Shown: piece by piece, positions 1-48,371 of the stretch | How the letters are laid out: the number at the start of each line of letters is the position of its first letter | How positions within the stretch are numbered: position 1 is the first letter of the stretch | From: Oscillospiraceae bacterium | GTDB lineage: Bacteria; Bacillota; Clostridia; Oscillospirales; Oscillospiraceae | Direction of reading: 5' to 3' | Assembly: GCA_017624715.1 (NCBI GenBank) | Contig: JAGAMN010000065.1 | Coordinates: forward strand, 1-48,371 | DNA: 48,371 bases | Made by a program: the position numbers and the translations under genes | Notes under the pieces: model-generated | The model's input: only the letters and a program-made list of their open reading frames with translations | Databases searched by the model: none | Told to the model about the DNA's origin: nothing

Positions 1-612
1 CTGAATGAAAGGATAGTAGTCATAGTCGTATTCAAAGTTCGATACGATCCAACCGTAGAACGCCTGAACCTTTTCGGCATCGGTGTCGCAGTCTGCACAA
101 ATCTCGTCAGCAAGCTCTTCCGTCTGCGTATCCCACAGGGTATCTCTGCCGTTGGAAAGATAAGGGGCTTCCGGTTTGCAGACGAAATTGTATGCAGAGA
201 TCAACGTAAACAAAATAAATGCCGACACTGACAAAACATAAATTTTCGTCAGCAGTTTGTCTTTGCCGTGATTGTTATCGACAATACCAAAGGACATCAT
301 TTCGATAGCTGTTACCACAAACGTCAGCATCGGCAGAAGTCTGCGGCAGGAAAGAGCGCTAACAATACTCATTAGCATGACGAAGAATAGGACAATAAGC
401 ACGACTGCACGCATAGGCGTTGACCGTATTTTCAGGACGAAAAATAAGGTCGGCAATGCTGACAGCAAATAAAGCGTCACCAGCATCGGTGAAAGTACGA
501 GAAAGTCTTTCAGATATACACCCAACAGCAGATTGTATGCTGTCAGGACGAAAAAGAAAATAAGGCCGGTTTTCGACTGCAATGTGATTGCAAATAATTT
601 GGATCTCTTCAC
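1..612 (-). CDS. Membrane protein with transglutaminase-like domain, C-terminus cut off by window edge
   Basis: The frame is open from a GTG at 612 to the window edge (204 codons), with an in-frame stop just upstream (622-624) and a GAGGA ribosome site about 7 nt before the GTG. The first ~130 residues contain several hydrophobic segments (near residues 12-30, 36-54, 60-80 and 110-125). After the last one a soluble part begins, with the motif FYGWIVSNFEYDYDYYPF, which resembles the start of the transglutaminase-like core (W-I-x-N-x-x-Y-D). The catalytic Cys-His-Asp would lie beyond the window. Bacterial membrane-anchored transglutaminase-like proteins are thought to act as proteases or cross-linkers at the cell surface; the substrate is unknown. 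The family call is an inference from a partial sequence. Confidence 0.6.
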   Translation of the reverse strand, partial: MKRSKLFAITLQSKTGLIFFFVLTAYNLLLGVYLKDFLVLSPMLVTLYLLSALPTLFFVLKIRSTPMRAVVLIVLFFVMLMSIVSALSCRRLLPMLTFVVTAIEMMSFGIVDNNHGKDKLLTKIYVLSVSAFILFTLISAYNFVCKPEAPYLSNGRDTLWDTQTEELADEICADCDTDAEKVQAFYGWIVSNFEYDYDYYPFIQ

Positions 613-888
613 GATGATTCCTCAATTCATTTGTAGATTCACATTGCAACAGTTCGTTTCCCAAATCTAAAACATAAGATTTTGATGATTTTTGCCCTTG
701 ATTTTGCCCTTATAATCTTTCGGGACAAGGGTAAAACGGTATAACACCGTATAGTGGGATGAAATGAGTTGTTTGCGGAAAACCCTTTGTTTTCAACGGT
801 TTTAGAGCGTTTTATGGTACTTTATGAACAGACAATAATATCTTAAAAAATTGTGCTATTCAAATTGGAATTTGTCGGTCAGTTTTAA

Positions 889-968
889 TGTACGCATTTG
901 AGGTAAACTGTACGCAAATTTTACAAGGCGTACGCACTTTTTTGTGGGTGTACGCAAATTGTATCAAA
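889..968 (+). repeat. Four direct repeats, exact 20-bp pitch, core TGTACGCA
   Basis: Copies start at 889, 909, 929 and 949 with the core TGTACGCA (the third begins CGTACGCA); the remaining ~12 bp of each unit varies but is AT-rich. The exact 20-bp pitch places all cores at nearly the same helical face (about two turns). The array mirrors the one at 1311-1390. Possible roles are transposase-binding multiple terminal repeats (as at IS21-family ends), iterons, or an operator array. Confidence 0.85.
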
Positions 969-988
969 ATAGGTATTTACACACATCT

Positions 989-1029
989 CCCTATGGAATC
1001 ATGGATACAATGGTTCCATAGGGATTTTT
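989..1029 (+). terminator. Rho-independent terminator-like hairpin
   Basis: The arms CCCTATGGAA (989-998) and TTCCATAGGG (1014-1023) are perfectly complementary and are followed by ATTTTT. It lies just after the TGTACGCA array and no gene ends directly upstream, so it may belong to a remnant element. Confidence 0.65.
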
Positions 1030-1101
1030 GTTCTTTGTATAGAAAACCGATTTTATATGTGTTATAATTCAGGAAAACCAACATCGTTTTTACTATAAGA
1101 G

Positions 1102-1461
1102 GTGATATTTTGGGGCGCATGGGGTGCTGGCTTGGCGCAGAGTGATGAATACTGTGAGGTCTATGATTCTTTCATGGAAAAGTATGATGCAGGTAAATCG
1201 GTGGATGCAATCACTGACGAGATTTTGGATGGATATCTTTCAGAATTTGATGCTGACGACGGAATTCTGCATGATGTATATTTTGCATTAGCAAAATGCC
1301 AATGGATACCCTTTATCGGTACGGGGTACAAGAATTTGTGCCGGGGTACAGAAAAACGCCGCGGGGTACAAAATTTACAGGAGGGGTGCATTCTCCAAAC
1401 TGTTGCCGAGAATTGTATCCATAATTACCACCGAACCCAAAGCCGGCAGTTTTCAGTGTGA
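1102..1461 (+). pseudogene. Truncated DUF4259-like protein
   Basis: The N-terminal ~68 residues (WGAWGAGLAQSD..., ending ALAKCQW near 1305) look like the start of the small DUF4259-type family (GAWG opening, a Y/F-E-Y/F-D helix, FALA-QW). After W the sequence runs into the 20-bp GGGGTACA repeat array and the remaining ~50 codons have no family character, so the gene appears truncated by a rearrangement at 1306-1311. The start is uncertain: GTG 1102 lies inside the AAGAGGTGAT ribosome-site-like sequence. Function of the family is unknown. The open frame ends only inside the terminator hairpin at 1441-1473, which supports read-through into non-coding sequence. Confidence 0.6.
1311..1390 (-). 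repeat. Four direct repeats, exact 20-bp pitch, core TGTACCCC (minus strand)
   Basis: On the plus strand GGGGTACA occurs at 1323, 1343 and 1363, and GGGGTGCA at 1383, exactly 20 bp apart. Read on the minus strand the units begin TGTACCCC or TGCACCCC, so the array is inverted relative to the TGTACGCA array at 889-968. It interrupts the DUF4259-like gene. Confidence 0.85.
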
Positions 1462-1480
1462 AAACTGCCGGCTTTTTATT
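1441..1480 (+). terminator. Strong rho-independent terminator
   Basis: A perfect 14-bp stem, AGCCGGCAGTTTTC (1441-1454) with its complement at 1460-1473, has a 5-nt loop and a TTTTATT tail. It would terminate rightward transcription through the truncated DUF4259-like gene. Confidence 0.9.
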
Positions 1481-1532
1481 CTGTATACATCTCTTCCCTT
1501 CCGTAAAAACTAAGCCCAAAGGAGGGCTATTT

Positions 1533-1823
1533 ATGGATGGGAAAGAGCTTGTAAAGCAGACCCTGGATCAAATTCCGCAGGCACACTCCAACGCGAAACG
1601 GATCGTTGGGTTGGTGAAAGAGGGCGGTCGGATCACCGGATATCAACTTTCTGACAATTCTATTGTGGAAAAGCGGCAGGCGGTGGACATGGCTAAGCAT
1701 GGTCAAATCGCCGGTGTGGGCATTGCACACCGCGGAGATACGGAATATCTCAAATCCATCCCCGACGGCAGCGAAAACAACAATCTGGGAAATCTCCCCT
1801 CAGTTTCTCCCAACGCACAATGA
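1533..1823 (+). CDS. DUF3892 family small protein
   Basis: The 96-residue product starts at ATG 1533 behind GGAGG at 1521. Its central part follows the DUF3892 pattern: I-V-G-L-V-K-x-G-G-R-I-x-G-Y-x-L, a conserved A-V-x-M-A-K-H-G-Q-I-x-G-V helix and strand, and a G-x-x-Y-L-K-S-x-P-D-G turn followed by NNLGNLP at the C-terminus. DUF3892 proteins are small, soluble and of unknown biochemical function, common in Clostridia, often as stand-alone genes. It is monocistronic here, flanked by terminators at 1441-1480 and 1833-1864. No catalytic residues can be assigned. Confidence 0.8.
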   Translation: MDGKELVKQTLDQIPQAHSNAKRIVGLVKEGGRITGYQLSDNSIVEKRQAVDMAKHGQIAGVGIAHRGDTEYLKSIPDGSENNNLGNLPSVSPNAQ

Positions 1824-1832
1824 TAAACGTTT

Positions 1833-1864
1833 GACCGGCAGGATTCAGAAGAATGCTGCCGGTC
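1833..1864. terminator. Hairpin between convergent genes
   Basis: The arms GACCGGCAG (1833-1841) and CTGCCGGTC (1856-1864) lie between the convergent ends of the DUF3892 and DUF3786 genes. The T-tract is short on both strands, so termination may be weak. Confidence 0.6.
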
Positions 1865-1868
1865 TCAA

Positions 1869-2489
1869 TTATTGATCCATTATCTCTTGCAGGCGGCTGA
1901 GCAGGTCACCCTGCAAGTAGAAGGTGGTTTCAAAGTGAAGAAAGCTGTCGGCATTCCGGTCCCACAGGATCAGCAGCTTAGGTGGGAACTCCTCGTCCCC
2001 TTCCCAAAATTGCAGCACCACCGGAAAAAAGGGCGTTACCGGGAAGCGGCAGGTTAGATCCGCCCCTGCCATAGGCGGATGCAGGATGCCGCCCAGCCTT
2101 TCGCAAGCTGCTTGCAGCTCGTTCAGGCGGCCATCGAACAGCTTGGCATATTTTTGGGTGAATGTGTCCGTTTGGGTTACACCGGTGACTACGAAGGTTC
2201 CCACGGCACACCACTGATAAAAGAGTGTCGGGGCAGTTTCGCCCTTGTGGTAGCACAGTAAATCATAGATGGTCATCACCGTGTTGAAATCCCGGCATTC
2301 GTGCCAAATGTTGCCGTTCTGCTTTTCGATGCTACCGGTTGTTCTGCTGATACGGCAGGGAGTATTTAGATATGTCAGGTAAATATACTGCGCATCCGCA
2401 TCCAAGTGGAATTTCCGGATCATGCATGCCTGGTCATACTGAAGAAATATCCGCTTGCCGATATCCACCTGAAGATCGTAGTTGTCCAT
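1869..2489 (-). CDS. DUF3786 domain protein
   Basis: The 206-residue product starts at ATG 2489 (MDNYDLQ), preceded by GAGGAG. The C-terminal half carries the signature of DUF3786: FPVTPFFPVVLQFWEGDEEF, then P-P-K-L-x-I-L-W-D-R-N and a final FLHFETTFYLQGDLL. The family has been seen in anaerobes and in some members is linked to corrinoid or methyl-transfer proteins; its function is not established. The ATG follows the stop of the DUF1349 gene by 4 nt, so the two are cotranscribed from the promoter at 3131-3159. The longer reading frame upstream is rejected because it would overlap the DUF1349 gene and lacks a ribosome site. Confidence 0.8.
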   Translation of the reverse strand: MDNYDLQVDIGKRIFLQYDQACMIRKFHLDADAQYIYLTYLNTPCRISRTTGSIEKQNGNIWHECRDFNTVMTIYDLLCYHKGETAPTLFYQWCAVGTFVVTGVTQTDTFTQKYAKLFDGRLNELQAACERLGGILHPPMAGADLTCRFPVTPFFPVVLQFWEGDEEFPPKLLILWDRNADSFLHFETTFYLQGDLLSRLQEIMDQ

Positions 2490-2493
2490 TACA

Positions 2494-3105
2494 TTACAGC
2501 TCCTCGTCCGGTGCCTGGCCGTCGTGAGCAAGCCACTGACATTCGGTTAGCTCCATGTGAGAGAATCTGGCTTTAAATGAAGAATCCTCCGGGCTGCAGG
2601 CGTAAATGCCGAAACGGATCGCTCCGCCGCCCTTGTGCATATGACAGATGCGCATCTGATGGAAGGTCTTTCCGTCCCGGGAGCACTCCAGGCAGTAATC
2701 GTCATCCCGCCGACTGAAACGGTACCACATGGATTTTAGTGAGGCATCGATGGCTGTTGTCGCCCAATCGGAATAACCTAGATTTGTCACCACGCTACCT
2801 AAATGCTGAAATTCTTCATTTTCATACTCCACTGAAGCTTTCAGCCAATTGTCGCTGTCCAAATACATCACCACGCCGCATTGATCAAAGCGATGCTTGC
2901 TTTCAAATTCGGTTTTCACCACAAAGGAGAAAAATTTCTCTTTTGTTTCCATTTGGAACACCGGCGCATTGTCATTGCGGAAATGGTAATAGGTTCTCTG
3001 CCAGAGGTCGGTTTTTGGCTTTGTAACGATCTCAATCGCATCGGGTGAAACGGTGTAGCTTTCCGGTTCTCTGGTCCAGGAAAAATCATCAATTGAAAAT
3101 TTCAT
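2494..3105 (-). CDS. DUF1349 (concanavalin-like) domain protein
   Basis: The 203-residue protein has no signal peptide and starts at ATG 3105 behind AAAGGGG. The pattern is that of the DUF1349/YesU-like jelly-roll fold: a W-T-R-E-P start, TDLWQRTYYHF, a core strand CGVVMYLDSDNWLKASVEYE, then a WYRFSRRDDDYCLECSRDGK strand pair, and IRFGIYACSPEDSSFKARF near the end. Such proteins are predicted sugar-binding or glycosidase-like folds; the enzymatic role is not known. It is the first gene of a two-gene operon with the DUF3786 protein. Confidence 0.8.
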   Translation of the reverse strand: MKFSIDDFSWTREPESYTVSPDAIEIVTKPKTDLWQRTYYHFRNDNAPVFQMETKEKFFSFVVKTEFESKHRFDQCGVVMYLDSDNWLKASVEYENEEFQHLGSVVTNLGYSDWATTAIDASLKSMWYRFSRRDDDYCLECSRDGKTFHQMRICHMHKGGGAIRFGIYACSPEDSSFKARFSHMELTECQWLAHDGQAPDEEL

Positions 3106-3130
3106 AGTGTACGCCCCTTTCTTTTTTCTG

Positions 3131-3159
3131 ATTATAGCATGACAAATTGACTTTTGCAA
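3131..3159 (-). promoter_or_regulatory. Promoter of DUF1349-DUF3786 operon
   Basis: On the minus strand, TTGCAA (3154-3159), a 17-bp spacer ending in TGC, and TATAAT (3131-3136) form a housekeeping-type promoter with an extended -10, 25 nt before the start codon. Confidence 0.85.
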
Positions 3160-3369
3160 ACTCCCTGTTTCTGGGTCGCGAACATCGTATTTGTTATAGA
3201 CAAATTTTGAAAAACTCTCGACGCTTACGCTATGTCATCGTTAATAATGCCTTTATAAGGGAGGGATCGGAATGAAAAACCGTAAATCAAGTGCGTAAAC
3301 TCACGGGGGGGGCAGTGTCCGGGTACTACACCACCACGATTCCATTGGACTGTCACCAAGGCGGGCTAT

Positions 3370-3653
3370 CGGCTGTATGACAACAAGTATATTGAGAGGC
3401 TTTCTATGATTCTGGTGATCCGGGAGTTGGTTTTTCTCTCGAAGAAAAACCAATGGATTCTGTTTGGCGTTGCCATTGTTTTGATTGCAATTAACCTCAT
3501 CAACGCAGATTTTTCTGTCTTTGCCCATTTGTCGCCCGGGGTTTCCTAACGGTAATTGTCATTGCATTGGTTAGTTTTTTGATCAAAACCGGTGTGATTT
3601 CTGCATTAGCGATGGGCATCAAAAAGCTGTGGGAACGGCTCAAGCACAGATAA
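3370..3653 (+). pseudogene. Frameshifted small membrane protein remnant
   Basis: Codons leading into ATG 3406 read KAGYRLYDNKYIERLS, then an amphipathic and hydrophobic stretch ILFGVAIVLIAINLINADF, ending in a stop at 3547. One frame over, the sequence continues without gap as TVIVIALVSFLIKTGVISAL and ends in IKKLWERLKHR with a stop at 3651. One extra G in the GGGG run near 3538-3541 would join the two into one two-helix membrane protein with a basic tail. Another run of eight G at 3304-3311 lies upstream. It is either a real pseudogene or two sequencing slips. Family not recognised. Confidence 0.55.
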
Positions 3654-3657
3654 ACTA

Positions 3658-3688
3658 CCCGGAATTGCCGTTGCAATTCCGGGTTTTT
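3658..3688 (+). terminator. Rho-independent terminator
   Basis: The stem CCCGGAATTG (3658-3667)/CAATTCCGGG (3674-3683) is followed by TTTTT, directly after the membrane-protein remnant. Confidence 0.85.
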
Positions 3689-3784
3689 GCCGATGGGTGG
3701 AATATACCGACCGATGGGGACATTTTTTATCGCTTTTGCATTTGGGTATGCTATAATGGCATTACCAAGTTAGGAGGTGTGGGC

Positions 3785-4228
3785 ATGAAATTTACACTAA
3801 TTATTGACAAAGATAAGGACGAAGAAGTGGTAGCAACGGTGCACGAGCGCAGCGCACTGGTCGGTGAGATCGAGGCGCTGATCTTAAAGCACTCGGGCAG
3901 TGACCGGATACCCGGATACACGGAAGATGATATCAAAATGCTCACGGTTTCGGAAATCGAGTGCGTGACAGTTTTGGATGGAAAGACCTATGCCATCGAT
4001 TCTAGGAACCAGCGATATCGGTTGAAATTGCGACTGTACGAATTGGAGCAGCAGCTCCCCTCGTCTTTTATTCGTATCAACAAAAGCACATTGGCAAATG
4101 AGTCCCGGCTGGATCGGTTTGCGGTTACTTATGCCGGCAGCGTGGATGCTGTGTTCAAATGCGGTTACCGGGAATATGTTTCCCGGCGGTGCTTTGCCCA
4201 GATCAAAAGGAGGTTTGCAGCAAAATGA
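3785..4228 (+). CDS. LytTR-family DNA-binding transcriptional regulator
   Basis: The 147-residue protein starts at ATG 3785 behind TAGGAGGTG. The N-terminal ~45 residues form a small extension; the C-terminal ~100 are a LytTR domain, with I-x-x-I-E-C-V-x-V-L-D-G-K-T-Y (strand pair), LYELEQQLPSSFIRINKSTL (helix and recognition region), and a final Y-R-E-Y-V-S-R-R. There is no receiver domain. It overlaps the downstream DUF3021 gene by ATGA. LytTR proteins paired with a small membrane protein form LytTR regulatory systems (for example HdrRM and BrsRM of Streptococcus mutans), in which the membrane partner holds the regulator inactive. That role here is inference. Confidence 0.88.
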   Translation: MKFTLIIDKDKDEEVVATVHERSALVGEIEALILKHSGSDRIPGYTEDDIKMLTVSEIECVTVLDGKTYAIDSRNQRYRLKLRLYELEQQLPSSFIRINKSTLANESRLDRFAVTYAGSVDAVFKCGYREYVSRRCFAQIKRRFAAK

Positions 4229-4650
4229 GAAAGTTTTGGAAGGAATTTTTCCTGCGAGGGGCCCTATGCTCCGCCGGTGGGCCGGTGATCCTGGCCATGA
4301 TCTACGGGGTATTGGGTGCAACCGGTGCTGTTGAGCACTTCTCTCCCAGCGAGGTTTGTTTGGGAATTCTGTCCATCACGTTAATGGCGTTTGTGGTAGC
4401 AGGAATGACCGCCATTTATCAAATGGAGCAGTTGCCCCTGCCAATGGCGATTTTGCTTCACGGAAGCGCCCTATATGTCACCTATATTCTTACCTATCTG
4501 GTCAATGGCTGGTTACAGCAATCGCTGATTCCTATTTTGGTGTTTACAGGAATTTTTGCAGTGGGTTATGCGGTAATTTGGGCGATTATTTTCGCTGTCA
4601 CGAAGGCGAAGGCAGAGAAGATCAACAGGTCACTGAAAAGGCAAAACTAA
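4225..4650 (+). CDS. DUF3021 family membrane protein
   Basis: The 141-residue product starts at ATG 4225, overlapping the LytTR stop, with the AAGGAGG ribosome site at 4208 inside the upstream gene. Four hydrophobic segments are visible (roughly residues 10-30, 42-64, 74-94, 102-126), followed by a basic cytoplasmic tail. Segment 3 contains LPLPMAILLHGSALYVTYIL, typical of DUF3021, a family nearly always encoded next to LytTR regulators. It is probably the membrane inhibitor or sensor of the preceding regulator. A strong bidirectional terminator follows. Confidence 0.85.
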   Translation: MRKFWKEFFLRGALCSAGGPVILAMIYGVLGATGAVEHFSPSEVCLGILSITLMAFVVAGMTAIYQMEQLPLPMAILLHGSALYVTYILTYLVNGWLQQSLIPILVFTGIFAVGYAVIWAIIFAVTKAKAEKINRSLKRQN

Positions 4651-4671
4651 AGCACGGACCGTCGAGGACAT

Positions 4672-4711
4672 AAATAATGTGCGTTGCAAGCAATTGCAAC
4701 GCACATTATTT
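4672..4711. terminator. Bidirectional terminator
   Basis: A perfect 16-bp stem (AAATAATGTGCGTTGC at 4672-4687 with its complement at 4696-4711) is T-rich on both sides. It separates the plus-strand LytTR operon from the convergent minus-strand operon; the stop codon of the latter lies in the 3' arm. Confidence 0.88.
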
Positions 4712-4910
4712 ATTGCTCGTATTCCGATTCGAAGCTGCCGGCGGAGAGGACATAGCCACAGGGGCAGGCTTCGTCGGTAGCCAAGGTGCCGGTCTTGCCG
4801 ATAGGGCCGCCCATAAGGACGAAAACCTCTACATATTCGCCGCACTTAGGGCATTTGACTTCCGTTAAGCGGGGTGTTCCCTTGCCTTCCTGGCATCCGT
4901 TGATCAGCAT
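4710..4910 (-). CDS. Small zinc-ribbon-like protein
   Basis: The 66-residue protein starts at ATG 4910, chosen because GAGGAG lies 7 nt upstream. It contains one CPKCGEYVEVF knuckle, a glycine-rich turn (GGPIGKTGTL) and a CPCGYVL half-knuckle, so a single structural zinc site (C-x2-C ... C-x-C) is plausible. It ends in an acidic tail. It is the last gene of a four-gene operon with the ICMT-like methyltransferase, whose stop is 11 nt upstream. Function is not recognised; it could be an accessory metal-binding partner of the operon's other proteins. Confidence 0.7.
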   Translation of the reverse strand: MLINGCQEGKGTPRLTEVKCPKCGEYVEVFVLMGGPIGKTGTLATDEACPCGYVLSAGSFESEYEQ

Positions 4911-4921
4911 AGTTTTTCTCC

Positions 4922-5587
4922 TCACCAAATAAAAGGAATGATTCTGTATTTTACCTTCTGCTTATAGGCTTCATAACCCGGCAGTTCCCGGGTCAGAAGG
5001 GCTTCCTCGTCTTTTAAGCGGACAATGATAATTGCCGGATAGAAGGCAAAGGCAATGAGGGCATACCAAGAGCCTAAGACCAGAGGGATCATCAAAAACA
5101 GCAGAATGGTAACCGCATACATAGGATGTCGGACGATACCGTAAAGACCGGTATCTACCACCTTTTGTCCCTCTTCTACCTTAACGGTGCGGCTTAAGTA
5201 GGCGTTTTCACGCATGACTTCTGCATAAAGAGCATAGGCAGCCAGAAACAGTACCGATGCGGTGATGACTACCCAAGTGGGCATCTGTGACCAGCCAAAG
5301 CGAAAATCCAAACCAGCCACCACAAAACCGGCAATGAACATCAGACCTGAAAAGGCAAGAACGCCTTTCTGTGCGGCCTGTTTTTCCTTGGCATCCAGCC
5401 GCTTTTTGAGAAAAGCCGGGGACTTTGCCAACATCACGAAACCGGCGATGAGCATGGGGATAAAGAGCAGGCCAATAAACAGCCAGCCATAGGAATAGCA
5501 CAGGGTGCCGGCAGGCAGGAAAATCAGCAAACCTACCAGCAGTAAGCCGCAGGTGAATTTGATTAGGGCTTCCATCAGTAGTTTCAT
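4922..5587 (-). CDS. Isoprenylcysteine carboxyl methyltransferase (ICMT)-like membrane methyltransferase
   Basis: The 221-residue integral membrane protein has about five hydrophobic helices (residues ~10-30, 35-52, 78-95, 103-122, 155-185). The C-terminal third carries the ICMT/PEMT signature: D-T-G-L-Y-G-I-V-R-H-P-M-Y (SAM-contacting RHP motif, ~residue 150), then K-D-E-E-x-L-L, LPGYEAYKQKVKYRIIPF. In bacteria such proteins methylate small molecules or lipids with SAM, since prenylated CaaX proteins are absent; the substrate is unknown. Its ATG overlaps the stop of the TIGR04076 gene (ATGA), indicating translational coupling. Confidence 0.85.
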   Translation of the reverse strand: MKLLMEALIKFTCGLLLVGLLIFLPAGTLCYSYGWLFIGLLFIPMLIAGFVMLAKSPAFLKKRLDAKEKQAAQKGVLAFSGLMFIAGFVVAGLDFRFGWSQMPTWVVITASVLFLAAYALYAEVMRENAYLSRTVKVEEGQKVVDTGLYGIVRHPMYAVTILLFLMIPLVLGSWYALIAFAFYPAIIIVRLKDEEALLTRELPGYEAYKQKVKYRIIPFIW

Positions 5588-5895
5588 GATAGCTCCTCCA
5601 TGGTTTCGATATAGAAGCTTACAGGGCGGAAGCCGTCGTTGCAGCTGAGCATGGCAGAATAGGGATTCTTCATCCAGCCGTCATAAAAATTGCCGCCACC
5701 AGCTGCCAGGGTTTGGACGAAGGCAGCGATGCTATCCCAGGCGCTGTCGCAGAAACCTTCCGGTTTTTCTCCATTTTCAGAAATCCATATCATGCCCTCT
5801 TGAATATCGCAGGCGTGTTCGATGGGGTTTTCGTATTTTGCCATCAAGTCCGAATAGCTGGCTTTCCGAATGGCTGTGATTTTCACTCTTTTCAT
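5584..5895 (-). CDS. TIGR04076 family protein
   Basis: The 103-residue soluble protein shows the TIGR04076 pattern: K-R-V-K-I-T-A-I-R-K start, D-L-M-A-K-Y, a conserved C within HACDIQEG, KPEGFCDSAWDSIAAFV in the middle, and a NDGFRPVSFYIE end. Two cysteines (in ACD and GFCD) are kept. Function is unknown; family members occur next to redox and radical-SAM genes in anaerobes. Here it overlaps the rhodanese lipoprotein gene upstream and the methyltransferase gene downstream by 4 nt each. Confidence 0.85.
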   Translation of the reverse strand: MKRVKITAIRKASYSDLMAKYENPIEHACDIQEGMIWISENGEKPEGFCDSAWDSIAAFVQTLAAGGGNFYDGWMKNPYSAMLSCNDGFRPVSFYIETMEELS

Positions 5896-6281
5896 CGTTC
5901 CACCTCGTAAGGCCAGTCAAGAATACCGCCAAACTCCATGATATTCGTATAGCCCAGGGCAACAAGATCCTCCGCAGCCAACTTGCTCCTGCGACCGCTA
6001 CGGCAATAGACCAGGATCAATTGCCCCTTATCCGGCAAGATCTCTTCTGCCTTTTCATTGATCTGATCGTGAGGAATTACAATTGCACCGGGGATGTGTC
6101 CCTCATCGTATTCTGATTGGGCACGAACATCCAAGATCACATATCCATTCTGAGTGTCCATAATTTCCTTCGCTTTTCCTGCTGTAATGGTCATGTAAAC
6201 CGCCTCCTGCTGAGTCTTTCTTTCTGTTCCGCAAGCCGTCAGTAATAGCATTGCCAAAAATATAAGAAGATATTTTTTCAT
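5892..6281 (-). CDS. Rhodanese-domain lipoprotein
   Basis: The 129-residue product starts at ATG 6281. A signal peptide (residues 1-16) ends in the lipobox LLTAC, giving lipidation at Cys17. The rest is a single rhodanese domain: VILDVRAQSEYDEGHIPGA, then the active-site loop C93-R-S-G-R-R, and ALGYTNIMEFGGILDWPYE. The catalytic cysteine is present, so sulfurtransferase activity outside the membrane is possible. It is the first gene of the operon running to 4710. The presence of basic residues in CRSGRRS is typical of thiosulfate sulfurtransferase-like loops. Confidence 0.92.
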   Translation of the reverse strand: MKKYLLIFLAMLLLTACGTERKTQQEAVYMTITAGKAKEIMDTQNGYVILDVRAQSEYDEGHIPGAIVIPHDQINEKAEEILPDKGQLILVYCRSGRRSKLAAEDLVALGYTNIMEFGGILDWPYEVER

Positions 6282-6299
6282 AGTCTTTCCCTTTTTTCT

Positions 6300-6328
6300 A
6301 TTATAGCACGGAAAAATTACACTTGCAA
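6300..6328 (-). promoter_or_regulatory. Promoter of rhodanese-lipoprotein operon
   Basis: On the minus strand, TTGCAA (6323-6328), a 17-bp spacer ending in TGC, and TATAAT (6300-6305), 18 nt before the start codon. Confidence 0.87.
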
Positions 6329-6352
6329 TGGCTTTGAACCATCATAATTCTC

Positions 6353-6382
6353 TTGACTTATTACCACAAATACAGGTATACT
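6353..6382 (+). promoter_or_regulatory. Promoter of glnA
   Basis: TTGACT (6353-6358), an 18-bp spacer and TATACT (6377-6382), 37 nt before the glnA start. No obvious GlnR or riboswitch site was recognised in the short leader. Confidence 0.75.
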
Positions 6383-6418
6383 TAATTTATCCATCACACT
6401 AAAAAAGGAGTATGCACA

Positions 6419-7843
6419 ATGGCTAAAAGCATTCAGGATGTTCTTGCGTTCATCAAGGAAAACAACATCAAGATGGTCGACTTTAAGATGGTCGACATCA
6501 ACGGCCAATACCGTCATGTTACCATCCCTGCAGAAAACTTTTCTGAGGACACGCTAAAAAGCGGCATTGGATTTGATGCTTCCAACTACGGCTATGCCGT
6601 TGTGGAAAAAAGCGACATGGTGTTCATCCCCGATCCGGATACTGCCATGATCGATCCTTTCTGCTCCATTCCCACTCTGACCATGACCGGTAACGCCATG
6701 ATCATCGATCATCCGGAAAACCGTCCCCTGGCCCAGTATCCCCGAAATATCATCAAGGCTGCCGTTGCCTACATGAAGGACTGCGGCGTTGCTGACGAAA
6801 TGAAGATCCTGCCGGAGTTTGAGTTTTATCTGTTTGACGATGTGACCTGGGGCGTAGGCGGCAACTATGTGGGTGCATCTGTGGATGCCAAGCAGTCCTA
6901 CTGGAACAGTGCGGTTGAGGGCAAGGGCGTTATTGTTCCCAAGCAGAAGAACTACCACATTGCCAAACCCTTTGATACTTCCTACGAGTGCCGCAGTGAA
7001 ATGTGCATGCACATGCTCGATGCGGGCATCGAGATCAACTATCACCATCCGGAAGTGGCGGCCAGCGGTCAGTTTGAGATTGAGCCCCAGCTGGGCGAAG
7101 TGGTCCACATGGCGGATGCTACCATGATGATCAAGTATATCATCCACAACACCGCGCTGAAGTACGGCAAGAGTGCTACCTTCATGCCCAAGCCCATCTA
7201 CGGCGAGGCAGGCAGCGGTATGCATGTGCACATGATCCTGTTTAAGGACGGCGTGCCTGTGTTCTCCGATGACAACGGCTATGCCCACCTGAGTGAAACG
7301 GCTCACTATTTTATGGGTGGCATTTTGAAGCACATCGCTTCCCTGTGCGCCATCACCAACCCCAGCACCAACTCCTTCAAGCGGCTGGTGCCCGGCTTCG
7401 AAGCGCCTGTGACTGTGGGCTATGCCACCTCCAACCGAAGCGCCGTTATTCGGATTCCTGCTTACGCCAAGAGCCCTAACAAGCGCCGTTTTGAACTGCG
7501 GAATCCCGATGCTACCTGCAACCCCTATTTCTGCTATGCTGCCATTTTGATGGCAGGTCTGGACGGTGTAAAGAATAAGATCGATCCTCATGCCAACGGC
7601 TGGGGCCCCTATGACTTCAATCTGTTCCACCTGAGCGACGAGGAAAAGGCAAAGCTGCAACAGCTGCCCACCCGGTTGGAGGATGCGCTGGATGCGCTGG
7701 AGGCTGACCACGATTATCTGACCGTGGGCGGTGTATTCCCCGAGGAGCTGATCAAGAACTTCATCAAGACCAAGCGGGCCGAGTGCAGCGAAATGTCCAA
7801 GATCCCCCACCCTGCAGAATTTGATAAGTACTACAACCTGTAA
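6419..7843 (+). CDS. glnA: Type I glutamine synthetase
   Basis: The 474-residue enzyme makes glutamine from glutamate, ammonia and ATP. ATG 6419 lies 8 nt after AAAAAAGGAG. Visible landmarks in order are the beta-grasp N-domain, LPEFEFYLFD (Mg site), GQFEIEPQLG, GSGMHVHMILFKDG (MHxH loop binding ATP and glutamate), NPSTNSFKRLVPGFEAPV (flap and glutamate site), NRSAVIRIP, and ELRNPDATCNPYFCYAAIL. No adenylylation-tyrosine segment of the beta-type is seen, fitting a Firmicute GSI-alpha-like enzyme, usually controlled by feedback inhibition. It is monocistronic, closed by the hairpin at 7852-7879. Confidence 0.97.
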   Translation: MAKSIQDVLAFIKENNIKMVDFKMVDINGQYRHVTIPAENFSEDTLKSGIGFDASNYGYAVVEKSDMVFIPDPDTAMIDPFCSIPTLTMTGNAMIIDHPENRPLAQYPRNIIKAAVAYMKDCGVADEMKILPEFEFYLFDDVTWGVGGNYVGASVDAKQSYWNSAVEGKGVIVPKQKNYHIAKPFDTSYECRSEMCMHMLDAGIEINYHHPEVAASGQFEIEPQLGEVVHMADATMMIKYIIHNTALKYGKSATFMPKPIYGEAGSGMHVHMILFKDGVPVFSDDNGYAHLSETAHYFMGGILKHIASLCAITNPSTNSFKRLVPGFEAPVTVGYATSNRSAVIRIPAYAKSPNKRRFELRNPDATCNPYFCYAAILMAGLDGVKNKIDPHANGWGPYDFNLFHLSDEEKAKLQQLPTRLEDALDALEADHDYLTVGGVFPEELIKNFIKTKRAECSEMSKIPHPAEFDKYYNL

Positions 7844-7851
7844 TTGCAGTA

Positions 7852-7882
7852 AAAGAGCCAGCCGAAAGGCTGGCTCTTTGTT
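7852..7882. terminator. Bidirectional terminator after glnA
   Basis: The stem AAAGAGCCAGCC (7852-7863)/GGCTGGCTCTTT (7868-7879) with a GAAA tetraloop lies between convergent glnA and the uracil-DNA glycosylase gene. Confidence 0.9.
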
Positions 7883-8445
7883 TATATTTGGGCGTTCAGT
7901 TCTTTGATCTTTTCCCGGATGGAAAGCAGATCGTCGAAGGTTTCCGGACGTTTGGTCACATCCCGGAGTAAGGCAGAAGGATGATAGATGGCGGTCATCC
8001 AGATGCCGTCTTTTTCCACCCACTGACCATGTTCCCGGGTGATGCGGTAATCCTCCCGGATGATACGCATGGCAGCAATCCGACCCAGGCAAATGATGAT
8101 TTTGGGTTTGATCAAGGCAATTTGATTGCGTAGATAACCGATGCAGGCGTCCTGCTCGGTTTCCAGGGGATCCCGGTTATGAGGCGGGCGGCATTTGACG
8201 ATATTGGCGATATAGCAGTTTTGTGTTCTGTCCAAATCAATGATCCGCAGCATATCGTCCAGCAGCTTGCCGGCAGCGCCCACAAAGGGTTCGCCCCTAA
8301 TATCTTCCTGTTCGCCGGGGCCTTCGCCGATGAACATCACATCTGCTTCCCGGTTACCTACACCGAAGACCACATTATGACGGCCCTCGCACAGGCCGCA
8401 GCCGGTACAGGATTTGCAGGTTTGCTCCAATGTGTTCCAATCCAT
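7882..8445 (-). CDS. Family 4 uracil-DNA glycosylase
   Basis: The 187-residue product starts at ATG 8445, one base after the dacF stop, with GGAG upstream. It removes uracil from DNA. The N-terminal CxxC..C cluster ([10 protein letters not shown]) supplies Fe-S ligands typical of family 4, followed by the active-site motif [19 protein letters not shown] (GEPG/GEPF motif) and [10 protein letters not shown]; a third conserved segment is YHPSALLR. Longer upstream starts would run into dacF. It is cotranscribed with dacF, an association without known functional meaning. Confidence 0.93.
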
Positions 8446-8446
8446 A

Positions 8447-9868
8447 TCAGCGACTCCTCCGACGGTTGACTCTTCTGCTGCGGCGGCGGGCATTACGCTT
8501 GGCCTTACGGACAAATCGCAGAATCAAAACCGTCGCAACGGCGATTACTGCCAGAGCCAGGATGGCAAAAAGGATGATACCGGCGATGCCCCACAGGCCC
8601 AATTCCGGTTTTACCTCTGCCCGGGGATGCTGCACCGGCTCTTGCCACACTGCCACAGAATTGATGGCCACCAAGTCTGTCTGCGCCAGGCATTTCGAAC
8701 CGTACCACACCTGCAAGGTGGAGATTGCCTGTCCTTTTTCCACAGGTGCTGTGAGCATGGCCGTATTGCCATAGACCCAACTAAGCTGATTCTTATCCAG
8801 GTTCACCGGCAGTACCGTACCGCCCGGCTGAACAGGCTGGACAACTGCGCTGTTTTCACCACCTGCTACCGGGTACTGGGTGATGACCTGGCCTTCATAG
8901 AACAGCTGGCGGTATTCGTAATTGTCGATCACATGGTTAAGCAGCTGGGCGGTTTCTTCAAAGCTGCCATAGGTTGCCAGGGAAATTCCCGGGATCTCAT
9001 AGGTGGGCGTGGCATCCATAACGATGGTCAACAGCTCCATGCCGTTACCTTCCGCGGTCGCAACCAGACAGCGGCCACCGGCATCCGTAGAGCCGGTTTT
9101 ACCGCCGGTAACACGGGGATCGTGATATTTCTTGTGTGCCGGCTGTCTCATCATAAGATTACTGGTTGTAACGGTTCGGGCGTCACTCTTATTGGTTGCA
9201 GGAATCTCATGGGATTTTGCACAAAACAGAGTGCGGAACAGCTCGTTTTCCAGGGCCGCGTCGGTCAAACGGCAAATGTCCCGGGCGGTAGTGTGCATAT
9301 TGGGATCGTGAAGTCCATGGGGATTGGTATAGACTGTATCCTTACAACCCAATTCCGCTGCTTTTTGGTTCATCATATCCACAAAAGCCGACTGGCTGCC
9401 GGCAATATGTTCGGCGATAACAAGGGCAGCATCGTTGGCTGATGCGGTCATCAGGCAGTACAACAGCTGCTCCAGGGTCAATTCCTCGCCGGCTTGCAGC
9501 TTGGCGGTGATGGTGCCGATCGGAAGCTCATCTAAGGCGCGCTTACTAACAATCACCTTTTTCGCAGGATCACCCTTTTCAATAGCGATCAATGCCGTCA
9601 TCATTTTGGCCGTGCTGGTAGGGTAGATCTGCTGATCAGGATTCCAGGCATAGATCATGGTATCGCTTTTGCGTTCGTAGACGATGGCCGCTTTCGCAGT
9701 ATCGGTGAGCTTGCTGCCGTCCGTCAGCTGCATGGCAGCATCCACACTATGGCAACCGCTACTGACCGACTGGTCTGAATAGATCGGCTCTGCCTGGGCA
9801 GGGCCCGGTACGGACAGCAGTAGCATCAGTATTGCAAAAATTAGGCATAAAGCCCGGTTTTTTTTCAT
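8447..9868 (-). CDS. dacF: D-alanyl-D-alanine carboxypeptidase (PBP5/DacF family, S11)
   Basis: The 473-residue penicillin-binding protein trims the terminal D-Ala from peptidoglycan stem peptides. It has a signal peptide (1-26, ending AQA). The active site is complete: S85-T-A-K88, S143-A-N145 and K257-T-G259. A PBP5 C-terminal domain follows (~residues 300-400), and then, instead of only an amphipathic anchor, a clear transmembrane helix (~residues 425-450) and a very basic tail (KRNARRRSRRVNRRRSR). The gene is driven by a strong promoter overlapping that of the divergent comEA-like gene. Symbol by family; the DacF/DacB distinction is not certain. Confidence 0.92.
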   Translation of the reverse strand: MKKNRALCLIFAILMLLLSVPGPAQAEPIYSDQSVSSGCHSVDAAMQLTDGSKLTDTAKAAIVYERKSDTMIYAWNPDQQIYPTSTAKMMTALIAIEKGDPAKKVIVSKRALDELPIGTITAKLQAGEELTLEQLLYCLMTASANDAALVIAEHIAGSQSAFVDMMNQKAAELGCKDTVYTNPHGLHDPNMHTTARDICRLTDAALENELFRTLFCAKSHEIPATNKSDARTVTTSNLMMRQPAHKKYHDPRVTGGKTGSTDAGGRCLVATAEGNGMELLTIVMDATPTYEIPGISLATYGSFEETAQLLNHVIDNYEYRQLFYEGQVITQYPVAGGENSAVVQPVQPGGTVLPVNLDKNQLSWVYGNTAMLTAPVEKGQAISTLQVWYGSKCLAQTDLVAINSVAVWQEPVQHPRAEVKPELGLWGIAGIILFAILALAVIAVATVLILRFVRKAKRNARRRSRRVNRRRSR

Positions 9869-9897
9869 ATTTCTACCTCAATATTCCATAACCGGAC

Positions 9898-9926
9898 TTG
9901 TCCGGCAGTAAAAATTCGTGTATAAT
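9898..9926 (+). promoter_or_regulatory. Promoter of comEA-like/two-component operon
   Basis: TTGTCC (9898-9903), 17-bp spacer, TATAAT (9921-9926). It overlaps the divergent dacF promoter so that the two transcripts would start within about 2-3 bp of each other and run through each other's promoter. Confidence 0.8.
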
Positions 9927-9937
9927 ACATAGGTAGT

Positions 9938-9966
9938 ATTATAGCAAGCTTTTCATGTCTCGTCAA
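9938..9966 (-). promoter_or_regulatory. Promoter of dacF
   Basis: On the minus strand, TTGACG (9961-9966), 17-bp spacer ending TGC, TATAAT (9938-9943), with the expected start near 9931, about 60 nt before the dacF ATG. Confidence 0.85.
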
Positions 9967-9984
9967 TGTGGGAGGATGCCACTT

Positions 9985-10320
9985 ATGAAAAAATCGGTTT
10001 TTTGGTGTCTGCTTTTGATCTGCTGCACCTGTATTGCATTTACCGGTGGCTTTTTCCTTGGCAGAAATCAGAATTTCGTTGCCGTAGAGGTAACCCACTC
10101 CCCTGCCCATGCGGAAGTTCCGGGAAAGGTAAACATCAACACCGCCGATGCAGCACTTTTGCAGACCCTGCCCGGCATCCATGAGGAACTGGCAAACCGG
10201 ATCATTCTATACCGGCAGGCCCATGGCAGCTTTGCCACCGTGGGAGATCTGGTACAGGTGGAAGGCATCGGCACGGAACTATTGCGGGACATTCTCGATT
10301 ACATCACCACAGGAGGTTAA
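9985..10320 (+). CDS. ComEA-like helix-hairpin-helix protein
   Basis: The 111-residue protein starts at ATG 9985, 9 nt after GGAGG (an earlier ATG at 9976 is too close to the ribosome site). One N-terminal transmembrane segment or uncleaved signal (residues ~5-25) is followed by a ComEA-type double HhH module: V-N-I-N-T-A-D-A-A-L-L-Q-T-L-P-G-I, then GSFATVGDLVQVEGIGTELL. HhH motifs bind DNA non-specifically; ComEA is the DNA receptor of natural transformation. Many Clostridia carry such short versions without a full competence set, so the role here is uncertain. It is the first gene of an operon with a two-component system. Confidence 0.88.
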   Translation: MKKSVFWCLLLICCTCIAFTGGFFLGRNQNFVAVEVTHSPAHAEVPGKVNINTADAALLQTLPGIHEELANRIILYRQAHGSFATVGDLVQVEGIGTELLRDILDYITTGG

Positions 10321-10323
10321 CCT

Positions 10324-11001
10324 ATGAAAATTCTGGTTGTAGATGACGAAGAACTGTTGGTAAAGGGTATTCGCTTTAACCTGCAGAACGAAGGCTACGA
10401 GGTCATTACCGGCTCTAACGGCCTGGAGGCCATCCAGGCTGTGCAGACCCAAAATCCCGACCTGGTGGTACTGGATGTAATGATGCCGGAAATGGACGGT
10501 CTGACCGCCTGCACGAAGATACGCAGTTTTTCCAATATTCCCATCATTCTGCTGACTGCAAAGGTGGCAGATATGGACAAGCTGATGGGTTTTGATCACG
10601 GCGCGGACGATTATCTGACAAAGCCTTTCAATATTTTGGAGCTGAAAGCCCGGATTCGGGCGCTGCTGCGCCGCTCCGGTGCGGACGATAAAAAGTCTTC
10701 CAATCAGCTGACTATCGGCTCTATTTCCCTGGACCTAGACAGCCGCAATGCCTATAAGGCCGGACAACTGGTTGAGCTGACTGCCAAGGAATTCGATGTA
10801 ATCGAGTTCTTAATGCGCAATCCCAACCGGGTGTATTCCCGGGAGAATCTGCTGGACACCATTTGGGCCTACGAATATCGCAGCGATATTCGTACGGTGG
10901 ATGTGCACATCCGCAGGCTCAGAGAAAAGCTGGAAGAAAACCCGGCGGAGCCGAACTATATTATGACGAAGTGGGGCGTTGGCTATTATTTCCGCAAGTA
11001 A
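10324..11001 (+). CDS. OmpR/PhoB-family response regulator
   Basis: The 225-residue regulator has a receiver domain (acidic pocket D7-D8, phosphoacceptor D51 in LVVLDVMMPEMDG, the switch T in LLTAK and K in YLTKPF) and a C-terminal winged-helix domain ending in RTVDVHIRRLREK and WGVGYYF. It starts 3 nt after the comEA-like gene with GGAGG at 10312. It would be phosphorylated by the kinase encoded immediately downstream and regulate unknown targets; the PhoB/WalR/VicR-like sequence suggests envelope or phosphate-type stress, which is only inference. Confidence 0.95.
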   Translation: MKILVVDDEELLVKGIRFNLQNEGYEVITGSNGLEAIQAVQTQNPDLVVLDVMMPEMDGLTACTKIRSFSNIPIILLTAKVADMDKLMGFDHGADDYLTKPFNILELKARIRALLRRSGADDKKSSNQLTIGSISLDLDSRNAYKAGQLVELTAKEFDVIEFLMRNPNRVYSRENLLDTIWAYEYRSDIRTVDVHIRRLREKLEENPAEPNYIMTKWGVGYYFRK

Positions 11002-11035
11002 CAGTTCCCGGGGCCGTTTCCGCGGCAGCAACCAT

Positions 11036-12415
11036 ATGCGTTATGCATTGGTGTATATCATCATTACCGCAGTTGTACTGGTGATCCTGAATGTATACTG
11101 CTCTGAAACCAACCAAAAGCTTTTTTACCAAAGCAAACAGGCTTCCATGATTGAAAAGTGTCTGTTGGCATCTGCAGAAGTTGGACAGCTGGACGTGTTG
11201 AACCCCACCACTGCCACCACCGCAGTTGCACAAATGGGCAGCTTAAAGGTATCCCGGATGATTATCACCGATCAGGCAGGCGCGGTGGTCTATGACTCTG
11301 CCGGAGCTGCCGCAAGCCATGCGCTGCTGCCGGAGATCGTTCGGGCTTTGGAGGGTAACAATGTATTTTCCTGGCAGTATCACGACGGCGCTATGCGCTC
11401 CTGCGCCGCTGCGCCGGTGTATTCCTACGGCGTGGTCACAGGCTGTGTGTACATGATGGAATACGATACCCAGCAGGGTGCGCTGATTCAGTCTTTACAA
11501 CAGAATATTTTGACCGTTACCATCATTTTGGAAGCGCTGGTTATTTTGGCATCTGTGGGCTTTTCGTTGGTGTTTTCCGGTCGAATCCGGCGGATCATGG
11601 CATCCATGCGGATCATTCGTGAGGGTGACTATACCAAGAAGTTGGAAATGGATGGCAGCGATGAGTTGGCATTTTTGGCCAGCGAAGTAAATGAGCTGAC
11701 AGAACGTCTGCAGATCTCTGAAACCAAGCGAAATCATTTCGTTTCCGATGCATCTCACGAATTGAAAACGCCTCTGGCTTCCATTAAACTTCTGTCTGAC
11801 TCCATTTTACAGAACGATATGGACATGGAAACTGTGAAGGAGTTTGTTGGTGATATCGGTAACGAGGCGGACCGGCTCAACCGCATGACCCAAAAACTGC
11901 TCTCCCTTTCCCGTATTGAAAGTCAGCAGGATGGCGACTGCGAGATCATTCGCTTGACCCCAACCCTGCAAAAGGTGGAGCGGATGCTGTCAGGCATTGC
12001 CGAAAAGAATCAGATCAATCTGAAGCTGGATGTGATCCAGGATTGCCCGATTCTGATTCTGGAAGACGATCTGTATCAGATCATTTTCAACCTGGTAGAA
12101 AACGGCATTAAGTACAACCGTCCCGGCGGCAGACTGACTGTCCGTTTAAACCGGGATGGAGATAACGCCGTTGTTCAGGTGATCGACTCCGGTATGGGTA
12201 TTCCGGAGGATGCGGTGGAACATGTCTTTGAACGGTTCTTCCGTGTGGATAAGGCCCGTGCCCGGAAGTCCGGTGGCAGCGGCCTTGGCCTTTCCATCGT
12301 GAAGAATATGGTCGAGCGTAACCAGGGCACGATCCATGTGAAGAGTTCTCTGGGTGTGGGCTCCACCTTTACCGTTACCTTCCCCGTCTTTGACATTGAG
12401 GAGGATCCCCAATGA
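11036..12415 (+). CDS. Membrane sensor histidine kinase
   Basis: The product is 459 residues from ATG 11036. A TTG at 10979, in frame and overlapping the regulator gene, would add 19 basic residues; neither has a good ribosome site, so the start is uncertain. It has TM1 (residues ~3-20), an extracytoplasmic sensor of ~135 residues, TM2 (~158-182), HAMP, HisKA with phosphoacceptor His241 in SDASHELKTPLASIK, and HATPase_c with FNLVENGIKYN (N box), DSGMGIPED (G1), FERFFR (F box) and GGSGLGLSIVK (G2). It pairs with the preceding response regulator. Confidence 0.93.
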   Translation: MRYALVYIIITAVVLVILNVYCSETNQKLFYQSKQASMIEKCLLASAEVGQLDVLNPTTATTAVAQMGSLKVSRMIITDQAGAVVYDSAGAAASHALLPEIVRALEGNNVFSWQYHDGAMRSCAAAPVYSYGVVTGCVYMMEYDTQQGALIQSLQQNILTVTIILEALVILASVGFSLVFSGRIRRIMASMRIIREGDYTKKLEMDGSDELAFLASEVNELTERLQISETKRNHFVSDASHELKTPLASIKLLSDSILQNDMDMETVKEFVGDIGNEADRLNRMTQKLLSLSRIESQQDGDCEIIRLTPTLQKVERMLSGIAEKNQINLKLDVIQDCPILILEDDLYQIIFNLVENGIKYNRPGGRLTVRLNRDGDNAVVQVIDSGMGIPEDAVEHVFERFFRVDKARARKSGGSGLGLSIVKNMVERNQGTIHVKSSLGVGSTFTVTFPVFDIEEDPQ

Positions 12416-12915
12416 AACGTTTGATTTGTTTGGTTCTTTTGGCTGCGCTGTTCCTGCCGGGCTGTGATTCCCAGGAGGAAGAATTTGTGGAGCCTGTGAA
12501 TTTCTATTTTTTGAAGGCGGATGTGGCCTATTTCTCTTCCGATGGTGTGATTGCCCAGGAGATTCGGGAAGCAAAAGGGCATCGACAGGATTATGAGTAT
12601 CTACTGGAAATGTATTTGCGAGGCCCGGAAAGCACAGAGGTAAAGCGGGTATTTCCCAAAAACGTGGAATTGGTTCGATTTGAGTTATCAGAAGACCGTG
12701 CTTTGGTTATTCTAAACGATGCGTCTGCACGGCTGACCGGATTAGATCTGACCATCGCATGCGCTTGTCTGACGGCCACGGTCTTCGATATGACCGGGGT
12801 ACAGACGGTAACTGTTCGGGCAGAAACACAGCTTCTGGACGGCAGCAAGAGCATTACCATGAACCGGGAACATCTTTTACTGCTGGACAGTACCGCGGCC
12901 CCCATCGGTGAATAA
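12412..12915 (+). CDS. GerMN-domain lipoprotein
   Basis: The 167-residue lipoprotein starts at ATG 12412, overlapping the kinase stop (ATGA). Signal peptide residues 1-17 end in LPGC, lipidated at Cys18. The remainder matches the GerMN (sporulation/spore germination) domain: F-Y-F-L-K-x-D ... LLEMYLRGPES, VFPKNVELVRFELSEDRALVILNDA, and a TVRAE-type strand near the end. GerM-type proteins assemble rings in the SpoIIIAG secretion channel or act at the cell surface. Its location behind a histidine kinase, as in LpqB/WalK-type loci, suggests an accessory to signal perception; that is inference. Confidence 0.85.
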   Translation: MKRLICLVLLAALFLPGCDSQEEEFVEPVNFYFLKADVAYFSSDGVIAQEIREAKGHRQDYEYLLEMYLRGPESTEVKRVFPKNVELVRFELSEDRALVILNDASARLTGLDLTIACACLTATVFDMTGVQTVTVRAETQLLDGSKSITMNREHLLLLDSTAAPIGE

Positions 12916-12931
12916 TGAGAGGATGAGTAAT

Positions 12932-13684
12932 TTGAAGTTTATTTCCTGGAATGTAAACGGCCTGCGAGCTTGTGTGCAGAAGGGTTTTCTGGATTTCTTC
13001 CACAGCGTGGATGCGGATTTTTTCTGTTTACAAGAGACCAAGCTGCAGGAAGGCCAGATTGATCTTGACTTGCCCGGCTATGAGCAGTACTGGTGCTATG
13101 CAGAAAAGAAGGGTTACTCCGGTACGGCGATTTTTACAAAGCACACGCCTGTCAGCGTTCACTACGGTATTGATGTGCCGGAGTTGGACACTGAGGGTCG
13201 GGTGATCACCCTGGAGTATCCAGAATTCTATCTGGTGACCTGCTATACCCCCAATGCCCAGAGAGAGCTGGCACGGATTGACCACAGAATGCTGTGGGAA
13301 GATGTCTTCCGGGGTTATCTTAAGGCGCTGGATGAGAAAAAGCCTGTGATCCTCTGCGGTGATTTGAATGTGGCCCACAACGAGATCGACTTGAAGAATC
13401 CCAGTGCCAACCGGGGCAATGCAGGCTTCTCTGATCAGGAGCGGACCGCCTTTGGCAAGCTACTGGAAGCCGGCTTTACGGACTCTTTCCGGTATCTGCA
13501 TCCGGAGGTCACCGGAGCATACACCTGGTGGAGCTATATGTTTAATGCCCGGAAGAACAATGCCGGATGGCGGATCGACTATTTTGTGGTATCCGATCGG
13601 CTGAAAGAGAAGATTCGCACTGCCGCTATTCACGCGGATGTGATGGGTTCGGATCACTGTCCGGTAGAATTGGAATTGGATTAA
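12932..13684 (+). CDS. xth: Exodeoxyribonuclease III
   Basis: This AP endonuclease/3'-5' exonuclease acts in base-excision repair. The start chosen is TTG 12932 (MKFISWNVNGLR, 250 residues, the usual length), because GAGAGG at 12917 lies 9 nt upstream; the in-frame ATG 12923 abuts that site directly and is the alternative. Family motifs: FISWNVNGLR, FFCLQETKLQ (catalytic E), YSGTAIFTK, VTCYTPNAQ, ILCGDLNVAHNEIDL (D, N), and GSDHCPVELEL (catalytic SDH). It is the last gene of the operon from 9985 and is closed by a strong terminator. Confidence 0.95.
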   Translation: MKFISWNVNGLRACVQKGFLDFFHSVDADFFCLQETKLQEGQIDLDLPGYEQYWCYAEKKGYSGTAIFTKHTPVSVHYGIDVPELDTEGRVITLEYPEFYLVTCYTPNAQRELARIDHRMLWEDVFRGYLKALDEKKPVILCGDLNVAHNEIDLKNPSANRGNAGFSDQERTAFGKLLEAGFTDSFRYLHPEVTGAYTWWSYMFNARKNNAGWRIDYFVVSDRLKEKIRTAAIHADVMGSDHCPVELELD

Positions 13685-13722
13685 CAAATCCCCTCGGCAC
13701 TAAGCGTGCCGAGGGGATTTGT
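13684..13722. terminator. Strong bidirectional terminator
   Basis: A perfect 16-bp stem, ACAAATCCCCTCGGCA (13684-13699) with its complement at 13707-13722, separates xth from the convergent membrane-protein gene. Confidence 0.92.
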
Positions 13723-13729
13723 TTGGTAG

Positions 13730-14053
13730 TTAAGCAAAGAACAGACAAATCGATGCTATAGTCAGCCATACAAACAGAAAGATCATGCAAACGGAAATGT
13801 ACTGCAAGGCTTTCTGTTGCTGAAGTATTTTACTGACGATCGAAAGAACCAAGCCCAAAACCGAAGGAACAAACAGGCAAATACCATAACCCCAGCCTAC
13901 TCCCCAATAGTCGATACCGCTGGTTCCGGGTGTATTGGCAAGCTCCTCCAGTGTCCGATTCAGGTCATAGAAGCCGTATATGCCTAAGAAGATTGAAAGC
14001 AGCAAAAGAAAGCAGGATAATGTGAATACAATTATGGATATTGTCCTTTTCAT
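13730..14053 (-). CDS. Hypothetical small membrane protein
   Basis: The 107-residue product starts at ATG 14053 behind AAGGAG. Three hydrophobic segments are seen: residues ~6-28, ~52-75 (GWGYGICLFVPSVLGLVLSIV) and ~85-106. The first loop is hydrophilic (YDLNRTLEELANTPGTSGIDYW). It does not resemble a family I can name with confidence. It has its own promoter (14092-14120) and shares the xth terminator. Confidence 0.75.
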   Translation of the reverse strand: MKRTISIIVFTLSCFLLLLSIFLGIYGFYDLNRTLEELANTPGTSGIDYWGVGWGYGICLFVPSVLGLVLSIVSKILQQQKALQYISVCMIFLFVWLTIASICLFFA

Positions 14054-14091
14054 ATTGCTTCTCCTTTACATCCAAGGGGATCGCCATATTT

Positions 14092-14120
14092 AGTATATCA
14101 CAAGGCTGGGCAAAAAGCAA
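14092..14120 (-). promoter_or_regulatory. Promoter of small membrane protein gene
   Basis: On the minus strand, TTGCTT (14115-14120), 17-bp spacer, TATACT (14092-14097), placed right behind the terminator of the upstream gene. Confidence 0.7.
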
Positions 14121-14121
14121 C

Positions 14122-14149
14122 AAAGGGCTGTCGCAATTGACAGCCCTTT
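14122..14149 (-). terminator. Terminator of YwaF-like gene
   Basis: The stem AAAGGGCTGTC (14122-14132)/GACAGCCCTTT (14139-14149); on the minus strand it is followed by GTTGCTTTTTG. Confidence 0.75.
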
Positions 14150-14154
14150 ACTGA

Positions 14155-15030
14155 TTATTTACTTGCGATGGCTTCTTTCTTTTTCATTAACCAGCCTTTC
14201 AACTTTTTGCAGTCAGCTTTGAATGCCTTGTGGTCAAAGATCATACTAAGGCCAAAGGACAAGGGCGTGACCAGGATAAAGACCGGGAAGATCATCCAGA
14301 ACCAAGGCCAGTACTTTTCCTGGCCGGCATAGGGGCCAACGGGAATGGTCTTGAAGAAATCGGGAGTAAACAGGGACAGGAACTTGCCGATGCCATCCGG
14401 CAAATCCGGACCCCAGATGTAGGAAGTGTTCTTAAAGTTCACATCGAAGAAATTGCTGTCACGCAGGGGAATGAAGCCCAATTCCGCCTGGAAAACCTGG
14501 TTTAGCATGATGAACAACATCAGAAGCAAAAGGCCCACGGGCGCGCACCAGATGCGCTTGTAGGACAGCTTGTGGTGTCCCAGTAAGACCATCAGCAGCG
14601 GTACAGCCATGACCATCCAGTGGTGATAGTAGAAACGGATGATGTCCAACTGCTCGGCGCTTTGATTTGTCTTGGCGATGGGTTCCTGGGGATAGAAAAG
14701 TGCAATCAGTCCACTGAGAACGCCAATATAGAACATATAGTCCTTGACCTTTTTACTCTTGCTGAGGAAGAAAAACGGAAACAGGGCGATATTCGCACCG
14801 CAGATATTGACAAACCAACTGTCTCGCAGCATTCTGGCTTCATCCACAGAATAAGGCGGGATAAACACTTTCAGGAAATGCAATACAAAACCGAAAACCA
14901 ACAGACCCGCCAGCACTGCCTTTTGGGTGAAGGTGCTCTTATTGCGCAGCAGGAAATACAGGCCTACCACACCGCCGGCACTAAGAATCAGCCAGAAGAA
15001 ATACCAGAAGTTTAACATTGCAATATACAT
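14155..15030 (-). CDS. YwaF-like multi-pass membrane protein
   Basis: The 291-residue protein starts at ATG 15030 behind AGAGGT (a longer frame to 15096 has no ribosome site). About seven transmembrane helices are visible. The order of features resembles the YwaF/TIGR02206 family (related to TMEM164): a first hydrophobic pair, FVNICGANIALFPFFFL, YIGVLSGLIALFYPQEP, then the conserved RFYYHHWMVMAVPLLMVLLG with a double His, and a long WFWMIFPVFILV helix near the end, followed by a Lys-rich cytoplasmic tail. Eukaryotic relatives are linked to lipid acyl transfer; the bacterial function is unknown. Confidence 0.6.
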   Translation of the reverse strand: MYIAMLNFWYFFWLILSAGGVVGLYFLLRNKSTFTQKAVLAGLLVFGFVLHFLKVFIPPYSVDEARMLRDSWFVNICGANIALFPFFFLSKSKKVKDYMFYIGVLSGLIALFYPQEPIAKTNQSAEQLDIIRFYYHHWMVMAVPLLMVLLGHHKLSYKRIWCAPVGLLLLMLFIMLNQVFQAELGFIPLRDSNFFDVNFKNTSYIWGPDLPDGIGKFLSLFTPDFFKTIPVGPYAGQEKYWPWFWMIFPVFILVTPLSFGLSMIFDHKAFKADCKKLKGWLMKKKEAIASK

Positions 15031-15067
15031 GTTTGCGACCTCTTTCTTCACAGTTTTCTCTACCAAA

Positions 15068-15096
15068 ATTTTACTGAGAAGAAAAAGGAATGTCAA
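15068..15096 (-). promoter_or_regulatory. Promoter of YwaF-like gene
   Basis: On the minus strand, perfect TTGACA (15091-15096), 17-bp spacer, TAAAAT (15068-15073). Confidence 0.85.
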
Positions 15097-15151
15097 CGGA
15101 GTTAAAAAACTCTTAATGTTATAGAAAGCTTAAGAAATGTTTAACGCGTCC

Positions 15152-15535
15152 CTACTCTTTGATTACGATGCCGATTTGTTCCCCCCTGCGCTGGAGATAG
15201 GCATCTTTGAGTCGGGACAGGTAGGCAAAGGGTTCTTCCGGACTGAGGGGTATGAACTTACCCTGAACAGACTGATGTTTGGGAATGAGCCGGAATGTGG
15301 GTTTCCCGATGTCCAGGCGGCTGGCTGGGATGGTTTTTGTAAGCACAAAGGACTTACCTTCCGGTACGGGGATTCCCAGATTCTCGGTCCTGTCGCCACC
15401 GCACAGCTCCAGGCGGCAGATGGTTTCCCCTGTTAGTTGCATCCGACAGGAAAAGTGATAATAAAGTCCCCGGCGGGTAACTTGGGCTTGTCCGATGTTT
15501 TTATCTCCGAATAGGATTGGGTATGTGCCTTCCAT
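15152..15535 (-). CDS. Hypothetical protein, translation start downstream of hairpin-T6
   Basis: The 127-residue soluble protein (MEGTYPILFGDKNIGQAQVTRRGLYY...) starts at ATG 15535; GGGAG lies 9 nt upstream inside the 3' arm of the hairpin at 15544-15581. It is predicted mostly beta (RRGLYYHFSCRMQL, ICRLELCGG, NLGIPVPEG) with a helix near the C-terminus (PFAYLSRLKDAYLQ). The pattern recurs as an uncharacterised protein in Oscillospiraceae, from memory, with no named domain. It follows mazF, but a terminator-like hairpin lies between them. Confidence 0.7.
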   Translation of the reverse strand: MEGTYPILFGDKNIGQAQVTRRGLYYHFSCRMQLTGETICRLELCGGDRTENLGIPVPEGKSFVLTKTIPASRLDIGKPTFRLIPKHQSVQGKFIPLSPEEPFAYLSRLKDAYLQRRGEQIGIVIKE

Positions 15536-15581
15536 AAAAAACAGCTCCCTTCTGCTGTCACAGTATGCTGCAGAAGGGAGC
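15536..15581 (-). terminator. Hairpin with T6 running into the start codon of the next gene
   Basis: The arms GCTCCCTTCTGC (15544-15555) and GCAGAAGGGAGC (15570-15581) form a perfect 12-bp stem. On the minus strand it is followed by TG, six T and the ATG at 15535. It would terminate mazF transcripts and, in read-through RNA, hide the GGGAG ribosome site. Confidence 0.8.
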
Positions 15582-15586
15582 AATAT

Positions 15587-15949
15587 TCATATTGTGCCGC
15601 TGTTGAGTCCAAAGCTCACGGCAATGGCATCGTTGACCTGGGACATGTGGGCATCGTCCAGGTGACCCATGTGCTCCCGCAAACGGCGCTTATCGATGGT
15701 TCGTATCTGCTCCAAAAGGATCACCGAATCCTTGCTTAAGCCTACGCTGCCGCCGGCAATATTAATGTGGGTGGGAAGCCGGGCTTTTCCTGTCTGAGAA
15801 GTGATCGCCGCGGCGATCACCGTGGGAGAATGGCGGTTGCCGGTATCATTTTGCACGATCAGCACCGGTCTGGTGCCGCCCTGCTCGCTGCCCACCACCG
15901 GCGACAGATCCGCATAGAATATATCCCCCCGTTTGACCGTGGTATCCAT
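15587..15949 (-). CDS. mazF: MazF/PemK-type endoribonuclease toxin
   Basis: The 120-residue product starts at ATG 15949 with GGAG 10 nt upstream; GTG 15958 is the alternative. It is a sequence-specific mRNA interferase by family: KRGDIFYADLSPVVGSEQGGTRPVLIVQND (conserved R of the GTRP loop), a T-V-I-A-A-A-I-T-S strand (active-site T/S), and the C-terminal VILLEQIRTIDKRRL. No MazE-type antitoxin is encoded in the 138 bp before it or elsewhere in the window. It sits behind a YdcC-like lipoprotein gene, where Bacillus-type genomes have alr and ndoAI-ndoA. Confidence 0.93.
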   Translation of the reverse strand: MDTTVKRGDIFYADLSPVVGSEQGGTRPVLIVQNDTGNRHSPTVIAAAITSQTGKARLPTHINIAGGSVGLSKDSVILLEQIRTIDKRRLREHMGHLDDAHMSQVNDAIAVSFGLNSGTI

Positions 15950-16087
15950 GTATCTCACACTCCGAAGAAATCTGCCGGCGCTACCGGATAAATTCCTATG
16001 TAACGCCTTCGGGAATATTCTCCCACGGCTTACAGGAGTTTATACGGCTGTGCCTTCGAAATATCCTATGCTTCGGAGTGCAAGATG

Positions 16088-16645
16088 CTACACAAATGTA
16101 AAATTACCGACATCCATCGACAGGACTCTGCTGCCGCGCCACAATATCTCCGCCCGTACCGGTAGGTCATTGTTTCCCAGCCAGATATCCAGGTGCAGCG
16201 CATCGTCGGCATAGCTGTCATCCACAGCCAGCCGCAGGTACTCCCCTTCCTTTCCGCAGGAGGTGAGGTAGCCACTGCGCAGGGCCTTGAGAAATACCCA
16301 GGGGGCGGAGATGGGCGAAAGCTGGCCATCGGCCAGCAGGTCGAAGGCGATGGCTTTACCATCGAAGGTCAATTTCCCCGTACCGGCGCTGACGGTGCCG
16401 GTGATATCTCGGATACTTTGGGGTTCTGTAACCGTAAAGGTCACATTTCCCTGGGTGTCAGCTTGGCAGGAAAGAGAAAAAATGTGCACCGAGTCGCCGT
16501 AGTCTGCGGTGATTCGGGCATCAAAGCTCACGGGTTGGGAAAGGAGCTTGGTTCGCAGCGCCATGGCCCGATCCAATTCCGCGCCCTGACCTGCACAGCC
16601 CGAAAGGGAAAATAACACCAGCAAACATGCTAGGATCCGTTTCAT
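16088..16645 (-). CDS. LolA/YdcC-like lipoprotein
   Basis: The 185-residue lipoprotein has a signal peptide ending LSGC (Cys17). The mature part is a series of beta strands (VSFDARITADYGDSVHIFSL, VTFTVTEPQSIRDITGTVS, GKLTFDGKAIAFDL), like the half-barrel of LolA and YdcC/LpqN proteins, ending LPVRAEILWRGSRVLSMDVGNFTF (xEixxxgxxvxxxxxxnf, the typical last strands). These proteins bind lipids or act as sporulation membrane factors. It follows nnrD by 12 nt in an order matching the Bacillus acpS-nnrD-ydcC-alr-mazEF neighbourhood. Confidence 0.75.
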   Translation of the reverse strand: MKRILACLLVLFSLSGCAGQGAELDRAMALRTKLLSQPVSFDARITADYGDSVHIFSLSCQADTQGNVTFTVTEPQSIRDITGTVSAGTGKLTFDGKAIAFDLLADGQLSPISAPWVFLKALRSGYLTSCGKEGEYLRLAVDDSYADDALHLDIWLGNNDLPVRAEILWRGSRVLSMDVGNFTFV

Positions 16646-16657
16646 GTAACAACCGCC

Positions 16658-17497
16658 TTATTTCATAAGTCGCGGAAGCACCTCCAACAGATCGCTGGGC
16701 AGCATGCCGTACTGTCCGATTCCCCTGGCGCACAGATCCCCGGCTGCCCCATGGAGCCATGCTCCGCAGGCTGCCGCCGACAAAGACTCCAGACCTTGGC
16801 CGACAAGGCTGACAATGATACCGGCCAACACATCGCCGCTGCCGCCGGTGGCTAACCCAGGATTGCCGGTGGGATTTTGGTAGCAGGTTTCGCCGTCTGT
16901 AATCAGCGTTTTGTGACCTTTCAGTAGCAAAATACAGCCAAATTCCCGAGCAAACGCCATTGCCTCGGCATATCGGTCTTGACCCGAGTAGCCCCAACGG
17001 GCAAATTCACCGGCATGGGGTGTCAGGATCGTGGGAGCGTGCCTTTCGCGCAGTATATCCTTATGTGCGGCCAGTAAATTTATGCCATCGGCATCCAGGA
17101 TCACGGGACAGGTTGCGTTTTCGAGAACGGCCTTCGTTACAGCAAGTGTACCCTCAGATTGCCCCAGGCCGCAGCCGATGAGCACAGCGTCCATTTGGGG
17201 AAGTTTCTCCAGTATTTCCGGGACGGCATCCGCACTAAGCTTACCGTCTACGTCGGGCAGTGGGAAGACAATGGGCTCATTTAGTTTCACTGCCTCAATG
17301 GCGTAGATGCTTTCCGGCACGCCAAGAAACACCAATCCAGCTCCGCTGCGCAGAGCTCCCATGGCGGCTAAAGCTGCTGCGCCGGTATACCCTCGGCTGC
17401 CGCAGAGCAGCAAAATGCGGCCGTAATCGCCCTTGTGGGAAGCGGGTTTGCGGTCGGGTAAGCAGGATAAAACCGCATTATGATCCAGTATTTTCAT
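16658..17497 (-). CDS. nnrD: ADP/ATP-dependent NAD(P)H-hydrate dehydratase
   Basis: The 279-residue enzyme converts S-NAD(P)HX back to NAD(P)H (metabolite repair). It starts at ATG 17497 behind AGAGGTGAT. Ribokinase-fold landmarks: HKGDYGRILLLCGSRGYTGAA at the start, GCGLGQSE, PVILDADGINLLA, TPHAGEFARW, LLKGHKTLI, and the nucleotide-binding loop NPGLATGGSGDVLAG with the catalytic D. The NnrE epimerase domain fused to it in many bacteria is absent, so the epimerase must be elsewhere or missing. It heads the minus-strand cluster with the lipoprotein and mazF. Confidence 0.93.
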   Translation of the reverse strand: MKILDHNAVLSCLPDRKPASHKGDYGRILLLCGSRGYTGAAALAAMGALRSGAGLVFLGVPESIYAIEAVKLNEPIVFPLPDVDGKLSADAVPEILEKLPQMDAVLIGCGLGQSEGTLAVTKAVLENATCPVILDADGINLLAAHKDILRERHAPTILTPHAGEFARWGYSGQDRYAEAMAFAREFGCILLLKGHKTLITDGETCYQNPTGNPGLATGGSGDVLAGIIVSLVGQGLESLSAAACGAWLHGAAGDLCARGIGQYGMLPSDLLEVLPRLMK

Positions 17498-17544
17498 AAG
17501 ATCACCTCTTGGGGTTATGGTAGCAAAAATATATATGTGCGTCA

Positions 17545-17652
17545 AGAGGAACGGATCCTTCGGCTTCGCAGCCTGCAGCTGCTTCGCTCAGGATGACATT
17601 GCCCTCATCCATCACGACTTTCGCCGTGCCACCTTCCCCAAAGGGGAAGGCA
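17545..17652. repeat. Dispersed intergenic repeat units
   Basis: Two units lie back to back: one ending CGCTCAGGATGACA (17585-17598), also found in inverted form at 23275-23384, and one ending in the hairpin CCTTCCCC AAA GGGGAAGG (17632-17650). Both styles recur between genes in gut Clostridia. No coding frame is present. Confidence 0.7.
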
Positions 17653-17664
17653 TGAAAATAATGC

Positions 17665-17693
17665 TTGCTTTTTCTGTATGGATATGGTAATAT
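17665..17693 (+). promoter_or_regulatory. Promoter of pheST T-box operon
   Basis: TTGCTT (17665-17670), 17-bp spacer, TAATAT (17688-17693); start expected near 17700, at the 5' end of the T-box leader. Confidence 0.75.
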
Positions 17694-17699
17694 TCTCAA

Positions 17700-17970
17700 A
17701 GATATGGAAAAGCGATGATTGGGTCGCCTTGTACTGATAAACACAGCTTCAGCGAATGCGGGATGGTGGGAGCCGCTTGAGTGCAGTATTGGGCTTTCCC
17801 CCAGGAGCTGCGGTCTGAAATTACAGTAGGATCAGCCGCGTGACTGCGTTAAACGTCTTGGGCGTGTTTGCGCCTGAAAGTGCACCGTTTATGGTGAATT
17901 GCGGGTGGTACCGCGGAAGGAAGATCCTTTCGTCCCGAAAAGTGGGATGAAAGGATATTTTTTATTTTAA
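17700..17970 (+). promoter_or_regulatory. T-box riboswitch leader of pheST
   Basis: The T-box sequence GGGTGGTACCGCGG (17903-17916) is intact. It is followed by a terminator with stem ATCCTTTCGTCCC (17924-17936)/GGGATGAAAGGAT (17944-17956) and a T-run. The 200 nt before it are structured, consistent with Stem I and the following helices, including a GGGATGGTGGGAGCCG element. By context uncharged tRNA-Phe binding to the T-box bulge would stabilise the antiterminator and allow pheST expression. I could not assign the UUC specifier codon with certainty. Confidence 0.92.
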
Positions 17971-17993
17971 ATTACCTTTTAGGAGGATCAAAT

Positions 17994-19037
17994 ATGAAAC
18001 AACAACTGGAAAACATCCGGCTGCAGGCACTTTCCAGCCTGGATGCCGCTACTTCCCCTGCCGAACTGGAAGAGCTCCGGGTTAAGTGGCTGGGCAAAAA
18101 GGGCGAGCTGACTGCCGTCTTAAAAATGATGGGTAAGCTGTCCGCTGAGGAGCGTCCCGTAATGGGTCAGATGGCTAACTCCGTCCGTGCCGAGATCGAA
18201 GAAAAGCTGGAAAGCCGCAAGACCCAAATCGGTGCTGCCGTTCTGGAAGCCAAGCTGGCTGCCGAGGCCATCGATGTGACCATTCCCGGTGAGGCTGTGA
18301 CATTGGGTCATCAGCACCCCATGAACATGGTGCTGCAGGAAGTCAAGGACATCTTCGTAGGTCTGGGCTATCAGGTGGTAGATGGCCCTGAGGTGGAGCT
18401 TGCTGACTACAACTTTACCCGGCTGAATATCGAGGAGGGTCATCCTTCCCGTGACCGCAGCGATACCTTCTATTTCACCGACGATGACTCTGTGCTGCTG
18501 CGCACCCAGACCAGCCCCATGCAGATTCGCTTTATGGAAAACCACAAGCCCCCCTTCTGCATGCTGGCTCCCGGCCGTGTGTTCCGTAAGGACGAGGCTG
18601 ACGCCACCCACTCCCCCATGTTCCATCAGATCGAAGGTCTGGTGGTGGATGAGCACATCACCATGGGCGACCTGAAGGGCGCGCTGATCTCCATGATGCG
18701 CAAGATCTACGGTGCGGATTCCGAGATGCGGTTCCGTCCCCACCACTTCCCCTTCACCGAGCCCAGCTGCGAAATGGACATGCAGTGCCACAAGTGCCAC
18801 GGCACCGGTGAAATTGACGGTCAGGTATGCTCCACCTGCCACGGCGAGGGCTGGATCGAGCTGCTAGGTGCCGGTATGGTGCATCCGAAGGTTCTGGAAA
18901 GCTGCGGCATTGACCCTGAAAAGTACTCCGGCTTTGCCTTCGGCATGGGCCTGGAGCGTATGGCGATGGGTCGCATGCGGATCAACGACTTGCGTTTGAT
19001 CTTCGACAACGACGTGCGGTTCCTGAACCAGTTCTAA
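17994..19037 (+). CDS. pheS: Phenylalanine-tRNA ligase alpha subunit
   Basis: The 347-residue catalytic subunit of the (alpha-beta)2 enzyme charges tRNA-Phe. ATG 17994 lies behind AGGAGG. The N-terminal coiled coil (residues 1-85) is followed by the class II core: motif 1 (HPMNMVLQEVKDIFVGLGYQ), motif 2 (FCMLAPGRVFRKDEADATHSPMFHQIEG), FRPHHFPFTEPSCEMD, and motif 3 (FGMGLERMAMGRM). Between the core strands sits a four-cysteine insert, C-H-K-C-H-G-T-G ... C-S-T-C-H-G-E-G, where many homologues have a shorter Cys knuckle. It is T-box controlled and cotranscribed with pheT. Confidence 0.97.
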   Translation: MKQQLENIRLQALSSLDAATSPAELEELRVKWLGKKGELTAVLKMMGKLSAEERPVMGQMANSVRAEIEEKLESRKTQIGAAVLEAKLAAEAIDVTIPGEAVTLGHQHPMNMVLQEVKDIFVGLGYQVVDGPEVELADYNFTRLNIEEGHPSRDRSDTFYFTDDDSVLLRTQTSPMQIRFMENHKPPFCMLAPGRVFRKDEADATHSPMFHQIEGLVVDEHITMGDLKGALISMMRKIYGADSEMRFRPHHFPFTEPSCEMDMQCHKCHGTGEIDGQVCSTCHGEGWIELLGAGMVHPKVLESCGIDPEKYSGFAFGMGLERMAMGRMRINDLRLIFDNDVRFLNQF

Positions 19038-19050
19038 GGAGGGAATTTGA

Positions 19051-21438
19051 ATGAAACTGAACAGAAAATGGCTCCATGAGGAGTTTGTAGACCTGTCTTC
19101 CGTCTCCGACAAGGAATATGTGGAGAAACTCACGGTTTTCGGCCAGAAGGTAGAAACCTGGGAGCGGATGGACACAGAAATCAAGAATGTAAAGGTCGGC
19201 AAGGTGGTTTCCATCGTCCGGCATGAAAATTCCGACCACATGTGGGTCTGCCAGGTGGATGTGGGGGGCGAAGAGCCTGTGCAGATCGTTACCGGCGCAC
19301 AGAATGTCCATGAGGGCGACCTTGTGCCTGCCGCTCTGCACAATTCCTATCTGCCCGGCGGTATTCACATTACCAAGGGTAAGCTCCGTGGCGAAAAGTC
19401 CAACGGTATGCTCTGCTCCTTTGCAGAATTGGGTCTGACCCAGAACGATCTGCCCGGCGCTTACGCTGACGGCATTTGGATTCTTAATGATGAGGACTGC
19501 AAGCCCGGTGACGACATCAATCTGGTCATCGGCAACGATGATACCGTGGTGGATTTTGAGATCACCAACAACCGGCCCGACTGCTATTCCATCATCGGTC
19601 TGGCAAGAGAGTCCGCTGCCGCTTTCGGTAAGCAGATGAAGCACCATGAGCCTGTGGTGAAGGGTTCTGATGCCGGCTCTATGCACGAGATGCTGGATGT
19701 GGAAGTGCCCGCCACCGAGCTGTGCAACCGGTACTCTTCCCGGATGGTTGCGAACGTCAAGATTGCTCCCTCTCCCAAGTGGCTCCGGCAGCGTTTAAGA
19801 GCCAACGGCATCCGTCCCATCAACAACATCGTTGACATTACCAACTATGTGATGCTGGAGTACGGTCAGCCCATGCATGCTTTTGACTACCGCTATGTAG
19901 GCTCCGGCAAGATCATTGTCCGGGAAGCTGAGGAAGGCGAAACTCTGACCACACTGGACGGCAATGTCCGTCAGCTGCAGCCCGGTATGCTGGTCATTGC
20001 TGACGAGAATAAGCCCATCGGCCTGGCCGGTATCATGGGCGGCGAGAACTCCGAGATTTTGGATGACACCACCACTGTGGTGTTCGAATCCGCCAACTTC
20101 AACGGCACCTCCATCCGTCAGACCGCTCTGGCTCTGGGTATGCGTACCGAGTCTTCCGGCAAGTTTGAGAAGAACCTGGACCCCATGATGACTGTGCCTG
20201 CTGTGCAGAGAGCCTGTGAGCTGGTAGAGCTGCTGGGTGCCGGCGATGTGATGGACGGCATTATCGACATCATCAACTATGTCCCCGAGGCAAAAACTCT
20301 GCCTCTGGAGCCCGAGAAGATCAACCGTTTGCTGGGCACCGACATTTCCAAGGAAGAAATGGTCAAGTACCTAAACCTGCTGGAGATCGAAGTGGAGGGC
20401 GATACCATCAAAGTTCCCTCCTTCCGTCCCGACCTGAACCTGATGGCAGATGTGGCTGAGGAAATCGGTCGTTCTTACGGCTATAACGAGATCCCCACCA
20501 CCGCTTTTAAGACCTCTACCCAGGGTGGCTACAGCCCCTATATGCTGGCTGAAAACAAGGCTGGTACTCTGTGCCGCGGTTTGGGTTACAATGAGATCAT
20601 TACCTACTCCTTTGTGTCCCCTGCCATCTTCGACCAGATTCGGCTGGGTACGGATTCCCCTCTGCGTAATGCAATGAAGATCCAGAACCCCTTGGGCGAG
20701 GACACCTCCATTATGCGTACCATCGCTCTGCCCTCCATGCTGGACATTCTGAGCCGTAACAATGCTTATCACAACAAGTCCGTGAAGCTCTACGAGCTGG
20801 CTAAGATCTATCTGCCCACTGCCGGTCAGGTGCTGCCGGAAGAGCCCAAGATGCTGGTTTTGGGTACCTTCGGTGCCGGTGAGACCTTCTTTACCCTGAA
20901 GGGCGAGCTGGAAGCCATCTTTGCCGGTCTGCGGCTGCCCAAGGCAAGCTATGCTGCTGTTTCCGACAACCCCTCTTACCACCCCGGCCGCTGCGCGATG
21001 GTCAGCATCGACGGTGTGGAGCTGGGTTACATGGGTCAAGTGCATCCCCTGGTCGCCAAGAACTATGGCCTGGACTGCGAGGTCTACTGCGCTGAACTGA
21101 ACTTCACCAAACTCTTCGAACTGCGGCTGCCTGATCCCACCTACACCCCCCTGCCCAAGTATCCCAGCGTTACCCGTGACCTGGCTTTGGTCTGCGACGA
21201 GGCTGTGACCGTTGCCAGCTGCGAGGATGTGATCAACGCATCTGCCGGTAAGCTGCTGCGTGGCGTAAAGCTCTTTGACATTTATCGTGGCGTTGGTGTT
21301 CCCGAGGGCAAGAAGAGCCTGGCCTTCTCTCTGGAGCTTCGTGCTGACGACCGGACTTTGACCGACAGCGACTCTGAAGCTGTGGTCAGCAAGGTTCTGT
21401 CCGCTCTGGCTGATAAGCTGGGTGCAACCCTGCGGTAA
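19051..21438 (+). CDS. pheT: Phenylalanine-tRNA ligase beta subunit
   Basis: The 795-residue product starts at ATG 19051 behind AAGGAGG, 13 nt after pheS. Domain order: N-terminal part, EMAP-II/OB-like tRNA-binding domain (residues ~40-150, [23 protein letters not shown] and [23 protein letters not shown]), B3/B4 editing domain ([42 protein letters not shown]), B5 ([23 protein letters not shown]), the inactive class II-like core, and a C-terminal ferredoxin-like anticodon-binding domain ([19 protein letters not shown]). Full family length. Confidence 0.97.
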
Positions 21439-21470
21439 ACATCTGTTTGCAAAAAATTTACGTTCCCCAC

Positions 21471-21499
21471 TTTACAGCAGCGCCTTTTTGGGATATAAT
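21471..21499 (+). promoter_or_regulatory. Promoter of ireB
   Basis: TTTACA (21471-21476), 17-bp spacer, TATAAT (21494-21499), 31 nt before the ireB ATG, so the gene need not depend on pheST read-through. Confidence 0.8.
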
Positions 21500-21529
21500 A
21501 CCTGTATCAAGCATCAGGAGGTCGATACC

Positions 21530-21772
21530 ATGACGGAAAATACCATCAAGTTTACCGTTCCCTGTGACGACAAAGACAATATGCGCCGCATCCTCCGGAC
21601 CGTGTTCGACGCTCTGAAGGAAAAGGGCTACAACCCTGTCAACCAGATCGTCGGCTACTTGCTGACGGAAGATCCCACCTATATCACCAACTACAACAAT
21701 GCACGCAGCATGATCTGCAAGCTGGATCGTGACGAGCTGCTGCAGGAACTGGTACGGTGCTATCTGGCTTAA
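21530..21772 (+). CDS. ireB: IreB family regulatory phosphoprotein (UPF0297)
   Basis: The 80-residue protein starts at ATG 21530 behind CAGGAGG. It matches the IreB family nearly throughout: [68 protein letters not shown]. In Enterococcus faecalis IreB is phosphorylated by the Ser/Thr kinase IreK and affects cephalosporin resistance. The usual partners ruvX (yqgF) and the DUF1292 gene do not follow here. The gene has its own promoter and terminator. Any link to the kinase-like protein at 36916-39945 is only a possibility. Confidence 0.93.
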
Positions 21773-21784
21773 TGCCATCTCCGC

Positions 21785-21821
21785 CAAGAGGCTTTTGCCA
21801 CGGCAAAAGCCTCTTGTTTTT
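21785..21821 (+). terminator. Terminator after ireB
   Basis: A 14-bp stem, CAAGAGGCTTTTGC (21785-21798) with its complement at 21803-21816, is followed by TTTTT. Confidence 0.9.
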
Positions 21822-21911
21822 AAATCACAAACTTCATACTCCCTCCGTCTTACAAAATCCAAACCCCTCCTGTAACCAGTTTGCCAAGTTCTGGTAATTG
21901 CCTCCGGAGCG

Positions 21912-21940
21912 TTGACACAAAGGTTACAAAATGTTACTAT
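21912..21940 (+). promoter_or_regulatory. Promoter of conserved 96-residue protein gene
   Basis: TTGACA (21912-21917), 17-bp spacer, TACTAT (21935-21940), 32 nt before the ATG at 21972. Confidence 0.75.
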
Positions 21941-21971
21941 TTACCCAGAATCTAAACAGGAGGTAACCGAA

Positions 21972-22262
21972 ATGGCTGATGAAAATGCAGTTCTCATGTA
22001 CAAAGGCCATCCGCTGATGCGGAAGGACAATCTGATCTATTACGGATCCATGGCAGATTCTCATATCGTCATGCTTCAGATCCTGGAGACCAAGAAGGTC
22101 GGCGATCTGGATGTGGCTACTAAGGTTTCTGTCCAGCTTCAGCTTACTGATCCTGCGGCAAAGAGCCGTGACCGGGTCGTTAAGAAGGGCGAAAAAGACG
22201 GACTGTACACCGCTTTGGATTTTGGCTGTGTATGGCTCGAGCGTGCTTTGGCAGGCAAATAA
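21972..22262 (+). CDS. Conserved hypothetical protein, 96 residues
   Basis: It starts at ATG 21972 behind AGGAGG. The acidic-to-neutral soluble protein reads ADENAVLMYKGHPLMRKDNL, then IYYGSMADSHIVMLQILETKK, DVATKVSVQLQLTD, and a basic stretch before YTALDFGCVWLERAL. I recall close homologues as unnamed small proteins in Oscillospiraceae, but no domain name applies. No cysteine pair, signal peptide or membrane segment is seen. Its strong promoter and ribosome site suggest high expression. The NlpC/P60 gene follows 26 nt later and may be cotranscribed. Confidence 0.8.
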   Translation: MADENAVLMYKGHPLMRKDNLIYYGSMADSHIVMLQILETKKVGDLDVATKVSVQLQLTDPAAKSRDRVVKKGEKDGLYTALDFGCVWLERALAGK

Positions 22263-22288
22263 TTCTCAAGTAAGACGGAGGGCATGGT

Positions 22289-23263
22289 ATGAAAACTACT
22301 ACCCGTATTGCCAGCCTTGTGCTGGCATTTTTTCTTTTAATCACTGCCGTTCCCGTGGCAAAAGCCGCCGGCGGCACTATCAAAACAGGCATTGCATTTG
22401 TGGATGCATCCTCTTTGCGGCTGCGCAGTGGCCCATCCACTTCTTCTGCTACCCTGGATTACGCCTACAACGATGAGGTAGTGATCCTGCTGGGCAAAAC
22501 CGGCAGCTGGTACAAAGTCATTTACAATCTGCAGACCGGATATATGCACGCCGATTATCTGGACGTGACTGCCCGGGAAAATGCGGAGCTGGGCTACGGC
22601 AGAATCAACGGCTCCAATGTGAATATCCGCAGTGGCCCGTCCACAAGCTATACATCCATTGCAAAGGGTGGCCTCGGTGACACCGCATACATCATTGGCA
22701 TCAACAATCAATGGTTTAAGATCATTTACGGGGAGCAGATCGGCTATATCCGCAGCGATTATCTGGATCTGACTGAGATCCCCTATGAAAACCGGGATTC
22801 CCAGAAGCAGCCCCTGTTTTTCCGGGGCGGTAAGTCCACCGGTGTGACGCCCAGTGCTTCTGCATTGAAGAGCGGCAGCACCGGCGGTGCGGTCACCACC
22901 GGTCAGGCCATCGTAAACACCGCAAGAAAGTACATTGGCGTTCCCTATGTTTGGGGTGGCGGTAGTCCTTCCGGTTTTGACTGCTCCGGTCTTGTACAGT
23001 ATGCGTTTAAGGCTCACGGCATTAACCTGCCTCGAACCTCCAAGCAGCAATGGACGGTGGGTACAGCCATTTCCAAATCCCAACTGAAGCCCGGCGATCT
23101 GGTGTTCTTCGCCAATACTTACACCACCGGTGTTTCTCATGTGGGCATTTATGTGGGTGACAATCAGTTCATCCATTCATCTTCCAGCAAGGGTGTTATT
23201 ATCTCTTCCCTGAGCAACACCTACTGGGCTGCCCATTATCATGGCTGCCGCCGGGTGCTTTAA
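22289..23263 (+). CDS. Secreted SH3b-SH3b-NlpC/P60 peptidoglycan endopeptidase
   Basis: The 324-residue product starts at ATG 22289 behind GGAGGG. Signal peptide residues 1-27 (ends AKAAG). Two bacterial SH3 repeats follow (~32-95: ASSLRLRSGPSTSSATLDYA; ~103-167: SNVNIRSGPSTSYTSIAKGG), then a linker and the NlpC/P60 domain (~205-324) with catalytic Cys232 (GFDCSGLVQYAF), His284 (SHVGIYVGD) and a third polar residue near FIHSSS. It should cleave D-gamma-Glu-diamino acid bonds in cell-wall stem peptides, anchored by SH3b binding. Possible roles are wall turnover, cell separation or germination. Confidence 0.95.
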   Translation: MKTTTRIASLVLAFFLLITAVPVAKAAGGTIKTGIAFVDASSLRLRSGPSTSSATLDYAYNDEVVILLGKTGSWYKVIYNLQTGYMHADYLDVTARENAELGYGRINGSNVNIRSGPSTSYTSIAKGGLGDTAYIIGINNQWFKIIYGEQIGYIRSDYLDLTEIPYENRDSQKQPLFFRGGKSTGVTPSASALKSGSTGGAVTTGQAIVNTARKYIGVPYVWGGGSPSGFDCSGLVQYAFKAHGINLPRTSKQQWTVGTAISKSQLKPGDLVFFANTYTTGVSHVGIYVGDNQFIHSSSSKGVIISSLSNTYWAAHYHGCRRVL

Positions 23264-23274
23264 GACACATTGAC

Positions 23275-23384
23275 TGTCATCCTGAGCGGAATAAAATGAA
23301 GCCTAAGGATCCGTTTCCTTTATGTATGAAGATACGGATTCTTCGACTCCCCTTCGGCTGCGCTCAGGGTCGCTCAGAATGACA
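23275..23384. repeat. Intergenic palindromic repeat (TGTCATCCTGAGCG ... CGCTCAGAATGACA)
   Basis: The ends TGTCATCCTGAGCG (23275-23288) and CGCTCAGAATGACA (23371-23384) are inverted copies with one mismatch; the inner AAGGATCCG and CTTCGGCTGCGCTCAGG boxes are shared with 17545-17598. Any open frame through it into spoVAD is an artefact. Confidence 0.75.
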
Positions 23385-23415
23385 GCGGGTTTACCCTATT
23401 TAGATTCCACAAACG

Positions 23416-23445
23416 AAAGGCTCGCCGTTTGGCGAGCCTTTTTTT
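23416..23445 (+). terminator. Terminator after NlpC/P60 gene
   Basis: AAAGGCTCGCC (23416-23426)/GGCGAGCCTTT (23431-23441) followed by a T-run. Confidence 0.9.
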
Positions 23446-23501
23446 GTATGAATACATTTTGTTTGCGCATACTAAGGAAAATTTGTAAAGAGGGTGCGTT
23501 T

Positions 23502-24524
23502 ATGGCTGCGAACAAACGGGGCAAGCAGAGTTTTTTGCTGCCCGGCAGACCGGTGATCACCGCCTGGGCCAGCGTGGCCGGTAAAAAAGAATCCAAAGGG
23601 CCATTGGGCCACTGCTTTGATGTGACTTCTCAAGACACCCTGTTTGGGCAGAAAACCTGGGAGCAAGCAGAAAAACAGATGCAAAAACTGGCGCTGGACA
23701 CGCTGATGAACAAGGCCGGTATCACGCGGCAGGATATTGATCTGGTATTTTCCGGGGACTTACTGAATCAGTGTATCGGATCATCGTTTACCCTGCGAAA
23801 TACCGGTCTTCCCCATTTGGGTCTTTACGGCGCATGCTCGACTATGGCAGAGAGTTTACTGCTGAGCGGCATGGCTGTGGAGGCCGGGTGCGCAGACCGT
23901 GTAGTGGCTATGACCTCCTCCCATTTTGCGGCTTCCGAGCGGCAGTACCGCTTCCCTCTGGGTTATGGCGGTCAGCGGCCGCCTACGGCGCAATGGACCG
24001 TTACCGGGTCTGGTGCAGCATTGGTCTGCAATGAGGGTAAAGGGCCGAGAATTGAGGCCTGCACGGTGGGCACCGTAACGGATTTAGGCATCAAAGATGC
24101 CAACAATATGGGCGCAGCTATGGCCCCTGCCGCTTTGTCTACCATCAAGGCGCATTTGCAGGATCTGGGGCGAAGTGCGGAAGACTATGATTTGATCGTC
24201 ACCGGAGATTTGGGACAGCTGGGCAAGGAAATGCTCTTAGAGCTTGCCCGTCGGGAGGGGCTTTCCCTGGGGGGACGGCTGGTGGATTGCGGCACGATGG
24301 TCTTTGATTTGGAAAAACAGGATGTACACTCCGGTGGCTCCGGTTGCGGCTGCAGTGCCGTTGCGCTTTGCGGTGATCTGCTGGATAAGCTGAACCGAGG
24401 TAAATTGAAAAGAATTCTGTTCTGCGGTACAGGAGCGCTACTCTCCCCTACGTCAACCCAGCAAGGTCTGCCCATTCCCGGGGTGTGTCACGGCGTTTCC
24501 ATTGTCTACGGGAGGGATGCATAA
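23502..24524 (+). CDS. spoVAD: Stage V sporulation protein AD
   Basis: The 340-residue protein starts at ATG 23502 behind AAAGAGGGTG. SpoVAD is a thiolase-fold protein that binds dipicolinic acid and helps import it into the forespore. Visible family stretches: PVITAWASVAGKKESKGPLG, FDVTSQDTLFGQKTWEQAE, FSGDLLNQCIGSSF, YGACSTMAESLLLSGM (equivalent of the thiolase active-site loop), VAMTSSHFAASERQYRFPLGY, TVTGSGAALV and HSGGSGCGCSA, ending in PIPGVCHGVSI. spoVAE follows, but spoVAC, normally immediately upstream, is not in the window. No sigma-G-type promoter could be assigned. Confidence 0.96.
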   Translation: MAANKRGKQSFLLPGRPVITAWASVAGKKESKGPLGHCFDVTSQDTLFGQKTWEQAEKQMQKLALDTLMNKAGITRQDIDLVFSGDLLNQCIGSSFTLRNTGLPHLGLYGACSTMAESLLLSGMAVEAGCADRVVAMTSSHFAASERQYRFPLGYGGQRPPTAQWTVTGSGAALVCNEGKGPRIEACTVGTVTDLGIKDANNMGAAMAPAALSTIKAHLQDLGRSAEDYDLIVTGDLGQLGKEMLLELARREGLSLGGRLVDCGTMVFDLEKQDVHSGGSGCGCSAVALCGDLLDKLNRGKLKRILFCGTGALLSPTSTQQGLPIPGVCHGVSIVYGRDA

Positions 24525-24880
24525 TGGATTATTTAAAAGCGTTTTTGATCGGCGGCGCGCTGTGTGTTATCGGGCAGATTCTTATTGACAAGACCAAGCT
24601 GACACCGGCACGCATTCTTGTTAGCTATGTGGTGATCGGTGTATTTTTAGGGGCCGTGGGTGTGTATGAGCCTCTGGTGGAATTTGCTGGGGCCGGTGCA
24701 ACCGTGCCCCTGACGGGTTTTGGGTATCTGCTTTCCAAGGGTGTACGGGAGGCTGTGGATCAGCAGGGATTTATGGGTGTGCTCATCGGCGGACTGAAGG
24801 CATGCGCCGGCGGTATTACTGCCGCCATCGTCAGTGGTCTGATCGTAGCGCTTATTTTCAAAGACAAGGATAAATCTTGA
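24524..24880 (+). CDS. spoVAE: Stage V sporulation protein AE
   Basis: The 118-residue membrane protein starts at ATG 24524, overlapping the spoVAD stop (TAATG), with GGAGGG at 24511. Four hydrophobic helices are seen: residues ~5-22, ~32-52, ~62-80 and ~92-112; the conserved elements are AFLIGGALCVIGQILIDKTK, LTPARILVSYVVIGVFLG, VPLTGFGYLLSKGV and GGLKACAGGITAAI. It forms part of the SpoVA channel that moves Ca-dipicolinate during sporulation and germination. Confidence 0.95.
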   Translation: MDYLKAFLIGGALCVIGQILIDKTKLTPARILVSYVVIGVFLGAVGVYEPLVEFAGAGATVPLTGFGYLLSKGVREAVDQQGFMGVLIGGLKACAGGITAAIVSGLIVALIFKDKDKS

Positions 24881-24937
24881 ATTATGGGGCAAGCTAGCTT
24901 CGCGGAATCACCGCAGAAATTAAGGAGGAACTTGACT

Positions 24938-25063
24938 ATGAACAACCAGAACAAGAACCAGAATCAGAACAACAATCAGAACCAGAATCAGAATAACAAC
25001 CAGAACAACAGCCAGAACAGCAACCAGAACAACAATCAGAACCAGAACAGAAACAGCCGCTAA
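24938..25063 (+). CDS. Asn/Gln-only 41-residue mini-protein
   Basis: The ATG at 24938 sits behind a strong AAGGAGGA site, 57 nt after spoVAE. Of 41 residues about 34 are Asn or Gln (repeats of NQN and QNNN); the rest are Met, one Lys, three or four Ser and two Arg near the C-terminus, which reads NRNSR. Codons alternate AAC/AAT and CAG, so the DNA is itself a low-complexity repeat. A terminator follows at 25071-25094. The intact ribosome site, start, stop and terminator argue for real expression. Composition resembles low-complexity spore or coat proteins, and the position after spoVAD-spoVAE suggests a spore role; family not recognised. Confidence 0.7.
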   Translation: MNNQNKNQNQNNNQNQNQNNNQNNSQNSNQNNNQNQNRNSR

Positions 25064-25070
25064 TAAGTTA

Positions 25071-25094
25071 AGGCACACCCAAGCGGGTGTGCCT
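25071..25094. terminator. Bidirectional terminator
   Basis: AGGCACACCC (25071-25080), loop AAGC, GGGTGTGCCT (25085-25094), between the Asn/Gln-rich gene and convergent addA. Confidence 0.87.
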
Positions 25095-25099
25095 GTTAC

Positions 25100-28000
25100 T
25101 TATTGTTCGATAAGGACGAATTGGCCAATATGGAAGAAATACAAAAGTGTTTGCTTGATTGGCTTTTGGTATATCCGCCGGAGGGCATCGGCATAAGCCA
25201 AGACCTGCGGTGTATAGTGGTTGACCCGGTCAGAAAGGGTTGTTTCTGTGACCTTATCGGTTTTGAAGTCTACCACGGTGATACCGTCGTCTTCTATCAA
25301 GGCGCAGTCCACAACACCCTGGAGCAGGATCTTCTCTCCACTGAGGGAAGGGTCAAAATTCTCGCCGTCATCCAAAATGGAAAATTTGAATTCCCGGAGG
25401 ACATTGGGGTTAGATCGGAGTTTGCGACCTAAGTCAGTGGCAAAAAAGTCCGCAATTGCCTGGGCATTGACAAGCTGGGCCTGCTCTTCGGTAATGAAGC
25501 GCTGGTTGACCAGACGGGCGATTTCATCCCGGACACCGTCTAATCCATCGCAGGCCGAGTAGCGGATGTACTGCATGACGGCGTGGGTAGCATTGCCGGT
25601 GTCCACCCCGTCGGCCTTTAATTGGCCAAAAGCCGCTTTGCGCCACTTTCTGTGGATCACCACAGGCTCCTGGGTATTCTCCGCTGCTTCCGCATCCTTA
25701 TCCCGGCCTTTACGCTGGGTAGCTGTCTGTTTGGAGGGTGCTTTCGTGGCGGCGGTATGGGCATAGTGGAAAGCAAGGCCCTTTTCAATTGCTGAAAGTT
25801 CTTCCTGAGGAAGGGTCATGGCTACTGTTTCTTCCGGCAAGGCGCTGGATGTCGCAGTTTGGTTTTCCTGTATCACGCGAATCTTCCAGGCAGGCTCGCC
25901 GGGGCTGGTATGGATGGGGTATCCGCCCAGGTTGAACAGTTCCCCTGCTTCTGTGCGCCGCAGGGCCGCCATCAGCACCCATTCGCCGGGGCAAACTACA
26001 TCCCGGGTCAAAAGCTCCCGACCCCCCATATCCATCCGCAGAGCCAAGTCTTTCAGGTCGCTTTCCAGGCTCTTGGAAGAATAGGTCATGATCAGCCGGT
26101 CCTTGGCGCGGGTCAGCGCCACATACAGCACGCGCATTTCCTCGGAAAGGCTGTCTGCCGCGATCTTCACGGCAATAGCCTTCTTGGCAATAGTGGGATA
26201 GCGAACCCGGTTCTTTTCGTCCACAGCGCTGAGTCCCAGGCCTAAGTCCTGGTCACAGAGCACCTGGGCACGGGTGCTTTCCCGGTTGAATTCCCGGGAC
26301 AGGGCCGCCACAAAGACCACGGGGAATTCCAGACCCTTGGATTTGTGGATACTCATGATGGTCACTGCACCGGGGGCTGTCTGCTCGCCGGCAGCGATGA
26401 GGCCCTTTTCCTCCTGGGCCGTCAGGTGTTCCAGGAATTGTTCCAAATCCCGGTGGCTTCCGGATTCAAAGGAAACGGCCAGGTTATAGAAGGTCTGCAG
26501 GTTTGCAACCTTAACATCCCCGCCGTCCATGGCGGCATAAATGCTGTCGATCCGGGTCAGGGCGAAAATCTTTTGGATCAGCACCGCCAGGGGTTCCATT
26601 CGGGCTTCCCGGCGTAAAAGAGACAGGGTATCCAAAAAGGCCTTGGCCTTGGGGGTATCCGAAGCGGTCAGCGCATCGTACATGCTGCCAAAGGGATGCT
26701 GACCACGCATAGCAGCCAAATCGTCTGCCGTAAAGCCAAACATGGGGCTTGCCAGCACGGCAATCAAGGGAATATCCTGCCGGGGGTTGCTGATGGTCTG
26801 CAGCAAGGAGCGCAGCACACCGATCTCACCGGTTTTTAAAAGATCTTCACCGCCGCCGCTAACGCTGCGGATACCATAGCCTGCCAAAGCATCACGGTAG
26901 TAACCACCCACAGAGCCGGGAGATCGAAGAAGGATCGCAATATCCTCCGGCCGGATGGGACGCAAGCCGTCTTTTTGCCGGATGAAGTGGGTGCCGTCCA
27001 GCAGTTCGGTGATCCGTTTAGCTACCATTTGGGCTTCTGCTTCGTAGGCGCCTTCCTCCGCAGGAAGGGTCAAAAGCTCTACCTCCGGCTCACCCAGGGA
27101 CGCATGGGGAACGCCCTCGTGGAGAGCTTCGTCTTCGCCGTAGGTAAGCCCACCCACAGCCTCGGACATACAGCAGCGGAACACATCGTTAACGCCTTCC
27201 AGCACAGCGCCGCCGGAGCGGAAATTGCTGGAGAGGATCACTTTACGGCCCTGGCCCGGTTCAGCCAGGTCTGCAGGAACATATTCTGCGTATTTCTTCA
27301 GGAAAATATTGGGGTCTGCCAGGCGGAACTGGTAGATGGACTGCTTCACATCGCCTACCATAAAGCAGTTGTTCCGCTTGCAGGTCAAGGCTGTGAAAAT
27401 GGCATCCTGCACTGCATTGGAGTCCTGGTATTCATCCACCATGATCTCCCGGAAACGGTTACCCAATTCCCCGGCTGCAGCTGTTGGGCAGCTGCGGCTG
27501 CTGCCTAAGAGCAGATCCAATGTCTTATGCTCCAGGTCGCCGAAGTCCAGCAGTCGACGGCTACGCTTGGCCTTTTGATACTGCTCCGAGAATCGGCGCA
27601 CCAAAGCCACCATGCCTCTGGAAGCCGAAGCGGATTGGGCCATATCGGCAAAGACCTGGACGCTGGGGTCTGCAAAGCTGCGAAGCTTCTTTTCCAGGCC
27701 CTTTTTGCAGCCGTTGCGCACCGCCTTGATCCGCTCAGCCAGGTCAAGATCTGTAACTGTTTTTCCAAAACGCAGAGTTCCGTAATCGATCTGCTTGAAG
27801 GCGACGATCTGATCCCAAGTGGTGCAGTTATACAGATCCCGGAGTTGATTCACTGCATCGTGGAGCAGCAGAGTTGGTTTTTCCATGCCCTGTGCATTGT
27901 CGGCAGCCTGGGCGCAGGTTTCCATTGCCTGGATCTGCAGGGCCAAGTAGGTTCTCAAATCTGCCATCAAATATGCGCCCCAAACGGTTTGGGAAGCATC

Positions 28001-28621
28001 GGTAAGGCCTTCAATTTGCGCATTGCGGACGCACGCATCCAGCCAGGCTTCCGGGTCCAAGTGACACCGGGCGCTGTCAAAAACCTTCAGCAGGACTTCA
28101 GGCACAAGGCGATCGTCACGGCCTAAGCCCTGGGAATCTACGAATGCACGGAAGTCTGCATCGTTTTCCGCATTTTCATAGGCAGCATCCAGCATCCGTA
28201 CCATACAGGCATCCCGAAGCTGAGCGCATTCGTTTTCGTCGGCCACCCGGAAATCCGGAGCAATATCCAGTTTATAGGCGTATTCCCGGAGGATATCGCC
28301 GCAAAATGCGTGGACTGTAGAAATTTTCGCCAGGTACAGCCGCTGCATCTGCCGCTGCAGGTGACGGTTTTCCGGTTGGGCTGCCAGATGCTCCGTCAGC
28401 TTGGCGGCGATCTTACCGCGCAGTTCGGCGGCGGCAGCCTTGGTATAGGTGATGATCAGAAAATCATCCAGGTTGGCAGGGTCATTAGGGTCCAGCACAT
28501 AGCGCATCAACCGGTCTACCAACACCTTGGTTTTACCGGAACCAGCCGCTGCGGATACCAGCAGCTTACCGCCACGGTTATGTACTGCCTGCTCCTGTTG
28601 GGGGGTCAGTTTTTCAGCCAC
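25100..28621 (-). CDS. addA: ATP-dependent helicase/nuclease subunit A
   Basis: The 1173-residue UvrD-like (SF1A) helicase plus RecB-type nuclease forms the AddAB end-resection enzyme of recombinational repair. It starts at GTG 28621, inside the addB end. Motifs: Q-motif LTPQQEQAV, Walker A SAAAGSGKTKVLVDRL (~residues 22-37), Walker B IMVDEYQDSN, GDVKQSIYQFR, the late helicase motifs TIMSIHKSKGLEFPVVFV and VALTRAKDRL, and the C-terminal nuclease core LLQGVVDCALIEDDGITVVDFKTD (D, D, K). Full length for Firmicutes. Confidence 0.97.
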   Translation of the reverse strand: MAEKLTPQQEQAVHNRGGKLLVSAAAGSGKTKVLVDRLMRYVLDPNDPANLDDFLIITYTKAAAAELRGKIAAKLTEHLAAQPENRHLQRQMQRLYLAKISTVHAFCGDILREYAYKLDIAPDFRVADENECAQLRDACMVRMLDAAYENAENDADFRAFVDSQGLGRDDRLVPEVLLKVFDSARCHLDPEAWLDACVRNAQIEGLTDASQTVWGAYLMADLRTYLALQIQAMETCAQAADNAQGMEKPTLLLHDAVNQLRDLYNCTTWDQIVAFKQIDYGTLRFGKTVTDLDLAERIKAVRNGCKKGLEKKLRSFADPSVQVFADMAQSASASRGMVALVRRFSEQYQKAKRSRRLLDFGDLEHKTLDLLLGSSRSCPTAAAGELGNRFREIMVDEYQDSNAVQDAIFTALTCKRNNCFMVGDVKQSIYQFRLADPNIFLKKYAEYVPADLAEPGQGRKVILSSNFRSGGAVLEGVNDVFRCCMSEAVGGLTYGEDEALHEGVPHASLGEPEVELLTLPAEEGAYEAEAQMVAKRITELLDGTHFIRQKDGLRPIRPEDIAILLRSPGSVGGYYRDALAGYGIRSVSGGGEDLLKTGEIGVLRSLLQTISNPRQDIPLIAVLASPMFGFTADDLAAMRGQHPFGSMYDALTASDTPKAKAFLDTLSLLRREARMEPLAVLIQKIFALTRIDSIYAAMDGGDVKVANLQTFYNLAVSFESGSHRDLEQFLEHLTAQEEKGLIAAGEQTAPGAVTIMSIHKSKGLEFPVVFVAALSREFNRESTRAQVLCDQDLGLGLSAVDEKNRVRYPTIAKKAIAVKIAADSLSEEMRVLYVALTRAKDRLIMTYSSKSLESDLKDLALRMDMGGRELLTRDVVCPGEWVLMAALRRTEAGELFNLGGYPIHTSPGEPAWKIRVIQENQTATSSALPEETVAMTLPQEELSAIEKGLAFHYAHTAATKAPSKQTATQRKGRDKDAEAAENTQEPVVIHRKWRKAAFGQLKADGVDTGNATHAVMQYIRYSACDGLDGVRDEIARLVNQRFITEEQAQLVNAQAIADFFATDLGRKLRSNPNVLREFKFSILDDGENFDPSLSGEKILLQGVVDCALIEDDGITVVDFKTDKVTETTLSDRVNHYTPQVLAYADALRRIYQKPIKQTLLYFFHIGQFVLIEQ

Positions 28622-31600
28622 GGCCAGTCACCTCCTTTTCCACTTCCTCCCAGAAGCGCTGGGCGGTCATGGTTTTATAGTTTCTTCTGCCGGCTTCCGC
28701 AGTTTCTCCGCAGACCGCGCCATAGGGGCAAAATGCGCAGGCGCTGTGGGAGGCGCCACGGGTATAGGGATTGGGGGTGACATTACCGGAGGCAATATCG
28801 TCGACCATGGAAGACAGCCAGGAGAACACATATTTACGCAGCAGCTTCAGCTGCTCCCGATCTGCCAGGTCACCGGAAATGCTGCCATCCTTTTTCCGGG
28901 TGCAGCACAGGCGGCTCATATCGTCATTGGGGTCCATAGCGTGCAGAACCGCTTCATCATTGAGAAGCAGGCCACGACGTTTCCATTCTTTCATGCGAGC
29001 CTGGTTGGCTTCTTCCTCGGTCAGTGCGCCGTCGGCGCTCATTAGAGGCGCTCTTGCTGGGAAATACTGGACACCAGCGGCAATGGGCCGGTCACCGACC
29101 ACATCCTGTCCCTCCTGCTCCAAAGCAAAGAGGTAGAGCAGCATCTGCAAGCCTACACCGTTGAAAACATCGCAGTAATCAAAGTCTTTTTTGCCGGTTT
29201 TATAGTCGACGACCCGGAAGTAGTGGTTGCCGTTTTCCTGGTAAATGTCCACTCTGTCCACAAAGCCACGCAAAACCGCAGCCATGGAGGGAGAGTCGAT
29301 TGCAATGGCGGCCATTTTACCCTGCTCGCCAAAGGCAAGCTCAAAATCTTCCGGGCGGAATTGGGATTTGCGCAGTTCTTCCCACAATTCCGTAACCACC
29401 ATTTCCAGTTCCCGTTTATTTCTGCGGAACAGGTAAGTGAGCCGGGCAGAATCGATTTGGCTAAAATGCTCTTGGGTATAGCGCTGGGAGTGGGCCATGG
29501 CGATGTCCATGGTCTGCTCTAAGGAAACAGTTTCAAAGCCACCTAGAGCCATGACATCCCGGGCGGTATTTTCCAGCACAGAATGGACATAGGTGCCGAA
29601 TTCTGCCGGATCTACAGTGGCTTCTTTCCGCTCTTTGGCACGAAGGCCGTACTTCAGGAAGTAGGAAAGGCGGCATTCTGCCTGGCGGTCGATCTGAGAA
29701 GCGGACAGGTTTAAGCAACTGCCGTAAAGATCCGATACATGATCCCGGGCGATCTTGCCGAGTTGGTAATTGGCACGATCCAAAGTTTGCGCATAGTCTT
29801 GGGTCAAGCCCAGTTCTTCAGCAGTTGTGGATACACCGTAGCGAGCAAGCCATGCGGCGGCCTCCTGGGGGGTGGACATAGCTGTCACCGGGCCGGGTGT
29901 TACATGCTGCTCGCCGCCGGCCATCTCGGCGATGCGGCGGAAGACAAAGCTGGGTTGTGGTCCGGAACAAAGGACAGTGACGCTCTCTTCTGCACCGCAG
30001 AATACACCGTAAATTTCTGCGAATTCCGCTTGCAATCCTTCTACGCTGCCACCGGTTAGGGGTACGCCCAAATTCCGGAGGGTGTTGCGCTCCTGGTCGG
30101 TAAGCAGGCCGGTCGAGCCGCCGTAGCCGGGAAGATTTCCCTCCTCTGCACCCAGCAGGATCAGATGCTTGGGCTGCTGGCAGCGCATGGCATTAACAGG
30201 GCCAACGGTTACCGCATCCAGGACCGGCGGAATGGTGCCCACATCGTACTGGCTCAAAAGCAGGGTCAGCAGGCGGACGAACACTTCCGGCTCCCAGACG
30301 GTGTTTCCCAGCACATCGTAAAGCTGCTCCAAAGCTGTCAGCAGGATCTCCCAAAGCTGGTTAAGGATCTGGGCACTGCGATTATCATTGCGTTTATCCA
30401 TTTGGGCAGCCAGGCGACCAAGGCGGTCTGCCAGACATATTTCTTCTAAGAATGCATACAGAGCCTGGACCTGTTCAGCCAGATTCTTGGCTTCGCGGAA
30501 GCCCTGCCGCAGGTGGAACAAGGGGGTAAGTACCTGATCCTTTGCCTGGTTCAGGCTTTCCAGGCGGCGGGTGGTGGACTCCGTCCACTTTTCACTTAAG
30601 CCACCGGGGTGCTTTGTCCACTCTGTTTGCCAGCCATTGCCCCGGATGCCCCAGGTGATGGCATAGTTTTCGACTCTGTCACAGGTGTCCTGATCCAAAG
30701 GCGACAGGACGGATCGCAGGTAGCGGATCACATCCCGCTGCTCAAAGCCGCCCAGGACAGCTTCCAACGCGGAAAGAACGGTGCTGACCACGGTTTTTTG
30801 CAAAATATCCTCGTTACCGGACTGGTAGGCCGGGATGCCGCAGCGGTCGAAGACCAGACGCACCACATCCGCATAACTCCCCATATCGGCGCATACCAGG
30901 CTGATATCCCGATAGCGACAACCGGACTGCACCAGCTCCATGGTCTTTTGGGCGGCTACCTGTACCTCCGCCCAAACATCGTCTGACCGTAAAGCTGTGA
31001 TGCAGCCATTGGCATTGGGCAGTTCTCCCTGGAAGATACCGGCGCAACAAGCTGCCAGGGGGCTGTTGCGGCTGGGGAGCATTTCGATTTTCGCTTCCAC
31101 GCCGGCATTTTTTGCACAGCGGAGCAGTTGGGCAGCGGTGTCTCCGGCTTTCTCGAAAGCCAGCTTCCGGGAACTGACCGCATCGCAGTTTAAGCCTACG
31201 GTGACCGAGGGACTGGTGCGAATCAAATGTTCCAAAATTGCCAGGTTTTGCCGGGTAAAGTCTGGGAAACCATCTATGTAAAATACGTGTTCTTCGCCAA
31301 AAGTGCCGTCTTCCAGTTGCTCCAAAAGCCAGGTCATCTGGTCACGGGGATCCCGTTTGCCCTGGCTGCAAAGGGCATCATAACCCTCAAGCAGCAAGGA
31401 CAGTTCCTCCAGCTTTTGCGCAAGGCTGCCCTCAGTCTGCTGTGCGGCGCTCTTCAAATCCTGTGCGGTGATGCAGCAGCGCTTGAATTCATCCACCGCA
31501 TCCACGAGCTCCGTCAGGAATTCCGGCTTGGTTTCCACAGCAGCATAGGCTTTCAGCTTGCTGTGGAGCTGCCGGGCGGTGGCTGCCATGGCAACCAAAC

Positions 31601-31865
31601 GGCCGCCGTTGTCCATACAGCTTTCGGCGGCGCAGCCCATGCTGTCCGCCACCCGACGGGCAAGGCGGGTAAAGGACAGAACTTCCGCATAACGGCTGGC
31701 GGTATCCCCGGCAGCTTCGCAGAGCCGACGTTCCGTATCATGGGTGATGAGCTCGGGAACCATTAAGATCCGGCCACCCAGTCCATTACGGACATCCCCG
31801 GCAATGCGGCTGAGTATTTCGTTACGCTGGACAGTCCAGTCGGCGCTGAGCAGAAGATGCAGCAT
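28614..31865 (-). CDS. addB: ATP-dependent helicase/nuclease subunit B
   Basis: The 1083-residue partner of AddA starts at ATG 31865. The C-terminal RecB-like nuclease is present (LRGFVDRVDIYQ, VVDYKTGKKDFDYCDVFNGV, LLYLFALEQ). Cysteines for the family 4Fe-4S cluster are visible: an early CRLSYFLKYGL and late C-A-F-C-P-Y-G-A-V-C. The N-terminus reads LLLSADWTVQRNEILSRI and lacks the G-x-G-K-T/S Walker A found in Bacillus AddB. It overlaps addA by 8 nt. A weak promoter (TATAAT at 31891-31896) precedes it. Confidence 0.95.
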   Translation of the reverse strand: MLHLLLSADWTVQRNEILSRIAGDVRNGLGGRILMVPELITHDTERRLCEAAGDTASRYAEVLSFTRLARRVADSMGCAAESCMDNGGRLVAMAATARQLHSKLKAYAAVETKPEFLTELVDAVDEFKRCCITAQDLKSAAQQTEGSLAQKLEELSLLLEGYDALCSQGKRDPRDQMTWLLEQLEDGTFGEEHVFYIDGFPDFTRQNLAILEHLIRTSPSVTVGLNCDAVSSRKLAFEKAGDTAAQLLRCAKNAGVEAKIEMLPSRNSPLAACCAGIFQGELPNANGCITALRSDDVWAEVQVAAQKTMELVQSGCRYRDISLVCADMGSYADVVRLVFDRCGIPAYQSGNEDILQKTVVSTVLSALEAVLGGFEQRDVIRYLRSVLSPLDQDTCDRVENYAITWGIRGNGWQTEWTKHPGGLSEKWTESTTRRLESLNQAKDQVLTPLFHLRQGFREAKNLAEQVQALYAFLEEICLADRLGRLAAQMDKRNDNRSAQILNQLWEILLTALEQLYDVLGNTVWEPEVFVRLLTLLLSQYDVGTIPPVLDAVTVGPVNAMRCQQPKHLILLGAEEGNLPGYGGSTGLLTDQERNTLRNLGVPLTGGSVEGLQAEFAEIYGVFCGAEESVTVLCSGPQPSFVFRRIAEMAGGEQHVTPGPVTAMSTPQEAAAWLARYGVSTTAEELGLTQDYAQTLDRANYQLGKIARDHVSDLYGSCLNLSASQIDRQAECRLSYFLKYGLRAKERKEATVDPAEFGTYVHSVLENTARDVMALGGFETVSLEQTMDIAMAHSQRYTQEHFSQIDSARLTYLFRRNKRELEMVVTELWEELRKSQFRPEDFELAFGEQGKMAAIAIDSPSMAAVLRGFVDRVDIYQENGNHYFRVVDYKTGKKDFDYCDVFNGVGLQMLLYLFALEQEGQDVVGDRPIAAGVQYFPARAPLMSADGALTEEEANQARMKEWKRRGLLLNDEAVLHAMDPNDDMSRLCCTRKKDGSISGDLADREQLKLLRKYVFSWLSSMVDDIASGNVTPNPYTRGASHSACAFCPYGAVCGETAEAGRRNYKTMTAQRFWEEVEKEVTGRG

Positions 31866-31890
31866 GGTCTTCCCACCTTTCTTTTTCTAC

Positions 31891-31919
31891 ATTATATCAC
31901 ATAATTTGTCCTAAAAACA
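31891..31919 (-). promoter_or_regulatory. Possible promoter of addBA
   Basis: On the minus strand, TATAAT (31891-31896) with a weak TGTTTT at 31914-31919, 17-bp spacing. Confidence 0.55.
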
Positions 31920-31927
31920 GGGCATAA

Positions 31928-32539
31928 TTACAATTGGTGAAAGAAATTTTGCAACCAGCCAAGGCAATCCAAAAGGAAAAACCGAACCTGGTAGGGTTTT
32001 TCCCCTTCCAGAGCGCCGGTCAGGGGTTCATCGAAGCCTGCACCGGCAGCGGTGTCCGTAAAGTCCTCCCCTACCGCTTGAAAGCACAGAGACGGAAATA
32101 CTACGCACCACCAATTCTTCCCTTCTGCATCACCAATGCGAATACGCAGGGATTCATAAACCCCGGCAGGCAAAGAAAAAGTGTCATATTCACGCTTGGG
32201 AAAGGCTTCTCGCGTCAAAGTGATCTCTGCCCGGTGAGATGAGCCCACTTCTGCCAGAGCTTGATTGGCTGTTTCGGTCAGCTCCGGGATGTGCTGCTGC
32301 AAAAAGGTCATGGCCACATCTTTGTCGGTAATGTCAGACAGATTCTCATTCACATATTGGGTCACAGCGTCCCGGACAAGGAGTTTGACAGTTTGGTCTT
32401 CCCGGGAATCCGAATTGGCTACCACATGGAGACGAATCAAATTGTTGCTAAGGGTCTGCCGGTCGTGATACACATCCACCGCCCAAAGAATTGCCAGGAG
32501 CAATAAGGATGTAAGGAGTAATTTTGCGATTTTTCTCAT
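31928..32539 (-). CDS. spoIIR: Stage II sporulation protein R
   Basis: The 203-residue protein starts at ATG 32539 (GTG 32548 is an alternative). SpoIIR is made in the forespore under sigma-F and secreted to trigger SpoIIGA-dependent processing of pro-sigma-E in the mother cell. Landmarks: N-terminal membrane/signal segment (~residues 5-22), NLIRLHVVANSDSREDQTVKLLVRDAV, FPKREYDTFSLPAGVYESLRI, GKNWWCVVFPSLCF, and a C-terminal KPYQVRFFLLDCLGWLQNFF. The start codon directly follows a hairpin and six T. Confidence 0.93.
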   Translation of the reverse strand: MRKIAKLLLTSLLLLAILWAVDVYHDRQTLSNNLIRLHVVANSDSREDQTVKLLVRDAVTQYVNENLSDITDKDVAMTFLQQHIPELTETANQALAEVGSSHRAEITLTREAFPKREYDTFSLPAGVYESLRIRIGDAEGKNWWCVVFPSLCFQAVGEDFTDTAAGAGFDEPLTGALEGEKPYQVRFFLLDCLGWLQNFFHQL

Positions 32540-32580
32540 AAAAAACACCGTCCATACTGGAATATGCCCAGTATGGACGG
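32540..32580 (-). terminator. Hairpin with T6 running into the spoIIR start codon
   Basis: A perfect 13-bp stem, CCGTCCATACTGG (32548-32560), loop 7 nt, CCAGTATGGACGG (32568-32580). On the minus strand it follows the ispE stop by 12 nt and is followed by TG, six T and ATG 32539. It should terminate ispE and would hide the weak GGACGG ribosome-site candidate of spoIIR in read-through RNA. Confidence 0.85.
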
Positions 32581-32592
32581 ATTATGGCAATT

Positions 32593-33450
32593 TTATACAG
32601 GTTTGGCGATGAAAACCTGGGGATAATTATCACGGAGCATATTGCAAATGACAGCGGCGTACTCAAACTCTGTGACGATGGCAAAAACCGCAGAGCCGGA
32701 ACCGGTCATCTGCTGACCAATGGAGCCGTAGGCGTTGAAGATGGACTTGATGTAGTTCAGTTCCAAATGTTCGGCGGTGACCACGGGATCGAAGACATTC
32801 ATGAGATTCTGGGCCACCTTTTCGATGTCACCGGCCAAAATGGCGCTTTCCATGCCGGTATTGTCCGGGCGCTTGGCAATGGCAGTTTCATCCAGCTTCC
32901 GGTACAGTTCCGGGGTGGAAACGGAAAACTCCGGCTTGCAGATCACGAAAAAGCAATCCGGCATATTGGGCAATTTCCGCAGGCGCTCTCCTCTGCCCTC
33001 ACACATTGCCGTACCGCCAACCACGCAGAAGGGCACATCGCTGCCAACCTGAGCGCCCAGCTCTGCCAGGGCATAGATGGAAAGAGGCTCACCGTAGTGA
33101 CGGTTCAAAGCTCTAAGCACTGCAGCGGCATCGGCACTGCCGCCAGCCATACCGGCACCGCTGGGGATCCGCTTGGTAATGCGAATTTCCAAGCCATCGG
33201 CATCTTTGCCCATGGCATCCAGATAAATTTGAGCCGCCTTCCAGGCAAGATTCTTGGAATCGGTGGGAATGTCTTCTTTGTCACATTTTAAGCACCAGGG
33301 TTTGCCGGTGCCGATATCGATCTCGATATCATCCCGGACGGAAATTGTCTGCATAACGCTTTTTAAATCATGATAGCCGTCTTCCCGTTTACCAACCACA
33401 TCCAGAGTCAGATTCAGCTTGGCAAAAGCGCTTTCGTATAGGGTAGTCAT
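32593..33450 (-). CDS. ispE: 4-diphosphocytidyl-2-C-methyl-D-erythritol kinase
   Basis: The 285-residue GHMP kinase performs the fourth step of the MEP isoprenoid pathway. ATG 33450 lies behind AGGAGG; a longer frame upstream runs through the DUF378 gene and an intergenic repeat and is rejected. Motifs: FAKLNLTLDVVGKREDGYHDL at the N-terminus (K, N and the GYH element), the ATP loop RIPSGAGMAGGSADAAAVLRAL, and MTGSGSAVFAI near the C-terminus (GHMP motif 3). Own promoter at 33487-33515. Confidence 0.96.
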   Translation of the reverse strand: MTTLYESAFAKLNLTLDVVGKREDGYHDLKSVMQTISVRDDIEIDIGTGKPWCLKCDKEDIPTDSKNLAWKAAQIYLDAMGKDADGLEIRITKRIPSGAGMAGGSADAAAVLRALNRHYGEPLSIYALAELGAQVGSDVPFCVVGGTAMCEGRGERLRKLPNMPDCFFVICKPEFSVSTPELYRKLDETAIAKRPDNTGMESAILAGDIEKVAQNLMNVFDPVVTAEHLELNYIKSIFNAYGSIGQQMTGSGSAVFAIVTEFEYAAVICNMLRDNYPQVFIAKPV

Positions 33451-33486
33451 ATTACTTCCTCCTGCAGGTTTCGCAAATTTGCTGCT

Positions 33487-33515
33487 ATTATAGCGCAAAA
33501 TCATCGATTTTGCAA
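33487..33515 (-). promoter_or_regulatory. Promoter of ispE with overlapping inverted repeat
   Basis: On the minus strand, TTGCAA (33510-33515), 17-bp spacer, TATAAT (33487-33492). The perfect inverted repeat GCAAAATC (33495-33502)/GATTTTGC (33506-33513), with a 3-bp centre, covers the -35 and spacer and could be an operator. Confidence 0.8.
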
Positions 33516-33585
33516 CTGTATGAATAAAACCAACCCAGAAAGGAAATTCTATGGTTAGCCAAATCAATGAATGGAGGTAAACATT

Positions 33586-33789
33586 ATGGATACACTGGCA
33601 CTGATCCTGTCCATCGTCGGCAGCTTGAATTGGGGTCTTGTGGGTATTTTCCAGTTTGATCTGGTGGCATGGCTCTTTGGCGGTCAGGATTCCGTGGTCA
33701 GCCGGATCATCTACACTCTGGTAGGCCTGGCCGGTCTGTGGTGCATCTCCCTGCTGTTTCGCAAGGGCCAGCGGGTGGAAGGCGAATAA
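33586..33789 (+). CDS. DUF378 small membrane protein
   Basis: The 67-residue protein starts at ATG 33586 behind GGAGGTAA. Two hydrophobic helices (residues ~4-22 and ~44-60) flank a short loop. DUF378 signatures: LALILSIVGSLNWGLVGIFQFDLVA with the conserved N-W-G-L, and SRIIYTLVGLAGLW, ending in a charged tail. The family's function is unknown. It is monocistronic and followed by an intergenic repeat. Confidence 0.92.
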   Translation: MDTLALILSIVGSLNWGLVGIFQFDLVAWLFGGQDSVVSRIIYTLVGLAGLWCISLLFRKGQRVEGE

Positions 33790-33805
33790 TTTGCCACAAA
33801 AGAAA

Positions 33806-33903
33806 ATGTCATTCCGAGCCAGTGCACACACTGGCGTGGGAATCTCCCCTCTATCCAGGAGATTGCCACACCAGTGACATCGGTCACTGGTTCGCAATGA
33901 CAT
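33806..33903. repeat. Intergenic palindromic repeat (ATGTCATT ... AATGACAT)
   Basis: The ends ATGTCATT (33806-33813) and AATGACAT (33896-33903) are inverted copies, enclosing GGGAATCTCC and GGAGATTGCC boxes and a second set of inverted arms (CCAGTG ... CACTGG). It is of a different type from the repeats at 17.5 and 23.3 kb. Confidence 0.72.
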
Positions 33904-33945
33904 ACTTAAGCGGCAGCACCTGGGTGCTGCCGCTTTTGATTTTAC

Positions 33946-35181
33946 TTATTCTGCAGGGGCCGGTTCTACAACACGGACGGTGCATTTATAGGTTTCACCG
34001 TCAATGGTTCCGGTAATGGTGATGCACTTACCGGCTACATCGGCAGTGGCCTTTATGCCCTTAATATTGCGCTCCTTGATCTCCACATAGCCTTCCACGC
34101 TGGCAACCCATTCCACCTTGACATTGACACCGTCACTGTCGGAAAGGCGGAGGTTGAAGGATTCGCCAACTTTAATGGTCACATCGGTATGGCTGATCTT
34201 ATACTTAGCTTCCTTAACGGGCTCGGGATCAAAGGCAACCACGACCTGACAGCTGGCGGTCTGTTCACCAAAGGTTGCACGAACGGTGGTCCAGCCCTTG
34301 CCGACTGCGGTCACAACGCCCTTTTCACTGACAGTAGCGATAGTGGGATCATCCACAGTCCAAGTAATGTCGGTAGCCTTAACAGAGGGGTTGCTGACAT
34401 AGACACTGACAGGGTTCGGATAGGTCTTGGACATGGTGAATTCCTTATACTTCAGCTTCAGCTCGTAGCCGACAGGAACACTGACAGTGGGTTCGGAAGG
34501 ATCGGTAGGCTCGGTCACATTGCCGAAGCTGCAGATAATCTGGCACTGAGCCTGTGCCTGACCGCAGGTGATGGTGATGGTAGCCTGACCGCCGCCCACT
34601 GCGGTAACAAGGCCCTTATCGGTGACCGTGGCAACAGACGGGTCGCTGGAAGAAAACTCCAGCTTATCGGTGGTGTTCGTGGGGGTGACGGTGCAGCTGA
34701 GCAGCTGTGCTTGGCCTTCAGCGGTGAACTCGATTTCAGGTCTGGTCAGTGTAATATTGGTACAGCTAAGGTCCGTAGGTGTAGACGAACCGGTGGGATC
34801 GCTGATGGTGGGTTTGGTGGTCTGAGAACCGTTACCGGCAGGACCGCCGGAGAGGAACACTCGGATGCCCATGTAGCCCAAAACAGCAATAATAGCAATA
34901 ACCAGCAGGATCACGATAGCAATCAGGACTGCATTGGCATTGTCCTTTTTGGGAGAACGGTCACCGGCGGGACGGCGCTCCAGCTCCTGACCCTTTTTAT
35001 TACGCTTGCGCACATTGGACTTGGAAAAACGGCCGCCCTTTACATAGGCATAGCCGCTGGCCTGGTCATGGTCGCCGGCCGCAGTCTGGGCTGTGGATTT
35101 TTTCGCACTGCCGCAGATGGGGCACTGGGCCGCGGTTTCCGGATAGGTTGTGCCGCAAACATCGCAAATCACTTTACTCAT
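33946..35181 (-). CDS. Zinc-ribbon/TM/Ig-like (BIG2) surface protein
   Basis: The 411-residue product starts at ATG 35181 behind GGAGG. Cytoplasmic N-terminus: a zinc ribbon with C-D-V-C-G and C-P-I-C-G (residues ~6-25), then a basic stretch (VRKRNKKGQELERR). One transmembrane helix (~residues 86-107) and a Thr/Ser/Pro linker lead to extracellular BIG2-type Ig folds, with two clear VATVTDKGLVTAVGGGQATI and IATVSEKGVVTAVGKGWTTV repeats, and a last beta domain. No sortase motif. The inside zinc knuckle with outside Ig repeats suggests a sensor or anchoring role; inference only. Confidence 0.85.
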   Translation of the reverse strand: MSKVICDVCGTTYPETAAQCPICGSAKKSTAQTAAGDHDQASGYAYVKGGRFSKSNVRKRNKKGQELERRPAGDRSPKKDNANAVLIAIVILLVIAIIAVLGYMGIRVFLSGGPAGNGSQTTKPTISDPTGSSTPTDLSCTNITLTRPEIEFTAEGQAQLLSCTVTPTNTTDKLEFSSSDPSVATVTDKGLVTAVGGGQATITITCGQAQAQCQIICSFGNVTEPTDPSEPTVSVPVGYELKLKYKEFTMSKTYPNPVSVYVSNPSVKATDITWTVDDPTIATVSEKGVVTAVGKGWTTVRATFGEQTASCQVVVAFDPEPVKEAKYKISHTDVTIKVGESFNLRLSDSDGVNVKVEWVASVEGYVEIKERNIKGIKATADVAGKCITITGTIDGETYKCTVRVVEPAPAE

Positions 35182-35228
35182 TTTTGTACCTCCGTTCCGG
35201 CACTGGTATCGCGCCATTGGTTGGTTGT

Positions 35229-35257
35229 ATTATAGCATAGTCTTTTTCTGATTGCAA
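35229..35257 (-). promoter_or_regulatory. Promoter of Ig-like surface protein gene
   Basis: On the minus strand, TTGCAA (35252-35257), 17-bp spacer ending TGC, TATAAT (35229-35234). Confidence 0.87.
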
Positions 35258-35289
35258 GACTGCAATGGTTTTCGCAGGAGCAATCCGAA

Positions 35290-36672
35290 TTATTTGCTCG
35301 CATAAACGCTCCAAAACTCCAATCTGTATGTTTCGCCATCTTTCAAGGTGGTATGTAACTGCACTTGCACATCTGTAAAGCTGTCACCCACCGTCAGAGC
35401 AGGGGTAGATACATCGCCAGTTTTGAGCAGATTACCATTTTGATCGTACAATCTCCAGCCGATCTTGCATATCGCACCGTATTCACCGCCCCGGGAATCA
35501 TATGTTTTGACGCCTGACAAACGAACGGTTGAATATACACTGCCAATGGTATAGGCCACATTGGTAATGGAACAAGCTGTATACAAACTGGGCTGATTTG
35601 TGCCTTTATAGAAATACTTGACCGTAGTCGGCAAGGAGTTTACCACGACGATTCTCGCGTAATTCCTCGGTATGATGTTCACAACAAAGCGGGCCTTGTA
35701 CTGTCCGATATTTACATATATCTGCAGAAGTGTTCCGAAGGCATCCATCTCACAGCCGGTAGCGCAATCGGCGCTGGCGCCCATCACACAGTCGATACCC
35801 CAGTCGTTGTACCAGTCTACATACATGGTGGTCCATCTGCAGGCCTTCATGGTGGCATCGTATGCGCTGAACTGAGGTGTGCCGATCTTGATCGTGCCAT
35901 CGTAACCGATATTTTTATAGGTCCAGGTAACCTGAACGGTTTGCTTACCGTCTTTCATGCGGGTTTCGATAGCATCTCCAAAGGATAGTTCAAACAGTCC
36001 ATCTACGACCCATTTTTCACCCGGACGGATGGTGGGCATATAGTTGGAGTCCTTTGCTCCGCAGGATTGACAGGTGCCGGAAACATAGCTATGGCCCTTA
36101 GCAGAGCCTTGGGTCGCGCCGCAGGTATAGCATCTGCGGGGGCTGGTGCAGGTAGCCTCTGACCAGCTATGTCCCAGGGGGGCGCCTTCTGTTGCATAGC
36201 ACCATTGGCATTCTCTAGGGCTGGTGCAGGTAGCTTCCTTCCATGCGTGGCTGCCCTCAACTGTCTTTATCTGTCCGCATTGATAGCACTCCATAGTTGT
36301 ACAGGAGTACCATTTCCATATATGGCCGTCCTCTACATACCTCGTGGTCTCACAAAGGCTGCACTCCTCCAAGTGGCAATCCACATTAAGCCAAACATGG
36401 GCCCTAGGTTCACCTTGAGTAGCGCCGCAGCTCACGCAGGTCTCGGGGCGTTGACAGGTCGCCTCCGACCAGAAGTGGTCGCAGGGAATCTCCGTGGCAG
36501 TGTTTTCTTCTGTTGCCGCCGGTGTCGTTTGCGGCTGTGATGTAGGCGGTACATCTGACGGATTCTGCAAAGATACAGAACCTTGGGTGCTGTCAGGGTT
36601 GTCTTCTGCTCTGCAGGCAGACATACTGAAGAGCATAAAGGTTGCCATGACAAGCGTTATCAAACGTTTCAT
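35290..36672 (-). CDS. Lipoprotein with tandem His/Trp/Cys repeats
   Basis: The 460-residue product starts at ATG 36672 behind AAAGAGG. The signal peptide ends in FSMSAC, lipidated at Cys20. After a Thr/Pro-rich spacer come about six repeats of ~25 residues: H-x-W-x4-C-x4-C-x2-C-G-A-T-x-G (for example HSWSEATCTSPRRCYTCGAT), giving one His and three Cys per unit, as expected for a structural metal or disulfide knuckle. Similar repeats occur in clostridial surface proteins. The C-terminal ~250 residues form a beta-rich, Tyr/Trp-containing domain (VTWTYKNIGYDGTIKIGTP, VRLSGVKTYDSRGGEYGAI) of unknown fold. Confidence 0.82.
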   Translation of the reverse strand: MKRLITLVMATFMLFSMSACRAEDNPDSTQGSVSLQNPSDVPPTSQPQTTPAATEENTATEIPCDHFWSEATCQRPETCVSCGATQGEPRAHVWLNVDCHLEECSLCETTRYVEDGHIWKWYSCTTMECYQCGQIKTVEGSHAWKEATCTSPRECQWCYATEGAPLGHSWSEATCTSPRRCYTCGATQGSAKGHSYVSGTCQSCGAKDSNYMPTIRPGEKWVVDGLFELSFGDAIETRMKDGKQTVQVTWTYKNIGYDGTIKIGTPQFSAYDATMKACRWTTMYVDWYNDWGIDCVMGASADCATGCEMDAFGTLLQIYVNIGQYKARFVVNIIPRNYARIVVVNSLPTTVKYFYKGTNQPSLYTACSITNVAYTIGSVYSTVRLSGVKTYDSRGGEYGAICKIGWRLYDQNGNLLKTGDVSTPALTVGDSFTDVQVQLHTTLKDGETYRLEFWSVYASK

Positions 36673-36702
36673 GCGATATACCTCTTTCTTTTATTTGCTT
36701 TT

Positions 36703-36731
36703 ATGGTAGCACATCCGACATATCGTGTCAA
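36703..36731 (-). promoter_or_regulatory. Promoter of Cys-repeat lipoprotein gene
   Basis: On the minus strand, TTGACA (36726-36731), 17-bp spacer ending TGC, TACCAT (36703-36708). Confidence 0.8.
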
Positions 36732-36852
36732 CATTTGGGTGCCGCTGGCATATATCTCCGGCAATGGGGCGCCTTTTTGTTCTACTGCGGCAAAGTGTTG
36801 CGTTTTGACAGCTTTCGTCCGTTTATTCTTTGTAAAATCCAAGGAAATAGTG

Positions 36853-36881
36853 TTGCAATTTTTCCGAAATTATTTTATCAT
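36853..36881 (+). promoter_or_regulatory. Promoter of kinase-like FN3 protein gene
   Basis: TTGCAA (36853-36858), 17-bp spacer, TATCAT (36876-36881), 35 nt before ATG 36916. Confidence 0.7.
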
Positions 36882-36915
36882 ATAGAAAATGTATGTTCCT
36901 AAGGAGGCGTTGGAT

Positions 36916-39900
36916 ATGCCAGACCCGAAAATGATCCTGCCGCTGCTGGAAGGTTTCCTGATGGGCGACGCCATCAGTGAGCATCACGGCGTCCGCTGCT
37001 ACCCTGCCATGCAGGAAGAAACCAGCGATAAATACATAGTCAAAACTGTCAGTGTTCCCGAATCCGGTGCAAAGCTGGAGGCTCTGCTGCTGGCCGGCGC
37101 ATTTCCGGACAAAGACGCTGCTGTTGCATATTACAAGGACCTGGCGGAAGGTGTGGAAAAGGAAGCTGCTCTATTGCGGAGTCTTTCTCAGCTGGAAGGC
37201 TTCTCCGGCTATGAAGCCTGGCAGACCCAATCTTCTGAGGATGGAGAAAGTTTTGATGTTTGCCTGCTGGGCAAGTACCGCCCCACCCTGGAGCGGCACC
37301 TGAGCCGCAAGCCCATGACCCATCTGGGCGCAGTGAATCTGGGTTTGGATCTTTGCTCTGCACTGGCAGTTTGCCGTCGCAGCGGCTATCTGTATGTGGA
37401 TCTGAAGCCCAGCAATGTGTTTATTTGTGCGGACAATGAATATCGCATCGGCGACCTGGGCTTTATTCCACTGGCATCATTGCAATATGCTTCCCTGCCT
37501 GAAAAATATCACAGCGTTTACACCGCACCGGAAATTACCGATGCTTATTCTGCTCTGAATGACACTTTGGACATTTATGCCGTTGGTCTGATTCTGTATC
37601 AGGTATACAATAACGGACAGCTGCCCACCGTAGAGCCCGGCTCCAACGAGCCTTTGCCCGCTCCGGAGTATGCCGATTACGAAATTGCTTCCATCATTTT
37701 GAAGGCCTGTGATCCCAACCCCCAGGAACGTTGGCAGGATCCTGCCCAAATGGGACAGGCTCTGGTCAACTATATGCAGAGCAACACTGTAAATGACGAT
37801 CCCATCGTGCCCCCGGCTGTACCTGTTGAGATGGTTGAGGAGGATGTTGCTGATGAGGCCGTGGAAGAGGATCCTTCTACCGAAGAGATTCTCTCCGAGG
37901 TGGACCAGGCATTGGAGGCTGTTGGTGTGGAATTGGCAGAAGAAATTCCTGCCGAAGAAGCCCCTGCTGAAGACGTGTCTAACGAGGGAGAAGATGTCCC
38001 GGAAGAGATCCCGGAGGAGGAAACCGGGGAAATTACCGAGGAAATTACAGAAAATGTGACCGATGCGGAAGATGTTGAAGACGAAGTTGCAGAAGAAGCA
38101 GCTGAAGAGGCGGCAGAAGAAGTAATTGAGGACACTGCGGAAGAAGCGCCGGACGACGAACTGGCAGAAATGCTGGCCCAGGCGGATTCCCTGATCGCTC
38201 ACGAAACTCCGGAGCCTGTTGTGGCACCGGCACCCATTGATGTTCCCATTCCGCCCCGGATCATTCTGACCGATGAAGAGCCGGAAGAACAGGAAGCTCA
38301 AGATGAAGTATCGGAAGATATTCCGGAAGAAAGCGAAACAGCGGAGGCTGTGGAAGAAGATCCGGAAGAAGCCGAAGAATACATTGACGACGATACGGAA
38401 GAAGCCACGGAAGAACCTACCCAAACCAAGCGCGGTAAGGGTTTGATCGCTGCGCTGATCTGCTTCATTGTGGCAGCTTCCCTGTTTATCGGTGGATATC
38501 TTTATTACAAATACGAGTATCAGCAGACCATTTACAGCATGTCCTTGTCCGGTGTGGAAGACCGGCTGGCTGTGGCGCTGCACAGCGACATCGACGACGA
38601 GTTGCTGACTGTCATTTGCACCGATGCTTACGGTAACACCAAGCGGCAGAATGTGGTGGGCGGCGTGGCCATGTTTACCGGTCTGACACCGGATACCCGG
38701 TATAAGGTGGAAGTTGAGATCTCCGGATTCCATGAGCTTCTGGGCAAAACCAACGGCGTCTATGTGACAGCGGAAGAAACCATCATTGGTGGTCTTACCG
38801 CAATTGCCGGTCCGGAAAACGGCTCTGTAATTTTGAACTTTACCGTCCGGGGTCCGGAAAGTCCCCAATGGCAGGTATTCTATTCTGCTGAGGGTGAAGA
38901 CGAAAAGAACGTCACCTGCACCGGTCATGTAGCTACCATCAACGGTCTGACCATCGGCAAGCACTACACCTTCCGGGTGGAGCCTAGCACCGAGCTGTAC
39001 CTGGTGGGCACTAATACCGTGGAATTCACCGCTACAAATGCGATTTATCCCGAGAATTTGACCATTGCGGGGTTTGTAAACAACGCCCTTACGGTAACCT
39101 GGACTGCACCGGAGGGTGCAACTGTGAGCAGCTGGACTGTCCGTTGTTACAACGACGCAGGTTACGATAAGACCATCACTGTTACCGATACCACCGCCCT
39201 CTTTGAGGATCTGGATCGGTCCACGCCTTACACGGTGGAGGTTTGCGCCGCCGGTATGTCCCTGGGCAGCCGGGTTTCTCTGGCCGCCAACTCTGTGACC
39301 GTACTTGGCTTTACCGCAGTCACCTCCGATCCTTTGAAGCTGAAGCTGAGCTGGGAATTCGAAGGTACTGCGCCGGCAGGTGGCTGGGTGATTCATTACA
39401 CTGTCAGCGGAATGAAGGATTCTGTGCAAGTGGCAACGGAAGACGCTTCCATTCTGATCGATCCCATCGTTCCCGGCTGTACCTATGTATTTGAAATTCA
39501 GACGGCCAACGGCGATCCTGTGTTTGATGGTACATTCACCTATACTGCTCCCGATGCCGAAACCTTCTCCGGCTATGATATTTCTGCGGAATACTTTGAG
39601 TTTTCCATGTGCCTGACACCGGATAAGGAAGACTGGGATCGGAATGATCTAAAGCCCCAGGACTACACCAACACCTTTGCGGTTGGTCAAAGTGCATCTT
39701 TCTCCATTCGCCTGACCCACGAATACACCACTTCTGCGGATAACATCACCACACTGTTTGTGATCCGCGATGCAGAAGGTTCCCTGGTTCGGGCCGACAC
39801 CTGGAACCAGACCTGGACTTACATGTGGTACCGGGGTTACGGCAAGCTGACCATTCCCGTGATGCCGGAAACCGCCGGCGATTACACCGTGGAGATCTAC

Positions 39901-39945
39901 TTCAACGGCATGTATGTCACCACTCAGAGTTTCACCGTTATTTAA
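36916..39945 (+). CDS. Membrane protein kinase-like protein with acidic linker and extracellular FN3-like repeats
   Basis: The 1009-residue product starts at ATG 36916, 8 nt after AAGGAGG (an ATG at 36889 has no ribosome site). Residues ~1-290 are a Ser/Thr kinase-like domain: K43 in the VAIK position, Y-V-D162-L-K-P-S-N for the HRD loop (D, K and N kept; H and R lost), D180-L-G for DFG, and TAPEI for APE. No clear glycine loop is visible. Residues ~295-505 are extremely Glu-rich; a TM helix (~508-530) follows, then about four FN3-like beta repeats and a final beta domain (~890-1009) outside. Likely an atypical PknB-type receptor; catalytic competence is uncertain. Confidence 0.83.
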   Translation: MPDPKMILPLLEGFLMGDAISEHHGVRCYPAMQEETSDKYIVKTVSVPESGAKLEALLLAGAFPDKDAAVAYYKDLAEGVEKEAALLRSLSQLEGFSGYEAWQTQSSEDGESFDVCLLGKYRPTLERHLSRKPMTHLGAVNLGLDLCSALAVCRRSGYLYVDLKPSNVFICADNEYRIGDLGFIPLASLQYASLPEKYHSVYTAPEITDAYSALNDTLDIYAVGLILYQVYNNGQLPTVEPGSNEPLPAPEYADYEIASIILKACDPNPQERWQDPAQMGQALVNYMQSNTVNDDPIVPPAVPVEMVEEDVADEAVEEDPSTEEILSEVDQALEAVGVELAEEIPAEEAPAEDVSNEGEDVPEEIPEEETGEITEEITENVTDAEDVEDEVAEEAAEEAAEEVIEDTAEEAPDDELAEMLAQADSLIAHETPEPVVAPAPIDVPIPPRIILTDEEPEEQEAQDEVSEDIPEESETAEAVEEDPEEAEEYIDDDTEEATEEPTQTKRGKGLIAALICFIVAASLFIGGYLYYKYEYQQTIYSMSLSGVEDRLAVALHSDIDDELLTVICTDAYGNTKRQNVVGGVAMFTGLTPDTRYKVEVEISGFHELLGKTNGVYVTAEETIIGGLTAIAGPENGSVILNFTVRGPESPQWQVFYSAEGEDEKNVTCTGHVATINGLTIGKHYTFRVEPSTELYLVGTNTVEFTATNAIYPENLTIAGFVNNALTVTWTAPEGATVSSWTVRCYNDAGYDKTITVTDTTALFEDLDRSTPYTVEVCAAGMSLGSRVSLAANSVTVLGFTAVTSDPLKLKLSWEFEGTAPAGGWVIHYTVSGMKDSVQVATEDASILIDPIVPGCTYVFEIQTANGDPVFDGTFTYTAPDAETFSGYDISAEYFEFSMCLTPDKEDWDRNDLKPQDYTNTFAVGQSASFSIRLTHEYTTSADNITTLFVIRDAEGSLVRADTWNQTWTYMWYRGYGKLTIPVMPETAGDYTVEIYFNGMYVTTQSFTVI

Positions 39946-39950
39946 CTATA

Positions 39951-39988
39951 TTCGGCAGCCGAAATTCACCGGCTGCCGAACTTTTTTT
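39951..39988 (+). terminator. Terminator after kinase-like gene
   Basis: TTCGGCAGCC (39951-39960), loop of 10, GGCTGCCGAA (39971-39980), then C and seven T. Confidence 0.92.
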
Positions 39989-39999
39989 CGATTTTTCTC

Positions 40000-40028
40000 T
40001 TGCATTATTCCACCGGTCGTGGTACAAT
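40000..40028 (+). promoter_or_regulatory. Promoter of the aromatic operon
   Basis: TTGCAT (40000-40005), 17-bp spacer, TACAAT (40023-40028). Transcription would start near 40035, 24 nt before the leader-peptide ATG. Confidence 0.85.
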
Positions 40029-40058
40029 GTCCACAACCACTGGAATTGGAGGCCAATT

Positions 40059-40121
40059 ATGAACCACACCATGTTTGCTGCACAGTTTTATTACTATTAC
40101 TTTTTTATGAACAAAAGGTAA
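40059..40121 (+). CDS. Phe/Tyr-rich leader peptide of the aromatic operon
   Basis: The 20-codon frame starts at ATG 40059 behind TTGGAGG and stops at TAA 40119. Eight of its 20 residues are Phe or Tyr, including the uninterrupted run FYYYYFF (codons 40086-40106). It lies between the operon promoter and aroF, whose operon makes the precursors of exactly these two amino acids. Shortage of charged tRNA-Phe or tRNA-Tyr would stall the ribosome about 17 nt before the first antiterminator arm. The peptide itself probably has no function beyond being translated. Confidence 0.9.
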   Translation: MNHTMFAAQFYYYYFFMNKR

Positions 40122-40122
40122 T

Positions 40123-40207
40123 AGCGATTTGTGCTGCAATCCATTGGATGGCATAAGGATGTACTTGTAACTGCTGCACGGAAATCGCTTCTGTGCGGCA
40201 TATTTTA
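40123..40207 (+). promoter_or_regulatory. Transcription attenuator (antiterminator/terminator switch)
   Basis: Arm A (40123-40138, AGCGATTTGTGCTGCA) can pair with arm B (40172-40189): 8 bp, a 2-nt bulge, 4 bp, one mismatch, 3 bp. Arm B can instead pair with arm C (40191-40200): TGCTGCACGG/CTGTGCGGCA, a 10-bp stem with two wobbles followed by TATTTTATTTTAT, a terminator. A ribosome stalled on the Phe/Tyr codons leaves A free (A:B forms, read-through); a ribosome at the stop codon 40119-40121 covers A (B:C forms, termination). No T-box sequence is present. Confidence 0.88.
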
Positions 40208-40228
40208 TTTTATGGGGGTTAATTTACC

Positions 40229-41230
40229 ATGATTGCTATTTTGAAACACGGAACCACCGCTGAGCAAGCCAAGCCTTTGATCGCCTGGTTGCAGAATATG
40301 AATTTGGATGTACACATTTCCGAAGGCCAGGAGGTTACCATTCTCGGCCTGATCGGTGACACCAGCCGGGTAGATGCGGAGCTACTGAGCAGTTTGGAGA
40401 TCGTGGAAAGTGTCAAGCGGGTATCTGAGCCGTTTAAGCAGGCCAACCGGAAATTCCATCCCCAGGATACGGTCATTGAAGTGGGTAATGCCAAGATCGG
40501 CGGCGGTCACTTCGCTATGATTGCCGGCCCTTGTTCCGTAGAATCCGAGGAACAGATCATCGAAGTCGCGGAAGCTGTGAAGGCTGCCGGTGCGGATATT
40601 CTGCGTGGTGGCGCGTTTAAGCCCAGGACTTCCCCCTATGCTTTCCAAGGTATGAAAGATAAAGGCATTCAGCTGCTGCTGAAGGCAAAGCAAGCTACCG
40701 GTCTTCCCATTGTGACGGAAATCATGAACATCCGAGCCCTGGATCTGTTTGCGGATGTGGATATCATTCAGGTTGGCGCCCGGAATATGCAGAATTTTGA
40801 CCTGCTGCAGGAATTGGGCAAGACCAATAAACCCATTTTGCTGAAACGTGGCCTGGCAAATACTCTGCAGGAGCTGCTGATGAGCGCGGAATATATTATG
40901 AGTGAGGGCAACGAAAACGTGATCCTCTGTGAGCGTGGTATCCGCACCTTTGAAACCTACACCCGCAACACTTTGGATCTTTCCGCCGTTTCTGTGATTC
41001 ACGATCTGAGCCATCTGCCGGTGATCGTAGATCCCAGCCATGCTACAGGCAAAGCCAAGCTGGTTCCCCCTATGGCTCTGGCAGCCACCGCCGCCGGTGC
41101 CGACGGCATCATGGTTGAGGTTCACAACAACCCCGCCTGCGCCCTGTGTGACGGTGCCCAGTCCCTGACTCCTGCTCAGTTCAGCGAACTGAACGCAAAG
41201 GTCAGCAAGCTTCGGGAGGCGATGGTGTGA
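40229..41230 (+). CDS. aroF: 3-deoxy-7-phosphoheptulonate (DAHP) synthase, type I-beta
   Basis: The 333-residue enzyme condenses PEP and erythrose 4-phosphate in the first shikimate step. The N-terminal ~70 residues are the ACT-like/ferredoxin-like regulatory domain of Bacillus and Thermotoga type enzymes ([21 protein letters not shown]). The barrel follows with [13 protein letters not shown] (metal Cys), [75 protein letters not shown] (metal His region) and [17 protein letters not shown]. It is the first gene of the operon and lies directly behind the attenuator. Confidence 0.97.
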
Positions 41231-42057
41231 CCGTTGGAATCTTAGGTTTGGGTCTGATCGGCGGGTCTATAGCAAGAGCCTACGCCAAAGCCGGGCATAC
41301 TGTGCTGGCAGCCGATACGGATTCCGCCATTCTGGAATTTGCAAAAATTGCCGGGGCTGTCCATGGGGTTTTGGACGACAGTACCATTGGTTCATGCCAA
41401 CTGATCCTACTAGCTATTTATCCCAAGGGCTGCGCAGATTGGTTGGAAAAGCACGGGGCGCAAATCACCAAAGGCACTTTGGTTATGGACCTTTGCGGCA
41501 TCAAGGAAGAGATCTGCAAGCGTTGTTTCCCTGTTGCGGAAAAATACGGATTTACCTTTGTGGGCGGTCATCCCATGGCAGGCTCTCATTACTCCGGCTT
41601 TAAATACAGCCGCAGCAACCTTTTCCAGGGTGCGCCCATGGTACTGGTGCCGCCGAAATTTGACGATATTGAACTGCTGCAACGGGTAAAGGATACCCTC
41701 TTACCTTGCGGTTTTGGGCGATTTTCCGTTTGCACAGCATCGGAACACGACAGGCTCATTGCTTTTACTTCGCAGATGCCCCATGTACTGTCCAACGGCT
41801 ATATCAAATCCCCCACTGCCGATTCTCATCAGGGCTTTTCTGCCGGCAGTTACAAGGATCTGACCCGGGTGGCTTGGCTCAATCCCCAAATGTGGGCAGA
41901 GCTGTGCATGGAAAACAGAGAGAATATGCTCTTTGAAATCAATACCTATATCAAAAATCTGCAGGCCTATCAAAAGGCTCTGGAAGATGAGGATATTTCG
42001 GCTCTGACTGCTTTACTGGAGGAGGGCCGCAAGCGAAAAGAGGAGGTAGACGGATGA
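41227..42057 (+). CDS. tyrA: Prephenate dehydrogenase
   Basis: The 276-residue NAD-dependent enzyme oxidatively decarboxylates prephenate to 4-hydroxyphenylpyruvate for Tyr. GTG 41227 overlaps the aroF stop (GTGA). Motifs: N-terminal Rossmann VGILGLGLIGGSIARAYAKAG, DLCGIKEEICKRC, GGHPMAGSHYSGFKYSRSNLF (catalytic His in HPMAGS), and LIAFTSQMPHVLSNGYI with the second conserved His. There is no fused chorismate mutase and no C-terminal ACT domain, so feedback by Tyr may rest on transcription attenuation. Confidence 0.95.
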   Translation: MTVGILGLGLIGGSIARAYAKAGHTVLAADTDSAILEFAKIAGAVHGVLDDSTIGSCQLILLAIYPKGCADWLEKHGAQITKGTLVMDLCGIKEEICKRCFPVAEKYGFTFVGGHPMAGSHYSGFKYSRSNLFQGAPMVLVPPKFDDIELLQRVKDTLLPCGFGRFSVCTASEHDRLIAFTSQMPHVLSNGYIKSPTADSHQGFSAGSYKDLTRVAWLNPQMWAELCMENRENMLFEINTYIKNLQAYQKALEDEDISALTALLEEGRKRKEEVDG

Positions 42058-43088
42058 ACAAGATCCGGATACGAGCTTCAAAAGAATACGATGTGTGCAT
42101 CGGTACCGGCCTGCTCAGTCAGTTGGGAACGCTGATTGCACAATTATGCAAAGTTCAAAAGGCCGCCATCATCAGCGACAGCCATGTTTGGCCCCTATAT
42201 GGTCAGGCTGCAAAAAGCAGTTTGGTGCAAGCTGGATTCGAGGTCGTAAATTATGTTTTTCCTGCCGGGGAAAGCAGCAAAAATGGCTTGACCTTTCTGT
42301 CCATTCTGAACTTTCTGGCAGAAAACCAGCTGACGAGAACGGATTGCATCATCGCCCTTGGCGGCGGTGTGGTTGGAGATTTGGCCGGCTTTGCCGCTGC
42401 CACCTATTTACGGGGCATCGATTATATCCAAGTGCCCACCACTTTGTTGGCGGCGGTGGATTCGTCCGTGGGTGGCAAGACCGCTATTGATCTGCCTGCG
42501 GGTAAAAATCTGGCAGGTTGTTTCTATCAACCCAAGCTGGTGGTTTGTGATATTGACACCCTAAGCACCCTCCCTGCCCCGGTTTTCCGGGACGGCTGTG
42601 CCGAGGTGATCAAATACGGTGTTCTGTTTGACCCGGCGCTATTTGTGCATCTTGAACACGCAGGTATTGCCTTTGACCGAAAAGCCGTCATTACCCGGTG
42701 CGTAGAACTCAAGAATGCGGTGGTGTCCGAAGACGAATTTGACACCGGGCGGCGGATGCTGCTGAACCTGGGGCACACCATCGGACACGGTATTGAAGCT
42801 AGCAGCAATTTTTCCGTTTCCCACGGACAAGCCGTAGCAATTGGCATGGCCATTGTGGCCAGAAGCAGTGGATGTGCGGATGCCGGGCGGATCATTGGCT
42901 GCTTACAGCGGTTTGGGCTACCCACCGAAACGACACTATCCGCCCAGGTACTGGCCGCGGCTGCCCTTTCCGACAAAAAAAGGTCAGCAGACACCGTTAA
43001 ACTGGTTTTGCCGGAGAGAATCGGCAGCTGCCAGATTGTGCCTACCCCCGTAGGCCAACTTTTATCCTTGATTGAAGCAGGACTTTGA
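42054..43088 (+). CDS. aroB: 3-dehydroquinate synthase
   Basis: The 344-residue NAD- and zinc-dependent enzyme cyclises DAHP to 3-dehydroquinate. ATG 42054 overlaps the tyrA stop. Motifs: GGGVVGDLAGFAAATYLRGI (NAD loop), QVPTTLLAAVDSSVGGKTAID, NLAGCFYQPKLVV, GCAEVIKYG (zinc Glu), NLGHTIGHGIE (zinc His) and VSHGQAVAIGM (zinc His). All catalytic residues expected for the family are visible. The end lies 1 nt before the aroA ATG. Confidence 0.97.
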   Translation: MNKIRIRASKEYDVCIGTGLLSQLGTLIAQLCKVQKAAIISDSHVWPLYGQAAKSSLVQAGFEVVNYVFPAGESSKNGLTFLSILNFLAENQLTRTDCIIALGGGVVGDLAGFAAATYLRGIDYIQVPTTLLAAVDSSVGGKTAIDLPAGKNLAGCFYQPKLVVCDIDTLSTLPAPVFRDGCAEVIKYGVLFDPALFVHLEHAGIAFDRKAVITRCVELKNAVVSEDEFDTGRRMLLNLGHTIGHGIEASSNFSVSHGQAVAIGMAIVARSSGCADAGRIIGCLQRFGLPTETTLSAQVLAAAALSDKKRSADTVKLVLPERIGSCQIVPTPVGQLLSLIEAGL

Positions 43089-43089
43089 T

Positions 43090-44277
43090 ATGGACATTAC
43101 CATTCAGCCCCGGCAGTTGCAGGGGCAAGTAAAAATCATTCCTTCCAAATCCCAGGCCCATCGACTACTGATCAGCGCTGCTTTTGCAGACCGGGAGACT
43201 ATCTTGCTGTGTCCGCATGCCAGTAAGGACATTGCAGCCACGGCGGATTGCCTGAATGCCTTGGGTGCTGACATCACCCGGACGGATCTGGGATATCACA
43301 TCGTACCCATTGCGGAAGTTCCCGAAACTGCCGTGCTTAATTGTTGCGAAAGCGGCTCTACTTTGCGGTTTTTGCTGCCCATTGTGGGTGCATTGGGTGT
43401 GGATGCGGTTTTCCAGATGGAAGGACGGCTGTCTCAGCGTCCCCTCTCTCCCCTTTGGGAGGAAATGGAACGGATGGGCAACAAGCTGGAGTGGCTGGGT
43501 AACAATCAGCTGCATTGCTTTGGCAATCTCCACAGCGGAGAATATCGAATTGATGGCGGTGTTTCCAGCCAGTTTATTACGGGATTGCTGTTTGCTGCAT
43601 CCTTGATGGAAGGCAATAGTAACATTGCCATTCTTGGGAAGCTGGAGTCCAAGAACTATGTAGCTATGACCCAGCAGGCTATGGCGCTGTTTGGAGTGCA
43701 GACAGAAAATTTCTCCATATCCGGTGGTCAAACCTACCGTTCCCCCGGTGAGATAGCCGTAGAGGGCGATTGGAGCAACGGTGCATTTTGGCTGGTTGCA
43801 CAGGCTTTGGGCAATGATGTTCAGGTTTTGGGGTTGGACGAAAATTCTGCCCAGGGTGACCGGACGGTTTTGCCCATCCTGGCAGAATTAAAAAACCGTC
43901 ATATGGATATTTGCGTTGCGGACATTCCGGATCTGGTTCCGGTTTTGGCGGTGGCAGCCAGCGCTTTTCAGGGTGCAACATTTACCGGCATCCGGCGGCT
44001 GCGGTTAAAAGAATCCGACCGGGTGGCTTCCACAGTTTCCATGATCGAGCAGCTTGGATGCCGTGCGGAGGCAACCGAAGATACTTTGACCGTATATCCC
44101 GGAATCTTACGCGGCGGCATTGTGGATGCCTGCAATGATCACCGGATTGCCATGGCGGCAGCCATTGCTGCTACGGTATGCAAGGAGCCGGTGGCGATTA
44201 TGGGTGCGCATTGTGTAGCGAAGTCTTATCCCGGTTTTTGGGAAGAATATCAACTTTTAGGAGGGAATTATGCGTAG
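43090..44277 (+). CDS. aroA: 3-phosphoshikimate 1-carboxyvinyltransferase (EPSP synthase)
   Basis: The 395-residue enzyme transfers enolpyruvyl from PEP to shikimate 3-phosphate. The start is ATG 43090 (MDITIQPRQLQGQVK), with AGCAGGA about 10 nt upstream; a TTG at 43072 is an alternative. Motifs: IIPSKSQAHRLLISAA (S-K-S-x-x-x-R), CCESGSTLRFLLPI, GRLSQRPLSPLWEEM, GGVSSQFITGLLFAA, LKESDRVAS and DACNDHRIAMAAAIAAT. It is about 30 residues shorter than typical enzymes. The loop reads E-S-G-S-T-L-R where glyphosate-sensitive class I enzymes have N-A-G-T-A-M-R. Confidence 0.95.
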   Translation: MDITIQPRQLQGQVKIIPSKSQAHRLLISAAFADRETILLCPHASKDIAATADCLNALGADITRTDLGYHIVPIAEVPETAVLNCCESGSTLRFLLPIVGALGVDAVFQMEGRLSQRPLSPLWEEMERMGNKLEWLGNNQLHCFGNLHSGEYRIDGGVSSQFITGLLFAASLMEGNSNIAILGKLESKNYVAMTQQAMALFGVQTENFSISGGQTYRSPGEIAVEGDWSNGAFWLVAQALGNDVQVLGLDENSAQGDRTVLPILAELKNRHMDICVADIPDLVPVLAVAASAFQGATFTGIRRLRLKESDRVASTVSMIEQLGCRAEATEDTLTVYPGILRGGIVDACNDHRIAMAAAIAATVCKEPVAIMGAHCVAKSYPGFWEEYQLLGGNYA

Positions 44278-45340
44278 TACTTGCGGTGAAAACTTAAAAC
44301 TCTCCATTTTCGGCGAATCTCACGGTCCTGTTGTAGGCATGACCTTAGAGGGTATTCCTGCCGGGTTAGCGATAGATTTGGAAAAGTTGCAGGTGTTTCT
44401 GCAACGCAGAGCGCCGGGTCAAAATGCTTGGTCCACGCCCCGGAAAGAGGCTGACCTGCCGGAGTTTTCTGAGGGTATGCAAGACGGCATTACCAACGGT
44501 GGGCCGATCACGGCGGTGATCCACAATCAAAATACCCGATCCGGGGATTACGGCAATGTGCTATGCTGTCCCCGGCCCGGACATGCGGATTTTACCTCTT
44601 ATGTAAAATACGGTGAGATTTTTCCCGGCGGCGGCCATTTCTCCGGGCGGATGACTGCGCCCATGTGCATTGCCGGCGGTATGTGCAAGCAATGGCTGGA
44701 GAACATGGGCATCCAGATCGGGGCTCATGTTTTGCAGATCGGTACGGCAGAGGACGAGGCTTTTGATGCTGTAGATCCCCGACTGGATATGGTAAATTCC
44801 GACTTCCCTACTCTTTCTAAAAATGCCGGGGAAGACATGCAGGCGCAAATTGCTGCTGCCAAAAAAGAATTGGATAGCCTGGGTGGCTGGATCGAGTGCG
44901 CCATTACCGGCTTGCCTGCCGGTATCGGAGATCCCATGTTCGGCGGTGTGGAAAACCGGATCGCTCAAATCGTTTACGGCATTCCTGCGGTAAAGGGTTT
45001 GGTGTTCGGCGATACGCAAAATACCGGCAGTGAAAACAACGATTCTTTTACCGTAGAAAACAGTATTGTTAAGACTTTGACCAATCACTGCGGCGGTATC
45101 CTGGGCGGCATTACCAACGGCATGCCGGTGATTTTTAAGGTTGCTATCAAGCCCACGCCTTCCATAGGTAAGCCACAGCAGACGGTAAATCTGCAAACCG
45201 GAGAAGTGACCACCATCCAAGTCAAAGGGCGGCACGATCCTTGCATCGTGCCCCGGGCTGTACCGGTGGTGGAGGCAGCGGCAGCTATCGCCTTGTATGA
45301 TATGATCCTGGGAACTCCCCAGACTGACAGGAGGAAATAA
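44270..45340 (+). CDS. aroC: Chorismate synthase
   Basis: The 356-residue FMN-dependent enzyme makes chorismate from EPSP. ATG 44270 overlaps aroA by 8 nt, with AGGAGGG at 44260. Motifs: LSIFGESHGPVVGMTLEGIPAG, LQRRAPGQNAWSTPRKEAD, ITNGGPITAVIHNQNTRSGDY, RPGHADFTSYVKYG, GGHFSGRMTAP, NHCGGILGGITNGMPVIF and the C-terminal KGRHDPCIVPRAVPVVEA with the conserved Arg-His. Length is normal. Confidence 0.97.
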   Translation: MRSTCGENLKLSIFGESHGPVVGMTLEGIPAGLAIDLEKLQVFLQRRAPGQNAWSTPRKEADLPEFSEGMQDGITNGGPITAVIHNQNTRSGDYGNVLCCPRPGHADFTSYVKYGEIFPGGGHFSGRMTAPMCIAGGMCKQWLENMGIQIGAHVLQIGTAEDEAFDAVDPRLDMVNSDFPTLSKNAGEDMQAQIAAAKKELDSLGGWIECAITGLPAGIGDPMFGGVENRIAQIVYGIPAVKGLVFGDTQNTGSENNDSFTVENSIVKTLTNHCGGILGGITNGMPVIFKVAIKPTPSIGKPQQTVNLQTGEVTTIQVKGRHDPCIVPRAVPVVEAAAAIALYDMILGTPQTDRRK

Positions 45341-45342
45341 TT

Positions 45343-46485
45343 ATGGATATTACAGCGCTTCGAGGGAAAATTGACGGCATTGATGATCAGCTGGTGGAGC
45401 TGTTTGGTAAGCGAATGGAAATTGCCGCGCAGATCGCAAAATATAAACGTGAAAACAATTTGCCAATTTTGGTACCCGGTCGGGAACGGGAAAAATTGGT
45501 CGATGTGGCCGCAAAAGCAGGCCCCGAGATGGCTAACTACACCCGGGTACTGTACTCCATGCTCTTCGAGCTAAGTCGCAGTTATCAGAGCAAGCTTGGC
45601 GATACACCTACTGATCTGTACAAGCAAATTGTTCAGGCAATTGAGACGACCCCAAAACTGTTTCCACAGCAAGCCATGGTAGCTTGCCAAGGAGTGGAGG
45701 GTGCTTACTCTCAAATCGCCTGCGAAAAGATTTTCAAAAATCCCATGATTATGTACTTCAAGAATTTTGAAGGCGTATTTACAGCCATTGAACAGGGACT
45801 GTGCCAGTATGGCATCCTTCCCATCGAAAATTCCACTGCCGGTTCTGTAAAAAAGGTCTACGACTTGATGATCCGTCACGACTTTTCCATTGTGCGGAGC
45901 TTCCGGCTGAAGATCGATCATAATCTACTGGTAAATCCAGGCGCAAAGCTGGAGGATATCACAGAGATTTATTCTCATGAGCAAGCCATTGGTCAATGCA
46001 ATGAATTTCTTTCCGGCTTGAAGAATGTAAAGCTGATCCCCGTGGAAAATACCGCAGTGGCTGCGGAGATGGTCAAGCAAAGCGGACGCAAGGATATCGC
46101 TGCCATTGCCAGCAGAAGCTGTATGGAGCTTTACGGGCTGGCTTGCCTGCAAGCAGCCATTCAGGATAAGGGCAACAACTATACCCGGTTTATTTGTATC
46201 AGCAAGGGATTGCAGATCTACCCCGGCGCAGATAAAACCAGTATCATGATGGTGCTGAATCACCGCCCCGGCGCCCTGTATAAGGTACTGGCCCGGATGT
46301 ATGTACTGGGCATTAATGTGACAAAACTGGAATCCAGGCCTTTGCCCGACCGGGATTTCGAGTTCATGTTCTATTTTGATCTGGATACATCCATTTACGC
46401 ACAGGAGTTTGTGCAGTTAATTTGTGAGCTGGACGAGCTGTGCGATGAATTCAAGTATCTGGGCAGCTACAGCGAGGTCGTTTAA
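45343..46485 (+). CDS. pheA: Bifunctional chorismate mutase/prephenate dehydratase
   Basis: The 380-residue enzyme is the P-protein of phenylalanine synthesis. Residues 1-85 are an AroQ-type chorismate mutase (LRGKIDGIDDQLVELFGKRM, catalytic R, E and K positions). Residues ~105-285 are prephenate dehydratase (ACQGVEGAYSQIACEKIF, LPIENSTAGSVKKVYDLM, SHEQAIGQCNEFL; the TRD-type loop reads NYTRFICI). Residues ~298-372 are an ACT domain with NHRPGALYKVLARMYVLGIN and the Phe-binding ESRPL. Feedback inhibition by Phe is expected. Stop and aroE start overlap (TAATG). Confidence 0.95.
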   Translation: MDITALRGKIDGIDDQLVELFGKRMEIAAQIAKYKRENNLPILVPGREREKLVDVAAKAGPEMANYTRVLYSMLFELSRSYQSKLGDTPTDLYKQIVQAIETTPKLFPQQAMVACQGVEGAYSQIACEKIFKNPMIMYFKNFEGVFTAIEQGLCQYGILPIENSTAGSVKKVYDLMIRHDFSIVRSFRLKIDHNLLVNPGAKLEDITEIYSHEQAIGQCNEFLSGLKNVKLIPVENTAVAAEMVKQSGRKDIAAIASRSCMELYGLACLQAAIQDKGNNYTRFICISKGLQIYPGADKTSIMMVLNHRPGALYKVLARMYVLGINVTKLESRPLPDRDFEFMFYFDLDTSIYAQEFVQLICELDELCDEFKYLGSYSEVV

Positions 46486-47711
46486 TGCGTTGCGGTTTAT
46501 TGGGCGAAAAACTGGGGCACAGCTACTCCCCTGCCATTCACGGACAGTTGGGGGATTATTCCTACGAGTTTTTTGAAAAGAAACCCGAGGAACTGGCGGA
46601 TTTTCTGACCAAGGGTGATTTTGCAGGACTGAATGTGACCATTCCTTACAAGAAGGCTGTGCTCCCCTACTGCGCAGAACTGACTCCCCAGGCAGAAGCT
46701 TTGGGGGCAGTGAACACCATTATTCGCAGAAGTGATGGCAGTTTATTGGGTCACAACACCGATTATTCTGGCTTTAAGACTATGCTGCAGCACTCCGGGC
46801 TGAAGGTTGCCGGAAAGAGGGCGTTGGTTCTTGGCAGCGGTGGTGCATCCAACACAGCAGTTGCGGTGCTGAAAGCAGCCGGCGCACAGGTCATTGTGAT
46901 CTCCCGGCAGGGTGAGGATAACTATGAGAATCTGCATTTACACGCAGACGCGGCAGTGATCGTAAATGCGACCCCTGTGGGAATGTATCCGGATACGGAT
47001 GCAATACCGGTGGATATTGGGCAGTTTTCCAAGCTGGAAGGTGTGCTGGATCTGATTTACAATCCGGCAAGAACCCGGCTGATTCAGGCTGCAGCCAAAC
47101 AGGGTTTGGTTGCAGAAAACGGCCTGCTGATGCTGGTGGCACAAGCTAAGGAAGCCAGCGAGTGGTTTACCGGAGCTGCCATTGCCGACGACAAGGTCAC
47201 GACCATTTATAAGCAGATGAAGCAGCAGATGGAAAACATTGTTTTGATCGGTATGCCCGGCAGCGGCAAGTCTACCGTTGGTAAGCTGCTGGCGGAACAG
47301 ACCGGCAAGGCCTTTGCGGATGCGGACGAACTGATCCCAGAATTGGCAGGCAAATCCATTCAGCAAATTTTTGCTGAGGATGGTGAAGAAGTATTCCGGC
47401 AATGGGAGACGAAAGCGCTTACTGCTTTGGGTAAAAAAACCGGGATGGTGATTGCCACCGGCGGCGGCTGCGTGATGCGGGCTGAAAATGAAGCGATTCT
47501 GCGGCAAAACGGCAGGATTTTCTGCCTGGAGCGGCAGTTGGAATCGCTGGATACCCAGGGCCGCCCGTTGTCGCAAACAAGCGGTGTTGCGCAACTGTAT
47601 CGCATTCGCAAGCCGCTGTATGCGCAGTTTGCGGATTACACTATTGATAACAATGGCGCACCGGAGGATACGGTTGCTGAAATTTTGCAGCATTGGGAGG
47701 AAATACTATGA
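46485..47711 (+). CDS. aroE/aroK: Fused shikimate dehydrogenase-shikimate kinase
   Basis: The 408-residue protein combines two pathway steps. Residues 1-245 are AroE: GLLGEKLGHSYSPAIHGQLG, GLNVTIPYKKAVLPYC (catalytic K), GAVNTIIR, GHNTDYSGFKTML (catalytic D), NADP loop LVLGSGGASNTAVAVLKAAG and SRQGEDNYENL, NATPVGMYP, ENGLLMLVAQA. Residues ~248-408 are AroK: LIGMPGSGKSTVGKLLAEQ (P-loop), DADELIPELAG, IFAEDGEEVFRQWE, IATGGGCVMR, and RPLSQ lid. The join is only a few residues (KQMKQQMEN), and no internal ribosome site is evident. The reading frame is continuous. Confidence 0.95.
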   Translation: MRCGLLGEKLGHSYSPAIHGQLGDYSYEFFEKKPEELADFLTKGDFAGLNVTIPYKKAVLPYCAELTPQAEALGAVNTIIRRSDGSLLGHNTDYSGFKTMLQHSGLKVAGKRALVLGSGGASNTAVAVLKAAGAQVIVISRQGEDNYENLHLHADAAVIVNATPVGMYPDTDAIPVDIGQFSKLEGVLDLIYNPARTRLIQAAAKQGLVAENGLLMLVAQAKEASEWFTGAAIADDKVTTIYKQMKQQMENIVLIGMPGSGKSTVGKLLAEQTGKAFADADELIPELAGKSIQQIFAEDGEEVFRQWETKALTALGKKTGMVIATGGGCVMRAENEAILRQNGRIFCLERQLESLDTQGRPLSQTSGVAQLYRIRKPLYAQFADYTIDNNGAPEDTVAEILQHWEEIL

Positions 47712-48139
47712 AAATCATGGTCATCAACGGCCCGAACATCAATATGTTGGGCATCCGAGAGCCGGGTATTTACGGCGCAAATTCCTTTGCAGATCTTTGG
47801 GCACTGATCGATGCCACCGCCAAGGCGGAAGGGTTGGAGATCGAGCAATTCCAATCCAATCACGAAGGGGCAATTGTGGACAAAATTCAGGAATGCTACG
47901 GCAAAGTCGATGGCATTGTCATCAATCCTGCCGCCTATACCCACACATCCATTGCTATTTTGGATGCGCTGAAAGCGGTGGGTATTCCGGCAGTGGAGGT
48001 GCATATCTCCAAGGTAAGTGACCGGGAGGCGTTCCGGCAGATTTCTTATCCGGGAATGTACTGCGAAAAAACCATCCAGGGTAAGGGGCTAAGTGGTTAC
48101 ACTGACGCCATTTTGTACTTGAAAGAGAAATATGGGTAA
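47708..48139 (+). CDS. aroQ: Type II 3-dehydroquinate dehydratase
   Basis: The 143-residue enzyme dehydrates 3-dehydroquinate to 3-dehydroshikimate. ATG 47708 overlaps the aroE/K stop and lies behind GGGAGG. Motifs: VINGPNINMLGIREPGIYG (catalytic Tyr in the lid), IEQFQSNHEGAIVDKIQEC, GIVINPAAYTHTSIAILDAL, PAVEVHISKVSDREAFRQISY (catalytic His) and GLSGYTDAILYL. It completes the set of seven shikimate enzymes in one operon and is its last gene. Confidence 0.96.
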   Translation: MKIMVINGPNINMLGIREPGIYGANSFADLWALIDATAKAEGLEIEQFQSNHEGAIVDKIQECYGKVDGIVINPAAYTHTSIAILDALKAVGIPAVEVHISKVSDREAFRQISYPGMYCEKTIQGKGLSGYTDAILYLKEKYG

Positions 48140-48161
48140 CGGAAAACCGCAGCACTTAGGT

Positions 48162-48371
48162 TGAAGTAGTCAATAGTTAGTAGACACAAAATTTCTTATG
48201 CCACCAGTTCTGTTCTGTACAGGACTGGTGGTTTTCCTTTTAGCTTGCGAACCGGTCGTTCGTTATTGAAATAATAGATTGCTTGTTCAATAGTGGCTCT
48301 CAGATCGTCGCTCTCCCAGTAGCGGAAATGTTTTCGAAGCGTGTCTTTGAATCTACCCCAAAAACTTTCCA
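48162..48371 (-). mobile_element. End of an IS3-family insertion sequence
   Basis: The transposase tail (48196-48371) is followed by a probable terminal inverted repeat beginning TGAAGTAGTCAATAGTTAGT at about 48162, opening with TG as IS3-family ends do. The element continues beyond the window, so the other end and the target duplication cannot be seen. The insertion lies just behind aroQ. Confidence 0.7.
48196..48371 (-). CDS. IS3-family transposase OrfB, C-terminal part
   Basis: About 58 residues are visible to the window edge, ending in TAA at 48196-48198. The sequence has the end of the DDE (rve) integrase core: ESFWGRFKDTLRKHF with the catalytic Glu followed by the conserved aromatic and Gly-x-x-K, then EQAIYYFNNERPVRKLKGKPPVLYR, the typical Y-I-x-x-Y-N-x-x-R-P-H-x-x-L-x-x-x-x-P-x-x-Y-R tail of IS3/IS150 transposases. 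The P-V-R-K variant is unremarkable. It is read toward aroQ, convergent with the operon. Confidence 0.88.
   Translation of the reverse strand, partial: ESFWGRFKDTLRKHFRYWESDDLRATIEQAIYYFNNERPVRKLKGKPPVLYRTELVA

Follow-up and report, generated by a model that had tools for sequence, protein, structure and literature searches.

A candidate ribosome-mediated attenuator with mixed phenylalanine and tyrosine codons upstream of an aromatic operon in Oscillospiraceae

The aromatic operon and its leader region

Analysis of the window (the whole 48,371-nt stretch of Oscillospiraceae DNA that was examined) revealed eight genes of aromatic amino acid biosynthesis on the forward strand, in the order aroF-tyrA-aroB-aroA-aroC-pheA-aroEK-aroQ, with neighbours that overlap or are separated by at most 2 nt. 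These genes encode successively: DAHP synthase with a ferredoxin-like domain (aroF, 40229..41230; PF00793, PF18152), prephenate dehydrogenase (tyrA, 41227..42057; PF02153, PF20463), 3-dehydroquinate synthase (aroB, 42054..43088; PF01761), EPSP synthase with an uncertain start codon (aroA, 43072..44277; PF00275), chorismate synthase (aroC, 44270..45340; PF01264), chorismate mutase-prephenate dehydratase (pheA, 45343..46485; PF01817, PF00800), a shikimate dehydrogenase/shikimate kinase fusion (aroE-aroK, 46485..47711; PF08501, PF01202) and type II dehydroquinase (aroQ, 47708..48139; PF01220), for which the ORF list also allows a longer frame from 47693. The operon is preceded by an intergenic region of 283 nt. 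The gene just upstream of the leader region described below (36889-39945) encodes a protein with protein-kinase-like and fibronectin type III domains and is followed by a terminator-like hairpin (39951-39980); the product of 35290-36672, on the reverse strand, seems to begin like a lipoprotein and carries repeats of a Cys/His unit resembling C-x-x-C-G-A-T-x-G.

The intergenic region contains, on the forward strand, a putative leader gene with its own signals. A promoter-like site, TTGCAT and TACAAT with a 17-nt spacer (40000..40028), was read from the sequence; its -35 box has 3 of 6 matches and the site is absent from the list of a consensus promoter scan, and a loose promoter pattern accompanies all 81 leaders of the genus, the spacer being 17 nt long in 80 of them and 16 nt in the remaining one. 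The initial annotation had described a frame of 20 codons behind a good ribosome site, with 8 of 20 residues Phe or Tyr and seven of them consecutive. This description is exact: the Shine-Dalgarno motif GGAGG (40048..40052; an SD-like motif is present in 79 of the 81 genus leaders) is followed by the ORF MNHTMFAAQFYYYYFFMNKR (40059..40121), which carries the run F-Y-Y-Y-Y-F-F (40086..40106), recovered also by the genus comparison, and ends in TAA with an in-frame TAG directly behind it. The start is ATG and the stop TAA in 81 of 81 genus leaders.

Such a run is rare by chance. When the 283-nt region was shuffled 20,000 times with its dinucleotides preserved, an ORF of 10-45 residues with at least 7 F/Y in 8 arose 7 times; the reverse strand of the region reaches at most 3 F/Y in 8. 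In a six-frame scan of short ORFs across the window, 7 F/Y were found at this site only (with two start codons), the next four candidates having 5. The 201 nt from 40040 to 40240 fold with a z of -4.2 against 200 shuffles.

Three helices can be drawn for the leader RNA. The protector hairpin, which like the promoter-like site is additional to the initial annotation, pairs segment 1, CTATTACTTTTT (40094..40105), lying within the Tyr/Phe codons and placed by alignment pairing, with AAAAGGTAATAG (40113..40124), which spans the stop codon and is placed by folding and alignment pairing. The antiterminator is formed by segment 2, AGCGATTTGTGCTGCA (40123..40138), and segment 3 (40172..40189), which includes the 5' arm of the terminator; both arms are supported by folding, alignment and permutation. 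As first annotated, segment 2 begins 1 nt after the stop codon (TAA, 40119-40121) and pairs over 15 bp, a 2-nt GG bulge and a U.U mismatch interrupting the helix in the fold of 40123-40189. No further copy of the segment 2 block was found in the window's own genome. The intrinsic terminator hairpin (segments 3:4, 40172..40200), recognised by pattern scan, folding and covariation, is followed by a T-rich tail (40201..40213; sequence and pattern scan) and by the start of aroF at 40229, again as annotated. An RNA ending at 40189, before the 3' arm of the terminator, adopts the antiterminator fold (-21.7 kcal/mol), and the longer RNA 40123-40210 adopts the terminator fold (-29.1 kcal/mol). Since the terminator is favoured, antitermination must be kinetic.

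A ribosome-mediated attenuator is characterized by (i) a translatable leader ORF with a ribosome site between promoter and first gene, (ii) a run of codons for the pathway products, (iii) an intrinsic terminator before the first gene, and (iv) an antiterminator that excludes the terminator and is backed by comparison. The first is predicted here from the signals described; the run and the terminator are present, the products in question being those expected from the enzyme content of the operon; and comparative support for the antiterminator is given below, with roughly half of the distant loci giving a weak signal individually.

As for these products, TrpE/PabB-type chorismate-binding enzymes (PF00425) were undetected in 100 of the 101 genus genomes and found in one; none was detected in the 28 genus genomes with at least 90% completeness and at most 5% contamination, nor in the window's own genome (86% complete). 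Because these enzymes are undetected in all but one of the genus genomes, phenylalanine and tyrosine are probably the only amino-acid products of the operon, and a run of F and Y without W is likely to match them. A tracking of TrpE presence by W in the leader was tested in 18 genomes of wider relatives and found no support, W standing in or beside the run in two genomes with the enzyme (G225, G261) and two without it (G259, G260). The window's own genome has two PALP-family genes (PF00291; loci L093 and L255), read as TrpB-like, downstream of T-boxes, which together with the failure to detect TrpE/PabB suggests the use of external tryptophan or indole.

Conservation and occurrence of the leader

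The initial annotation had proposed to judge the element by the upstream regions of aroF in relatives, and there the leader frame, the run, the stop position and the arms recur across the genus. The genus sample comprised 101 genomes including the window's own; aroF was found in 86, and upstream DNA was available for 85 loci, one genome (G041) being excluded because its aroF match is partial. An ORF with at least 6 F/Y in 8 ends about 100 nt before aroF in 81 of the 85 loci, and all 81 leaders have a terminator below -8 kcal/mol. Of the four misses, L072 lies on a contig that provides only 71 nt ahead of the gene, L083 and L084 have a divergent aroF (70 and 64% identity), and L085 (59% identity) was counted as leaderless with an inexactly placed gene start, the match beginning at residue 80. 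The leader peptides follow a pattern like A-A-Q-F-[YF]-F-x-Y-Y-Y-F-F...K-K, with exchanges between F and Y at upstream positions of the run (F57/Y8, Y39/F31 and F61/Y18; n=80).

Support for the helices was counted on an alignment of 81 rows, whose kinship inflates such counts. The terminator is 96.6% paired, with two-sided changes in 7 of 9 pairs and 57 two-sided cells, a level reached in 0 of 500 shuffles; the compensatory changes anticipated for the arms are therefore present in this helix. The antiterminator core is 99.4% paired with a two-sided change in 2 of 6 pairs, and its arms are coupled: native pairs exceed permuted ones in the genus (77), in the named and phylum sets (71) and in their union (138), with 0 of 2000 permutations as good in each case. 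The protector helix is paired in 98.8% of cells (81 sequences) and almost invariant, and so has little covariation support within the genus.

Beyond the genus, the run and the terminator recur with different sequences in other genera and families. Among the best 80 of 591 aroF relatives from a search of named contigs, some of whose genomes are shared with the genus set, 67 carry an ORF with at least 5 F/Y in 8 on the forward strand, with a terminator below -8 kcal/mol in 66 of them. The record titles are mostly Oscillospiraceae, Clostridia, Bacillota, Ruminococcaceae and Lachnospiraceae, and the few with other phylum names may be binning errors. In the family sample aroF was found in 49 of 61 genomes, 47 of them of other genera; the best copies of 45 were scanned together. 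Of the two genomes outside this batch, G166 showed no leader when scanned, and the sequence ahead of aroF in G272 is too short. At least 5 F/Y in 8 were found in 27 of the 45 loci (reverse strand, 0 of 45), each with a terminator of -8 kcal/mol or lower. In the phylum sample (aroF in 143 of 159 genomes; 80 loci scanned), 5 loci reach 6 in 8 (reverse strand, 0) and 8 reach 5 in 8 (reverse strand, 1). The forward and reverse counts indicate that the element is frequent in the family of the window and its near relatives and uncommon elsewhere in the phylum sample. Of 20 aroF loci whose leader is missing or weak, one has a T-box upstream, so most of the leaderless loci examined have neither device. 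This one (L186, 220-462, reverse strand; 130 bits) precedes an aroF homologue in another family and suggests that one sensor of tRNA charging can replace another.

The distance from the codon run to the start of the antiterminator, taken from the best pairing of a segment downstream of the run with the 5' arm of the terminator, has a median of 19 nt in the genus (IQR 18-19, 81 loci), 19 nt in the named set (IQR 15-21, 55 loci), 20 nt in the family (IQR 17-26, 32 loci) and 16 nt in the phylum (IQR 9-20, 8 loci), compared with an IQR of about 6-33 in shuffled sequences. Judged by the footprint of a ribosome, the spacing in the genus, named and family sets, narrower than in shuffles, is suited to stalling, as was first claimed. 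At loci where no more than 5 of 100 shuffles were as good, the position of the antiterminator varies less relative to the run (sd 4.9 in the named set, 5.6 in the family) than relative to the stop codon (18.2 and 15.6); in the genus it is equally fixed to both (sd 1.2 to the stop, 2.0 to the run). The stop codon stands directly before segment 2 in the genus, and at several other loci the ORF passes through segment 2; in both arrangements one would expect segment 2 to lie under a ribosome that finishes the run. Tested locus by locus, the antiterminator was equalled by at most 5 of 100 shuffles at 73 of the 81 genus loci, 29 of the 55 in the named set, 15 of the 32 in the family and 2 of the 8 in the phylum; under different settings the counts were 71 of 81, 36 of 65 and 2 of 8.

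Codon content and operon content

For comparison of leader codons with operon genes, 159 loci were classed by the genes that follow aroF, and the leader at each was chosen by F+Y+W density and SD motif, a rule neutral between F and Y. The class means exclude four loci where tyrA comes next but the sequence after it is too short, as well as seven of other gene order. In fused operons (tyrA, then other pathway genes) the leader, recognised in 113 of 118 loci, 30 from the genus, has a Y/(F+Y) of 0.50 (sd 0.11); repeat genomes were kept, and outside the genus loci L001-L030 the 83 fused loci represent 78 distinct leaders with the same mean of 0.50. Where aroB comes next and tyrA is not found in the fetched stretch, which in 8 of these 18 loci is too short to show pheA, the fraction is 0.22 (leader in 16 of 18). 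Where tyrA alone follows aroF it is 0.69 (leader in 10 of 12), a class that retains L120, whose F-rich ORF is probably no leader and without which the mean of the remaining nine is 0.77. Mann-Whitney tests, which ignore common descent, gave p values of 1e-3 for tyrA alone against no tyrA and 7e-8 and 2e-4 for the other pairs of classes.

In a quick tree of aroF the Tyr copies of split operons cluster as a single clade, with most of the Phe copies as its sister group, and the main split therefore amounts essentially to a single event. Other parts of the tree also contain F-rich leaders at loci where tyrA is not next (L128/L129, L283, L285, L170). The codon rule has an exception, L166, with F2 Y5 and no tyrA next. 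No tyrA was detected in two genomes with F-rich leaders, G283 (F8 Y1; 91% complete) and G329 (the genome of L170, F4 Y2).

Eight genomes (G324, G282, G279, G315, G320, G313, G290, G327) have a recognised leader at both types of operon. Taken over the entire leader, the Y fraction lies between 0.00 and 0.40 ahead of the Phe operon and between 0.55 and 1.00 ahead of tyrA, the predicted direction in 8 of 8, seven of them deriving from one split. In G323 a leader was recognised at neither operon, and in G321 at tyrA only. Four genomes (G301, G278, G316, G295) have tyrA elsewhere with no leader found before it, and G328 shows nothing convincing there; G330 has a Y7 F1 ORF and a terminator before tyrA, with no SD motif found and no leader before aroF. 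In G288, G293 and G302 the classing did not extend to both copies. Antiterminator pairing in the split operons varies: at the Phe leaders L294, L295 and L297, 0, 7 and 2 of 100 shuffles were as good, and at the Tyr leaders L309 and L310, where there is no signal, 21 and 82.

A change of codons between otherwise similar leaders is seen in the paralogous pair of G327. The leaders of aroF and tyrA in this genome share 114 of 181 positions, with GCAAGGTCTTTTGTCGTTGT and AACGATAAAAGACCGC common to both as arm blocks, and differ in the codon runs, FYSFFYGFAFFFS against YGKYYYGFAYYRC; the peptides read FFYGFAFFFS and YYYGFAYYRC. The antiterminator of the aroF copy, taken singly, was equalled by 8 of 100 shuffles. 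Since G327 is a metagenome bin, the pairing of its two leaders assumes correct binning.

From these comparisons it appears likely, with some reserve, that codon swapping has given the attenuators of this lineage new specificities: the switch itself, with its arms, spacing and terminator, would be duplicated or inherited and only the codon run rewritten, giving Phe and Tyr codons in fused operons, Phe codons in Phe operons and Tyr codons in Tyr operons.

A group of seven split-operon Phe leaders upstream of aroF (L311, L313, L317, L319, L320, L322, L326) shares a motif like GWARFMGxGFF, in which Trp and Arg each occur at least once; an RNA constraint, a Trp input and an effect of the nascent chain are candidate roles for this motif.

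Mechanism, alternatives and relation to known systems

The element is very probably a ribosome-mediated transcription attenuator that senses charged tRNA-Phe and tRNA-Tyr jointly and controls the Phe/Tyr operon (shikimate pathway, tyrA and pheA). The attenuator reading proposed in the initial annotation gains support from recurrence, compensatory changes in the terminator and coupling of the antiterminator arms. The frame, the codons, the three helices, their geometry, their conservation and the fit of codons to operons are drawn from comparison of sequences; stalling, termination and the response to starvation are what these would imply. A shortage of either charged tRNA would make the leader ribosome stall in the Phe/Tyr run and break the protector hairpin (1:2), leaving segment 2, about 19 nt downstream of the run, free. 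Segments 2 and 3 would then form the antiterminator, the terminator 3:4 would be blocked, and polymerase would continue into aroF. When both tRNAs are plentiful, the ribosome would reach the stop codon and mask the start of segment 2, so that 3:4 forms and transcription ends about 20 nt before aroF. If the leader is not translated, 1:2 would form and 3:4 would terminate by default.

Among other explanations, nascent-peptide arrest survives best and is nonetheless unlikely. In this case the hydrophobic FY peptide would stall in the exit tunnel on a ligand, as in TnaC, and the codons would matter only as amino acids. The genus has a recognisable peptide pattern, and the seven split-operon Phe leaders have their common W-A-R-F-M-G-x-G-F-F-like motif, both of which speak for such a mechanism; yet F and Y interchange at several positions of the run, and in other genera the run varies while its distance to the antiterminator remains constant. 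The tracking of operon content by codon content also argues for codons as such, as does the position of the genus-invariant Y-Y-F codons in an RNA helix.

It is very improbable that the terminator is constitutive or under protein control, that the leader ORF serves only for coupling of translation and transcription, and that the FY run reflects T-richness and hairpin constraints. Although the run is T-rich and lies partly within the protector stem, the shuffles of the intergenic region, which share its dinucleotide content, reached it in only 7 of 20,000 cases, and ORFs with 5 F/Y in 8 are far more common on the forward strand (8 of 80 and 27 of 45) than on the reverse (1 of 80 and 0 of 45). 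Furthermore, what distinguishes the leaders of different operon types is the choice between F and Y, a matter of amino-acid identity and not of T-richness.

A T-box or another tRNA- or ligand-binding riboswitch is scarcely credible here, for although T-boxes are common in the window's own genome (14 matches, 8 above the cut-off) and L186 has one before aroF, no Rfam 15 leader family matched at its gathering score in the window or in 20 relatives (19 of them leader-bearing), and the seven matches that the leader itself gave at E<=10 have E values of at least 0.2 and lie far below the gathering scores.

The T-boxes of this genome are found at other genes. A match at 17706-17940 of the window, which at 84.6 bits falls short of the gathering score of 93 (E 3.8e-19), lies directly upstream of pheS-pheT (17994-21438) and has UUC at the presumed specifier position, so the window probably contains two different RNA devices that sense Phe-tRNA. 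Another (L088, 118.5 bits, UAC) precedes, with one ORF between, a gene of the Trp/Tyr synthetase family read as tyrS. The initial annotation had named T-boxes or TRAP as the usual devices of Firmicutes for aromatic genes; this genome does employ T-boxes, but at the synthetases (pheST and the tyrS-like gene). A His-codon pattern gave 40 matches in the same genome.

The attenuator, as interpreted here, resembles classical systems. The pheA (pheL) and trp (trpL) leaders of Escherichia coli combine a leader ORF carrying end-product codons, an antiterminator and a terminator that exclude each other, and a protector hairpin, all of which have counterparts in the present leader. Unlike these, it has mixed Phe and Tyr codons, precedes an operon of the whole common pathway with both branches, belongs to a lineage of Clostridia and matches no Rfam leader family. 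The thr and ilv attenuators of E. coli likewise serve branched operons with several regulatory amino acids in one leader; here the codon set of relatives divides where the operon divides. T-box leaders (RF00230) also sense tRNA charging, by direct tRNA binding and with no leader peptide, and the present leader has no T-box match.

The suggestion that ribosome-mediated attenuation is foreign to Firmicutes is contradicted by two published sets of candidates. His-leader attenuators, also ribosome-mediated but with His codons and at his operons, have been proposed in Firmicutes including Eubacteriales, in 17 species according to the abstract (PMC9413887). The uORFC-13-1 element, described upstream of aroF only in Acholeplasma and environmental sequences, combines a possible promoter and RBS with a stretch of U that codes for Phe, followed by an apparent intrinsic terminator and then by aroF, with further base-paired substructure noted; the portions consulted give at least one Phe codon and do not mention Tyr codons, in contrast to the mixed run found here (PMC8632094). 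A mixed Phe/Tyr leader was not found in the open-licence literature, searched mostly by title and start of abstract; the sections consulted of PMC2494555 and PMC8040213 contain no mixed Phe/Tyr attenuator, and in the latter the term 'leader peptide' does not occur. The mechanism is classical, and the leader of mixed Phe/Tyr codons is new relative to the open-licence texts searched.

As read here, a mechanism associated chiefly with Proteobacteria gains a Phe/Tyr attenuator that is frequent in the family of the window and occurs in other genomes labelled Clostridia. Within one genome both tRNAs appear to be sensed in two ways, by T-boxes at the synthetases and by translation at the biosynthetic operon. 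The partition of codons between operons is a natural counterpart of the classical codon-replacement experiment and points to how an RNA switch could change its signal with no change of structure. Leader codons may in this way help to predict the products of operons in uncultured genomes.
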